Assembly: GCA_964030785.1 (NCBI GenBank)
Contig: OZ034967.1
Span: 57,019,665-57,083,664, forward strand
Direction: 5' to 3'
DNA: 64,000 nt
Source: Siderastrea siderea
Lineage: Eukaryota; Cnidaria; Anthozoa; Scleractinia; Rhizangiidae
The notes under the pieces are model-generated. The model saw only the letters and a program-made list of their open reading frames with translations. It did no database searches and had not been told where the DNA came from. The position numbers were made by a program, and so were the translations under genes. Below, piece after piece: positions 1 through 64,000 of this stretch; position 1 is the stretch's first letter; each line of letters begins with the position of its first letter.

Positions 1-2
1 CT

Positions 3-767
3 TTTACAGTCTTAGGTAAAGACTATGTAGACGGCTTTTTACAACATCTAAACAATCAACAGCCTACTATTCGTTTTACCATGGAAATCGAGAAAGAAAA
101 CACTATCCCCTTTCCCGACACGTCAGTTTCAAGGGATTCAAACGGTCTTCTCACCACCACTGTTTACAGAAAACCCACCCACACTGACCAATACCTAGCC
201 TATGATTCACACCATCCTCAGTCAGTGAAACGTGGTATTGTTAAGTGTCTATACGACCGAGCCAAACACCTCACATCAAAACCGTCAGCTATCTCTAAAG
301 AAAAGAAACATTTATCACCGGTACTTGTTTCGAACGGATATCCTTCTTCATTTGTACGACAGCTCACAAAGACAACAAGACCAACAGCCAACAAAGAACC
401 TACGCAGGAATTTAAATCTACTGCGGGTCTACCCTACATAAAAGGTGTATCAGAGGTTCTTCGCCGCTGCCTACAACAACAAGGCGTATGCACCGTCTTC
501 AAATCAGACACAACTCTTAGGTCTCACTTAGTGGGACCGAAAGACACCCTTGAACCAACTAAACAAGAAGGTGTCGTCTATAAAATTCCATGTGAGTGCG
601 GCAAAGTATACATTGGGGAAACAGGGAGAGCGATGCAAGACAGGATAAAAGAACACGGCAGAGATATACGGCTTGCTCGTGCGCAAACCTCCGCAGTTCA
701 TCGCCCAGAATGCCATTGTCTTTTTGCGACATGTACTTACAGCGTCCGATTTCAGAACGCGGCATAA
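3..767 (+). mobile_element. Penelope-like element, 3' part (RT end plus GIY-YIG start)
   Basis: The frame is open from base 3, so the element begins left of the window. It encodes the end of a Penelope-type reverse transcriptase (the stretch after the catalytic motif, around FPDTSVSRD and VYRKPTHTDQYL) followed by a linker and the start of a GIY-YIG endonuclease (CGKVYIGETGRAMQDRIKEH). The GIY-YIG fold is cut short: after about 45 residues the frame runs into unrelated sequence and stops, and the C-terminal half of the nuclease is absent. It lies downstream of a minus-strand first exon (1678-1756), so probably in intron 1 of that gene, in antisense orientation. Class assignment is firm; activity is excluded for this copy. 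Confidence 0.88.
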
Positions 768-1235
768 TAATTTGCATGTTCAGAACTAGTCGGCTGTTAT
801 TGGTCAGAAGACCTTGGCTTTGGGAATACCTCGGGTCTCTTTGCAGTTCCACTGCTGTCAATCAAACGGTTGGAAGTGTGAAACAAATTTAAACGTGCGA
901 TAAAGTGAACAGTTGGGCCCTGATTAAGCCTCGCTCTCTATTCAAACCTTTTGAATAGAGAGAATCGTCAAAGAGTTCGCGAACAAATTTTATCTGACTC
1001 TATGGACTGTCTAAACGTTATCTGAAATAGTTTATGCAAACCAAGCGGTTTTAAAGCGGTTGAGACGAGCGCGAAGCATTACTTGCCCGCCACAAGAGAA
1101 GTGCCAAAAATTATTTATCGCGCTTTGCAAGAATTGTATTCGCAAAAATATCGGGCTGTCGGTATGTGTGTTGACTAGCTAGCTTGAAGCGTCTCTATTG
1201 GTACCGTCCCTATTAGCCTCAGTCTTCCAACCGTT

Positions 1236-1256
1236 TGTGTGTGTGTGTGTGTGTGT
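1236..1256. repeat. (GT)n microsatellite
   Basis: About ten GT dinucleotides. The corresponding place in the second copy of this segment (near 62900) lacks the repeat, so it expanded after the duplication or was lost there. Confidence 0.9.
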
Positions 1257-1677
1257 TCCTCAATAATGTGAGAGCGTTTTTAGATTTAAGGTGATTTTAT
1301 TCGTCTCATATACCAACTTAATAGAATTTCTTTCGCCAAATAACTGTCTTGTCTAACTTTCACCAGTACGATTTCAAGCAAAGTTAAAACTAAAAAAAAA
1401 GAAGCAAAAATTCAGAAAATTAGCCGGCTGAGAGTCCGGTGAGATATCTGTTGTCCCGAGGCTGCTCTTACAACATCAGGGGATAGAACATTAATTAATG
1501 ATAAATTTTTCTGTCCCTGTTGTTCTTTTATGCTCCTCAAAGCTAAACAGCACGTAAACTTTCAGTTAAGGACTACCATAATTACTGTCTGTGAGCATAA
1601 TGTCAGTGAAAATGGAATAAATCATCTTGAGCTATAACATAAAGACAACAACGATAACAGCAGCAACACCTACTGAC

Positions 1678-1756
1678 CTATCTTTTCCAAACGGTCGTCC
1701 TCTTCGTTTTTCAGTCCACGGTCTTCCAGCTCTATCTCTTCGCCTTGCTCCGCCAT
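1678..1756 (-). CDS. First coding exon of a second vWA-SPRY TRP channel gene copy (partial)
   Basis: Read on the minus strand: ATG at 1756-1754, 26 codons plus one base, then a splice donor gtcagt at 1677-1672. The peptide is acidic and charged (begins MAEQGEEIELEDRG) and differs from the exon at 63408-63486 at only three residues, with the same exon phase (1) and the same donor. That other exon joins in phase to the channel gene at 45497-63486, so this one should start a paralogue whose remaining exons lie left of the window. The preserved frame, start codon and donor argue for coding function. The rest of the gene is not visible. Confidence 0.72.
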
Positions 1757-2081
1757 CTGTCGGTTAGATTCGTAGTTCAGTGTACACTAACAAGCGTCAT
1801 ACATATCAGCAACGGCTACGATAAAAGCCTTTGTGACAAAGAAATCGATCCAAAATGCAAGTATTCTACATGATCCGCTTTCGTGCGCATAAAAGTACTT
1901 CACTCGTCGGTATTCTAACACCTTAATGAAAGCTGTCAGTTGGCAGGTGGGTAATTTGAACTAAAAGTGACTTCAAATTTCTAGGTTGGCATGTTCTAAT
2001 ATTGCACTTTATTTTTGTCTGCTACACGCGCAGCTCACCAACACATTCATGGATGCATGGTAAAAGTCAAGTGAAATATAT

Positions 2082-3215
2082 TATTACAAGAAATTCTGAA
2101 GAATTTACAGGCGGCGGATAGTTTCTGCACCCTCCTCCCCCCCATTCCCTCCCCTTTTCCTAAGGAAAGAAGGTTTCTAAAATCTTTAATAGTTCGTGGT
2201 TACGGGCAATTTGCACTTCCGGTATGTAACGAATGAAATGTATGTCAAGATATTCTATTATTTAGATTGGTTAACTGAAAAAATCAATAGCAACTTGAGA
2301 ACTTGGTTTGTTTGTAACCAGAGACCTCTGTGCAACTTCTAGGAAGCCTGCGAGAAAACCCTGTGGCTTGACGTCGAGAAATAAATCGTTCTTAAAGCGT
2401 GATATCGTTAAGTACGGCCCCTAGGCATTCACGACAAATGTTTGAGCCTTCAGGCAAGGGCTTTGGATCCTAACGATACGATTGCAGGCTAATTACAATC
2501 TATTTTTACAACAACGATTCAGGTCTATTTTCATTTTGAATATTTAATTAGCCTCATCACTGAAGGCAGCGAATTTGGAAATTTGGAAGCACTGTGTAAC
2601 CATTACTAACAATTGTCTCCATGAGTCATCGACGATATCGCAGGCTAAGTAGTCTCATCTTTCCGGAAAAGCAATGTACCTACATCGCTCTCTTTAAGTA
2701 AAAGATGTTGTTTAAAAACCACTTTCATAACAGTTAAATGACCCTCCAAATAACGCTTTTTTTTAATACCTGGCAAGGAATACTGAAGAATTTACAAGTG
2801 GCGGAAAGTTTCTTCCCCCCCCTCCCCCCATACCACTGTGCGGCAAGTTGTGGAATAGCTGTTCGCTTTTGTTTCGGATCCGTGATTCCAGAAGCGATAA
2901 GAAACAAGTAATCACTAAGCTTTGTAAACGCTGCCCCTTATCAACGAAATGTCCTCAAAAACAGCGAAATAAACATAAGCAAAACCCAAAAAAAGAAAAT
3001 TAGACTCCTTTCTACCGTTCATTTTTTCGTAACCAGCACTAATTCAAACAGAAAAGTAAAACAGACTTTTAACATTGGCCTTCGCTGACCTCCTTTGCAC
3101 AATTAGCACTTCCTGTATGTAATGGACTTTAGTAGTTCCTGGTTTCCGGTGACCTGTTATCGACAACTGCACTTCCGGTAGGTAAGGAATTAAATGTATA
3201 TAAACATATTATATT
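2082..3215. repeat. Non-coding region with two pairs of direct repeats
   Basis: No gene seen. A stretch with 'gaagaatttaca' followed by a C-rich run is present at 2094-2165 and again at 2783-2840. A second stretch, 'ctgcacttccggtaggtaa'-like, is at about 2190-2260 and 3132-3215. The pairs are diverged and lie in the same order, so an older tandem duplication or two copies of one repeat family is likely. Confidence 0.6.
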
Positions 3216-3690
3216 ATGGACGTCCGACATGGCGCACTGTGACGATCTGTCACCGTATTCCCTTCAAAAACACGTTTCATAAACACGTCTGCAGCGATTC
3301 TAATGTATTTTGTCAATACTACTCTGAAGTTTTCTGCGATCTTACATGGAAAATTCAATTCAACTCAAAAAGATCTTCACTAAAGATCATCACTGTTTAT
3401 TCACAAGTTTGTCCGGTATTTGATAGATTGGATTACCAACCTGAAAACATCTATGTGTTTACGTCATTATAACATCAAACCCATTATTCAAAGGGGGGCG
3501 CGAACTCAAGAAGACTAAGTAACTGACGGACACGACGACGACGAAAACGAAGAAAAATGAATTTTCCTTCGTTTGAGGACATAGCAAGCATGTGCTTTGC
3601 TTCTTTGTATTCTCTGTTAAGAATTGCTTTTACACCTTATAATTACGAACTATTGTTTGTCTGCTTTACCAGTATATAAGGAGGGCATTT
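3216..3690. other. Non-coding stretch
   Basis: The only open frame (3194-3472, plus) has no recognisable domain or biased composition and starts inside repeat sequence. A TATA-like tatataagg lies at 3673, just before the probable start of the DIRS-like element, and could belong to its promoter. Confidence 0.4.
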
Positions 3691-4022
3691 CTACTGGAAT
3701 ATTCATTCCAGGTTTCGGGTTTTCATATTCAGCACCTACGATACGCTAAACTTTTTATTGTATTTGTATTTTACTAAGTTTTTGTTTTCTGTTTTTCTCC
3801 TTATCTGTTTGTACAAGGCCATCGAGCACCTCGTCCATCCGACTTATGCTTCACCTGTGGTCACAGGCGATACTGGAGCTCACAAATGTAGGACTGCCTT
3901 CAAGCAATCTGGATCAGCTTTCGGCTGGAAAGTTTTCACCGACAGTCAGCCAAGCAACTGATCCAGTTCAGGACTCGGCGGAAAGTGACGCTGATGCTGA
4001 AGATTGTTCTGACGAAAACTAA

Positions 4023-4400
4023 TTGATTGAGGTACAACTTTTTTACTTTAATAAGGGAGAAGCGGCCTATTCCAGTTCTTCCTCTCATTCTGTTCGCGGT
4101 CGTCTAAAGGCGCATATTTCGTTCTGGCGACGTTTGCAAGCCTCTGATTTTATATTGTCGACTATTTACAATGGCTATAAGATCCCGTTTTTGTCTACGC
4201 CGCCTAGATTCTGGTGCAAGAACAATCGCTCTTCTCTAGATAACTGTGATTTCGTTACCGAAGCTATACAGGACCTTATTCAAGATGAAAAAATTACGGA
4301 GGTTAATTCTTCGGATTTAAGCAATATTAACCCTTTGTCTGTATCCATTCAACCCTGCGGTAAGAAAAGGCTCATTCTTGATTTAAGACTGATTAATTAA
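4023..4400 (+). pseudogene. DIRS-like reverse transcriptase, N-terminal part
   Basis: Contains the typical DIRS opening: an 'FWRRLQASDFILSTIYNGY' block, then 'IPFLSTPP', then the RT motif 'GKKRLILDLRLIN'. A stop codon follows at once, but the frame continues behind it (HLYKFKFKYEDYKKAL) up to 4467, where the inserted element begins. The frame resumes at 8336 with 'LKSDYHHLDI'. Known from the family: RT copies the element's RNA. This copy cannot make it. Confidence 0.85.
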
Positions 4401-5157
4401 CATCTCTACAAGTTCAAGTTTAAATATGAAGATTACAAGAAAGCCTTGGAATATTTTGAAGCCGGTGTAGTGGGGCGGATATTTGCAGATTTTGCCCTGA
4501 ATTGTTCATTTTGTGTTAAAAGCACCAAATTCTCAGAAATGATAGAATTTTTTATACTTGTAAATACTTGATATAGTGCCATCGCAAAATTTTCTACATA
4601 AGTGAGTTTTTGAACTTTTTCCAAAACGGTCGCCATCTTGACCGGAAGTGGAATGCGGTATTACCGGAAGTGTGCTTTTTTCTACTTAAATCAATTCTGA
4701 TGTTGGATAAAACGAGTCCTTGCCTATTTTCAACAATTTCGGACAGTTAACTTGGAAAATAATGCATTAATATGACTATTTGGTCAAATGGAAGCATTTT
4801 CTTCTAAACCGGAAATGAAATTATCCTTAAACTGGAAGTAATATTGATGCCGAGAAGTAACAAAAAATAAAGATATTGTTTTTGAGCTATGATGTTGTTT
4901 TGTTTTTAGTATGTACACAGTAATTTGAAGAAATTTGTATAATACCCAAAATGCTTCTGTGTATTACCCAGAATGCTCTATAATTTGCACATCAGATCCG
5001 CCATCTTTGTTCAGATCGCCGTGAGTATGACTGCTAACGCAAACTATAAGTATCCACCCGACCAGTGTTCTGTTTTAAGAAGACAAACTTGATAGAATAG
5101 AACGTAAACTTTAAGGAATTTTTATAACATGCAGACATTTTAGTGAAACTTAGTTAA

Positions 5158-5330
5158 AAAGGGTGACGGGCCTGCGCGGCTCCCACGCGCGTGTTTTAGC
5201 CTTTTAAAATGGTTTGAGAATTTAAGCCAGAAGTTGTAACTGCAGTTTTGATTTGTGATCCTCTTTTTAGTGTCTAAAGGAGTAACAGGCCTACGCGCCT
5301 CCTGCGCGCGTGGCTTAGCCTTTCCCGGCA
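5158..5330 (+). repeat. Inner inverted repeat, left arm
   Basis: Contains two related G+C-rich hairpin-like blocks ('gacgggcctgcgcggctcc' and 'aacaggcctacgcgcctcc') spaced about 120 bases apart. It pairs with the right arm 7583-7742, where both blocks recur in inverted order. Confidence 0.8.
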
Positions 5331-5459
5331 GAATTTTGAATTGCTCTCACGAGTATATTTTTGAGGGAACACCCTCTTTTGTACGATATTAGGGGAGGTT
5401 CCTTGAAAATGTCGTTTAGCAACAGGAATTCGTTAAAACTCTTACGCGTTTTCACTACA

Positions 5460-7578
5460 GAGAGATCGATCGTTTGAGAATTCAAATCAAACGAGGCAAG
5501 AGGCCAAAGGCTCCTAGAAAGAACTCAAGCACTGTTGTAAATAAGAAACCACATTTCAAGACGTTAACTCACTCGGCGCCTAGTGAAAACATTGTAACGC
5601 TTGAGCGTGTACATAAGGTAGCCGAAAGCATCAACAAGAAAATTTCAGAGTTCGGCGAAATGATGTCAAAACTAGATGACATTCAGAATAAACATGTTGA
5701 ACAGTAAACATGTCTCTTTTCTGAGTCCCAGTACGAATATGGGTCCACTAAGAAACCATTCAAAGCAAACTCAATTAAAGGAAAATCAAAAAAGCCAACA
5801 AAAATCACTTTACTGAAAGAGGCGACAAAAAAAGGCAACAAAAATCAATTCACTTAAAGAAAAGACAAAAACGCCACCAGGTCAGCTCAACAAAAAGGTG
5901 AAAAGAACGCAGAAAAACCAAACACAAAAAAGAATTAAAAACACGTTTAGAGGCAAACAAAAAACACATCAAAACTGACCTCTCGGATAAACTTACTGGC
6001 GAAAGGGCTGAAATACATTCCCACACCCGTGAAAACGAGATGCAAATTAAAAACAACTCTTGCGTGACATCGATCATTTCGCAAGAAGAATGCGTCTCCA
6101 ATACATTTTTCACGGGGACAACACAGAACCTCATCATTTCCACGTTAAATCTACATGGGAACCACAAGTACAACCATCCGTAGCCCTTGCAAGCTATTTA
6201 GAAGAGGTCAAAATTTAACTCGCAGAACTAGAACTCAAAAATCCAAAGGATAATCTTAATCCCGCTGAACGCGAGACACTTAACGCCCTAAGACATGACA
6301 CCAACAGTAACCTTAAAAAGGCTGGCAAAGGAACTACATCTGTAGTTCTAAACATTGAGGACAAAATTAAAGAAGGTCAAACCCAGCTAGATAACAGGCA
6401 ACACTACAGACCTCTTGTGAATCCTTTGGTAGAGGAAACAAACCTGAGAGTTCAACAGCTTATTAGCGGACTCTATCTTGGAAACCACATAGATGAAATG
6501 ACCAAAACATGGCTTTGTCAAACACCGCAACCGCCTCATATTCCAATATTCTACACCCTAACAAAGATACACAGACCAACCCCAGTTGCGGATTATATCA
6601 GGGTGTGACGGCCCAACAGAGAGACTATCCTCATTCGTCGATAAACTCCTTCAGCCTATAGCACAACAACAAAAGTCATATCTAAAAGATACAACTCACT
6701 TCATCAATTTCTTAGAGAAAACGAAGATACCAGAAAACACAATCCTTTTTTCAGTGGACGTTATGAGCTTGTATACAAATATACCACAAGAGGAGGGAAT
6801 AAACATAAAAACGAACCTCTTATCCCTATAGGACTACTGCAAAGAGCGCTCAAACTTATCCTAGGGGAGAACTCCTTCCAGTTTAATGGAAAAAAACGAC
6901 GTACAAATACATGGGACTGCCATGTGGGCACCAAAATGGCAGTTGCTTTCGCCAATATTTTCATGGCTAAGGTAACCAGAGAAGAGATCACACAGTTCAT
7001 TGAACAAGCTAACAAACACTATCAAACTATCAAGTTTACGGTTGAAGTATCCGAAACAGAAACAAACTTTTTGGACACTACTGTTTACAAAGGTGAAAGA
7101 TTTAGAAATGAGTCGGTGCTAGATGTACGCACCCATTTTAAGCCCACTGAGACATTTCAGTACACCCATTTTTCAACCTGCCATCCATCAGGAGTGAAAA
7201 GAGGCTTCATCAAAGGAGAGGCTCTAAGATTACTCAGAACTAACTCTTCTAAAACATTATTTGAAGAGAGCGTCACAAACTTCAAAACACATCTTCTTGA
7301 GACTGAGAGGATACCCAGAAAACTTTGTTCAAACAACCCTCTCAGAAGTTACTTTTAAAGACAGGAATCAAGCCCTCCGACAAAAACAAAAAAAGAAAAT
7401 CTTGCCCTTTGTAACGCAATATCACCCAGCAGTGCCTAACTTAAAACCAATACTCATGAACAGCTGGCATTTCATAACACAGCAACCATTGCTAAACGAC
7501 ATTTTCAAGGAACTGCCCCTAATATCGTACAGAAAAAGGCGTTCCTTCAAAGATATACTCGTGAGAGCAAAACTCTAG
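5460..7578 (+). pseudogene. Penelope-type reverse transcriptase inside the inverted-repeat element
   Basis: Fragments in several frames add up to a Penelope-like RT. A basic N-terminal region is at 5474-5707. Then come 'FYTLTKIHRPTP' (about 6550), 'SGCDGPTERLSSFVDKLLQP' (6590-6660), 'SVDVMSLYTNIPQEEG' (6750-6800), 'GTKMAVAFANIFMAKV' (6927-6975) and 'NFLDTTVYKG' (7060-7095), ending with a conserved tail to 7578. The segment that should hold the YxDD catalytic motif between 'FMAKV' and 'ITQF' is missing, with an in-frame deletion there. No GIY-YIG nuclease follows: the frame ends where the nuclease linker would start and the right inverted arm begins five bases later. Confidence 0.82.
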
Positions 7579-7582
7579 AAAG

Positions 7583-7742
7583 GTTAAAACACCTGCGCAG
7601 GAGGCGCGCAGGCCTGTTACTCTTTTAGACACTAAAAAGAGGATCACAAATTGGTTACAACTTCTGGCTTAAATTTTTAAGCCATTTTAAAAGGCTAAAA
7701 CACGCGTGTGGGAGCAGCGCAGGCCCGTCACTCTTTTTAACT
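7583..7742 (-). repeat. Inner inverted repeat, right arm
   Basis: Complement of 5158-5330: 'gcgcaggcctgttac' and 'gcgcaggcccgtcac' blocks, with the same 'ttagacactaaaaagagga' spacer region between them. Diverged by scattered substitutions. Confidence 0.8.
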
Positions 7743-8335
7743 TTGCTAAAAAAAACTTGACCTTTTGAAAAATCTTGGTTCAGACATAACCAGCAGTCAA
7801 TTGTACTTGAATGTATAAGATGTATCTGTAACTCAAACATATTACAAAAGTCGTTTTTAAGAGCAGGATAGCCAAAAAAGCATGTAATTATGATGAAAGA
7901 GGCAATATAATTATTATAAAATGGAAAATAAAGAGGTTTTCAAGACAGATAAAGGTTTTTTTTACGATTCATACACCACTTCCGGTTTAAAATGGCGGCC
8001 ATTTTGAATATTTTATGTATTTGTATCAGTCTTGTGTTCTGTGGCTCAAAATTACAGCAAGATTGTTTATATACTAAAACTAGATTCCTCTGCCTGCTTC
8101 AGGACCGTTTTCAAGGCAAACACCTAAATATTTAGGGCTTTTCTATGAAGTTACAATTCCACTTCCGGTTCAAGATGGCGGCCATTTTGAAACACCCTCT
8201 TAACTCAGCTCACGTCAAATTTTCGCAGTGGCACTATATCAGATATCCATCAACACGATAAAAACTACCTTTCCACCAAGTTTCGTGCTTTTAACAGAAA
8301 GTGAACAATTCCAGCACATTTCCGCCCCACTAGTG

Positions 8336-9448
8336 GTTTTGCTATTATTTTTTATCTTAAAAGTGACTATCATCATCTGGACATTTGTCCTTACCATAGG
8401 CAATATTTAGGATTTGCCTGGATTTTCCCGGATGGCAGAGAACGTTTTTTCATGTTCAATGTTCTCCCGTTTGGATTATCTTCAGCTCCTTATATTTTTA
8501 CGAAATTGTTAAGACCGCTGGTCAAGTACTGGAGGTCCATATATTTTCACTCCGTGGTTTATTTAGGACGATGGATTGGATATCGAGGAGTCGTTAGAAA
8601 GAGCTGACTTCGCTTCGCATCATTTAAAAGGCGATTTATGCGCTTCTGGTTTCGTTATCAATGAAGCAAAAAGTCACTGGATTCCTGTCCAAAAAAATGA
8701 CTGGCTAGGTATTACTTGGGATTTTGAACATGGTGTCATTTCGATTAAACAAAGCAAAGTTCTCAAGGCATCCTCTATTATTGACCACATTTTATCCAAA
8801 CCCTCCGTTTCTGCAAGGTTGTTGTCTTGTTTTGTCGGTTCAATTATGTCTATAAGTCCTGCTGTGAGCAGATTGGCCAGTATCATAACAAGACATTGCC
8901 TAATATCCATTGTGGCTGCTCTTGATTGGGATACGGAATTTGACCTAGACGAATTTTGTCTTGTTGAAGTTAATTTTTGGCGGGGAAATCTCACAGCCTT
9001 AAATACTAGGCAGTTCATCAAGCCTGTTCTTTCTCACAGCAAAATTGTATATTCCGATGTCAGTAGTTATGCTTGTGGAGCGCTTATCCAAGGTACTGAG
9101 CAGTTTATAAGTCATACTATGTTCACTGATCAAGAAAGATCACTTAGTTCGACCCATCGCGAACTCATTGCTATTTACTACAGTTTACAAGCCTTTGAGG
9201 ACAAACGTTTTGACGCTCGAGTCAAATGGTTTACTGACAATCAAGCTACCGCCAGGATTGTAGATGTTGGTAGTATGAAACTTCAATTGCACCACTTGGC
9301 TTACAAGATTTTTTCATACTATTTTCAGCATAATATAGACTTGCATGTTCAGTGGATCCCAAGAGATCTGAACACTCAAGCCGATTTCGGTAGTAAAATC
9401 AGCGATTGCGATGATTGGCAACTTACCTCCCAGTGTTTTGGTATCTAA
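8336..9448 (+). pseudogene. DIRS-like RT C-terminal part and RNase H
   Basis: The RT continues from 8336 through 'FNVLPFGLSSAPYIFTKLL' to the catalytic block, where VYL and DDG are separated by an extra base near 8568. The following frame (8576-9448) covers the RT thumb and an RNase H domain with its acidic residues in order: 'IVYSDVSSYACGAL', 'STHRELIAIYYSL', 'KWFTDNQATARI' and 'IPRDLNTQAD'. In the family the RNase H removes the RNA template. The frameshift and the upstream insertion make this copy non-functional. Confidence 0.85.
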
Positions 9449-9858
9449 GAACGCATGTGGGGTCCTCATTCATTGGATTGTTTTGCCTCGTATTACGATG
9501 CAAAAACGCCGCGTTTTTTTTCTCTCGTTTTTGGAATCCTGGCACAGCTGGAGTTGATGCCTTTTTTCAGTCATGGGAAGGGGAGAATTGTTTGGTAGTT
9601 CCACCTGTTAGTATTATTACTAGGGTCCTTAGCTACATTAGATTGCAAAATGTTGCTCTCACTTTGGTGGTCCCTGCATGGCCCTCCGCTAGCTTCTGGC
9701 CGTTACTATGGCAACGTTATTCTTTGTTGATAAAGGAATATTGCTATTTTAAGGGTAATTACGCCTGTTGTCACGGAAGGGCTCCAAGATCATTAATTGG
9801 TTCCAACAACTGGAACGGTTACATTATCGCTGTTAGATTAGTGTCGGTTAAGTCTTAA
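9449..9858 (+). pseudogene. DIRS-like post-RNase H conserved region
   Basis: Starts right after the RNase H stop with 'WGPHSLDCFASYYDAKTPRF', shifts frame in a run of T near 9520, and goes on with 'FWNPGTAGVDAFFQSWEGE' and 'TLVVPAWPSASFWPLLW'. This block is a regular part of DIRS-like polyproteins between RNase H and recombinase; its biochemical role is not established. The second DIRS-like element in the window has the same block at 58802-59185. Confidence 0.72.
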
Positions 9859-9880
9859 GATTTTCTGATTCTTTGTTTGA

Positions 9881-9900
9881 TATATATATATATATATATG
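9881..9900. repeat. (TA)n microsatellite
   Basis: About nine TA repeats directly left of a long hairpin (9901-10040); probably the landing site of that element. Confidence 0.85.
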
Positions 9901-10045
9901 TTATTTACCGGCCGGGAGGTCCGTATAGGGAAAAACTGTACCCGTGGTCTTGAGTACGGCCCGAGGCCGCAGGCCGAGTACCGTACTCAAGACCGAGGGC
10001 GCAGTTTTTTCCTATACGGACCGACCTAGGCCGGTAAATAACATA
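9895..10045. repeat. Long palindrome with GAGGCCGCAGGCCGAG centre
   Basis: The left arm starts 'gttatttaccggcc' and the right arm ends 'ggccggtaaataac'. Inner parts pair as well ('ggtccgtatagggaaaaact' with 'agttttttcctatacggacc', 'gtcttgagtacgg' with 'ccgtactcaagac'). Arms are about 65 bases with a short loop. It adjoins a TIR-bounded body that follows (10045-11117). Confidence 0.85.
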
Positions 10046-11117
10046 TTTATTTTTTCCAACATTTACGAATTTACAGGGCAATCTTTGAAGGTTGCAGGTA
10101 CGCGAGTAAGTTTCATTGAGTCAGGTGCCAAGAAACTGGGGAGCGAATGTAATCATAAGCTTTTGAAACTTTTAAGTTTGAGCTTAATTTTCTCGACGAA
10201 AGACTACCCGATCATCTTGGAAAAGGTTGTCTTTTAAGAACAGACATTCACTTGGGCAATCGTAGCCGGCATAAAGAAAAACAGCCTATAAATTAAAACC
10301 TAATAATTTAGCTTACTAAACTCAAAACCGTATTTAAAACAGTACTCAAACTTGAGGAGCATTTCAAGAAGCATTTCCATTGCCCTTGCGTAAACAGGAA
10401 TACTTAAAAAAAAAGCTTAAATTTCTGTTAGTCTAATTCCTTTCTTTTTCCATTTTGCATTGCACTTGGAAACGTATGTGTTGGTTCTTCGGAAATAAAC
10501 AACTTTATCATTATTAAGCGAAACTGTTCAGTGTAATTTCACTTTTAATCAAGCGAACTGTGCGCCGGCTTTTGTCTTCATTCGTGGCAGATGAAAAAGC
10601 AAAATTCCAGAGAAACACAATTCTTGAATGAAAATAAGCGGAATCTCGATAAACAACAACAACAAAAAAACAACAACTAAACAATGACGTCATTTAAAGT
10701 AAGCATGGGGCCAAAAGGCATTGCAGCGAGCGCAATTCAAAAACTAAACTACTGTGTAAAGTGACATCACGAGCCGTCATGCTATGAAGCTACAATCAAA
10801 CACAATATTAAAACGACGAGTACTTGCCTTTTTAAGGAATTACAACGCCTTTAATTCCCCTCCTTGTTAGACTTTCCACTTACATCACATGTGAGAATTG
10901 TGAGTTGACAAAAAATTCGCATGTTGTAGCCAAAAATCTACAGAAAACTTTCTGAGTTCAACCGAGTTTTGCTGTGTTTGAATTTTCATTCATGGTTTTC
11001 ACGCGGTTACCATGACCGTGGTCAGAGACAGGAAAATTCTGCCAGCTCCCGGAACCAATCAGATTGCAGGATTCGCAGGATACCGCCCGCTTGCGCACTG
11101 AGGAAAAAATAAATAGA
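10045..11117. mobile_element. TIR-bounded non-coding body joined to the 9895-10045 hairpin
   Basis: Starts 'atttattttttcca' at about 10046 and ends with the complement 'ggaaaaaataaat' at about 11104-11116. No coding potential was recognised; the open frame at 9944-10237 begins in the hairpin. The whole unit sits between two parts of the DIRS-like element. A similar hairpin-plus-body arrangement occurs at 40872-41597. Confidence 0.5.
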
Positions 11118-11500
11118 GGATCTGTCCAATTACCGATGGACCGCTTTCAAGATATTTTGAAGGATTTATGTGATTTTTGACTGTTATGCTTGTGCCGAGG
11201 GCACAGCGAATTGCACTTGTAGTACTGTTGCCGATTGGCAGACAATTTGCTTGACAATCATTCTGAGTTTGAGCGACAATTATCCCAGTGCTCGCGCACG
11301 TTTAGTTTGATTATGCATAATTTGTATATATAAATATAGCCGATGGGCTGATTGCATTGTCTGTTTGTGTGGGTATGTTTTAGCATTTTTGATTTGGTTA
11401 TTATTCATTTCTTCTGCAGATTTTGCTTCAGTCACCTGCGTGGGGATCAGAATCTGTTGCTTGACTGAAACCCATTGTCAAACACTGTTTACACTCTAGA
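11118..11500. other. Non-coding stretch before the DIRS recombinase
   Basis: No gene seen. Includes AT-rich sequence with tatataaatatag at about 11330. The junction back to DIRS sequence lies somewhere between 11345 and 11500 and could not be placed. Confidence 0.35.
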
Positions 11501-12380
11501 GCTAAAGGAACTGTGTCTAAATACATAAGGGAAATTAATTTGTTTTTTCGCTATCAGAAGGCTGTGGGGCTGCCTCGCTCCTTGCCTGCTAATGTCGCCC
11601 ATTTAGCTTTGTATTTATCGCATTTACTAGATAAGAAGAAGGTATCTGCTGTTAGTATGGCTCATGCTGCCCTTAAATGGATCCATAGTATTTTGCCCTT
11701 AGCTAGTAACCCTTTAGATTTTGGACTTTGCAAGGATTTAGTTGAAGCGGAAAAACGATCAAGACTTGAACCTATAAAAAAAAGAAGGAACCGGTTTCGT
11801 TAGAATTAATTTATGTCTATCGGGCAATAAGTACGCTCATGATACTGCTACTCTTAAAGATTTAAGGTTTGCTGCTATGTGTGTTCTTTCTTTCGTAGGT
11901 CTTTTCCGTTCAAATGAGCTTCTCAACATCCGACTCTGCAATATCACAGTGTTTTCGGACTATACTACCGTTAAACTTCCGGAGAGTAAGACAGATGTTT
12001 ACAGAGAAGGTCAAGATGTGTTTATAAAAAAGTCCGGGAATTTTACGTGCCCCTGTCGGTTATTGTTAAAAAATTTAGATAGTGCTAATATTACCATTTC
12101 CATGTCCCCAGAATATTTGTTTAGAAACGTTGTTTTCCTTAAATCCGTTGGAAAGTATGTTTTGGGCAATAGGAAAATTTCCTACACCTGTTTTAGGCAG
12201 ATGTTCCAGGAATGTTTAAGCGACTTAGGCTATGATCAACGACTTTTTGCTTTGCATAGCTTTAGGTCTGGTGGCACTACTTCCACTGTGACCAATTTAA
12301 AGAATTGCCCTTCAAGAGAACGCCTATTGAAACTACATGGTCGCTGGAAGTCCGATCTCGCCAAGGACATGTATGTGTAA
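11500..12380 (+). pseudogene. DIRS-like tyrosine recombinase
   Basis: The N-terminal core-binding domain is in one frame (about 11507-11803, 'VSKYIREINLFFRYQ'). The catalytic domain is in another (11800-12380), with the shift in a run of A near 11795. Catalytic residues are all present: Arg in 'GLFRSNELLNI', His and Arg in 'HSFRSGGTTS', His in 'KLHGRWKSD', Tyr in 'AKDMYV'. A stop follows the tyrosine block at once, but the usual tail 'VERLNVAQS' can be read behind it. In the family this enzyme integrates circular DNA by site-specific strand exchange. Confidence 0.87.
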
Positions 12381-12715
12381 GAACAGGTTGTAGAGAGGCT
12401 GAATGTTGCTCAGAGCACTAGACTTTAGTTTTTTCACTTGCAATATTAAACTTTTAATTATTTACTGTATTTATGTAAGAGATTCTTTGGAATAAACGTT
12501 TCTCGCAGGTGTTTGTTTTACCCGAAACAAGCTACCCAACCTGTATGTACTCGCTCTTGTTCTCTTTTGTCTCTGTTTTTCTTGCAGCGTCCGACTTAGA
12601 AGGAAAATATTTTTCATTCGGTCGAACTTGGTGAGGAAGAATGAAAGTGTATTTTACGAGTCGGCGTGACGTGCGTTACCGCACGTGTGCCGCCTTATAA
12701 GGGTTGTTTAGAATA
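12381..12715. other. 3' end of DIRS-like element and return to duplicated flank
   Basis: No gene. Possible polyadenylation signal aataaa at 12490. From about 12700 ('gggttgtttagaataatta') the sequence matches 63845 onward, i.e. the 5' flank of the channel gene. Confidence 0.5.
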
Positions 12716-13395
12716 ATTACTTACCAGGAGCCATAATCGGTGATTCCATCGAAATAGAAGGAATATTTAAAATTTTCTAAAACTTGGTCCAGTTGGTAAT
12801 TATGTTTAGAACCTTTCAAAAATGCAATAAAAAATAGGCGTCACCGTGCTTGTTTTTTCACAAAATAGATAGCCATTAATAGCAACTATACGACCCGCAA
12901 GATTTTCCTGAGAAACCCTAGTAATCAGAAATGAGAACTATAGTTGCTTTGAAAAGGCATTGCTTGTATTGAAATATTGGAGCAGTTCAACAAAACAGAC
13001 AATTATCTTGTATTGTATACTATTTTAGTTGAACAGGAATCAAGATCATGAAATATATTTAAAAAATTGCGGCGAGCGTACATACCCTGCTGCACCTAAA
13101 GACGTGTTCTTTTCGGTATTTTAATAAAAATATCTCAAAGCAGAATTTTTAACTTTTCTCAAAATCGCGATATATTGTACTAGGCCGTATGCCATTTGAA
13201 TTTATGCATTAAAAAATGGGGGTCACCGAGCTCGTTTAGGAGAAAACGACCACTTATTTCTCTGAACAGCTCAGCTTTCATAGAAAACTTATAAAGTTCC
13301 GAAGGTGCGCGCGTTAATCACGCAAGAAATGATGCGCAGAAAGGATGCGTAATGCAATTGAAGGGAATCACCTTAATACCATTTTCAGTAGTGGC

Positions 13396-13442
13396 GTTGG
13401 CCCCATCGAAAAAGACAAATGTGCTATTTTTAGAAAAAATTG
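13396..13442 (+). repeat. Inner inverted repeat of the 12724-17017 element, left
   Basis: 'ccccatcgaaaaagacaaat' followed by 'gtgctatttttaga'. It recurs inverted at 16930-16973. The right copy is about 45 bases from the element end while the left one is about 670 bases in, so extra sequence probably entered the left side. Confidence 0.75.
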
Positions 13443-13605
13443 AGCCATCGCGCGTGACACACGAGCGTGTATGTTGCGAGGACTTCGCGCAAAGAAAAGC
13501 AAACAAAAAGGCGTCGGAATTACCTTCGTTGGAGATGAAGAAATTCAGTTTATGTCATCAGTGTCACTTCCAAATTTGAGGCAAGCCTCTAGGTAGACCT
13601 TTCTG

Positions 13606-14067
13606 GATAGTGACTCTGAACATGAGGATTGTACAAGTGATTCCGATTATGGCAGTGAAAATATTTTAGACAAATCCCGTGGCGAAGATGTGTCCGACAT
13701 GTCGGACGAGGATTTCCCCGTGAGACGGATGAAACGGGCAAAAACGAGGAAACAGTTGAATGCGAATCAGGCAGTAAACGGGAAAAAACATCCCGAAAAT
13801 ATATTTCCTCTGAGGACGTACAGAGATCGAGGGGCAGACGCAAAGACTGTCCAGACTGTTATTAAAATGAATGCCCAAGCAAGGTGTGAAGAAAAGTTAC
13901 GCACTGATAAATCATTTTCACTATTTCCACTGCAAAAGAAAATAGTAACATGGATTCAAACTACCGAATCAGGAAAGAAAACGTTTGCCGAGATTTCTCA
14001 GCGTATGTTTTCTGAAATAATGTCCGCCTTTAATTACCGAAGTGGCGTAAATGAAGACAAAAAATAG
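13606..14067 (+). CDS. Unidentified open frame with acidic then basic region (element-encoded?)
   Basis: Open from about 13606 with no clear start; ATG codons at 13690 and 13705. The first 30 residues are Ser/Asp/Glu-rich ('DSEHEDCTSDSDYGSEN'), followed by a basic patch ('RRMKRAKTRKQ') and about 90 mixed residues ending at a TAA. The pattern suits a nuclear protein or the N-terminal part of an element protein, but no family was recognised. It lies inside the TIR-bounded element 12724-17017. It may be an exon or a fossil. Confidence 0.35.
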   Translation, partial: DSDSEHEDCTSDSDYGSENILDKSRGEDVSDMSDEDFPVRRMKRAKTRKQLNANQAVNGKKHPENIFPLRTYRDRGADAKTVQTVIKMNAQARCEEKLRTDKSFSLFPLQKKIVTWIQTTESGKKTFAEISQRMFSEIMSAFNYRSGVNEDKK

Positions 14068-14678
14068 CTAAAAGCGCGCTTTTTAAAAATATTTTCAATC
14101 AAATTGCTGTCGCGGTGCGTTAATCATCGACAAAATAGAGAACTGGAAAAACACCAAGAAAAAAACTACTTCCGTTGATGAGAAGGAGAGAGTCGCAGTG
14201 AAACTTCATGCTGCCTAGTACTGAATATTACTTTACTGGGGACTGAATTTACGAACCTAGAAGGAATATATAGCGCAGTGGACGTGGCAAGGGTTTCAAC
14301 GATAGAGTGAACTTAATTTTTTTTTCTCCACCAGCAACCCGGGGAGAGAAATCACTTTTTATCGAAGTTAAATTAAGGAGAAATTACAACTGAACGTCAC
14401 TGAGACACAAATCTAAAATGTCTCAGGGTGCTTGATTTCTTAGGACGAAAAGAAACTGTAGAAATAGAAATTTAAGCATTTAGCGCTGCCGTTAACAATT
14501 TCTTTCATCGTCAAGTCAATCACTTGTTCTTAAAATTTCACAAACAGAAGGTTTTGACTCCGAAATATCGAGACAAGATAACATATAGCACAGTAAAATG
14601 GGAGAAAAGCATTTAATAAAAATTGTCACACTTTTATGGCATGTCATTTCAAAAATCATGCAGCAGTCTGAACAACAA

Positions 14679-16021
14679 TTCCCTGCTAGCAGAGGCCCCT
14701 TTTCCTTTGTATTCGCTGAGCTGACGGACGGGACGAAAAGCGACCTCTGCCATGGGTCGAAACTCCCTTTGATTCAACCGCCGTCCATGGTCGTGGACGG
14801 CGGTTTCCGAAACGCATGCTCCCTGTATTGTTTGCTGGCCGTGACTTGAGCCCACTCTATCTCGCGCATTCCTTTACAGTTATTCCGCTGTCATTTAGTG
14901 AGCCTGCATAGTAACATGCCGTCCTGGAAAGAGGACTAAACTCGTGAAGAGTTACGTTTACTTTCTCTCGTTTTTGTTAACATGGACGAAGAAACACTCG
15001 ACAAGTTAAGGAATGGAATTTAGAGCGAAGAAAACATCTGTCAAGGCGAAGGACAACCTTCCACCTCCAAAGATTTTTCGAGCTGCGGACTTTCTGTGAA
15101 ATGCTCCAGCACTTCTACGAGTCTACGGTAGAGTAAATTCCACATTTGATTGTAAATTTGTATCGAAATCGCTTTTTAATTGAGGGATTCTTCATATTCC
15201 TTACAGTTCTCGGAAAAGTTTTGAAAAACGTGCACAGTTCGCATCACCAAATGCTCTTCAAAATAACTTGCACATCGAGCGAAATCGCTTGCGCGTAGCT
15301 TCCCTCGAAGAAAGAATTGAACGCGTTTGGTCTTCGGAAACAAGTAAAGACGTGTTTTAATAAATGTATTATTCAGAAAAGCTTACTGTCTCTTCTTCTG
15401 TGTACCTTCATTCATAAAATTTCGAAAAGTAGTAATCTGACCTAAACAGACACAAATGCTCTGTTGTGGTTTGATTTCACGCGCGAGACAACATGAGAAA
15501 TCTCTCGCGGAAATTTTCAAAATTTTGACTTTGAGATTGTATAATTCTTAATTGACAACTGGTGTATTTTATTTAAAAGTAAGAAATTTTAACTATTCTA
15601 GATCAAGTGAGTGTTGTTTTTTCGAACCAAAAATTGTCCTTTCGTACTGCACATGGTTTGTTTATTACCAACTGCTAATTTAGTGAAGCGATCATAAAAC
15701 ACGCAGCCTTCAATGAGTTAATTTTTAATACCGTAGATTAGACAACAACTATCTCTAGACGAACTGTCTACTTTTTTTAGGGTTTTGGAGAACTCGCCAT
15801 TCACGACAACAAAACTGTGCAGGTGTTTTTTGGCGCGCTAATTTAGAAAGGTGGCAGTCGTCAGCTGATCACGTGCTAAAAGCATCACGTGACGTTTCGG
15901 TCGCTAAGTAACCGTGGCGCATGCTCAACACAGTTCATTTCGACCCATGGCAGAGGTCCCTTTTCGTCCCGCCCGTCAGCTCAGCGAATACAAAGGAAAA
16001 GGGGCCTCTGCTAGCAGGGAA
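14679..16021. mobile_element. Non-autonomous TIR element with perfect 9-bp target duplication
   Basis: GAACAACAA flanks the element on both sides (14670-14678 and 16022-16030). Terminal inverted repeats of about 85 bases start TTCCCTGCTAGCAGAGG and end with its complement; they continue through 'ctttgtattcgctgagctga'. The 1.34 kb interior holds only remnants of coding sequence (a short ATG frame near 14982 stops early). A 9-bp duplication with long TIRs is the usual signature of Mutator-like elements; that placement is inferred from the ends only. It is nested in the 12724-17017 element. Confidence 0.75.
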
Positions 16022-16929
16022 GAACAACAAGCATTGAACAAATTTAGTAGCACTGAAGGGCGACATTTTTTGGCTATCCCACGCAAAATTGACACTGGTT
16101 CACCTGTAATCGTTGTAGCTCTATCTGTGTTCCAGGATCTCCAAATGTTCAGAAACAAATCGGATGCCCTGTAAAATACGTTAAATCGCTTTCACAGTTG
16201 TTTGAGAGTTGCTTTTACTAGTCCGTCCGCGGGCTCTAAACTGCATGAGAACAACTGCGTTTTGTGGTTTGCATTTAAAAAAGTAAGATGGTGAATTCTA
16301 AAGTTCCTCACCTCCGTAGTCTTGTTTCAGTGATCTGAATAGAAATTATCGTTCAAGTTAAAATATTAATTCTGTCTTCAGTTCGATCAAACAAACACAT
16401 GATGGCGCCGTTGTCAGCGTTGTACGAACGGAGCGATTACAAACTCGTTCACTTGAACTCCCGCAGCTACAACGTTGGGATCGTACAGCTTCAATCCGCT
16501 TGGAATGATGCTTACAACAATTTTTCAGGAAAAATCTAACACGTACCACATTTCAGAGCCCATAATTGGAATATTTTTCCCAAACTATGTGCTTACAAGT
16601 ACGTTCACTTCGGACCAGTTTCATTGATTCATTCAGCTCCGAAAAGAAACGCTGCAACACTTCGGAAGGTTTTGGCGCCTTTTTCAGTTAGTCATGTGAT
16701 CGCGATCGATTCTTGTTCCCTTTTATCTCGGAGTTTCTCTCTCTCTTTTTTCTCTTTATTGAGTTTATAGCAACTAGTGATTGCTATTTTAATGATAAAA
16801 ACAATTATTGTATTCGGGCTTCCTGGATATCAAATAATTATAACCATTCGCTATCTGTCATGTACAGTGCGCACTCGTTGTACGCAAATTTGCGTGTACC
16901 CACGGGCGTTTATGACGTTGAGGGTGGCG

Positions 16930-16973
16930 CAATTTTCTCTAAAAATAGCACATTTGTCTTTTTCGATGGGGCC
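16930..16973 (-). repeat. Inner inverted repeat of the 12724-17017 element, right
   Basis: Complement of 13396-13442 with few changes. Confidence 0.75.
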
Positions 16974-17017
16974 GCGTGGACCCGCGCTTACGGTCTCCGT
17001 CCCCGATTATGGCTCCT

Positions 17018-17170
17018 ATTACTTACTTCAACGCACATCCAGCTCAACAAGGGTTGACATTCAGTAAAATTTTTGCACAGCCCCAAACAAGACTAGCACA
17101 TTAAACCGACGTTAATTATACATTCATTCACTTTCACGCTTCACCGATTCTCATAAAGAAACCACAATCA
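17018..17170. repeat. Continuation of the duplicated 5' flank (copy A)
   Basis: Matches 63858-64000: 'cttcaacgcac' plus 'cagctcaacaa', then 'agactagcacattaaaccga' and 'cgttaattatacattca'. It therefore extends the flank of the exon at 1678-1756 that was separated by the insertions in between. Confidence 0.8.
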
Positions 17171-19050
17171 TGAATAATTAGAGCTTAAAACGTCGGAAAA
17201 TGTATGTGTAATTAGTATATGAGGTTGTGGGGAGATTTTACTGGGCCAAATTATTAATTTCGTTTTCTATTTCCTATAAGTGGGATTATACAAACAGTTC
17301 CTCTTATTGACAGAGGAAACAAAAAACTGAAGGAATTTGGAATTTGTGGTAAAAGAACGCTATAGTACTATGTAGAAATTGTTTGTATTGCGTTCCCTTG
17401 GTTTTTCAAGAGCTCTTGAAACATTTGGAAATTTTTTCAACAGCTGGGTAAATTTTAGTAAGACATGCAATGTCATATTCATTAGCGATAAGTCACCTTG
17501 TAATCCACTTAATAATTTTTAATACCAAAAAACCATAATTGAACAAGGAACAAGGAAACTAAAATTTAAGCATTGGGCAGTTCTAACAATCATTATTAAT
17601 AATTGTTATTAAATAATAATAATAATAATAACAATAATAATAATAATTATTATTATTATTATTAACAAAAATCAAGTGGTTTACTTGCTGTACAGAAGCA
17701 TTCGCTTATGGGTAATAAAAAAGAGCAATAATATGCAAGATAACTAAAATCCTGTCAGAATAAATTTCTTACATAAATTAGCGCTTTAAAGTGTACTTGA
17801 ATGCCATGCAACATTATTTTTGTGAATAGCGAAGACGCGAATAATCCCACAACTTTATAGACTTTAAGATCAGAATTATAGTACGACCCACGTCGTGTTG
17901 AGCAGTGTAATATATAGATTTAGTCAGACCTAAAAGGGGAGCTCCATGTTCCATTTTTTTAATTGCTGGAACATATTCATTTTTTTAAAGTAATAACCAA
18001 AAAAAAGAACGGAAAAAAATTTGCTCCGTCCGAGAGTCGAGCCACCGAGCCGCTGAACCACAGGAATAAAAAGGGAACTTGCTAATCACTGCACAACCTT
18101 TACTACGTCATCAAATCAGGGTTTTATTTTAATACGTAAATAGCTGTTTGTTTATTGATTGCATTTCGACTGACATATACACGGGTGTTTTTCTTGGGGA
18201 AATGTGTTCGGACCGCTGCAAAAACCATGGTTGTCTTCATATTCCATAATCTGTTGTTACAAGAAAGAGGTTTCTAACTTTTCTCTTGCAATTAGTCTTT
18301 GCGAGACATTCGACGAACTTTCGATTGAATTCTTTCCGGGACAGACATGTTTATTAATCAAACAGATGTAAGAAGAAAAAGGTAACAGCTAGCTAAATAA
18401 TGAATTCACGCTGAGTAAATCTGAAACGACGATTGCATTGAAAAGGTGAAAACTTACCAGTTGGAGAATCCAAAATAAGTTTAAAATAAATGACAGTATA
18501 CTCCTAGTACATAAGTAAAACAAAAATCAATTATTAGATGGCCCTTTATAGATCTACACAATGGTCTGACAAAGTAGACGAAACAGAGAAAAGGTTTCTA
18601 CAGTAAAAATAAAACTTCACACCTAACATACCTGAGGTGTTCCCAGTCCAAAGTCAAAGTGAGTCAGTGGCTGAGATGTTGGATGTTTTAAACTCTTGAT
18701 AATCCGTAAAAGGAACTAAACGTCTTCTTGATGCCATGCCAACAGAAGGCGTGGTTTGAAAAGCACTTAAGGTGGTCTGTTTTGATGTTTTTATTCCGTG
18801 TTACCCAATTTGCGGTTTTTTAATTACTTATGATTGGAATTTGTTCCTTCTTCCTCATAGGGTTAGAGTCACGAGATACGTTTATGGGTATTGTGCAATA
18901 TATTGACCTTTAAGTGAAGCTTTCGCTTGTTATTTTAGTATATTTGTTTTTAAAATGTATATGACTACCTGCAAATTCGCCCAATCCTTAACAAAATTTG
19001 CGGTGGGACTAGGGGAAAGTACTTCGCATTGGCTTTCAGCGTGAATGTGG
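17171..19050. other. Non-coding, AT-rich
   Basis: No gene recognised on either strand. Contains an imperfect (AAT)n/(ATT)n palindromic microsatellite at 17611-17665. Confidence 0.5.
17611..17665. repeat. (AAT)n-(ATT)n palindromic microsatellite
   Basis: A run of AAT units followed by ATT units, able to form a hairpin. Confidence 0.9.
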
Positions 19051-19051
19051 G

Positions 19052-19600
19052 CCCCAGTCACACTTCAGTATTTCATCCTGATATTCAAGAGTTAGAACCA
19101 AGGGTAGAACCATCCTGTGCGGGATAATAAAGCTTAAATAAGCTTTACGCCAAAAAAAAAACTGTTCTGTGGCTTTCAGTGGCTTTCTGTGGCTGTTCTG
19201 TGGCTTTCAATGATCACGCTGAAAACTGTGGCTTTCATGCTGTGATGCACATGTAACTAAGAGTTGTAGAATATGCATGAAGATCCTAGAATGAAAACAA
19301 ACTTTTCAAATAAAAATCCCAAATGGTCACACCTTAGGATTACACTCACAGTTCTCAAAAGTTAGAGCCCCCTTGGACAGCATAGAAAACAGTACCACAA
19401 GAAGGTACCGCTCGGTAGCTTTCATTTGAATGGTCACACATCAGGATTTCATCCACAGACTCAAAAGTTACAACCACCTTAAACAGCACACGTAGTCAAG
19501 GGCACACGTATGAAAAGAAAGTACTGCTCAGTAGCTCATATTTGAACGGTCACACTTTAATCCATAGACTGAATAGTCAGAACTACATTTAACGTTATTT
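19052..19600. repeat. Degenerate tandem repeat, unit about 110 bases
   Basis: The pattern 'ggtcacac..(c/t)aggat(t)..ca..c..actcaaaagttagaacc' recurs at about 19057, 19325, 19432 and 19548, with 'gtactgctcagtagct' between copies. Units are diverged and the first is separated by a simple 'gtggctttc' repeat (about 19170-19240). Confidence 0.6.
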
Positions 19601-19902
19601 GACACTAAGCTTAGACTCCAGGAGAGAAAGGATTAATTTCACAGGTTCAGTGACCCTAAAGCGGAAGCCGCTCAAGCTGTTGAACTTTCACAGAAAATAC
19701 TTGTTTTTCGAGCATTTTTTCTTCAAAGGGAACTTAACAAACAGATTGATTTGGGTCTGTTTCTTTTTTGTTTTGTTTTCTTATGGTCCATAGCCGATCC
19801 TACTTTGAACTGGATTTTACAAACTGAATTAAGCGAGTTAGCATATTTAATTTGATTATTTTCAAAGTCATATATTATTTGCTCTTTAATTTTTAATTGC
19901 TT

Positions 19903-20257
19903 GACGTCATTCTTTGTTCACTTAGTGGTTTGTTTTTTTCCCCTGGTTTTACCTTTGTTCTTATGATGTGTTCTTTAGTGACATTTTTGTTTGTAAAGGC
20001 TAGTTTCCATATGATCGCTGCGATCGCTACAAAAAAGTTTAGCGATCCTTACGACTACAAGTTTCCATATGATCGCTGCGATCGCTACAGAATTAAAAAA
20101 ATGCCCGAGAGGACCTGGAACAAACAACGACGTACTGTGTTCTGGTATATTCTTTAAATTCTTAATTCCTTAAGGGTATGCTTTTATTGCCAGACGTCAT
20201 TCTTTGCTCACTAAGTGGTTTGTTTTTTTTCCTTGTTTTATCTTTGTTCTTATTAGT
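19903..20257. repeat. Direct repeat pair around a dispersed repeat fragment
   Basis: About 62 bases beginning 'gacgtcattctttg' and 'cactaagtggtttg' occur at 19903-19964 and 20195-20257. Between them lies a fragment with two copies of 'tttccatatgatcgctgcga'. The flanking pair could be a target-side duplication or an old local duplication. Confidence 0.65.
19965..20061 (+). repeat. 97-bp dispersed repeat, copy 1
   Basis: Nearly identical to 22613-22709. Contains the palindrome cgatcgctgcgatcg-like 'gatcgctgcgatc' and 'agcgatccttacgactacaa'. Confidence 0.85.
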
Positions 20258-20259
20258 GT

Positions 20260-21610
20260 TTTGTCCCTTTTCCGAACAAAGAGATAAGTATCTTTTTTCT
20301 CCTTTATTGTAAATCCTTTTAAGTTACTTTTCTTATTTGACTTGTTTGTGTCGGTTCTAAGTAATTATAACTCATTTGCTTTGAGATGCTGTACAAACGA
20401 TAACATATATCTGAAAAATTATAATCAAGTGTCGCTGATGGCAGAAAAGCAATTTTCATGATTATGCTAATATTTTTTCTAACAACCAAAGGTGGGCATG
20501 AAAAACTGTGAATTTTCTTGTCTTTACCCGTATTGAAATTTCTGTAATGAAAAATTTGTTTTACTTCCACCTCACGGTCCTTGGAACAGCAGTTGATTTG
20601 TGATCCTAAACTGCCAGCACATTGGTTAAATATAACAGCTTCCTAAGCTAGGTAACAGTCACATTCCATACATTTCTAACTGCGTAATGGCAAATTTATC
20701 TGTAAAATAGATAGCGAATTCTGCAAGATTTAATTTATTACACAAGTTCCACTGTAAGACGTTTCAGTCCAGCAGATTCTATTGCTTCTTAAACCTTCTA
20801 GGCAATGCTTTTAAGTGAAATACCGCAAGATATTTCAGTTCACTCAGTGTTTCACTATTCTCACCAATCGACAGACGAATACCGCTGGCAAACAGACAGA
20901 TAACTTTTTCTTTCTTTACCGCACTCGAGCACCTAAGTAATTAGCTTTCAGGCAGACAAAGGCGATTTCCTACGCAATGCTGTGGTTACATCATTTGTTA
21001 TAAAAGTTGGGACTTTCTTTTCTTTCAGTTTATAAAACTTTTGAAGCCAGCTGTGTGTTTATTTAGTGCATAACAAATTGACTTGTCCCCCATCAGGTCA
21101 AAGGGACACGAATTACTCTTGCTGCTTTTTAGGCTCTCCGTACCACTGTTGCTTGATTGGCATTTCAATGGTTTAATATGTAATTTTAAATAAAAACTTT
21201 AATTCAACGCATTTCTACAAAGTCTACGCAATTAATTATATTGATAACTGTGTGAAATTCGTTGAAATCCATTAAGCATGATTAGGGCCTAGAGCAAATT
21301 AGCAAAATTTTGCTCATTTGCATAAGCTTTAGCACATCAAAAGCTCGACGTTTAATTAACTAAACTATCGAAAATCGTTGATCATGACAAATCTTACTCG
21401 TTTGAGACTGATTTTGGTTGATTTATCAGGTTTAATGAAAAAAAGAACACATTTGAAACAAAATGTCCTTTTCTTTAAAGTAGTCACAAGTTGCAACAAA
21501 TTGTTCTCGAATACCTCAAACCTTTCCGTTCATGAAGTCACAGAAGTCAGTCCAAGAGCACCTGAACTGGAAGTGTAACTTGCAGCGCTAGCTGGAGTGT
21601 CGCAAGTGTT
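20260..21610. other. Non-coding
   Basis: No gene or structured element recognised. Open frames are short and without bias. Confidence 0.45.
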
Positions 21611-21616
21611 TATTAA

Positions 21617-22531
21617 TGCATGGTTCAATTCTACCTGTTACCATCCCCCCCCCGGGCATACCCCCGGGGATTTGCAATTTTTTTCTCACTTGGCGGTCTA
21701 TTCCCCACCCCCGGGCACGCAGAAAGAGACAATTCCCCACCCCCGGGACTCCTCATCGACCACCAATACGTTGTTTTGTAGCAAAACCAGACGTTTTGGC
21801 AAGAACTTCAACTATTTTTTAGAGTTTATTGAACGAAGGACACTATATAACAAAAACATGAACACTATATTTGAAAAAGAAAACTGAAGATAAAGCTCCA
21901 ACCGCACTGGCATACGGCTAGCAAGTAACGAAATGTTCTTTGCCACGTGTTTTATTCTAAATCTAGCGCATACGCACAAGAGGCCCGTGAACAAACTGAT
22001 GGCAGCATTTTACCGAGGGGCTTTCTTAGCTTGTTTCATAAGAACACTGGACTGAGACCTCTGTTTAATATTAAGCCGTGCGTCCGTTTTTATATAAAGT
22101 CTATTTTATAAGTCGTCTTACATTATTATACATAAATACGCTGAACAAATATTTCTTTGTTTGTTACGAACGCCATCCATCCGCGCATCAATGCGGGCAC
22201 ATTCGTTTAACAATTTATAATAATAAAGGTACCTTCGAATACAAATTTTAATTTTGAGAGTTTATTCTTCTTTAAACAGTCTGCTACAAATTCTAGAGAT
22301 TTTCCCCGGGAATAGGCAGTCTTCTCCGCGCGGTCCGGCGCCATCGTGTCAACCGAGAAGTGACGTACTTTACAAGAACAGCAAGAAGTGTATTTTTTTT
22401 AATTTGCCCCGCCCCCCTCCCCCCGGGACAAGACCGCTTCAAACAATTCCCCACCCCCGGGCCTGAAGGGCTGGACTTGTCCCCGGGGTTGCCCGGGGGG
22501 GGGATGGTAACACGTAAAATTGAACCATGCA
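21617..22531. mobile_element. TIR element with C-rich ends and TAA target duplication
   Basis: Inverted ends of about 45 bases: TGCATGGTTCAATT, then 'gttaccatcccccccccggg', and the complement at the right end. TAA is duplicated at 21614-21616 and 22532-22534. The motif 'ttccccacccccggg' recurs several times on one or the other strand near both ends. There is no transposase. A 3-bp TWA duplication fits PIF/Harbinger-type MITEs; this is inferred. Confidence 0.75.
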
Positions 22532-22612
22532 TAAGCAGCAGTAAGTAACCTAAAGAGTTTCAGTGTTTTGGTTTCAATGGAGAATTAATTCACAGAGACA
22601 TTTTACGATTGT

Positions 22613-22709
22613 GATGTGTTCTTTAGTGACATTTTTGTTTGTAAAGGCTGGTTTCCATATGATCGCTGCGATCGCTACCAAAACGTTTAGCGATCCTTAC
22701 GACTACAAG
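22613..22709 (+). repeat. 97-bp dispersed repeat, copy 2
   Basis: Second copy of 19965-20061, about 2.65 kb downstream in the same orientation, with few changes. Confidence 0.85.
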
Positions 22710-22990
22710 ACGGGATTCATGCGTCTTTGAAATTCGCTGTAGGGATCTGTAGGGAGTGGGGTTTAATTTCCGGTCTCGCTGTGAAAATCTAATTAGGAAT
22801 CAATTAACATGATCAATCTGTCATGACCAGTGTACTTTGCTCATCGCAATGAATAAGCCCTTCACAGCACGAAGAAGAGACGCAAAACAGACTACATGAA
22901 CTTATATCAGCTAAAGCAATAGTTAATATATGATAGAATGTACTTTATTGTGCGATCGCGCGAATATTCAAATCCTTCAAAGGCACGAAC

Positions 22991-25900
22991 ATGGCGCCCT
23001 CGTCGGGTAGAACATGTTCTGTCGGCCTGCAACGCGTATTTGGACCCTCACTCAGTGCAGAGGCAAACTGGTACGCAGTGTCAAGTGATTGGTTTTATCG
23101 TCCGAGGGAATTTATGGCAAGCGAGCATTTTAGGCTTTTTAAGGACGATATTTTGGAAATATCGATCTACGATTTGGTGGATGGTACCGGCGCGCGAGTC
23201 AACCCATCCTGGTTTGGCTCGTCAAGAAAGAAAGATCTTGTGGTTGTGGCAACACTATTCGGTATTGTGGGCCGAGCTCTACGTCGAAAGAATGTAGATG
23301 AGGACAAATTTTGCGGTTTAAGTGAGTTCCAGGTGGTCAGAGAAGAACTGAATTCCCTCCAACTTGAGAAAATGGCGGGAAGCAATTACAACTTTCCCGC
23401 CATCCTGCCCGAGACGCCTCCATCTACACCAGATGAAATTGGGAGCAATCCGACGAATGCTGTTTCAGTTAGCCTGGGAAAACCGACTATTGAAGCACTG
23501 CAAGATGTTGAAAAGACTACAGGACCTCGACTGAAAGCGAAATGCGCGGGAAAATTCGCGAAGGACTGTTTGGAAGTGTTGAGGGAAAATCTTACATCGA
23601 GCGGTGAAGATCTCGGAAAGGCCCTAGGTTATGGACTGCTCTATTCAGGACAAGACAACGAAGAATTCGTTCGCGAAACAATATCGTCTGCTCTTTCGAC
23701 GGTGGCCGAAAAGCAAGGAGTTAGGAAGGCATTTTCAACGTTGCTGACGGACAATATTTACAACGAATACGTAAATTCAATGAGAGTCCCAGACTGGATT
23801 CAGCTTTACGTGAAATTGTCAACAAAGCTTCCGAATAGATCTTGGCAAACCCTTCTGAATTTTCTCAACATAGGCCGAAGCGGGGTAAGTCTAATTTTAC
23901 GTTCCTTTGTATCATCTATGTTTTATTTAACATGAAAAAAAACTTGGGAGAGCTTCTTAAATTAACCAAAGACAACTTTCTCTTGAACATCTTCACGATG
24001 TAGTCATGATCATGCGATACAAAGTTGAAACTGATCGCAGTAATTCTCTTGCGATTCGTTCTAAATTCTCACGGACTCATTGTTTGAAAGTATAGTGATA
24101 GGCAAGGAAATATTTGATGGTGATCACTTTTGAGGCTTTGCAGTAAGTGAGCCTGAATCTAGGTGCATGGAGTCAGTTCAACCTATTGAGTTTTCTTTTT
24201 TTAAATTGAAATAATAATTATGAAACCCAATACATCGGCCTGAGTTAAGGAGAGTACAATTTTTTAAACAAGCCAATTGACAATTAAGGCTTTATTGTTT
24301 GTTAGTTGTTTACTGTTAAGAACTATTTAACAAGAGTATTTATTAAACTGGAAAAAAGTTGGCTGTTTTACAAGGATCACAACATTTTAAGTACACTAAG
24401 TATTAATGCCATTAAGACTTGTACTGTGAAAAACAAGACATTTTGCTTATCTGAGTGAACCAGACTAGCAATGGGAATCCTGACCAAAAAATCTTTTTAT
24501 CTTTCATCTAGAGGTTCCAGTGTAAAACAAGTTGCAATAATTTGTTCATTTTACAGAAAGCTATTGATGCTGGGCTTTTGCTTACTACTAATGAGATACG
24601 AGCACAAAAAGATCTTGTCTTTGCTGTTACAAGAAGGACATTCCAATTAGAGCCTCTTGATGAGGCCATACGTGGTTATGGTATCAGTTTAAAGATGGCT
24701 TTGATGTGGCAAATCAGGCAAAGCCGTTTGCACCAAGCTACCTCAGAAGAACTGGAATTCAATTTGAAGATTGACGGAAGACCTCTTGCAGGTGGGTACA
24801 AAATCCAAAACTTTGGAATTTCCATTAAAACAGTAGTATTTTTATGACATATTGATCTTCTTTTATTAGCAATATATGTCAGTGTTCTCAGGACCTGAAT
24901 AAAAATTTAAATGACAATCAATTTTTAGGGGGAAAGATGAAGGTTTGAAATTTGAAAGTACTTATGGAAGCCATATCACATAAACTTCAAATTCTCTCAA
25001 GTTCTTTGCATCATGTTATGTATGAGATGTAGGTAAAAATGAAATTTGGTTAAAAAGTTTTTTATGTTGGTTGAATCTCAATTTCCTTTGTCTCCTAGTG
25101 TTAATTATTCATAAATAGGTCCAGGAGACAAAAGGAAATTGAGATTCAACCTAGGTAAAAATTTTATTGTGTGGGTTCCAGAAAATATCCATATCCTCCC
25201 CATGGATGGTCACTGGAAATTCCAAGGGGGTGAGGGGTCTCAAAGGCCAAAATTTTTACAGGAAAGTATGAAGCTAAACTGGAATTTCCATAGGGGTGAA
25301 GGGGTTGAAAGTGAAAAACCATCCGTGGGTGAGATATGGATATTTTCTGGAACTGCACATTACCTGAATTTAATTTTAAATGGTGCATACATGCATGCAC
25401 CATTTTCCAAGAAAGGTTGATATTATTATTATCAGATAGACAAACAGTCACTGCTATAAACGATTTGCCGACTGTCCTGTCCTGTCCTCTGAGCGTAACG
25501 ATCGCATGAATAATAAAAAGTCAGCTGGCTTTTTCATTGTATAGGACGAGAGCAAGTGTCTGCGGGAGTTGTTCCAATTGATTTAGCAGCTGCAGGGAAA
25601 GGTATAAAGGGTTGCCAGAGTGCCTTGTCAGTTTACCCTATTGCTATTGCAAACTGTGCAGAGAAAAGGTATGAAACAGTTGTATGGTTCCAAACAGTTG
25701 AAAATTAAATAGTGAACAAAACCAAGTACTGTATAGTGCTTTAAAGCCAAATACCTATTTTATCACTTTCTGCCTGTGAGTTTGTTTCATTTACATGTAC
25801 CAATACATTTTCAAGATGGAAAGAGATGTTTTTTTTCCTGTATGGCAGTTCACTTTTTGCATTTTTATAGTGCAAACTTCAGTTTTGGTAAACTAAAATG

Positions 25901-28900
25901 AATTTATATAAGACTGAATGAGGAACCACACTTTTGTAGTCTGCAGATTTCGGTATTAGCTGACCTCCTTGGTCAGATCATACACACGTTTATCTATGTC
26001 CAGATAAAATTACTTTCATGTGTTAACTGTGTTGTTCTGTATTCCACACTTTTAATAGGAGTGAATTGAAAAAGTTGATCACCAGGTTGAATGAAGAAAA
26101 GAAGATTCTCAAAAAGGAGGGTATCACTGTAGATGGCATACACTACAAAATTACATTTACAGGTACTCAACTGAGACTTAATTTATCAGCAGAAACAGGG
26201 AGGTTTATCTTTTGTAAGTCTCATATTTCCACAGACCAGTTAATAGCTTGACTGAAAGCTTCCCCTTTTCAATCTGAAATAACAGTTTGGATAATGATTT
26301 AATAGGATGGGAAACGTGTGTACATTAAGAACAAAGAACAGCAATATTAGTGTTATAGAGGGGGCAAATGTACTGGGGGTGCATGCAGTTAAAATGTTGT
26401 GATTTGTCTTAGTTCAGGATTACCTTTGTACTTATAATTAGTATTTAGTTAGTCAGAGTAACTGCTAGCAGAAATGACATTGACAGTGTAAAAGGTTTAA
26501 TTGACTTGTAATTATGTGTTGATGAACAACAGCGCACTACAGTAGGGTTACTATATCATTGCTTTGCAGTGACACTCGACTTGAAATGCCTCTATCTGCT
26601 TATTGAAAAGCCCAATGATGAGAACTTTGTCCTGGCTGGAAGTGGAATTGAGATTGAATTCTTTTTTTTTATGCCACGCTCTCAGGGTATTTGAAGTCAT
26701 GTATTCATGTTTTAAGACAAAAATAAATTAATTTTGTATTTATTTATCATTCACCAAGTGTGTTATTATCCTTTTCTTTTAAAACAATTTGAAAATAATG
26801 AATTGTTACAACTGAAGGAGTGCAGTGTTGAAATCAAAATATTGTACATAATAGTGGATATCCAGAATAATCAAGCTCATTTGGCCTCGTCTATTCAACT
26901 TTAATATTAAACTTAGTGACCTTGATTATTCTGGATGTCACAAAAACCTAATGTAGTATTGTTTTAATATCATTCATTGTGTTTACTGACGAGCCATATT
27001 TTTTGCCTGTTTGCACTCGATAACTGAATAATCTGTATGGTGCACTGATTTCCAGAAATATCTGTAGGCTAATTAGCAAATGTAAAGACGAAGTGAGTTC
27101 CAGTACCCGTAATAACATTACAATAATAAAATGCAATACAAATTATATGATGGTGGCAATAATAATTCAGTAATAGTTTATTCAATATAATTATTGCTTA
27201 CAGGCTTGCAAAGAACATTGGGGTGGTTCATTCGATGAGGTTTGCCTTACCTGCCTCCAGTCTAAGGCAAATATTGGAAAGTGAGTAGATGATATTTAAT
27301 AAATATGTCTACTGTGCCACATATTGTTTATAAAACAATATTACACATGTTGATGTAGGTCTAAGGTCTCATTATTTGAAAAACAGCTTTTATTAGTTAT
27401 TGCAGCACAACTCTCTGGAACAGCTTGTAATCTTAGGGAGACAAAATCGCTCAGTCAATTTAAGCAATACTCAATCTTCATTTTTAAATTTGAGACACGG
27501 CTCTCATGGAAATCAGGCTTAGTTAGCATTGTAATGATTAGATTAGTTTGAACTCTTTCGGCAGTCTAGGATATTTTATGTTTTGTTATTATGTAGTCCT
27601 GATGTTTTTACCATGTTTAAACAAAATTGAATTGAATTAAATTGAATTAAATTTTGACAATGTAAAAACCAGTGCAGGCATGATTTGTTTATAGCTAAAT
27701 GATATACATTAATTTCAGTTCAATTGTCTTTTAAGATGGTCAGGAATTCGAGATGATCTCTTGTTTTTATTGGATGAAGAGCTGAGCAATGTTTCCCTGT
27801 GTGCTCTTCATAGCGAGATGAGGAACACAGAGCAGCTGCTTGGTTCCCTTGGCCTATTTTCCTACAGGTGCAATGCCCTCGAAGAATGCAATGAAGCAAT
27901 TAGCCACTATGGTCCTGAATTGTCAAGGGGATGTGACCGAATAAAAGTGAAACTTCGCAAGGGCCAACAGACTGCTGTTACCAAGAACAACATATCTGTC
28001 GCATCCTTTTCAGGTAAACAAATGTTATTAACAGTAATTAAGGGACAATGCAAAGCCAGGGTTTATTTTCTAATTAATATAATTACCTGTCTATTTTTTG
28101 ACAATTTTATCATTTTCTTGCAGGAAATACAGAGCGAAGCATTCTTGAGAATATTGATGTCATTATTGACAAGTCTCTACCAAGGGATAAGGTTGTAACC
28201 TATTACAAAGAGGTGGATGGTGCTTCCAAAGATGTGGTCCTAGGCTATGTGACCTTTACAAATGCAACAAAGGAGGTATGTGATTGTATAAACCATGTGT
28301 TACTTAATTGTCAAAACATAGTTTTATGTCATCAGCAAAAACTGTTACAATGGCCTATAAGTGAAAGGATTCAAAATCAAAGGTATTTTTCACAGTCTTT
28401 TAAAAGAATTGTCCATAAAGTGGACATAATTTTGAAAGTTAACTTCTTTGCTCAGCTGTGGCCTTCCAGGAAACTGGGAGATGAAACAACAAAGGTGAGA
28501 GAAATTTGGAAACCTGGACCGTTAGTTTTTGAGAGCCAAAAAGTCTCTATTGGTTCGTGTATTAATTTAAATGGATGACAAAGGGAATTGTAATCTTTAA
28601 AAATTGTGATTTTATATTTGTGACAGTATGTTGAGGACATCCTAGAAGGTGGAAAGTTCAAGAGAGACTTTGGCAAATACCAGGAGGAAGTCAGTTTGGA
28701 TGATGCTAAAGGTGATTATTTGAACAAATATAGGATTAAAGAATGTCTTCTGTCTTCTGTACATAAATCTGCACAGTTTTTGTGCTAGGACCTGTTAACT
28801 GTGAGACTCAAAAAGCTTTAAATGCTAGAATTACATGTCAGTATTGCATTATTTTTGGGCATGTCTAACAGTCTTGAGGGGAAACTGGACCATACTGAAC

Positions 28901-31900
28901 TAAACTAAACTGATCTGTACTAAGCTAAACTCCCTGACTTTGAAATATGTGATAAATGCTGTTCCTGAAACATGTCATTATTTTGGGTTTTTTAAGATCT
29001 GAAGAAGTTCCTGGAATGTGAAAAGGAAGTGTTGTCCAAGGAACTGGAAGAGCTTGAGCAAAAATATCTTACCTGTGAGCGAAATTCTGAACCTTCAGCT
29101 CAACCAGCAACAAAGAGGGGTAGGAAGAGGAAGTCTGATCAGGCATTTGAGAAAAAGGCTGAATCATCTTCAGCAATGGCAGAGCTTGCAGCCTCTCTTC
29201 AGATCTCTCATTTCCACAAGGTTTGTGAGCTTGCACAAAAGTATTTAGTAATTAGGCTTATATTTAGATTGGTGTTTTACTGTAAAGTTGGTAAAATTGT
29301 ACTTTTAATTATAATTATATCCTTTCATGCAGCACCAGTTGGAAGTTCTGTTGCAAGATTTAAGAACTCTCCTGTGTTTCATTTTGCAATGTATATAACC
29401 ACTAGAACCTCAAACTCAGTTAACTCCAACTAGTTGTACTTCCCTTTGGCTTAATATTTAGTTAATTTTAACCCAATAACTAAAAGTTGAATTGAAATTT
29501 TCTCAATCTCTTTCTTAGTTGTAATTTATAATATTATACTGTTATATGTATCAGAGCTGTACATATACAAACACGCTGAATGCATTTGTTTTTATCTGGT
29601 TATAATGTAGTGCTTCAAAGGATGGAATGAAATTGCCAAAGTCAAGTCAGGGGCAGTGAGTTTGAGGACAGCAGAGATGAACAGATTGACATTTTTGATG
29701 TCAAGGTATTAATTTTTAAAATGCCTTTGATGAGCACTTAATTTTGGGAATATTTAGAGGTAGCATTAATGCCAATAACAAACTATTATAACTATTATTA
29801 AAATTATATTGTTATTCTGGTTTCACTGTACCGTAATAATAATATAATATTATTATCCAACTGTATTTATTTAGCATGTACAGAAAACGCACGAAACGCT
29901 ACGAGTACAAATATCCCACGATTGTACAGTTGCATGGTGTTGTGGTTTTGATTCACGAAGAAAGAATAGCGATGGCACAATAATACGTGTTTATTTATAT
30001 CCGAGCGTGCGGAGAGTGAAGCACTCTCTGCGCATGCGCGTACAAGAAGTGTATTACATAACAAACTATGACATCCTCCTCTTTCTGAACAAGCACAGCG
30101 AGTGATGCCTAGAAAATGGAACCTAACGTAACATGTTGAAATATGCCATGTCCATTGTTCAATAAACGTCAGAAAATGTCTTTCACTAACGCTAGTAGCT
30201 GCAACAGTAACTCAGTTAATAAAATGAATTTAACAACATCAGCTAAATCAGTTTAATCAGAGTTTCAGTTCATAAGTTCAGCCTGTCGGGCGGTTTGATC
30301 GCCCTGGAAGATCGGCGGAGGGTAGCCTCTCTGTCCATACCCCCTGCTACAGTTTGAGGGCAGGTTGTTAGGGATGTAAGTGGAGAATCCTCGTTTAAAC
30401 TCGGTGTGGGCTCTGCGGTATCCATGTCGCTGCTTTCGTGGAAGGTGATGTTTTCTCCTGTAGGGCGAATGTGGCTGCGGTTACGTCTGTGGGTGCTACC
30501 ATCTGCCATGTCAACGACGTATGAGCGGGGAGTCTCCGCGTGACACTTGACAATGCCAGGTTCCCATTTGTGGCTATGCGGGTTGAGGACACGCACTGGG
30601 TCATCAGGACGAATCACGGGGAGGTGCTTGGACGTTTTGTCATACTGTGACTTTTGTTTCTCTTGTCTTGTTTGAAGCTTTGCATTGATATCACCATCAG
30701 CAGACAGGGATAGGCTTGGTTTAGAGATTGCCAGTAAGTTGGTTTGGTACACTCTTGAGTTCAAGAGCTCTGCTGGTGATGGAATATTGTGGTCAAGAGG
30801 GGTGCTACGCAGACACAACATGGCGAGGTGAGGATCAGAACCAGATTCTTTGCATTTCTGTAGGAGGCCTTTCACTGTTTGCACAGTTCTCTCAATGAAG
30901 CCGTTGGCCTGTGAAAAGTAGGGGCTGGTCGTGACATGTACGAAGCCATATGCATTGCTGAACTTTTGGAACAACGTAGAGGTAAACTGAGTGTCATTGC
31001 CAGTGATGAGTTTGCTTGGGATGCCGTGCTCCTCAAATATGGATTTCAAGTGGGCGATTGTCGTGTCCGATCGGATATCGTTCAGCTTCCTCACCAGAGG
31101 GAATTTGCTGTAGTAGTCAGACACTAGTAAGTAGGGTGAGATGTTCCAGAAGAACAGGTCAGATCCTAGTGTGTGCCATGGCTTCTGAGGAACATCGTGG
31201 GGCATGAGGGGCTCCTTTACATTCATGTTCTGATTGTGTTGGCAGGGGGCACAGCGCTTGACCATCTCTTCAATGTCGTGATTTATGTTGGCCCAGAATA
31301 CTGATCCTTTGGCACGGAGTTTGCATTTTTCTGCGCCTTGGTGTGCATAGTGTAACTGTTGCAACACATCAGCGTGCAGACTTTTAGGGACAAGGATTCG
31401 TGTGCCCTTTAGGATAATGCCATCAGCGACAGTTAATTCATCGCGGTAATTCCAATACGCATGTAGGTGTGGTGGACATTCTGATCTTGTATCAGGCCAG
31501 CCTTGTGTGATGACTGCGCGTAGTGAGAGAAGAACTTCATCCTTAGCTGTTTCCTCTTTAATTTGGTTGATCCTTGTTGGGGTAGCATTTAGGTGGAGAT
31601 GTAATTCATGGACTGACACGTCCAGCCCGTCGATGGTGTCGCCTGGGCATGGGCTGACTCGAGACAACGCGTCGGCTACTGGAATGTCCTTTCCTGGGAC
31701 ATACTTTATTTCCACATCATATTTCTGGATCCTAAGCATCATTCTCGCGATGCGCGGTGGGGCAGATGAGATGTGTTTCTTGAAGATCGATTCTAATGGC
31801 TTGTGGTCTGTTTCCACAGTTACATGTCGGCCATAAGCAAAGTAGTGAAATTTCTCCAGGCCATGTACGACAGCGAGCATTTCTCTTTCAATGTTAGAAT

Positions 31901-34852
31901 AGCGAGCTTCTGTCTCAGTGAGAAGTTTGCTTCTATACTCGATAGGACCTTGATCCTGAAAGAGCGTTGCACCGAGGCCACGTGTGGAGGCGTCTACTTG
32001 GATGGTGACTGGCTTTGTGCTGTCAAAGTATTTAAGTGAATTGGCAGATGTGACTGCTTGCTTGACTTTGTCTACGGCCAACTGGTGTTCTGGGCCCCAC
32101 TGGAACTCGCTGTCCTTCTTGGTCAGGTCCCAGAGGCAGGCTGATAAGGATGCTAGTTGCAGTACGAATCGGCTGAGAAATTGCACCATACCGAGAAAGG
32201 TTTGGAGGTCAGCCAGGCTCGGTGAAGGATCCATGTTGGTGATCGCTTCAATCTTCTGTGGGTCTGGTTTAAGGCCGCTGGCGCTGATGATATTGCCGAA
32301 GAAGGGTATTTCAGTACACCTTATCTTGCATTTGTCAGCATTAAAGCGAAGGCCGGTTTCACGTGCACGCTCCATGACAGCTCTCAGATTTGCATCATGG
32401 TCACTGAGGTCACGGCTGTAGATAACTATATCGTCAGCGATACCAGTGACACCGGGGAGGTCACCAAATGCTTCGTCTACTTTCTTCTGGAAGATGTCCT
32501 GGGCGCAGATTAGGCCGAAGGGAAGCCTCAAGAATCGGTATCTGCCGTGTGGTGAATTAAAAGTGGTGCACAGTGAACTTTCATAGTCAAGTTTGATATT
32601 CCAGTATCCACCGCGGGCATCCACAATAGAGAAGTATCTTGCGCCACTCAACTTTGGTAGGATATCTTCCAGTGTTGGAGTGCGGTGGTGTGGCCGTTTG
32701 ATGGCACGATTGAGGTCTTTGGGGTCGAGACACAGTCGGAGTGTGCCATTGCTCTTGGTAACACAGACCAACGAGTTAACCCAGTCAGTAGGTTCATCTA
32801 CTTTGGTTATGATACCTTGCTGCACCAGTGCTTCTAGCTCCTTTTTGAGTGGCTCACGCAGTGCTTCAGGTACTCGCCGTGGGGGGTGAATGACTGGTGG
32901 GACTGCGGGGTCCAAGGTAATATGAAACTCTCCTTTGAAACAGCCGATGCCCTCAAAGCAGTCCTGATACTGGCAAAGACGCTCCTCCTTTGCCTCTGTG
33001 CTGCCGAGGGGGTCCTGTTTAGCAGTGGTCAGACTGTAGTTAAGAGTGACGAGTCTCAAATCCCGGCAGGTGGGTAGCCCCAGGATCGTCGGTCCGGTCG
33101 TGTTCACGACGTGGAATGGATACGGTTTGGAGTGACCGCCATGTGATAAGCAAAGCTCGCAAGTGCCATAGTGCTGTATAATATGACCACCAAAGGCTGT
33201 GATGGTTGTGTCCGAAGAGGCCAGACCTAAGGGTGCACCATCTGGGCTGCATGCAGACTGGGGATGCAGCTGTTTGTATGTGTTTACAGGAATGACGTTT
33301 CCTTCAGCTCCCGTGTCGATCTTGCACAGTACAGGCATCGTGCTTTGACCCACATCCACTCCTATCTGTATCAGGGCTTGAGTGTCTGTTGCCGAGACGC
33401 TGCCTATGTACAGGGAGTGGAAGTACAGCTGTGGGGTGTCTTGCATGTGCGAAGTGCTGCTCGGTACTGTTGGGAATTCGTTGTCAGGGTCAGTGGTGTC
33501 TAGAGCGTGTATTCCCTGTTGCTGCTTGTGTTGGATGTCCTTGGGTTGCACTTGGCCAGCTCTTGTTCTTGGGTGGGAACGACAAACAGACTTCCAGTGG
33601 CCAAGCTTGCCACAGCTTTCACACCTTGTCCCATATGCTGGACATGATCTTCTTGGTGGGTTGTGGAATGTGCCACAGTTGCCGCATTTGGCGTCTTGGG
33701 TTCCCTTTGCTGGTAGAGTGTTCGTGTTGGGATCCCTGTGCCTTGGGTTTCGGGCATGTTGTTTCAGGGCATCAATCGTGGTAGTTTGGCTACCTCTGAT
33801 GTCTTGTAATTGGTTGCTGGTTGCCTCTTGTGTCCGTGCTATGCTTACAGCTTTGTTGAGAGTCAGGGTGGAGTCGTATTCAAGAAGCTTTGACTGGACG
33901 CGCGGGTTGTTGGACCCGAAAATCAGGGCATCAATAATGTGTTCGTCAGGATTCGTGTACTTGCATTCAGTTACGAGGATACGGACTTTTTTTAGGAATG
34001 AATCTACGGATTCACCAGGTTCCTGTTTTAGGGTGCGGAGTTTGTAGCGTGCTAGTCTGAAGTTGCTTCGCGGCGCCACGTACTCTTCGAACTTTTCCCA
34101 ATATGTGCTAAGTTTCTTCTTGTCGTCAGCTGTTAGCGTCCACGTGGAGACCAGCTCGATGCCTTCTTCACCGGACCAAATCAGAAGGTAACTCACTTGC
34201 TCTTCCTCGCTTTTATCCTTTAGCGGACCGGAGAAGTATAGCTGGCATAGGTTTTTGAATTTTTTGAGCGCTTGCGGCGCGTCGGTCGAAGACCAATCCA
34301 TGCGTGGAGTTGGCAGCCCGGCGAGTTCCGCCATCTTGTCTTCCTGTGGTGTAGAAAATCTGGTGTTTCAACGGGTTGAACGAGGACAAAAAAAAAACCG
34401 ACCTGGTTTCGGAGTTCGCTTGAGTGAAAGCACTAACAGTATAATCCCGCTCCTGGCACCATGTTGTGGTTTTGATTCACGAAGAAAGAATAGCGATGGC
34501 ACAATAATACGTGTTTATTTATATCCGAGCGTGCCGAGAGTGAAGCACTCTCTGCGCATGCGCGTACAAGAAGTGTATTACATAACAAACTATGACACAT
34601 GGTTATTGTGTAGGACCATGCCCCTGCACATCCTGTTACACTTGTAGTTTTCTTTCAAGTTACTGAAAAAGAATAAAAAAGGTTAAATTGGATTAAAATA
34701 ATCCCTTTTGTAGATGTTTTGGTTGAAGTACATATCACCGTCTGTTTTTACTCATTATTTGTATTTTGACTTGCCTTGAGGGTTCGTCAAAACACAGCAC
34801 GACTTGTAAAAATGTATGGCGATACTTCACACCAAAACATCTAATAAGATAT

Positions 34853-34926
<74 letters not shown>

Positions 34927-37722
34927 TTTATACATTTTAGTGCAAGCTATGGGGTTTCCTATTGCGCCATTTGTTTGGAGTCACTTTGGGAACTGGTGAT
35001 TAAGGCCATCTAACTATTGACCACTCTGCCATGTTGTTTCGCCTCCACCGCTCATTTGCAAATTCAGTAACTTTAATTACAGCGTTGCTGTTAAAATTAA
35101 TGTTTCAAACAGCTATTGCTTAAAGCAAGAAGGTCAGGCTATTCTCTTAATGTTGATACTGGCAGATAAGCTTAAATTCTTTTGTGTAGCATCATTTAAG
35201 CTTACGTGTTGTAAACATCTCATAACAACATAACATAACACATAACATACTTTATTTTATCTCCATCTCCATTTGTTTATTAGCTGGGCTTTTCTTCACT
35301 GCTTGCAAATTATTTATATACATCTAATGACTCACGAATGTTTCTTAGATCAAGTAAGGTTCAAAGCTATAGTTGGCATGATTTGATGACAAACAACAAA
35401 TTTAAATTTCGAATTAGGTACATGTAAAACTTTTATTAAAAGTTATGTGTTGATCACTTTTGGGAAAATATGCTTAAGATAATCGAGTTCAAAGCAGGTG
35501 AATGTAATTGTTTTCTACATCTCATTCTCTACTTTTACTGATTAAGTTATTCCATAATTTGCAGGGTAAAAAATTAACTTCAGTGCTTGAATCATTGAAT
35601 TGCAACTCGGGCCAGTATCCTTGAATTCCAACCTCGTCCCCAGGGTCTTTTCACTTGCTCGCTTAGTATAGTGGACCAGGCCATTTAGATAAAGTGGCTT
35701 TCAAAATCCTCTAGTCTAAATCAAAACATTTAAAACCATATTTACTTGAATAGACCCCTCCCAACCTGGGTGAGAAGTAAGTCTTTTAACCAGGGATTTT
35801 GCCAATAATCATGTGGAAAAAGTATTACATACTGTAGAACTCTAAGTAAAAACAAACCTCAACTTTTAGTGGCCCTGGTCAGTTTTAAATTGCTACTGGC
35901 AACCAGGAGACTGTCAATTTTTAGCCCTGAAGTTGTTGTTTTCACTGATCATTTTTTATCTATACTAGGCATGTATATGTCAGCAGTGATCAGTGATGCA
36001 GCTTTTCTTACAGTGAAGGTATGCACATGGAAGATATCAATCACATAGTTATCCCAGCTTACTTACTATCTTACTGTTCAGTAAAATGAACTGGGTCAAA
36101 TGCAATGATCGGTTTAATTTGGGTTCGGTAGTTGAACACAATTAAACCAATAATATGCATACAGCAGTGTTTGATTCCAATTTCTGAACCCAGTCAAACA
36201 TAATTAAGCACAGTTAAACAGTTTAAAATCATTCAAATATACCAGAGATTTAAACCATCTGCCTTTAAGTGTGTGAGAACAAGCACAAATTTCTGTAGTG
36301 TGAAATTTGAACATGATCTGTTTTATATTGTCGTGTAAACACATAGAAGACTGGGTGGCTAAAACAGCCTTTTCGGAAAAAGAAAATTTGGCAATCCTAA
36401 TACTCACAAAGGCAAATAAAAGTTGAACCAAGGAAAAAATTAAATCACAACATTTACATGAGTGTTCCATCAAGACTTCCATTGGGGTAGGTGATGAAAA
36501 CCTTATACCCACTTAAGTTACAAAATCCATTTTTCACGGTGATGTAAGATTTATTCTTGATGGTTAAAGGGTTAAAACTTAATGCAGAATGAATCAAACA
36601 GTTATACCATGTATGGGTTTCCGTACCACAGTGATTATTGTGACCCAGTACCACTACTGGGGCAAGCTCAAACAGGTATGACTTGTACAGTTATGAGATG
36701 TTGTGCTGTAATCATTAAACAAATACAGAGAAACAAGAGGAAATCGGGAGGAACTTGTACCAGAATGAAAATCATGCTGGTATTATGAAAACACCCCCTT
36801 AGCCTAAAGTCGAGCAGCTCTCAAGAATGTTTAACAAAAACAACATCCTCAGAGACCCAGGGGCAGTAACGCCCTGATTTCATGAGACCGGTACAAACTC
36901 AGACTGGTACGATTTTGTTTACATGAGACTGGTCTGAAAGTCAGAGTGGCATGAAGTGTTTACCTGAGACCAATCTAAACTCTGTTTGTGTTAATATGGT
37001 CCGCAACCATCCCATCCTTAAAAATCCACTTTATCTATTATCCAACAGCTTGGAATGCTCCAACGCCACTTATTAAACGTGCATACCCAAAACAAATATC
37101 TCAGACCAATTGGAACCCTGTTCATGCTTAAGTGGCTCCCCAGTCTGATTTCAAACCGTTCTGAGTCATTCATATTGGTTCAGCAGCAGTGATGAGTTAA
37201 ACCAGCCTAAGGCCCTGTTTACATGAGTGACTTTATCCCGGGATGACTTTTATCTCCTCCCGGGGTGACTTTCATTGCGGTGTCTGGTCATTTACCTGTA
37301 AATGTTTACATGATTTGGAGCTGAAATGTGTTCACCCTGGGACGATTTCATCCCGGTTTTCAGCACGGGGATGAAATCGTCCTGGGGTAAACACCATTTC
37401 AGCTCCAAACCATGTAAAAACTTACAGGTAAATGACCAGACACCGATATGAAAGTCATCTCGGGATGAAATCACTCGTGTAAACACAGCCTAAGATGATA
37501 ATTATTTTATACTAGCTTCATGTTTCGTACGTTTCGTGTAAACAGAGGTAAGCATTTGGAGTCGATCTGAAGTCGTACGGCCCAAGTTGGTACCATTCTC
37601 ATAGACTATGAGCAGTCTCTCATTTTTCTCTGGCGCGTGCACACTGACTGTTCTACTATTGGTAATTGTGATAATTAAAATCTGCTTTGTTTTTCTTACA
37701 GGTTTTTATTCCATCAACCTGA
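22991..37722 (+). CDS. Intron-rich gene of unknown function (about 800 residues)
   Basis: Exons that join in phase: 22991-23884, 24557-24791, 25545-25668, 26059-26162, 26570-about 26630, 27204-27280, 27736-28013, 28124-28275, 28456-28494, 28627-28711, 28997-29220, 29611-29705, 35994-36018, 37702-37722. The donor of the fifth exon is unresolved, and the acceptor at 27736 is weak. No family was recognised. Visible: a long first exon (298 residues), a Lys/Glu-rich helix near 'KKLITRLNEEKK', a Cys/His cluster 'CKEHWGGSFDEVCLTC' that could bind zinc, a 'CALHSEMRNTEQLLGSLG' block, and a basic patch 'KRGRKRK' like a nuclear signal. AATAAA at 37811 could be its poly(A) signal. A Ty3/Gypsy element fills the intron after 29705. 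The last two small exons are the least certain. Confidence 0.6.
25069..25151. repeat. Hairpin with 28-base arms (intronic)
   Basis: 'ggttgaatctcaatttcctt' plus 'tgtctcct' pairs almost perfectly with its complement ending at 25151; loop of about 25 bases. Confidence 0.85.
25175..25353. mobile_element. Palindromic MITE-like element (intronic)
   Basis: Ends 'gttccagaaaatatccatat' and its complement. The inverted match continues through 'catggatgg' / 'ccatccgtg', and an inner pair 'ggaatttcc' / 'ggaaattcc' lies inside. About 180 bases, no coding. Confidence 0.75.
26853..26941. repeat. Short hairpin element (intronic)
   Basis: 'gtggatatccagaataatca' at the left pairs with 'tgattattctggatgtcac' at the right; about 90 bases overall. 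Confidence 0.75.
29938..30073 (-). repeat. 3' LTR of the Gypsy element
   Basis: 136 bases, TGTTGTGG...TATGACA on the plus strand. One difference from the other LTR (gcggagag against gccgagag). Confidence 0.97.
30074..30090 (-). promoter_or_regulatory. Polypurine tract
   Basis: On the minus strand 'cagaaagaggagga' directly abuts the 3' LTR. This is the expected position for the plus-strand primer of reverse transcription. Confidence 0.75.
30270..34334 (-). CDS. Gag-Pol polyprotein of the Ty3/Gypsy element
   Basis: One frame of 1354 residues from an ATG at 34334, with no stop or shift. Domains in order: Gag capsid-like region (residues about 1-190); two zinc-knuckle-like clusters (CGNCGTFHNPPRRSC, CESCGKLGHWKSVC); aspartic protease with DTGA ('CKIDTGAEGNVIPV'); RT with 'SIVDARGGYWNIKLD', 'LPFGLICAQDIFQ' and an active site IADD where YxDD is usual; RNase H ('IQVDASTRGLGATLFQ', 'TEARYSNIEREMLAVVHGL'); integrase with an HHCC-type finger ('HYAHQGAEKC', 'CAPCQ') and acidic residues in 'VSDYYSKF', 'GNDTQF' and 'GFIERTVQ'. 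The order protease-RT-RNase H-integrase defines Ty3/Gypsy. Gag and Pol in one frame means their ratio must be set without frameshifting. Confidence 0.96.
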   Translation of the reverse strand: MAELAGLPTPRMDWSSTDAPQALKKFKNLCQLYFSGPLKDKSEEEQVSYLLIWSGEEGIELVSTWTLTADDKKKLSTYWEKFEEYVAPRSNFRLARYKLRTLKQEPGESVDSFLKKVRILVTECKYTNPDEHIIDALIFGSNNPRVQSKLLEYDSTLTLNKAVSIARTQEATSNQLQDIRGSQTTTIDALKQHARNPRHRDPNTNTLPAKGTQDAKCGNCGTFHNPPRRSCPAYGTRCESCGKLGHWKSVCRSHPRTRAGQVQPKDIQHKQQQGIHALDTTDPDNEFPTVPSSTSHMQDTPQLYFHSLYIGSVSATDTQALIQIGVDVGQSTMPVLCKIDTGAEGNVIPVNTYKQLHPQSACSPDGAPLGLASSDTTITAFGGHIIQHYGTCELCLSHGGHSKPYPFHVVNTTGPTILGLPTCRDLRLVTLNYSLTTAKQDPLGSTEAKEERLCQYQDCFEGIGCFKGEFHITLDPAVPPVIHPPRRVPEALREPLKKELEALVQQGIITKVDEPTDWVNSLVCVTKSNGTLRLCLDPKDLNRAIKRPHHRTPTLEDILPKLSGARYFSIVDARGGYWNIKLDYESSLCTTFNSPHGRYRFLRLPFGLICAQDIFQKKVDEAFGDLPGVTGIADDIVIYSRDLSDHDANLRAVMERARETGLRFNADKCKIRCTEIPFFGNIISASGLKPDPQKIEAITNMDPSPSLADLQTFLGMVQFLSRFVLQLASLSACLWDLTKKDSEFQWGPEHQLAVDKVKQAVTSANSLKYFDSTKPVTIQVDASTRGLGATLFQDQGPIEYRSKLLTETEARYSNIEREMLAVVHGLEKFHYFAYGRHVTVETDHKPLESIFKKHISSAPPRIARMMLRIQKYDVEIKYVPGKDIPVADALSRVSPCPGDTIDGLDVSVHELHLHLNATPTRINQIKEETAKDEVLLSLRAVITQGWPDTRSECPPHLHAYWNYRDELTVADGIILKGTRILVPKSLHADVLQQLHYAHQGAEKCKLRAKGSVFWANINHDIEEMVKRCAPCQHNQNMNVKEPLMPHDVPQKPWHTLGSDLFFWNISPYLLVSDYYSKFPLVRKLNDIRSDTTIAHLKSIFEEHGIPSKLITGNDTQFTSTLFQKFSNAYGFVHVTTSPYFSQANGFIERTVQTVKGLLQKCKESGSDPHLAMLCLRSTPLDHNIPSPAELLNSRVYQTNLLAISKPSLSLSADGDINAKLQTRQEKQKSQYDKTSKHLPVIRPDDPVRVLNPHSHKWEPGIVKCHAETPRSYVVDMADGSTHRRNRSHIRPTGENITFHESSDMDTAEPTPSLNEDSPLTSLTTCPQTVAGGMDREATLRRSSRAIKPPDRLNL
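34444..34461 (-). promoter_or_regulatory. tRNA primer binding site
   Basis: Immediately inside the 5' LTR the minus strand reads TGGTGCCAGGAGCGGGAT, the complement of a tRNA 3' end finishing GGCACCA. Which tRNA was not determined. Confidence 0.8.
34462..34597 (-). repeat. 5' LTR of the Gypsy element
   Basis: 136 bases; one mismatch to the 3' LTR. Confidence 0.97.
34854..34923. repeat. (TA)n microsatellite
   Basis: About 34 TA units, intronic. The Ile/Tyr frames across it are artefacts. Confidence 0.97.
34924..37200. other. Intronic and intergenic sequence without a recognised gene
   Basis: Apart from a possible small exon at 35994-36018 no coding signal is seen. Around 36868-37190 there are loose repeats of 'gagac(t/c)ggt(a/c)' type, apparently an older element. 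Confidence 0.4.
37211..37490. mobile_element. Palindromic MITE with TAA target duplication
   Basis: Left end ggccctgtttacatgagtga, right end its near-complement. Almost the whole 280 bases fold back ('gtgtctggtcatttacctgt' recurs inverted). TAA lies at 37208-37210 and 37491-37493. PIF/Harbinger-type is likely from the duplication. Confidence 0.85.
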
Positions 37723-37810
37723 TGTCAGGAAAATATGGCAGTTTATTGTAAGGGTTTGGTTAAGAAATTTGTACTTTTAGCTATATTCCCAGACACACTT
37801 TATCAATTCA

Positions 37811-37816
37811 AATAAA
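37811..37816 (+). terminator. Candidate poly(A) signal of the 22991-37722 gene
   Basis: AATAAA 89 bases after the proposed stop codon. Confidence 0.4.
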
Positions 37817-38401
37817 ACATTTGAAGAGCAGTTTTGAAATAAGGTTATATATTTTTTTGTCTTTTTCTGCTTAACATTTTGATGTCATTGATTAGTTTGA
37901 CTGACCCCTCAGTACTACTAAGTGGATGATGTATGAAAATGGAATGAATCCTGGAGTACCTTTTAGGGCTCTACTTCAAAATATCTGATGAGCACACCCT
38001 GCCCCATATCTTTTTTGGGGGGAGTATCCCCCACAACTACTATCCCAGGAATGAAGAGTCAGACCTATTTGATTGAATTCTCTTTATGGGGAAAACTATA
38101 TCGATTGACTGATTCACCAGTCTGATCCCTTTTTGTCAGTTCATTGCCTATTAGGTTTCAGACTATTCTGAAATGATTTAGGAAGAGGCTATTCCTTTTG
38201 TTTTTCTTTGGTACCAGATTATGGCAATTCAGTAGTAACAATGCTTATTGGTGACAAATTATCAAACCAAAAAGAACTAAAGTCTCGAGATCTACTGCCA
38301 TCACGGTCTGGGGTAGTAAGAGAGTGAGTCATAATCTGTGCATCAAATAAAGTCACTAGTCATTACTGGACCATTTGTTATTTGCATTGGCAACACTGAA
38401 G

Positions 38402-38530
38402 TCACAGATTGATTGAGTTATTGATTTATTGATTGACTGATTGATTGATTGATTTTTTAATTGGCTGATTGACTGATCCGGATTTATCAGCCAGTTGGTT
38501 GAGTGGTTGATTGATTGACTGATTGGTACT
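38402..38530. repeat. Degenerate (GATT)n repeat
   Basis: Many GATT and GACT units with interruptions such as 'ggctgattgactgatcc'. Confidence 0.85.
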
Positions 38531-38895
38531 TAAAATAGATGAATGAATTGATTCACCTGAATTACATGTAAGTAATTACATGCATAATGCTGCACTTCTT
38601 CGCATCTTCCTCTGGCAGTAAAATAATACCCGGCACCAGTCGAAACATAAAATAATTTTCAAGCCCCAATGTCATGACATAATTGTGAGCAAATAATTTA
38701 TTTGTAATCAGCAAGTAGTAGGTAAGAAGGCGTATTAGAGAGCAGGACTATTAGAGCTTTTACAGTAATTTAAATTATATTTCATATTAACTCCAGTAAG
38801 CTACTCCTTCTGAGTAACTACAACTATTGGACAGTCAAGAAAGAAAGCAATGCCCTGGGATGTTTTAGGGTTCACTACTTCCTACTATTAATTAA

Positions 38896-38956
38896 ACTTC
38901 CCATCATCATCATCATCATCATCAATTAAACTTCCCATCATCATCATCATCATCAT
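38896..38956. repeat. Tandem pair of (CAT)n blocks
   Basis: 'aattaaacttcc' followed by seven CAT units, present twice in tandem. Confidence 0.9.
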
Positions 38957-39188
38957 TCAACTACAGCGTCATTTTACCATATAAGGAGACAAATATGAGA
39001 ATGAGAGCGTCTTACACTGTAGAAAACGTATTGCACTATAGTATCCCGGTTTCCAATCACTTATTGAATAAAGCATTTAAATTGCTTAGATATTTAAGTT
39101 TATATTACCTACAACAGAGGCTTATTTGATGAGAGGTGTATTACTAATGATTAACTAATAATTATAATATTGTTTTCCGGTCTCACTT

Positions 39189-39189
<1 letters not shown>

Positions 39190-39252
<63 letters not shown>
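39190..39252. repeat. (AAT)n microsatellite
   Basis: About 20 AAT units. Confidence 0.95.
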
Positions 39253-39255
<3 letters not shown>

Positions 39256-40077
39256 CTTTATTTAATGGGGGTAGCACGAAATGGTGCGAAGCACTAATAA
39301 ACTTGTGGCCCTCCTAACTTTCTAAGATATTTACAATGAATTATCTAAAAAATAATTACAATGAGTTGTATAAAAATCTAAAACCTACTATATAAATATA
39401 AATATATACATGTAATGAAGAACAAAAAGAAAGAAAGAAATTAATTGATAAAAACTAATATAAAAATTGAAATAAAAAAATATAGAAAAGTTAAAAATGA
39501 GGTAAAAATATAATTCATTGCTTCAACGTGAAAATCATCATCCAAATAACACCACAGGTCACTTCTCGTGGCTTCCTCGCGTGTACAATTTTCTTATTCC
39601 TAACCAGGCCACGCAAGGCCATGAGACGTCATGAGATGTCTCGCTACTCTCGCTGACTCTGACATGTTTTACTGTCTTTTTCTTTTTTCCATTTCTTTTG
39701 GTCTTTCTTTTTCTCTTTCCTGTAGCCAACGAATTTATTTCTTTTTAATACACGCTTTTGAGACAGAATTTGTAAGGCCTTTGTGCAAAATATTGAGTGA
39801 CTTAACTTGAAATACAGTATTTGCCGGTTAATACGCACACTTCTCTCTGACTCAAGTGACACGCTCGTATACAAAGTTAAGTGGCTTTATGCACACTGGT
39901 TATCTTCACACGGTACGTTTTCATTTTCTATCCGTTTTCATTTTTTAAAAATAGATTACATTGAGACTATTGAGCCGAGTTGTGCACGTTTCAAAATGAA
40001 CATATGCTTTAGAGCAAGTAATTGGATGTGTTGACCGAGAGTTGAGCTTCTCCTTAGTTAAGAACGAATGATACGGG

Positions 40078-40100
40078 CACTAAAGCGACGCGCTTTAGTG
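40078..40100. repeat. Perfect 10-base hairpin
   Basis: cactaaagcg-acg-cgctttagtg; isolated, function unknown. Confidence 0.6.
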
Positions 40101-40871
40101 GGTTCCACTGTGTTATTTTAAAGCAGCAAAGAGTATTCGTATTCTTTTTTTAGTAAACCTTTCTATGCGGGGTAGAATGATTACGTCTACATTCACGCGC
40201 AATTAAACTTACCCTCTGCACGCTGCTCTTTCCGTGACGTTTTTGCTTCGATTTCCTATTAACAGTTTCATCATCTGTGTTTACATCAGTGCTATCATCG
40301 TCTATAATTTTTTTAGGCCAAATAGAACATAGTCAAATTATTCTTTACTGCTGTCTAGCTTTTTGAGGTTATGCACCTTTCCCTCAGGTTTAGTAAGTCA
40401 TTTTCCCCGCCAATTTTGTTTCGCATGATATTTGCCAACCCTTATACCACCCCCTCCCGCTTATATTTAGCTTTACGTAAGTTCTAAGAGATTACCGTAT
40501 TAGCCTGTATAACAGGTCTTAAATAAACGCCTGCTTTGTAGGCTAGAGCTTATAACCTTATATGCTAGTGCCAAAATTACTATACTTCCAAGAATACGCC
40601 AAATCGTCTATTTCGGATCCTGAACTTTGTCAGCGTTGTAGGTCCTCTCAAACATCTTCATATGATTACACAATTATTCATTTTGTTCTCTTTGAATGAT
40701 AAAACCCCACGTGATTCCTGATTTTCAATGGCATCATTTGCGGCGCAGGATCATTTCCGGAGATGTCACTTATTTACAGCTGCACTCGCACAGTTCCACG
40801 TGTGCATGTTGCTCTTTTCACAGATCATTGAGCCGCACAGTATAAAGATATAAAAGGTCATAAAGGTATTT

Positions 40872-40984
40872 AACAATTATCCTGCGAAATCGCGCGGAAT
40901 ATCACCTGATACTTAGCCGACGAGGCCGTAGGCCGAGTTGGCTAAAATCAGGGGATATTCCGCAAGATTGAGCAGGATAATTGT
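40872..40984. repeat. Long palindrome with GAGGCCGTAGGCCGAG centre
   Basis: 'aacaattatcctgcg' and 'cgcggaatatc' pair with 'gatattccgc' and 'caggataattgtt'. The central GAGGCCGtAGGCCGAG is the same as in the hairpin at 9895-10045 except for one base. A TIR-bounded body follows. Confidence 0.85.
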
Positions 40985-41597
40985 TTTATTATTCAACAAA
41001 TTCCCAACGCCTACCATTTTCAGAACGAGAAAAACTACGGCTCTATGATGAAAACGCTAAAAGCTAGCAACTTAAGCTTAATAAAAATCAAAACAGAACT
41101 TCAAGAAATCGAAGTTTACTACCGTTCACTTAAAAAGACTTATTTACAAACTCATGTTTGGAAATGACAAGACAAAGGAAAAACAATATTGCTACCTTAC
41201 CGAGAATAAGTCCTCTTTCTGTGAATTAAAATCTTTTCAACTTTAGTCTTTACAACTTTCCGTGAGCAAGTGTGCTGCTTCGTTCGCAGTAGCATTTTCT
41301 TGGTTGAGTTCTCACTATCAAAATTCCAAGTGAGCTGAAGCAAATACTTGTTGACTTTTTGAGAGCATTTCATCGTGGAAAGTGTCTTCCAGAGAGTTAA
41401 AATTTACGGAGAACACTGCTAAAACTGCCTCGCTTTTCAAAATGGCCGCCAAACAAGCAATGAAAGAAAATCTGCAGTGCACTTCCAAATATGGTCATTT
41501 ACGTATATCGCAGGATATCTGTCATGTACGGATGACAGATATTGAGGGCTTCCTTACCATATATGGGCATAGTGACAATTTGTTGAATAATAAAACT
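40983..41597. mobile_element. Non-coding TIR body joined to the 40872-40984 hairpin
   Basis: Starts gttttattattcaacaaatt (40983-41002) and ends with the exact complement (41577-41596). Interior includes 'caaaatggccgccaaa' and an inner hairpin 'atctgtcatgtacggatgacagat'. No coding seen. Confidence 0.7.
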
Positions 41598-41599
41598 GT

Positions 41600-42200
41600 A
41601 TAGCTAGCCGTTTATTATTTCAGTTATAAGACTCATGCAATCACAATCTTCGAGTACATGATGGTTACAAACAGAGTAAACTTGGAACTTTTTAGTACAA
41701 ACGCTAAACTAACATCAATGTGTAACATTCCTCGCTATTCCTGTGGCTTGTCGCCAAATTTCCTGTTGAGCGTTAGACCAGGTATTCTCTTTAGTTGACC
41801 TTAGTTTTGTTCATAGCTTTCCAACCTTCCAATTTATCGATCATTTCAATATACAAACAGAAAAACGATGTGACCAATATTGCAACACCTAAAATAACCA
41901 TCAATAATTAAATAATAAAACCAGAAAAACTAGCGGCTATAATTACACTGCAGTAATAAGCTACAATAGATTTACTCACCGTATTTGCGCTTTTGCCGCT
42001 TTGACTCCCCACCGCTTTCTTCTTCCGTTGTAACCCCCTCGCATGTTCCTTGGACCGAAGCTCACCGTCTCTTTCACAAAAAGACCACAAAAGCAGAACG
42101 CCAAACTTCCTAAGCTTTCTTTATGTTTCCCACCGGAGTTATAAGAAACAGACCAGACAGACCAGACCAGACAATCGAATCATTAGTTTATTAGTAACTA
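41600..42200. other. Non-coding
   Basis: No gene recognised on either strand. Confidence 0.45.
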
Positions 42201-42206
42201 GCCTGG

Positions 42207-42349
42207 CCCCAGTTGCTCAAAAGTTAGATAGCGCTATCCACTGGATAAATCACTATCCAGTGGATAAGTGATAGGGAAACCAATTGCGTTATCCACTGGA
42301 TAGTGATTTATCCGGTGGATAGCGCTATCCAACTTTTGAACAACTGGGG
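42207..42349. mobile_element. 143-bp palindromic MITE with CCTGG target duplication
   Basis: Arms 'ccccagttg' ... 'caactgggg' with full inner pairing ('gttagatagcgctatccact' against its complement). CCTGG flanks both sides (42202-42206, 42350-42354). The inner part repeats 'tatccactggata' several times. Confidence 0.85.
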
Positions 42350-42730
42350 CCTGGCCAATAATTGCGACCGGTTGGGTACTTCGCTTTACTATAAGTTAAT
42401 AACTTTAATGAAACACCAAGTTCGAGCTTCTGTGAGTTCCGAAAGCCTGAAAGTGCGTGATAGCCGCTTTTATTGCTTTCTATCAGATTATCGAGCTCGG
42501 ATTTTTGATGCAGCGCGTCTCGGGCTCGTATGTTCGGAGGACCCATTCTCGACGGGCTCGGATTTTACAAACAGACGGAATTCTCGGGCTCGCATTTTAA
42601 AACATGGGTCTCGGCGTCTCGGCGAGTCTCGGATTCTACCATTCTATACCCCTCTTTATGAATAGGATCGCTTGTCTCTCGACAGCGTTCATTAAGTTGG
42701 CAGGGAGACGGCAGTGAAGTCCCAGACATA

Positions 42731-42896
42731 GCCTGCAAAGCAGGCGCTTGGGTATTATGGGGCGGGGTGTTGGAGAACGTGCAATCGGAGGCGCGAGGAC
42801 AGAGGATAACGTTGTCCTCGTGCGAGCTCCTCGCGCCTCCGATCGCGCGTTCCCCAACATCGCGCGCCCCATAATACTCAAGCGCCTGCAACGCAG
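42731..42896. mobile_element. G+C-rich palindromic MITE
   Basis: 'gcctgcaaagcaggcgcttg' plus 'ggtattatggggcg' pairs with its near-complement at the right end; central part 'cgaggacagagg'/'gtcctcg'. About 165 bases. Confidence 0.8.
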
Positions 42897-42899
42897 ACA

Positions 42900-43384
42900 A
42901 ACACCAGCTCTTCTTTATGTCTTAGCACACAACAATCGCTTTCGTGAGAGATTCTTCATTATCTTTCAACATAAAGCTGAAAACAAACAAATAGCCACGA
43001 AACCGAACTGAGAGATGAATTTAATGGCATACAGGGTCGGCTTAGCACACCGTAGGGACTACTATAGAAAATTGATAACACTACTCTTACCACCTCCCAT
43101 CCTCCTCACCCCTCCTCCTTCCGCAAGTTCTAAGATTTGTTTTCATTGAGACAGGTACCAAACCAGGACCTTATCAACTCGTAACACTGGTTTGGTTGGC
43201 TAAACTTGGATGCAGGATCAACTAAAATGTCGACAGAGAAAAGGAAAAGGTGACCTTAACTATTTAATAGCTCAAAATCACCAAATTAAACAGTTAAAGT
43301 TAGCTGAATGCTGTAAAATTTAAGTGACAGGCCAAACATGTCTACAGCAGGTCAGCCTTCAGAGTTGACCTCTCCCAAAGTACA
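42900..43384. other. Non-coding
   Basis: Nothing recognised apart from a loose 'cctcctcacccctcctcc' C-rich run at 43090-43125. Confidence 0.4.
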
Positions 43385-44150
43385 CTTGGTTGTCCAACTT
43401 CAAATTACCATCAATGTGCTTGCAATCAGGACGAAGGGTCCAGCCCTGTCACAGTCATAATTGTAAAGCATTTTTACCATAGGAGAATTGGCAAATGTAA
43501 TTAATTAATGTTCACCTTCATGCTAGCCAGGGGCATCGAAAGGGGCCAGATTTGTTCTAAACTTGCTTGCGCCCTGTTCTTTATCAGGTTGTTGAATTTC
43601 AAATTAAAATCAATCTGCTTGCAGGCAAGGCTAAATAGAAAGGCTGGGAAACACTCAATGTCTTTGAACCATCAACGTCAAGGTTCGCTCTCAACCAGTG
43701 CTTCCCCTATTTTTCTCTGCTCTACGTACTGACTTGGTTGTGCAACTTCAAATTGCCATCAATCTGCTCACAGGCAAAATTAAAGGTCCCTTTACATTCC
43801 TTAGAAATCGACTTTAGCAAAAAAAGAGGCCCGGCAAGTACTCAATCCTCAACTTGATTGCGCAATTTTTCTCCGCTCTGTACCTGTTTCTCTAACTTCG
43901 AATTGCCATTAATCTGCTTGCAGGAAAGAATTTGTAAAGGGACCTTTTACATTCATTGAAACTAATGTTCAGCATAAATAGGACAGCGAACTGACTCAAT
44001 CCTTTTATAACCAAGCTGGCCCTCAACTTGCTTTTGCCATTCTGACACACTATGTACCTGGTTTTGCAACTTGAATTTAATTTGAATTTGCCATCAATCT
44101 GTTTGGAGGCAAGACTAAAGGACCTTTTTACATTCATTGGAAACAAGGGG
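43385..44150. repeat. Degenerate tandem repeat, about five units of 150-190 bases
   Basis: The block 'caacttcaaattgccatcaa' plus 'tctgcttgcaggcaa' and, in later units, 'aaaggacctttttacattca' recurs at about 43393, 43590, 43745, 43892 and 44070. Copies are well diverged. Confidence 0.7.
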
Positions 44151-44490
44151 ACTCCCTTAATTAATAAGGTACTATTGGCGATTGGAAATATCCCTCGTAA
44201 GCCCAGGGGTTAGGCAAAACAGAGATCGAAATATCACGAGGAAACGTTAACAAGATCCTTCGCAACGGTCATCTTCTTCTTCATTATTCGAACAGCAACT
44301 CAGGGAAATATTCAAAGAAACTTCTCAAACTCCTTTACCACGCTATGATGATGAGTGCTAACAAAGACGAAACAATCGCGCCCAGCCTGTCCGTGGGCTA
44401 TGCACATATATTCAAGGTTCTGGTAAAACCGCACAGATCGCGTTTTTGTAGCTTTTTCTTTTTACTGGATTTATTCGTTCTGTATCCTTA

Positions 44491-44949
44491 AGGCTGGTTT
44501 TCACTAGCGACGGAGTCGGAGTCGGAGTCGTAAGCGGAGTCGTAAGAGCGCTTATGACCTAGTGAAAATCAAACATCGGAGTCGTAAGCGGAGTCATGAG
44601 CTCGACGGAATCGGAGTCGGAAGAATCAGAACGTTTCCATTTTCTTCCGACTCCGCTTATGATTCCGTCGCTTACGATCTAGTGAAAACCAGATTGTCGG
44701 AGTCGGAAGCAGAAGCGGAAGGATAAACCAATCACGGTGCTCGTTCCCACGCTTTATGATTGGTTTAGTTCTTCCGCTTCTGCTTACGACTCCGACAAAC
44801 TGGTTTTCACTAGATCGTAAGCGACGGAAGCGTAAGCGCAAAAGGAAACTCTGCTTACGACTCCGTTGTTTTATTTTCACTAGATCGTAACGCTTTACGC
44901 TTCTGATTACGACTCCGACTCCGACTCCGTCGCTAGTGAAAACCAGCCT
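44491..44949. mobile_element. Palindromic MITE with GGAGTC repeats and TTA target duplication
   Basis: Ends AGGCTGGTTTTCACTAGCGA and its complement. TTA occurs at 44488-44490 and 44950-44952. The arms contain tandem ggagtc units, and the motif 'cgtaagcggagtcgtaag' recurs in both orientations, so several nested foldbacks are possible. PIF/Harbinger-type from the TWA duplication (inferred). Confidence 0.85.
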
Positions 44950-45275
44950 TTACATATAGTTTTATCTAAATTACCAGATAGTGGTGTACTACCATCTCAA
45001 AATTATCACCTAAATAACATTTTGCAAAGTTAATTAGTTTAGAATTAATTAATTGAGTAAAGCACTGCTTTGATATAGTCAAACATGCACGCTCTTTTTT
45101 TTCTGTTTCTTTACGTCCCTGTCATAGTGGTAATGCTTTCAATAAGAACCTAAGAAAGTTTGGATGACTCAGAGCTTTGTTGCAAGCGACTGGTTAATGG
45201 TGCATTATCATTTTGCAGTTGTTGAGCTGCCTGCCTTTAATGATAGAAATTTACCTTCCCTTTGGCACTAATTCC

Positions 45276-45281
45276 TTTATT
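45276..45281 (-). terminator. Candidate poly(A) signal of the TRP gene
   Basis: AATAAA on the minus strand about 215 bases after the stop codon at 45497. Confidence 0.5.
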
Positions 45282-45496
45282 CTAAACCGCCCCCTACAAT
45301 TCAAGCGAACTTATGTCGCGTTAATTTGAAATAAACAAGCGTCAATTTCCTACAATGTAAAGGTAAACTCCAATAACATCAGGGAATTTATACCCGTGGA
45401 TATCAAGGTCGGTGTACTTTACATAACGAGGGCATTACGTCATGGCTTAAATGATACTTAAATAAAACTATTTCAAAAAAATACTCATCATTTCAA

Positions 45497-46552
45497 TTAT
45501 TTGAGATTGCTCTGTATTGACTCCTTAAGTTTAAGAAATTTGTCTTCCAACCCGCGTTCTATTTCATTCAGATCATTCGTGTGTTGTTTTGAATCTTCCT
45601 TAATTTCTGTGAACCGTTTGAAAGCAGAATCAAACCCATTGTTTAAAATAAGGTGGCAACTATCTATTAACTCCTTCAGTGCTTTATAACTAGCTATGCC
45701 ATGCCCTTGGGAATGCAATTCGCGATTAACGCGAATGGGCAAGTATTCAAAATTTCTGCACTGCAAAACAGGTAGCTGTTTCAATCTCATTGACCAGTCA
45801 CGTGATATTATATTTTCAATTATTTCAGTAAATTCACAATTAATGCTTGTTTTGAGTCTCTCTGATTCATGACCTGATTTATCTATCTCGCTGTGAATTT
45901 CCTGCAATTTTTTATCCAGTGCTGAGAGTTTTTCTTGCAGGTTTGCTTCCAGTTCTTTCAATGACCGCTCGACTTGTTCCTTCTCCCTTGTCAAATAGCT
46001 GCGAATAAATCTTGCGTGGTCACTAAACCTTTCCTGGATGTTTCCTATTAGTCTCTCTTGACTTTGAGTGTGCCCTTGAAACTCTTTTGTAATGTGCTGA
46101 AGTGCTTTAAACAACACAGTGAATTTTTCATCTGTCATCCTTTCTAGTTCTTTCGTTTTTTCTTTTATTTCCTTAATGAGCTCAAGGCTTGTTAGTTTTT
46201 CCTTTGTGTCTATTTTACAGAGATTAAGCAAGTCCAGACATGCAACAGGGTCCATCATGTTACTAGCCAGCAACGTTCTGCTGTCTTCGGTAAATCCCTC
46301 CATTTCCCTTTCAAATCTTTCGAATTGTAACAGAATATCATCAACAAGGTGATATAATTTTCCATTGCTCTCCTTGATCTTTCCTTGTACATCTCCAATG
46401 GAATTGTCTGCTCGATGGAAGGCTGACCGGAACTTGTTTCCTATCTCTTCTAAGGTCTTCAATATCGAGTCAAGTTCTTCGCCAACAAGTTGATCATCAT
46501 CTTGAATGTCATGCTTCTTCAAGCCTTGCTCAGGTTCTCGATATGAACACAT
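45497..46552 (-). other. TRP last exon: 351-residue coiled-coil tail
   Basis: One long exon (acceptor 'tttactag'), rich in Glu, Lys and Leu with heptad-like spacing, e.g. 'EKEQVERSLKELEANLQEKL' and 'DLNEIERGLEDKFLKLKESI'. Several breaks ('CLDLLNLCK', 'LKQLPVLQCRNFEYLP') suggest separate helical segments. It probably serves for assembly of subunits. No further domain recognised. Confidence 0.8.
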
Positions 46553-47502
46553 CTAGTAAATATACAGAGAGTTGTCAACTCATGGTAGTCATTTACATTT
46601 GTAACCTGTTCTTTATCATGCAGAAAACTGTTTTTGATCCTGTCTCAGTGCAATGAACTGTTAATTTATCAGGAAAGCGCAAAACCTGAGGCTTTTTGTC
46701 CATGCACTTGTGGCAAAAGAGTCATAAACGTAGTCATATCGATGAGAAACGAATCTAGATCTTGACTACCTTGTTTCAATTTCCTATTGGTTCATTGTGG
46801 TATTAGTGGCTAATTATGCATTCTCTTCGCAAATAACTGCTTATCTGCTCCACAAGCAGTGCAAAATGACTGGCTGCACAAGAAGTCCGACTTTTTCGTC
46901 ATTTGGACTGCTTGCTTTCATCCAGGCCGCTTGTACACCCTATCTCTTGAAATGGCGTAGATAAAATAATTAAAATCGGTTTGACTAAGCTCTTTTTTCG
47001 GTAGAATTATTGTTCTTGTTCTTTTCATGTTTGCATACACGCCTCAGGGCGCATCTGCCAAAAAGAAATTTTAAAATTAGCCAAAATTTATTCATATGGA
47101 TCCGACGCCTTTTGTGTAGTCAATAAAAACTGACTAATATTTGTTTTACACTAACCTTGGCCAACACTCGCATTCCAGCATGTCCTATTCCTATGTAGGG
47201 GTACAGAGATTTCTCATTTGGGACGTACTCTATCGTTATTTCGTCCTGGACGATCTGCCTTCCGTTTAAAGAAAACACGATTGGAACCTTGCCATCTTTT
47301 GCAGAATCAAACTTGACTGTACAACCAATTAAGTCCCCTCTATAAGCCATGGCGTCTACAAAAATATATTCATTGGAAGTTAAAATCGTTGAAAAGTTTT
47401 GATGATAAGCATCCCGTTGCGCGGCTCTTGCATCTACTTGCAGCTCCTATTGGGTCTTTTCTTGTCTCAAGATTCTCCAAGTCCGTTGTGTGCATAATAA
47501 TG

Positions 47503-47582
<80 letters not shown>

Positions 47583-50500
47583 TGAGCACTTCCCGTGAGG
47601 GGCTTTTCAGGACAATGAAAGAAATAATTTAAATGAACATAACAGCTTTAAGGACCCAAACTGACGGGGAGGCAGACCTGTTGGCTATTTACAAGCGTAG
47701 CCGAGGAGTTGAACTCGGGGTTACCGAGAACAACTCCAGCAAGTGCTTAGAGCGGGACTTGGACCCAGGACCTCCGGATTTTAAGTGCGACGCCCTATAG
47801 CTAACCACTCGGCCACGCTGGCTCCCTAATACAACTTTCAAGCGCATAGTTTGCCACATGATTTGCTTCACTCTGGTTATATATCTTGTTTTGTAATACA
47901 AGAGAAAGATTCTTGCCTTCGTATTCCACTCCATTTTTAGAGTTGGCTGCATCGAATATTCTGCCATCATCAATGTGATATCCCACAGTTCCGCAGAGCC
48001 ATCCCGGCAAGGCGTGATTTCCATAATCCTTTCCAACAACACCCACTCCTAGAATTCGCCTCTCTCCTGTTTCTTGAATCAGGACCTGTTTGAGGGGAAG
48101 AAAAAACTATACTTATAGTCTCGAAATAGATTTCATAAAACTGAATTTGCTTTTAGCTTGGTAAAGTGTTGGAGAATCTTTTCAAAGCTATCGATAGTTT
48201 AAAAAATAGATTATTGTCTGGAGATAGAGCTCATGGTGCATGGAAATACTTCGGCGACTGGCTACATGGACTGGTCATCATTGATCATCATTGCAGTTAT
48301 AGTCAATACAATTCAAGCCTAGCGAAAGCATAAGGAGATACTTATTCCCTTTTGAGGCCCAACACTCACCGACACAATCTGTCCACTCGGCACACAATCC
48401 TGATACTATATACACGGCTGTAATTGGGAGTCAGGAATGACGCAATGTGAGAGCATTCATCTCTCTCTTAAATTTGAACAACAGACTTTTGGCCTTTATT
48501 CGATGTTTTTCGGTGCTCTATGGTTTTCACCCGCTAAAATAAGTTCTTTTTGAATAAAGGAAACTAAAGTGTGGCTGAAATGCTGCCATCGAGTGGCGGG
48601 GGCTTTCTAGTTATAAGTTAATGCTACTACCATGTGGCACTAATTTTTTTTGCGATTTTGCGGTACGCCATTAAGCAAGGCATCTGTATTCCGCATTTAT
48701 GGATGGGTCTTGATTCATATAGTTGTATTGCGATTGCATGTACTCAAATAAAAACGAAAATGTTATAATTCCAGATGACCGCAACGTCCTGAAAATTCAA
48801 AAATTAATCGCAAAAATTGGTTCTCGCAAAACAAACAAATTCGCCTATCCGCAAAATTCAACTCCCGCAGTACACTGAAAAGAAACCCTCTTATGGGGTA
48901 TAAACATGTAACCGAGATGAAACCATTACATGCGTACCTCAAAATGAGGGTTTTCTGGAGAGAAAGGGAACCGATATCTTGCACCATGGTATTCTGCTGG
49001 GTCGTCTTTGCATGTCGAGCAATACTTGCTTCCTTCACAAGTCAAAAGACACCCTTGTACTCTTATCCCTTGACTCTGCCAGGCCTGAAAAAAGTTAGGT
49101 CAACAATGGTTTAATCGAAACTTCATCAGTAATGTAGGCTTAAATTTAGAATGGTTATTACTTATTTGCTGCCGGGAAACGATGCCTTATTTGCCTTAAT
49201 AAGCAGACGTGGAATTTTCATGGTTGAACCTTGGTTTGGTTGAAAAATGGAGAACAATTAAAGTATGCACCGAAACATTTACGAAAATCAATAACATAGA
49301 ACTTTTTAAGAGGGACCTATACAGATGTGCAAAAATTTTCCCGAAATAACTTTGGTAGTTTCGTCAAACAGGCTTGAAAACGTAACACGAAGACAGAGAC
49401 CTTTGCCTCTCTACGAGCAGGTGTACAAGTGACAAAATTATCCTAGTTGCTACTTGCAACAGAAACTGAGTGCGACTTTAATTACCTTTGGACCTGTGGG
49501 AAAGATGCCTTCTTCAAAGCCTCGTGCTGTAAATGTTCGGTGAGCAATTTGATTCGCCATTTGCCGGTTTCTCTCAGTTTCTTGGAGAACGTGGTCCATT
49601 TTTCTTTCATCTGATTGGCGAAAACAAAGTTGGTGAGTTTATACACCAACAGTTTCAAAGTAGAGAGTATAGACATTATTTGGTAAAGGGGGCGTTGAGC
49701 AACTAAACTCTTGCAGATTGAAGTATATCGTACCGTCGTGATTTTCACTATGCTACCTGTAGGACAATCGTTACTACAATTTAAGACAAATATTACAAAT
49801 TAGGACAACTTTTATTACAATTCAAACAACTGCTACACATCACGACGTCATTACAATTTACGATAGCCCATCAGTAAAGCCTGGAGACTATAAGTACCTT
49901 TATTTTTCCATTGGCTGAAAAATATATTCAAGTGAAAGATCGTCTAAATGTTGATATTTAGTTTCCAATATTGATATTTAATTTCCAAAGGTCTCAAAGT
50001 GTTTGGAAGTAAAAGGAGGTAGTAGCAGTCTGTTTTATGGATTTCACTGGTGAGCCACAAAACTGATATCTGTATGAACTGAAAACTCTCAAGCTTAGTT
50101 GATGGGCTGCTTATCAAAAGGTAAGATATTATTCAAATAGTAAAGCTTTTACTTATCGATGTAAAGTAACCATTTCAACTACTCTTACGATATTTCTTTG
50201 ATATGAAGACTACAAAATTTTTATGATTATCTTGCCCAAAATTCACGATCCCTTACAACGTCAACTGAATTATGCAAGGGCCTTTTATTTTACTACAGTG
50301 GTCTGCCCTTTGGAATAAGTTCTGGAATACGTTCTGGCTTAGGGTAGAGACGAGAGCTGAGAATCAAACTGGATATCAACGAACAGATAGCGAAAAGAGA
50401 TAGTGTTGATATTTTGGGTCCCGTTACGATTCTGGGGGGAGCTAAAGAAACTACTGCAAAATAGTTAGAGGATTAAGGATGAAATAAATACTGTGGACAT

Positions 50501-53500
50501 TTGTTTCAACACTATTCCCACCTGTGAGAGGAAATGAGTATCCGTAGGTTGAAAAGTACGAAAGTTGAAGGTTCTCCACAACAGCGTCTAGAGATTTGTC
50601 CTGGTTGGATAATAAATAACACCAATTACGAACCTTTTCCAATCCGTCAGACATGGACGTTACAGTGAGTCTGCCTTCCTGACAACAAGCAACCAATGTA
50701 AGCCAACGCACTGAATACCAAAATTATCGCCCAAATTTTCTCCAGTAGACGTTAGTAGAGGTAGCATTGTGACAAACAAACACTTGCAGTTAACAATGAA
50801 ATTTTATCGACTTACATGACCCTCGCTTCGCCAAGTGTTGTTCCTTGGTTGTCCTTTGCAGCCTCTTTTGCACATTCGCCAAAACCATCGTATGAACAAG
50901 AATAAATGTGATACCAGGTTAAGAGGTACTGGGATTGGATGATATGTGCTGTATGTCTGGATTGTGATGGCTTTCTTGTACGACCATTCTTTCAGAGAGT
51001 TATCCTCAGGAAAAAACGAAGATAAAAACAGCACATGTTATCTCCGACTTCATTGTTTTCATACTACAGCATTCCAGACTACTAAAACTGCTACAGTGGC
51101 GGAAGGTCTAATATTACCGCAACGTAAATTCCATTGAACTGAGGAAAAGTAAGAAGAGTAATCTAATCCATGTGAAGTGGTGCTAACTCGAGGTGGATAG
51201 TTCTAGTTTTCTCTCTTTAAACTGCAGTAAATGTGTACTAAACCATTTGCAGTAACACGACAAAGTGTATTTCAAGTGATGACGTGCCTAGCTTTTGAAT
51301 AGATGCTTTGTATGAATTACTAAATCATTTAAACACAATTTTGGGCCAAAACCGAAAACAGATTAAACCTTACATGATAACTTAACCATCGTTTGGACTC
51401 TAGATAGAAAAGAAGTATGCAGTTGAAATGTTTTTTTTTGCGGACAAAGGAAAATCGGTATGCCTGCGACAGAAAACAAAAAGGGGAAAAAGCACAAAGC
51501 ATTATAAAAGTATCTCAAATGACTCATAGCACCTGACGAGAATAGAAACCATGTCGCATTGCATTTTGTTGGAGGCAAGTTTTCTTACCATTTGCCATCT
51601 ACGCTCTCTCTAGCTAAATGATGTGTTACCTCAACTCTTTGGTACGTGTTTGACAGGAGGGCTATCATCATGTTAACAAGCAGAATGACCCCCATTATAA
51701 GAAAGACTCCAAAAAGAAAACGTGCGAGGGTCACTGAAGCGCTGTCCACTGAGTCCAGAGGATCCAACTCTGCTATTCCCAGCAGAGACCACGTGAGATG
51801 CTTTACCATGCTCCACCAACTGTGCGAACAAAAATAACAACAAGAACACCTGTACATATTGTGATATAAATTTGGTTTGGGTTCATTTTCTATTTTGGTC
51901 TTAAACTGATCATAAATCTGGAACAAAAAAAAAGAGAACGTAAAACAGATTAAGGCTGAACCATTTTTAAGATTGAACCAGGCGGAGTTTGGCAGGAGGG
52001 TTTGCTAGAAGTAAAGTTTGACTTACCAAGCCAATCCGCCAGACGTCTTGCAAGCTCTGTAATGAAAATATACGATACAGCAAGTAAAAAATATCGAGTA
52101 TTCTGTTCAGAGCTGCTTTGTATTTAACAAAGGACCTTGCGAGCCACAGCACTGCACAGAACAGCCGTCCACGTGTTTTTAACTGACGCAAGTGATAATA
52201 AACGTTTCCCGAATCTTAGTAGCGCAGTTATTATTTCGTTTTTGAATCATATCCATTTACCAGTATTCAATATACCAATATACCAATATTCTTACTTTGC
52301 CTCAGTGGAAAGCCCTAAAGATTTTACAAAAAAACCATTATTTTGTCCAACACGTATGGCAGTTAAGGACAAGTAAAATGTTTCGGTTTGTTATTTTTCG
52401 GCCTTCCTTACACTCTTAACTTCCCTCGTTAATTTTTGGTAGTGCTACATCTGGATCTTCAATTTTCACTTTCACATTTCCTAGTCGTTCGTGGAGATAC
52501 TCTTTGTGGGCCCTAAAAAGCGTCTGTTTCCTCAATGGAATGTAAATCTTTGTTCAGAAAATTGGTCGTTTCTTTTATAACGGTCCGGTTAGAAATAGTT
52601 TGTAATGAAACTGTAGCCTACTTACGATTCTTTGCCACTGTTGCTGGAAATAAATGATCTTTCAGCCATGTAAACTTTCGTGATGGCGATCGAAAACGCC
52701 AAAATAGTGGCAATAAACTGCCAGAATATCGTAGCTACGTCGCCAGTGATGTGAAACAAAGCGATCTGAATGGCGCCTGGTATTGAGGCCGTACAGGTAA
52801 CCGCATATAACCAGCGCTCTATTGTCGGTAACTGATTCAGACAGGGCCCAGGTGATTATTCTCAGAAGAAAAGACACTGCATAAATGAGTAGAGTGATAA
52901 AATCCAAAATGTTCCATCGGTCACTTAAATTAAAAAAAAAGGCATAAACAGTGATTTCAACTGAACGGTACAATTTGTAAAACTTGAGCCTGAGTAAAGC
53001 GGTGTTTAAAGGCCCCTCCCTCTCCTGTCTCTCTGATCCTTTTCTTCCCCTGCAGGCAACCGTGTGGTTAAAAAGATAATGAGTATTTACCATTTAAAGG
53101 AAATTTAAAAATTTTGGTTAGACTGTAAATGGCAAGGCTATTTTGGTTTGCCCGGCAGGAAAATTTCCAGAATAAACGTGACATAGAACGTCTTTACAGG
53201 TACTCCAAAATTCCCAACCGGAATATCCGAAGGGAAAATTGGTTCCATTTGCCTTTTTACTCCAGTAATCAAACTAGTTCTGTAAATTAGAGAGAGATGC
53301 ACAAATGGTACACGCCAATCTCGAATGGAATTTCCTATTCGGGAGGTTTTGCTTACCATTTGCACAAACCGTAGACCTACCGATTTCCCCAAGCAAATCG
53401 TAACCAACCACACTGTCTTCTTGTAAACACCCTTGCGCCGAACAATGCGCGAAAAATGTTAATGTATGCATGTTTAATGTATTCATGTCAGGGACATATT

Positions 53501-56500
53501 CTGTATAAACGAAACTGTCATTAGAATAAAATTAACATTCCTCGACATGCGAACGTTGAACAAACCTGTCACATTTTTTCATTTTTGGAACACCTATGGA
53601 GCAAATTATTGCACGTGGGCCGCATATTCGTTTTCTCAAACTTTTCACTTTTAACTTCAATCTTGATTCATTTTGTTTGATAGGTGTGAGCTGTCCCCCA
53701 CCTTTAGCTTTTCACAGAATTTGCATGACCTTTATATACAACAAGCCGATATTGATTATTGCTGGCTGAATAGAATGAATGAATTAAAAATGAGCGTCAT
53801 AGATCAGCAAAAATTACCCCCTAGTGATAACATAACAAACCAAGCAAACTACCTCAGATACTTATTACATATTTGCAGAAAAACTGCTGGGGTCTTCGGG
53901 CCCTTGATTTTGTCGTCTCCATTTTCATCGCAGATCTCGTACTTTGATCCTCTAAAACTCTTAGTTCCCAACCTTTTCTTTGGCTGTACTTTAATATTCA
54001 CAAACTGCCGACTTTTCATCAAAATTCTGCCCAGGAAGAAGACCAAAATGGCCCACTCCAGACTACTGAACGAAATGGTTGATGTCTCAAGACAAAGAGC
54101 AAAGTGCAAGCCAAGCAGGGCCAGGTAGCTAAGCGTGTCTCGCATAAACACAAAGTAAGGAGTGGTGAAGTATTCCAGGTAACTCACTATCAAAAAAAAC
54201 AAAAAAAACAAAGCAAAACAAACACACACACACACACACACAAAAAAAAAACAGCAAGAGATTGACGTATTAAATAACCACTTTTGTTACTACGGATACG
54301 TTTTGCCCATCTCGCGATAATCCGAGAAACGCGTGATTCTATTACTTGTACAAAGGCATTTTTGCACACTTTGTGACTATGTGGGAAAAGCAGATCTAAG
54401 CAAGTGCTGTTGGAATAATCGGGCTAACAATTAGAAAAAAATATCCTACAGTGTAAAAGTTCATTTTGGATGACGTCACAGGTCCCTCAATTTGCACTTC
54501 CTATTGTACAGCACATCATAAGCTGTCCATCAAAGGCGAAATCTTCTCGAAATATTGTAACCCCACAAAAACCCCGAGGGGGTAGGTGGTCCATCAATCC
54601 CCTTTGAACCACGGTGGGGGTATGAATTTGCTTGCACGTCCGAGCTTTAGTTATGCCCCTATACCCCTATATCCTATACTTACGGATACCTAATTGAAAA
54701 GACTCCCATAGGAGTCTGCAGTACTCACCCTGAATGAGGACAAGAACATGACCTTTTGACTAAAACTTGCTTCAAGGAAGTCATGTACATACCAAGCAAA
54801 TCTTTTCCTTCTAGCTCTGTAAAAAAAGTAAACATTACAGGTCATCGCTCTCTGAGCAAAATAATACTCATTGACAACAACGGTTACAATACCGAACCTA
54901 ACAACAACAACAACAACAACAACAACCGCAAAAACAACCCACTGCACGCAATATGAACTTCCGTACATTCTTATAGGTGTGACGCGTCAAATGAAAAAAT
55001 CTTTCTTAGGCGTTTAACTGCTTCTATGTATTGTTATGGAGACAAAACTTAAAAAAATTGATCGATTTTACTTTCTTAGTACTACTGTTACAGGCCATTT
55101 CCGAATCACCCTCAAATTGTCTCTACTTCAAAGCAAGGCTTGGTGCAAAGTTACCTGATATGAGATTCAAGTTAACACAATTGGTTTTCCACCAAACCTG
55201 ACTTTGATAAAGAGGCTTACGGCAACCCCAGAAATGGCCATTGCAGCCTACCATGCCAAATTGTCTTCCCGGCGACACTTCTCGGATCTGCATATTCTCC
55301 AAAGTGCATGATCTCATGTCCATCATTGTTGATTCTCTCCAGTTCCCGGATGTTGATGTGGGGACCAATACCTACTGGCACTAGTTTAATTCCCATTTCC
55401 TTGATTTTGTTAACTTGGTCTTTACCAAGTTCTTTGTCTTGCCTTAGACATATTTTGTGGTCTGTGAATAGCACCAGCACCTGAAAGTGATTAAAATTAA
55501 AATGTCTAGCTGGGATTTTATGTTTTATTCAGTTTGTTCATGGACCTGAACAAAAAAATGTCTTTTTCACGCGTTTCCTCTACAAAATGCCGTTCCCCGG
55601 AATCGGCTCTCATATTTATTTTTAACGAAAGAAGAAAGAAAGCATTCCTTCCGATTAATTTTTAGAAATTTTTAAACACCTTTATTAATTTCCATTGTAT
55701 TCTAGCGGGTACGTTTTTGGTCTCAAACAGTAAAAGATAAAAGGGGCAATCAATTCAAAGCGACCAGCAAGAAATGTGTTGGCTCAAAACATTTACCCAC
55801 TTTAAGGGAAAGATTTGTAATTTATGAAACTATATTATTATTGAGTGCCAGTAAGGCTGTAATTCAGTAGCCGAGAACTTTTGAAAAAAAGAAGCAAGTA
55901 ATTGTGCAGTAGGGAGTGGTTAAAGTCATACAATTTCAATCGCTTTCTTGCTGTTTCGGTTAGAATCTAAAGCACAATAATTGTTGGATTCCATTTATTC
56001 TTTTGTCTTGCTAAATTTACATGTACTAAAACAAGAAATCTAATTAATAGACATGATCCACCAATCTTGGAAACCAACCTTCTCTGAGTTTGGTCGATTA
56101 GCACTCAGCTTGAACGCTTCACTTATTGTCTCCAGATCTTCATGAAGGGCTGGAATATTAACCTCAGCATTCCTCGTGAGCTGATCCACGCTATCTGAGA
56201 GGGCATTAAAGTTGGAGAAGTCTTTAGCGAAGCAAATCTTCCCCGAAGATGAATAGTCTCCATGAATTAAGATCTGGTACTTGACTTGTTGGTCTTTATG
56301 CTTGCACATCACGTACTTAATGGATTCTTTCATCAGACTGAAGGCTTCTTTCGCGGACGCCGACGTTGCATTGAGAGCAAAGGCGAGATCTTTCTCTGCA
56401 AAAAGGACCGAAAATTTATAAAAAAAATTTGTACCGTGCAGCGACATTGCTCATGATAGTTTCTAAGAAAAGCTGAAGGTTTTTTGAGAAAAAGGTTTTT

Positions 56501-59500
56501 AAAAAAAGTCGCGATTTTCATTAACTGTTCACTAGTCTGTTCGCATATGTTGTTCACAAATCCACCAAAGGTTATTTGTGAACCAATCTATCTTCTTTAA
56601 AAAAACAACATCAAGTAAAAAAGTGGAATACGATACCTTTGTTTACGTGGGTGACGTTGTTAATACGATGCTTGATATAAAACACGGCGAAAAGGACCGG
56701 AAACAACACAAGATCAAACAGACACCACAAGTTGAGGAAGAACCATATCCAGCTTTGTAGATCTAACCAAGAGTATTTCTTCATTTCACCAAATTTACCC
56801 CACCACTTTTTCTTCATCAGGTTGTACAGTACCGGGTGAGCAAACAACTGCAAAATATATAAAACTCCGTTTCAACAATAAAGGCTACTAAAATAAAAAA
56901 CTGTGACGTCATGCTAGTCACGTGACGCTTTTAGCATGTGCTTGTTGTGTTGAATTAAACATGGCGTTGTTGTTGTTGTTATAAGACTGTTTGTCGTCTT
57001 ATTTCTCGCCTTGTTTACGCTCTCCAGGGGCGTTCCTGCCTTTACGCGAAATACGCAACTGCGTACCAGAATTTTCGTTAATAAATTTAACGGTTTATAG
57101 TACAGAAGAAATAGAAAATTCGTATAGAGGAAGTGATAAGGTAAGGTTGTGCAATTTCGATACTGACAGTTTCTTCATTACTGCTGCGGAAGGATGCGCC
57201 TGGGCGTATTGTATTATCTCTTCCAGTCCAAGAATCCATTTATAGCGCGACTTATTGGCTGTGGTCGCACTCAATGTTAGTTCAGTGTCTATCAAGCAGT
57301 TTTTATACTGATCAAGCATTTCTATCAATATCATGTCTATCAAGCATTTCTGCACTTTGCACCACAAGACACGTCTTGTTTAACACAGTTACATTATCCA
57401 ATATGCAGGAATGAGGAGGTCACGTGAGATAGCAAGCATGTGATATCCGAGCTCAGTCTTGAAAGCAGTTTGGTGTGGCTTTGATGGTACAGGAAAAGAG
57501 GTCACTATGAAGAGCGTGAGGGCCCAAGAGAAGGGTGGGATGTGACCTCCTCATTCCTGCAAATGCCACGGTAGAATTTCAATCAAACTTCAACTTACAG
57601 GTAAGTCTCGTTTAATTTTCCAATTCTACCTCGCATTTGCATACAGTCGGAGGTCACGTGAGATTTCAAAGCTCAAAGCCACAGCAAATGAACAGGCGTA
57701 ATAACTGTAACACCATGGCATGTATTTAATGATATTCCTTTCATGACATGTACCATTAACAAATGCTAATGTAAACACAACGAAACAGAATATGATATGG
57801 TACATCTACCAAAGCATGCAAAGCTGCAAACACAGAAAATTACTGGCTACTGCTAGTAAGGATAGCCTTTGCGAAATTACTTTCATTTGTGATAGGGCGA
57901 TCATAAAATTTTGCAAAGGTGGAGTCTGAGCGCCACACAGCAGTGTTCATAATCTCATGAATAGGTGGTACATTTGCAGCTTTAGCAGCTGACGTTGCTG
58001 CACCCCTAGTGCTATGGGGTTTGAACACTGAAGTATCGATTCCTGCGTCCTTCATAGTTTGTCTAATCCATCTAGATATTGTGTCCTTAGAGGCAGGTCC
58101 ATGAGGTACTACATAGCAAATCAGCAGCTGCTTTGTGCTTTTTCTAAGAGAGGCTGTCCTTTCAATATAGGCTCTCAAAAGTTCAACAACACAAAGTCTT
58201 TTACCCACATTATAACTAGTAAAGGTGATAGGGAATAAGTGTCTGTTCTGGCCACCTTTTGCACTGGTTCAAGAGAGAGGAGATATGGAATATATACTTT
58301 CCAGGCGATGCACTCATTTCCTCCAGAGATAACGTTTGGAGAGTCTGGGTTCTCTGTGCTGAGAGGAGTGCCATAAGCATGACTAGTTTCTGAGTGAGTT
58401 GCTTAAGTGACAAGTTTCCAGTGGTTAGATAGGTTTTTAAATGGTTGAGCACAATCTGTGGATTCCAAGTTTCAGTATAGCGAGGTAGAGCTGGTTTTTG
58501 ATTGAATAAACCAGACATAAACCGTGACACTAGTGGGTGATCACCCACTTAATTACGCCATCTGTTTTGATGAAGGTTGACAAGGCACTCCGAGCAGTTG
58601 CAACCGCACTATATCCAACTGTTTTTGATTGAAATGACAGGAACTCCAGAACTTGTTGCAAGGTTGGGTTCATTGGACTGATAGAATTGTCACTACTAAA
58701 CTTAACCCAGGCTGAAACATATGTCTGATATTGCTTATGGGTCCCTGATCGCCATGATTCCAAGATGGTGTTCAAAGGCTCCCCTGTTACGCCTTGATTA
58801 ATTAACGATGACTGGACACAAGACATCCATGAAGCTGAAGTTTGGGGAACAGAGGGTGAATTTCCTCTGGTTGATGAGGCAATGTTAGAGTCTTCTTGTG
58901 CATCTTGATTTTTACCGGTGGAGATTTCATTAACTGATGCAGGCGTGGATACCAGAACTGCGTTGGCCAATGAGGGGAAACTAAGATGGCTGTTGTTTTG
59001 CCCTCTTGTATAAACTGAAGGACTTTGCCGATGAGACTAAACGGAGGGAAACAATAGATAAGGTTATAGTGGGACCAATCTATAGTAAAGGCATCAATGG
59101 CTACTGCCCCTGGATCTGGTCTCCAGGCTATATAGTGGGGTATCTTGTGGTTTAGCCTTGATGCAAACATCAACATCAGGCTCACCCAACTTTGATTTCA
59201 ATTCATTAAATGCAGTTTGGTCTAGCGACCATTCAGTGTTACTATTGTGGAATTCACGGCTAGCCTTATCTGCTTCTGTGTTTAGTTTCCCTGGTAAGTG
59301 GGAAATTGATAGTGTTAGCTCTGGATCTATGCACCACATAAAAATTTCCCTGGTGATGTCATTGCAAATGCAAGATTTTGTACCGCCCATATTACGAATG
59401 TATGAAACAGCAGTAGTATTGTCACAAAGGATTTTTATGTGGCGATTTTGCATATGGTTGCAGAGGGCCTTCCAGGCTAGAAGGATGGCCTTCAATTCCA

Positions 59501-62500
59501 AAAGGTTAATATGTAGTTGGGATTCTTGATGTGACCATCTGCCACGCGCCACACATGATGTACCCTCAATCACCCCTCCCCAGCCTTTAAGAGAGCTGTC
59601 AGTCATGAGAGTTAAATCTGAGGGTTTAGGCGTGATGGCTTTGGGAAGTTGATCAACATTGGTGATCCACCATGAAAGGTCCTGTTTTGCTAGGGGGGAG
59701 AGTGTCATTTTCCCCTCCAAGTCCCATCCATTGTTTTTTAAGGCATACGTCTTGTCATTTTCTAGAGACCTATAGAACAGGGGTGCATACTGAACTCCTT
59801 CAAACGCTGAGACCATGAGGCCCACTACAGAGGCCACATCTCGAATTGGAGTGGGTCCTTCCAGCTGTGCTAGATTGTGACACTTGGATTTGATAATGGC
59901 TGCTTTTTCAGGGATCATAGAAATGATCATGTCCTTAGAGTTCAGTAAGAATCCCAGGAATTTGGCAACCTGGGTTGGTGTTGTGACACACTTTGATTCG
60001 TGAATTGTAAATCCCAGTGATCTAAGCAAAGCAATTGTTTCAGCCACAACTTGCGCTAATTCATGGGGTGTTGTTGCTAGCAAAAGGATGTCATCTATGT
60101 AGCCTACTGTAAGATATCCTTTTGACCTCAATGTAGCCTATACTGGCTTCATGAGCTTTGTAAATACTCTAGGGGCCGATGCAAGGCCATTAGGTAAACA
60201 GGTGAACTCATAAAGAGATTCTTTAAATTCAAATCTGAGAAATTTCCTGTGCTGGGGGTTTATGGGCACAGAATAATAAGCATCCTTGAGATCTAAAACT
60301 GCCATCCAATAGTCTTTTTTAAGTAGCTGTACTGCTGACTGGAGAGACTCCATTTTAAAATGGTGATATGTGACATACTCATTCAATTTTTTAAGATTTA
60401 GGATGAGTCGATGAGACCCATCTTTCTTGGGCCGGGTAAAAACTGTGGATATGAATTCAGATTCACAATGTGTAGTTTTGTTAATTACTCCCTTCTCTAG
60501 GAGTTTATTTATCTCTCCAGCAATGATGAGATCATCGCCTTTAGAAAAGGTAATGTGTGGCACAGCTGACTGACATGGTATGCTTTCAAATTCAATGAAA
60601 TAGCCTGAAACAATCTCAAGGATGCTTGAGTCTGTGGTAATAGACCTCCAGTTAGAGATGTGTTTAGCTATATTACCAGCACCAAAATTTGAAACAGCAT
60701 TTACCGTGTTAGCTTCGTGGACTACTGAGATGACCTCTTGTTGTTTGTGTTGGACTTCTGGGAATCCTTGTGTCGCCAGGGTCTGAAGATTTGGCCCTTC
60801 GAGTTTTTTGACTGGTTTCTTTGGGAAAAAGATCCCTTGGAGTTATTGTTGTTGACATAGCCAATTTGGGGCCAGTGGGGTCCTCTATGACCTTGCACTT
60901 TGGCTCCAATTTTATTCACATCTCCTATGTCCTTCAACTGTTTTTGGAGGTCATCACCAAACAGCCAGTCAGTGAACGGCACATGAGGAGAACAGAGAGA
61001 GGCATAATCCCTGCCAATATCAGGTTTCATGAGTTGCTTTCGCTGCATGTTAAGTTCATAGTTAACATGCGTCAGCAACGATAGAGCGTCGAGTCCAAAC
61101 TGTTTCATCTGTTGAACCCCTTCCTGGTCTAGGCCTTTCTTCTCTGTCATGGACAGATCAGTCAAACGAGCGATTGGGATTATGCCTTTAACGAGAGCTT
61201 GCTGGATTTTGAACAGCTGCAAATCCCTCTTCTGCGTGGGCTCATGGAGCTTACGCCACAGCAGATGCCTGGATTTACCCAGTATCGCAATTTTCCGGTC
61301 TAGCTTGACGCTCAAGCTTTTCTTTCAGCAATTTATCTGGCAAACGGTTGCGGAACATCTTGTTAAGTAGTTTGGCAAGCTGTGGGCTGTGAATATTTTG
61401 GCCAGGCAGGTCTTCAGACTCGTACTCCTTCTCCAAGTCCGCTAGAATTTCGTCTTCCTCTGGCTCTTCAGCCTCAAGCTCGCCATCTTCACCCGCTACT
61501 TTATCCATGAGAGTCTGAATGTCTTCTTCGCTCTCTAAGGCATGTTGGTCGCTCGAGGAGCTCGAGCTGTCTTTGGCGGGTTTCTTGGCGGGAAGACCGC
61601 CTTTTCAGGTTTGTGAAGCCACGAATCCACTAATTTGTTCCCTTTGCTTTTTCACATTGACTGTAAAACTTATGCCTCTAAGTCAGTGTAGTCTTTATGT
61701 GCTTTAAAAACGTGATGATTTTGATACCGTAGTCTTTCACCCACCTCCATCGCCATAAGTAAGGCGTTGGTGTCGCATTTTGTTAGAGCTCGTGGTGTTA
61801 GCTTGTCAGCTATATCACCAGCATCACCTTCCTTTAAAGTCTTTCTTAGCGACTTTTCAAATGCTAAAGAAGAGAGAAAAATACAAAATGAGCCTCAAGA
61901 GATCCAGGCTGCGAAAAGGTTTGTCTAAATATTTAGTTAAGAAGGTTAGAGGAGCCGCACCTGCCGCACGGCGTTGGTACCTATACACAAAACTAACGTG
62001 CAAAAATAGTTAACTTAATCATTATCCTAGCGCTCTAACAACAATAAGCGTTTGCTGAAAGCTATAACTATACTCCGGTTAAAGGCTGTTGTAACTTTGC
62101 GAAGGTCACTGAGAGGTTTATGTCTTGCAGATTCGCGTATTGTGCATTTCAATTTTTACATTTTTCAGGCCCTTGACTTAATAAACGGAGTGGCGGATCT
62201 AGGTTTGAAGGTGGCTTGGCTAACTTGACAGAACGATAACGGAACAATAGGAGACAAAGTCGCCTCCTTGATAGTCTTGTTCCTTTTCATAATTTCAAGC
62301 ACGAATCCAAAGAGGGGGTGGCTAGCCACCCAATCCACCCCCCCCCCCATCTGCCTCTGAAATGTAAGTGGACTCAACATTTCCATTTAACACCGTCAAC
62401 ATTAGTGAATGTGGCAAGAGAAAAGCGTTCTGATGCCCCGTTGAATGATGTTGCACGATATTTAAACGAAGTTTGATTTCCATCAAGCATTTGTACAACA

Positions 62501-63486
62501 ACGTTGCGTTACATTCACCACCAATTGGTTGGTGTTTCATTAATCCGTGTGACTGAGGCTTAATGTACAGGCCCAAGATTTCTAAGTAGAATGCGGTTTG
62601 TGGCTCGTGCGCATGAGTGAGAGAAACACACTTCCATGCACATCCCACGATTCGCTTTGACGAAGGGCTAGCGCTTGAAACGTGAGTTTTCAATATAACT
62701 CCCTACGCCGTGGCTAACTGCCATATTAAATCAGTTGATTAATCCAAAGTTTCCTGAAAATTCACGCCTAATTACAGTTCACGCCGCTCTATGCGTGAGA
62801 CGTTGTAAGTTGTATTGCATTTCTATCGTATCTGAAACAACCGCTCCACGCGGGCTTTCTTGTTGCATAACTGTCTCTATTTACCTCAGTCTTGAACCGT
62901 TTTGTCGAGTTCCTCAATAATGTAAGAGCACTTTTCGATTAAGGTGATCTTATTCGTCTCATCTACCAACTTAATTTTAAAATCTCACAGAACCTAAAAA
63001 TTTAGCAATGCTTTAATTAACGTGACTCCTGAGCAGCCTCGAGACAATAGATATCTCACCGGACTCTCAGCTGGTAAATTTTCTGAATTTTTGGTTCTTG
63101 TTTTTTCAGTTTTCAGTTTGCTTGAAATCGTACTGGTGAAAGTTATACAAGAATGTTATTTGGGGAAAGAAATTCTATTAAATTCTTCTCTAATCTTACA
63201 ACATCAGTGGGTAAAACATTATGATTAATTTTGCTGTCCCTATTGTTCTTCTGTGTTCCTCAAAGCGTTAAGCTAAACAACACCTAAACGTTTCAGTAAA
63301 GGATTATTCTAATTACTCTCTGTGAACATAATGTCAATGAAGATGGAATGAATTATCACAAATCAACACAAAGACAACAACAATAACAGCAACAACAACC
63401 TACTGACCTATCCTTTCCAAACGGTCGTCCTCTTTGTTTTTCAGTCCACGGTCTTCCAACTCTATCTCCTCGCTTTGCTCCGCCAT
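45497..63486 (-). CDS. TRP-type cation channel with vWA and SPRY domains (17 exons)
   Basis: Exons 5' to 3': 63486-63408, 61863-61745, 57349-57164, 56847-56637, 56395-56079, 55480-55252, 54816-54729, 54182-53853, 52923-52626, 51819-51630, 51004-50816, 50678-50522, 49610-49486, 49084-48938, 48085-47917, 47355-47156, 46552-45497. All junctions keep phase; the only break is inside exon 9. Order (residues approximate): charged N-terminus (1-128) without ankyrin repeats; S1 (163-188); vWA-like domain (200-375); S2, S3, S4, S5 (415-610); pore helix, 'LLGIAEL' filter and S6 (620-675); TRP region 'KEWSYKKAITIQTY...HPIPVPLN' (680-715); Cys cluster (about 845-870); SPRY (885-1010); coiled-coil tail (1011-1361). 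S1-S6 resemble the TRPC/TRP side of the superfamily. Expected to be a plasma-membrane cation channel; ligand unknown. The start follows from a clean donor and phase. This copy may be a pseudogene. Confidence 0.82.
47156..49084 (-). other. Cys cluster and SPRY domain of the TRP protein
   Basis: Exon 14 carries 'CLLTCEGSKYCSTCKDD', then 'YRFPFSPENPHFE'. Exons 15 and 16 give a full SPRY domain: 'RRILGVGVVGKDY', 'LPGWLCGTVGYHIDDGRIF', 'YRGDLIGCTVKFD', 'VFSLNGRQI', 'LYPYIGIGHAGM'. SPRY domains are protein-binding modules, in channels best known from ryanodine receptors. This one is cytoplasmic, after S6. Confidence 0.88.
47496..47827 (-). mobile_element. tRNA-derived SINE with (TTA)n tail
   Basis: On the minus strand it starts near 47827. 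It has an A box TGGCCGAGTGG (47805-47815) and a B box GGTCCAAGTCC (47755-47765), then a tRNA-unrelated body and a long (TTA)n tail ending near 47496. It lies in intron 15 of the TRP gene, between the two SPRY exons, in sense orientation. The related tRNA is Leu- or Ser-like by its head. Confidence 0.88.
51630..51819 (-). other. TRP exon 10: pore helix, selectivity filter and S6
   Basis: Begins 'WWSMVKHLTWSLLGIAELD', then 'LARFLFGVFLIMGVILLVNM' and 'MIALLSNTYQRVE', followed after the splice by 'DNSLKEWSYKKAI'. The pore loop with Gly-Ile-Ala-Glu and the S6 end 'LVNMMIALLSNTY' are standard TRP features. The donor after RVE (gtaaca) was chosen because it restores the usual EW of the TRP region. 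Confidence 0.88.
52626..52923 (-). other. TRP exon 9 (S3-S5) with a frame break
   Basis: One frame gives S3 'DRWNILDFITLLIYAVSFLL' and the start of S4 'VICGYLYGLNT'; the next frame gives the S4-S5 end and S5 'GAIQIALFHITGDVATIFW'. Both flanking exons splice in phase with their own half. At about 52776-52782 the DNA runs directly from 'aatacc' to 'aggcgcc' with no intron, so a small deletion (3n+2 bases) has removed the end of S4 and part of the S4-S5 linker. Confidence 0.75.
53870..54500. other. Intronic repeats near exon 8
   Basis: A (CA)n microsatellite lies at 54221-54242, just upstream of exon 8 on the minus strand, next to an A/T-rich tract that serves as the polypyrimidine region of its acceptor. 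Confidence 0.6.
55252..56395 (-). other. vWA-like domain between S1 and S2 of the TRP protein
   Basis: Exons 5 and 6. The first strand and helix read 'KDLAFALNATSASAKEAF', where vWA domains usually have DxSxS of the metal site; here N replaces the first Asp and the Ser pair is altered. Later strands 'KYQILIHG', 'VLVLFTDH' (TD of the metal site kept) and 'GIKLVPVGIG' with the final helix 'IRELERINNDGHEIMHFGEY' are typical. Only about 12 residues separate S1 from the domain, so it should project outside the cell. Confidence 0.8.
57840..58970 (-). pseudogene. DIRS-like tyrosine recombinase
   Basis: Three frames: N-terminal domain (58970-58530, 'SWRSGTHKQYQTYVSAWVKF'), middle (58548-58216, first Arg in 'LSAQRTQTLQ') and catalytic end (58208-57840, His and Arg in 'PHSTRGAATS', then 'AVWRSDSTFAKFYDRPI' with the Tyr). 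All catalytic residues are readable; two frameshifts break the enzyme. Confidence 0.85.
58802..59185 (-). pseudogene. DIRS-like post-RNase H block
   Basis: 'MFASRLNHKIPHYIAWRPDPGAVAIDAF' region and 'AILVSPHWPTQFWYPRLHQL', the counterpart of 9449-9858. It overlaps the start of the recombinase frame, as in relatives. Confidence 0.65.
59094..60563 (-). pseudogene. DIRS-like reverse transcriptase and RNase H
   Basis: RT motifs: 'DGSHRLILNLKKLNEYV', 'MAVLDLKDAYYSVPI', 'FTCLPNGLASAPRVFTKLM', then a TAG, then the active site 'VGYIDDILLLA'. RNase H acidic residues lie in 'LMTDSSLKGWGG', 'INLLELKAILLAW', 'ILCDNTTAVSYI' and 'HLPGKLNTEADKASR'. Apart from the TAG the frame is open for almost 490 codons, which points to moderate age. 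Confidence 0.87.
60722..61607 (-). pseudogene. DIRS-like gag region
   Basis: Starts in a Ser-rich segment and an acidic segment ('LEAEEPEEDEILADLEKEYE'). It shifts frame near 61275 and continues with 'WRKLHEPTQKRDLQLFKIQQ' and 'CSPHVPFTDWLFGDDLQKQL', ending in a basic Asn/Ser/Lys tail. Typical for the first product of this group of elements. Confidence 0.72.
61864..62860. other. Intron 1 of the TRP gene, no gene seen
   Basis: Includes a C-run at 62335-62350. The plus-strand open frame at 61780-62013 is antisense to exon 2 and is not considered coding. Confidence 0.5.
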
Positions 63487-63840
63487 CTGTCGGCTAGATT
63501 CGTAGTGTAGTATACACTAACAAGCGTAAATATCAAACATATCAGTAACGGCTATGATGAAAACCAACGTGACAAATAAATTGAACCACAACGCAAAGTC
63601 TACATGATCCGCTTTCAAGCGCATAAACGTACCTCCTGACTTGTCGGTACTTTTTAAAACACCTTAACGAAAGCTGCTGTTGGCATGTGGGTAATTTGAA
63701 TCAAAAGTCACTTCAATTCAATATCAAATTTCTAGGTTGGCATGTTCGCCAGTGAGATCGCGCTTTGTCCTGCTACACGCGCAGCTCATCAACACAATCA
63801 GGGATATACGATAAAACTCAAGAGAAGAAAACAGTATATA
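62860..63840. repeat. Duplicated gene-start segment, copy C
   Basis: Counterpart of 1170-2090. Holds part of intron 1, exon 1 and 5' flank. The segment 63033-63182 is inverted relative to 1319-1470. Confidence 0.85.
63408..63486 (-). CDS. Exon 1 of the TRP gene
   Basis: ATG at 63486, 26 codons plus one base; donor gtcagt. Very acidic peptide beginning MAEQSEEIELEDRG. It joins with exon 2 (acceptor ctttag, 61863) to read '...DRLERIAFEKSLRKTLK'. Its twin at 1678-1756 shows the frame is conserved between copies. Confidence 0.75.
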
Positions 63841-64000
63841 GGGTTCTTTAGAATAATTACCTACTTTAACGCACGTTCAGCTCAACAAAGGTCGTGTTCT
63901 ATTGGCGGCCAGTTAGTAAAACTTTCGCACTGCCCCCACACAAGACTAACACATTAAACCGACGTTAATTATACATTCACTTTCACACTTCTTCGATTCT
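63487..64000 (-). promoter_or_regulatory. 5' flank of the TRP gene (putative promoter region)
   Basis: Conserved with 1757-2090 and, further out, with 12700-12723 plus 17018-17170. No TATA box stands out. Conservation between copies may reflect recent duplication only. Confidence 0.4.

What the first reader, a model, noticed from the sequence alone, without database searches (positions are those of the whole stretch)
45497..63486. TRP channel with a vWA domain in the S1-S2 loop, a SPRY domain and a coiled-coil tail
Seen: 17 exons whose phases all match encode, in order, S1, a vWA-like domain, S2-S6 with TRP region, a Cys cluster, SPRY and a long coiled coil. Known: TRP subfamilies are defined by ankyrin repeats, MHR, polycystin or mucolipin loops, Nudix or kinase ends; TRPML and TRPP have folded domains in the same S1-S2 loop. 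I know of no named TRP subfamily with an extracellular vWA plus a cytoplasmic SPRY. Inferred: an outside adhesion or ligand sensor coupled to a cation pore and an inside protein-binding module.
Basis: partly seen in the sequence, partly recalled or inferred. Interest (0 to 1): 0.9.

Follow-up and report, generated by a model that had tools for sequence, protein, structure and literature searches.

The report
Coral TRP channel with cytosolic vWA
This is a damaged copy of a gene from a coral and sea-anemone family of TRPC-like channel proteins in which a von Willebrand-type domain is built in just before the first membrane helix, where it is predicted to lie inside the cell rather than outside and would likely let proteins inside the cell control the pore.

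Summary
The domain order is real: one minus-strand gene (63486-45497) encodes linker helices, a hydrophobic elbow, vWA, TRP channel, SPRY and a helical tail. (1) Phases do not all match: against intact relatives this copy lacks a 64-residue linker exon and 53 nt of S4; the S4 gap breaks the frame, and a straight splice stops after 524 residues, before S5, pore and SPRY. In intact relatives all six channel helices follow the vWA, so it lies between elbow and S1, on the predicted cytosolic side. The plan is shared: 32 of 75 homologues hold all four blocks in this order, in stony corals, Nematostella and unnamed samples, four of them on contigs of only 3.5-5.5 kb. The vWA is a phase 1-1 two-exon cassette with a degenerate metal site and the fastest-diverging part. 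I read it as an anthozoan TRPC-like subfamily with a cytosolic protein sensor wired into the gating elbow; function is untested. My searches found no paper describing it. New variant of a known kind.

The parts
63408..63486 (-). exon 1, start codon and N-terminus (MAEQSEEIELEDRG...)
   Evidence: resembles the start of relative P0001
61745..61863 (-). exon 2, first part of linker-helix region; donor gtgggt
56848..61744 (-). intron as assembled; a 64-residue linker exon (family exon 3) expected here is absent; holds pieces of a tyrosine-recombinase retroelement
   Evidence: absence with positive controls; RVT_1; Phage_integrase 25.5 bits, just under its cut-off
56079..56395 (-). exon 5, vWA domain first half (phase 1 to 0)
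   Evidence: Pfam VWA
55252..55480 (-). exon 6, vWA domain second half (phase 0 to 1); exons 5+6 = 546 nt, a 1-1 cassette
   Evidence: Pfam VWA
54793..54816 (-). exon 7, 24-nt linker exon; its residues have a counterpart in the vWA-less paralogue P0030
53853..54186 (-). exon 8, S1 and S2
52626..52923 (-). exon 9, S3, start of S4, S5; frame break inside, 53 nt of S4 missing
52777..52779 (-). point of the frame break: frame A ends 52779, frame B starts 52777
52027..52056 (-). exon 10, 30 nt, between S5 and pore helix
51630..51819 (-). exon 11, pore helix and S6
50816..51004 (-). exon 12, TRP box (EWSYKKA) and proline-rich hydrophobic stretch
50522..50600 (-). exon 13
49486..49610 (-). exon 14
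48938..49084 (-). exon 15, Cys-containing start of the SPRY region
47917..48085 (-). exon 16, SPRY; GC donor
47156..47355 (-). exon 17, SPRY end
45497..46552 (-). exon 18, 351-aa tail with a heptad stretch, stop codon

Best explanation
[quoted passage not shown] Shown by sequence: block order, insertion point, cassette phases, degenerate metal site (no Asp at the first MIDAS position in 28 rows, 2 of them gapped), the missing exon and the S4 frame break. Predicted from models and homology: the TRPC-like fold, the vWA and SPRY folds, the cytosolic side. Inferred: partner binding to vWA or SPRY moves the elbow and S1, which in TRPC3 line a lipid pocket with the S4-S5 linker, and opens or clamps a cation pore; the helical tail may help assembly. 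The vWA would be the variable recognition part, since it diverges fastest among paralogues.
Confidence: 0.6

Rival explanations
1. The vWA is extracellular or lumenal: the elbow is a true first membrane helix and the vWA is an outside adhesion or ligand sensor.
For: Strongly hydrophobic elbow (17-residue peak 2.44) drawn as one helix in both models; sequon excess and acidic stretch after the vWA; in one coral expression study the vWA proteins were matrix proteins (PMC3204972, passages).
Against: In intact relatives six channel helices and a pore helix follow the vWA, with a TRP box after S6; an outside start of S1 would turn pore and TRP box inside out. Linker and elbow align to cytosolic and re-entrant TRPC parts; basic flank before the vWA in 29 of 33; cysteine number varies from 0 to 6, so no fixed disulfide.
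Confidence: 0.12
2. The locus is simply a decaying duplicate (pseudogene) of the family, disabled by loss of a linker exon and an S4 deletion, with no present function.
For: Missing exon and 53-nt S4 gap with a frame break; retroelement in the same intron; several members per species, some with neighbouring locus tags.
Against: The other exons have no stop and usable splice sites, so loss is recent or the gaps are assembly errors. This concerns this copy only and is compatible with the main reading of the family.
Confidence: 0.6
3. The two gaps are assembly errors and the real gene is intact.
For: All other exons are clean.
Against: Two separate gaps, one in an intron with a retroelement; no N in the window.
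Confidence: 0.35
4. Adjacent separate genes (channel, vWA protein, SPRY protein) were merged into one model.
For: One homologue model (P0059) carries retroelement domains, so merged models do occur.
Against: 32 of 75 homologues share the order; four whole-plan proteins lie on contigs too short for introns of this gene's size; the vWA cassette sits in phase inside the channel gene.
Confidence: 0.03

Closest known systems
TRPC4/TRPC5/TRPC1 channels
   Different: No ankyrin repeats found; vWA cassette between elbow and S1; SPRY and tail at the C-terminus; EWSYKKA in place of the EWKFAR-type box (recalled).
Nematostella TRPM2 and other TRPM
   Same: Best single-sequence PDB hit over S3 to TRP helix (6co7, 2.7e-18); Foldseek's first hit is TRPM7.
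   Different: No melastatin or NUDT9H family in the Pfam scans; the family profile prefers TRPC4.
TRPML/TRPP
   Same: A folded domain sits inside the membrane-domain sequence.
   Different: There it is in the outside S1-S2 loop (recalled); here before S1, and the S1-S2 loop has 8 residues in the model.
vWA-less anthozoan TRP-SPRY paralogues ('short transient receptor potential channel 4/5-like')
   Same: Linker/elbow, channel and SPRY blocks; 22 of 75 proteins.
   Different: No vWA; elbow and S1 68-93 residues apart in the 16 vWA-less proteins with both motifs.
Copines (cytosolic C2-C2-vWA proteins)
   Same: An intracellular vWA domain acting on a TRP channel, in trans (PMC12317139, passages).
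   Different: Here the vWA is part of the channel chain; no C2 domain in the Pfam scan.

Membership tests
TRPC | S1-S6 ion-transport domain with TRP box after S6 | tested here: met
   Pfam Ion_trans in window product and five relatives; TRPC4 profile match. The window copy itself lacks S4.
TRPC | linker-helix domain and pre-S1 elbow before S1 | tested here: met
TRPC | N-terminal ankyrin repeats | tested here: not met
   no ankyrin family among Pfam hits at E up to 1 for the window product or 0.1 for five relatives
TRPC | EWKFAR-type TRP box and LPPPFN (recalled) | tested here: inconclusive
   window has EWSYKKA and HPIPVPLNL, aligned with the TRPC boxes
TRPM | melastatin homology regions | tested here: not met
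   no such Pfam family for the window product or five relatives
TRPML/TRPP | folded domain in the S1-S2 loop | tested here: not met
   S1-S2 loop of 8 residues in the model; inserted domain precedes S1
vWA domain | vWA fold above the curated cut-off | tested here: met
vWA domain with working MIDAS | D-x-S-x-S, T and D metal-binding residues (motif recalled) | tested here: not met
   first position is Asp in 0 of 28 rows (2 gapped); the later Asp is D in 13 and N in 15
SPRY domain | SPRY fold above the curated cut-off | tested here: met
functional cation channel | conducts cations | not testable with these tools
   needs electrophysiology

The most novel reading that the evidence does not exclude
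Anthozoans own an undescribed TRP subfamily that is a cytosolic recognition receptor fused to a pore: a fast-evolving vWA cassette, gained as a phase 1-1 exon module at the gating elbow, plus SPRY, reads proteins inside the cell (for instance of microbes or symbionts) and turns binding directly into cation entry.
Probability: 0.2. Interest if true: 0.9.

Novelty: new variant of a known kind. Interest (0 to 1): 0.62.

Why it matters
TRP subfamilies are sorted by the domains attached to the pore. Here a protein-binding fold is inserted at the elbow-S1 junction, next to where TRPC3 binds lipid and couples to the S4-S5 linker, which would show how a new input can be wired into a pore by exon shuffling. 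The family has several members per coral species and sits in databases as 'uncharacterized' or 'VWFA domain-containing', so it is a concrete candidate for coral sensing. The correction of topology matters: tests for an outside ligand would look on the wrong side of the membrane.

Tried and rejected
A first exon model (also the one scanned) with a GC donor for exon 2, a longer exon 6/7 and an earlier acceptor for exon 13 was replaced after comparison with relatives; the final model was not rescanned. An ORF at 57087-57379 was considered as the missing exon and dropped: the family block finds no match there. A 25-nt micro-intron in exon 9 was considered and dropped as too short and because relatives have 18 more residues there. 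A divergent alignment as query gave only 7 hits, among them an ankyrin-bearing leech TRPC. Each protein search scored only the about 8,000 candidates sharing most words, so absence of vWA-TRP proteins in other phyla is not shown. The tree (59 of the 62 proteins then known plus the window) does not settle whether vWA was gained once: 4 label changes, at least 2 forced by starred branches. It was rooted on four vWA-less family members; the leech row was too short to enter, P0003 and P0058 were left out by choice, P0063-P0075 came later. A first tree call (49) stopped with an error and was repeated. Paper searches for TRP with vWA or SPRY in corals listed no description; most listed papers were seen as listings only, and subscription papers and preprints are not held. 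The window's species was not identified.

Full report
What is in the window. On the minus strand, from 63486 down to 45497, 17 exons can be joined. A first splice model, read with X at one break, hits Pfam Ion_trans (3.4e-10, residues 407-659) and VWA (3.5e-8, residues 162-321); SPRY is not listed for the whole chain, but its C-terminal piece alone hits SPRY (2.9e-8). The last exon is a 351-residue tail with a heptad stretch above all 200 shuffles by a simple score of my own; its sequence is hardly conserved (best relative 9.5 bits).

Relatives. A protein search found 59 homologues (7,995 candidates scored). 47 carry an organism name: 45 from stony-coral genera (recalled as such) and 2 from Nematostella; 12 are unnamed. 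Two further searches brought the set to 75, including proteins of the sea anemones Actinia (no vWA) and Actinostola (a fragment) and two ankyrin-bearing TRPC proteins from a leech and an oyster. With profiles cut from a 45-row alignment of the same family and a 25-bit threshold, 32 of 75 carry linker/elbow, vWA, channel and SPRY, none out of order; 39 of 75 carry the vWA; 22 of 75 carry linker/elbow, channel and SPRY without vWA; the other 21 lack one or more blocks, many of them being fragments. Four of the 32 (P0031, P0036, P0060, P0061; 1082-1115 residues) lie on contigs of at most 3,763, 3,540, 4,357 and 5,543 bases, which leaves 225 to 2,198 bases beyond the coding sequence. The window gene has 18 kb with introns, so I take these for spliced transcripts (inference).

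Damage in this copy. tblastn of intact relatives finds the channel-region blocks except two. A 64-residue linker block between exons 2 and 4 is missing, in an intron that holds tyrosine-recombinase retroelement pieces (RVT_1; Phage_integrase just under its cut-off). In exon 9 the 18 residues after LYGLNT, the heart of S4, are missing: 53 nt, which shifts the frame, and a straight splice stops after 524 residues. Profiles of both blocks find nothing in six frames of the whole window (best 4.6 and 5.4 bits) while four control profiles of 18 to 66 residues find their exons (33 to 101 bits). Without reads I cannot tell a real lesion from an assembly error.

Topology evidence for and against. For: K+R exceed D+E in the 25 residues before the vWA in 29 of 33 full-length domains, and cysteine number varies from 0 to 6. 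Against: N-x-S/T sequons are in excess (68 against 33 expected; 16 of the 68 are one NAT at the old metal site), the 18 residues after the vWA are basic in only 3 of 33 (4 of 37 domains dropped as incomplete), and both models draw the elbow as one helix.

The cassette. Exon 5 runs from phase 1 to 0 and exon 6 from 0 to 1; together 546 nt, 182 codons. Skipping both would join exon 4 to exon 7 in frame and give the plan of the vWA-less paralogues (elbow-S1 spacing 68-93 residues in 16 proteins against 212-281 in 31; 47 of 62 had both motifs). I take this for the mark of an exon-shuffled module. On a tree of 60 channel cores the label vWA needs 4 changes (0 of 500 shuffles as low) and the window is sister to Porites evermanni (97/85). 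The vWA is the least identical of five regions in 288 of 300 pairs (of 378; pairs are not independent). The metal site is degenerate: Asp at the first position in 0 of 28 rows, 2 of them gapped.

How it most likely works. Shown: the parts and their order. Predicted: folds and side of membrane. Inferred: vWA and SPRY, both protein-binding folds, bind partners inside the cell; because the vWA is tied to the elbow and S1, binding could act on the lipid pocket and S4-S5 linker described for TRPC3. A precedent in trans exists: of the Copine-6 pieces tested, the vWA domain alone raised TRPM3 current (PMC12317139, passages).

Known or not. A 2026 study of TRPM evolution has no occurrence of vWA, Willebrand or SPRY in its main text (PMC13143021, find); a 2024 review lists TRP subtypes without such a member and has no occurrence of Willebrand or SPRY (PMC11526382, passages). 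Databases name the proteins 'uncharacterized', 'VWFA domain-containing' or 'short transient receptor potential channel 4/5-like'. I file it as TRPC-like, not as TRPC, since ankyrin repeats were looked for and not found.

Noticed in passing
30273-34367 minus: Gypsy-type retroelement with one 1365-residue open frame (RT, RNase H, integrase matches; gag and rve below their cut-offs).
   Followed up: partly
57843-61324 minus: Tyrosine-recombinase retroelement pieces in the intron where the linker exon is missing; the RT is split by a stop near 60138.
   Followed up: partly
8567-12377 plus: Open frames with RNase H matches in the first of them; perhaps another retroelement.
   Followed up: no
22937-23932 plus: 332-residue open frame without any Pfam match at E 0.01.
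   Followed up: no
52416-52553 minus: 45-residue open frame in the intron between exons 9 and 10 that looks coding-like to me and is unexplained.
   Followed up: no
47916 minus: Exon 16 uses a GC donor (gaag|gcaaga).
   Followed up: no
relatives P0001 and P0005: Two gene-model isoforms of one Oculina locus differ much in vWA (34/55, 39/59 in 60-column blocks) but little in the channel (up to 59/60), pointing to tandem copies or alternative vWA cassettes.
   Followed up: partly
relative P0034: A vWA-less family member from Oculina carries EF-hand domains at its C-terminus.
   Followed up: no
homologue table: The precomputed Pfam column lists PF23317 for all 59 homologues, but the Pfam copy scanned did not list it; its name was not looked up.
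   Followed up: no
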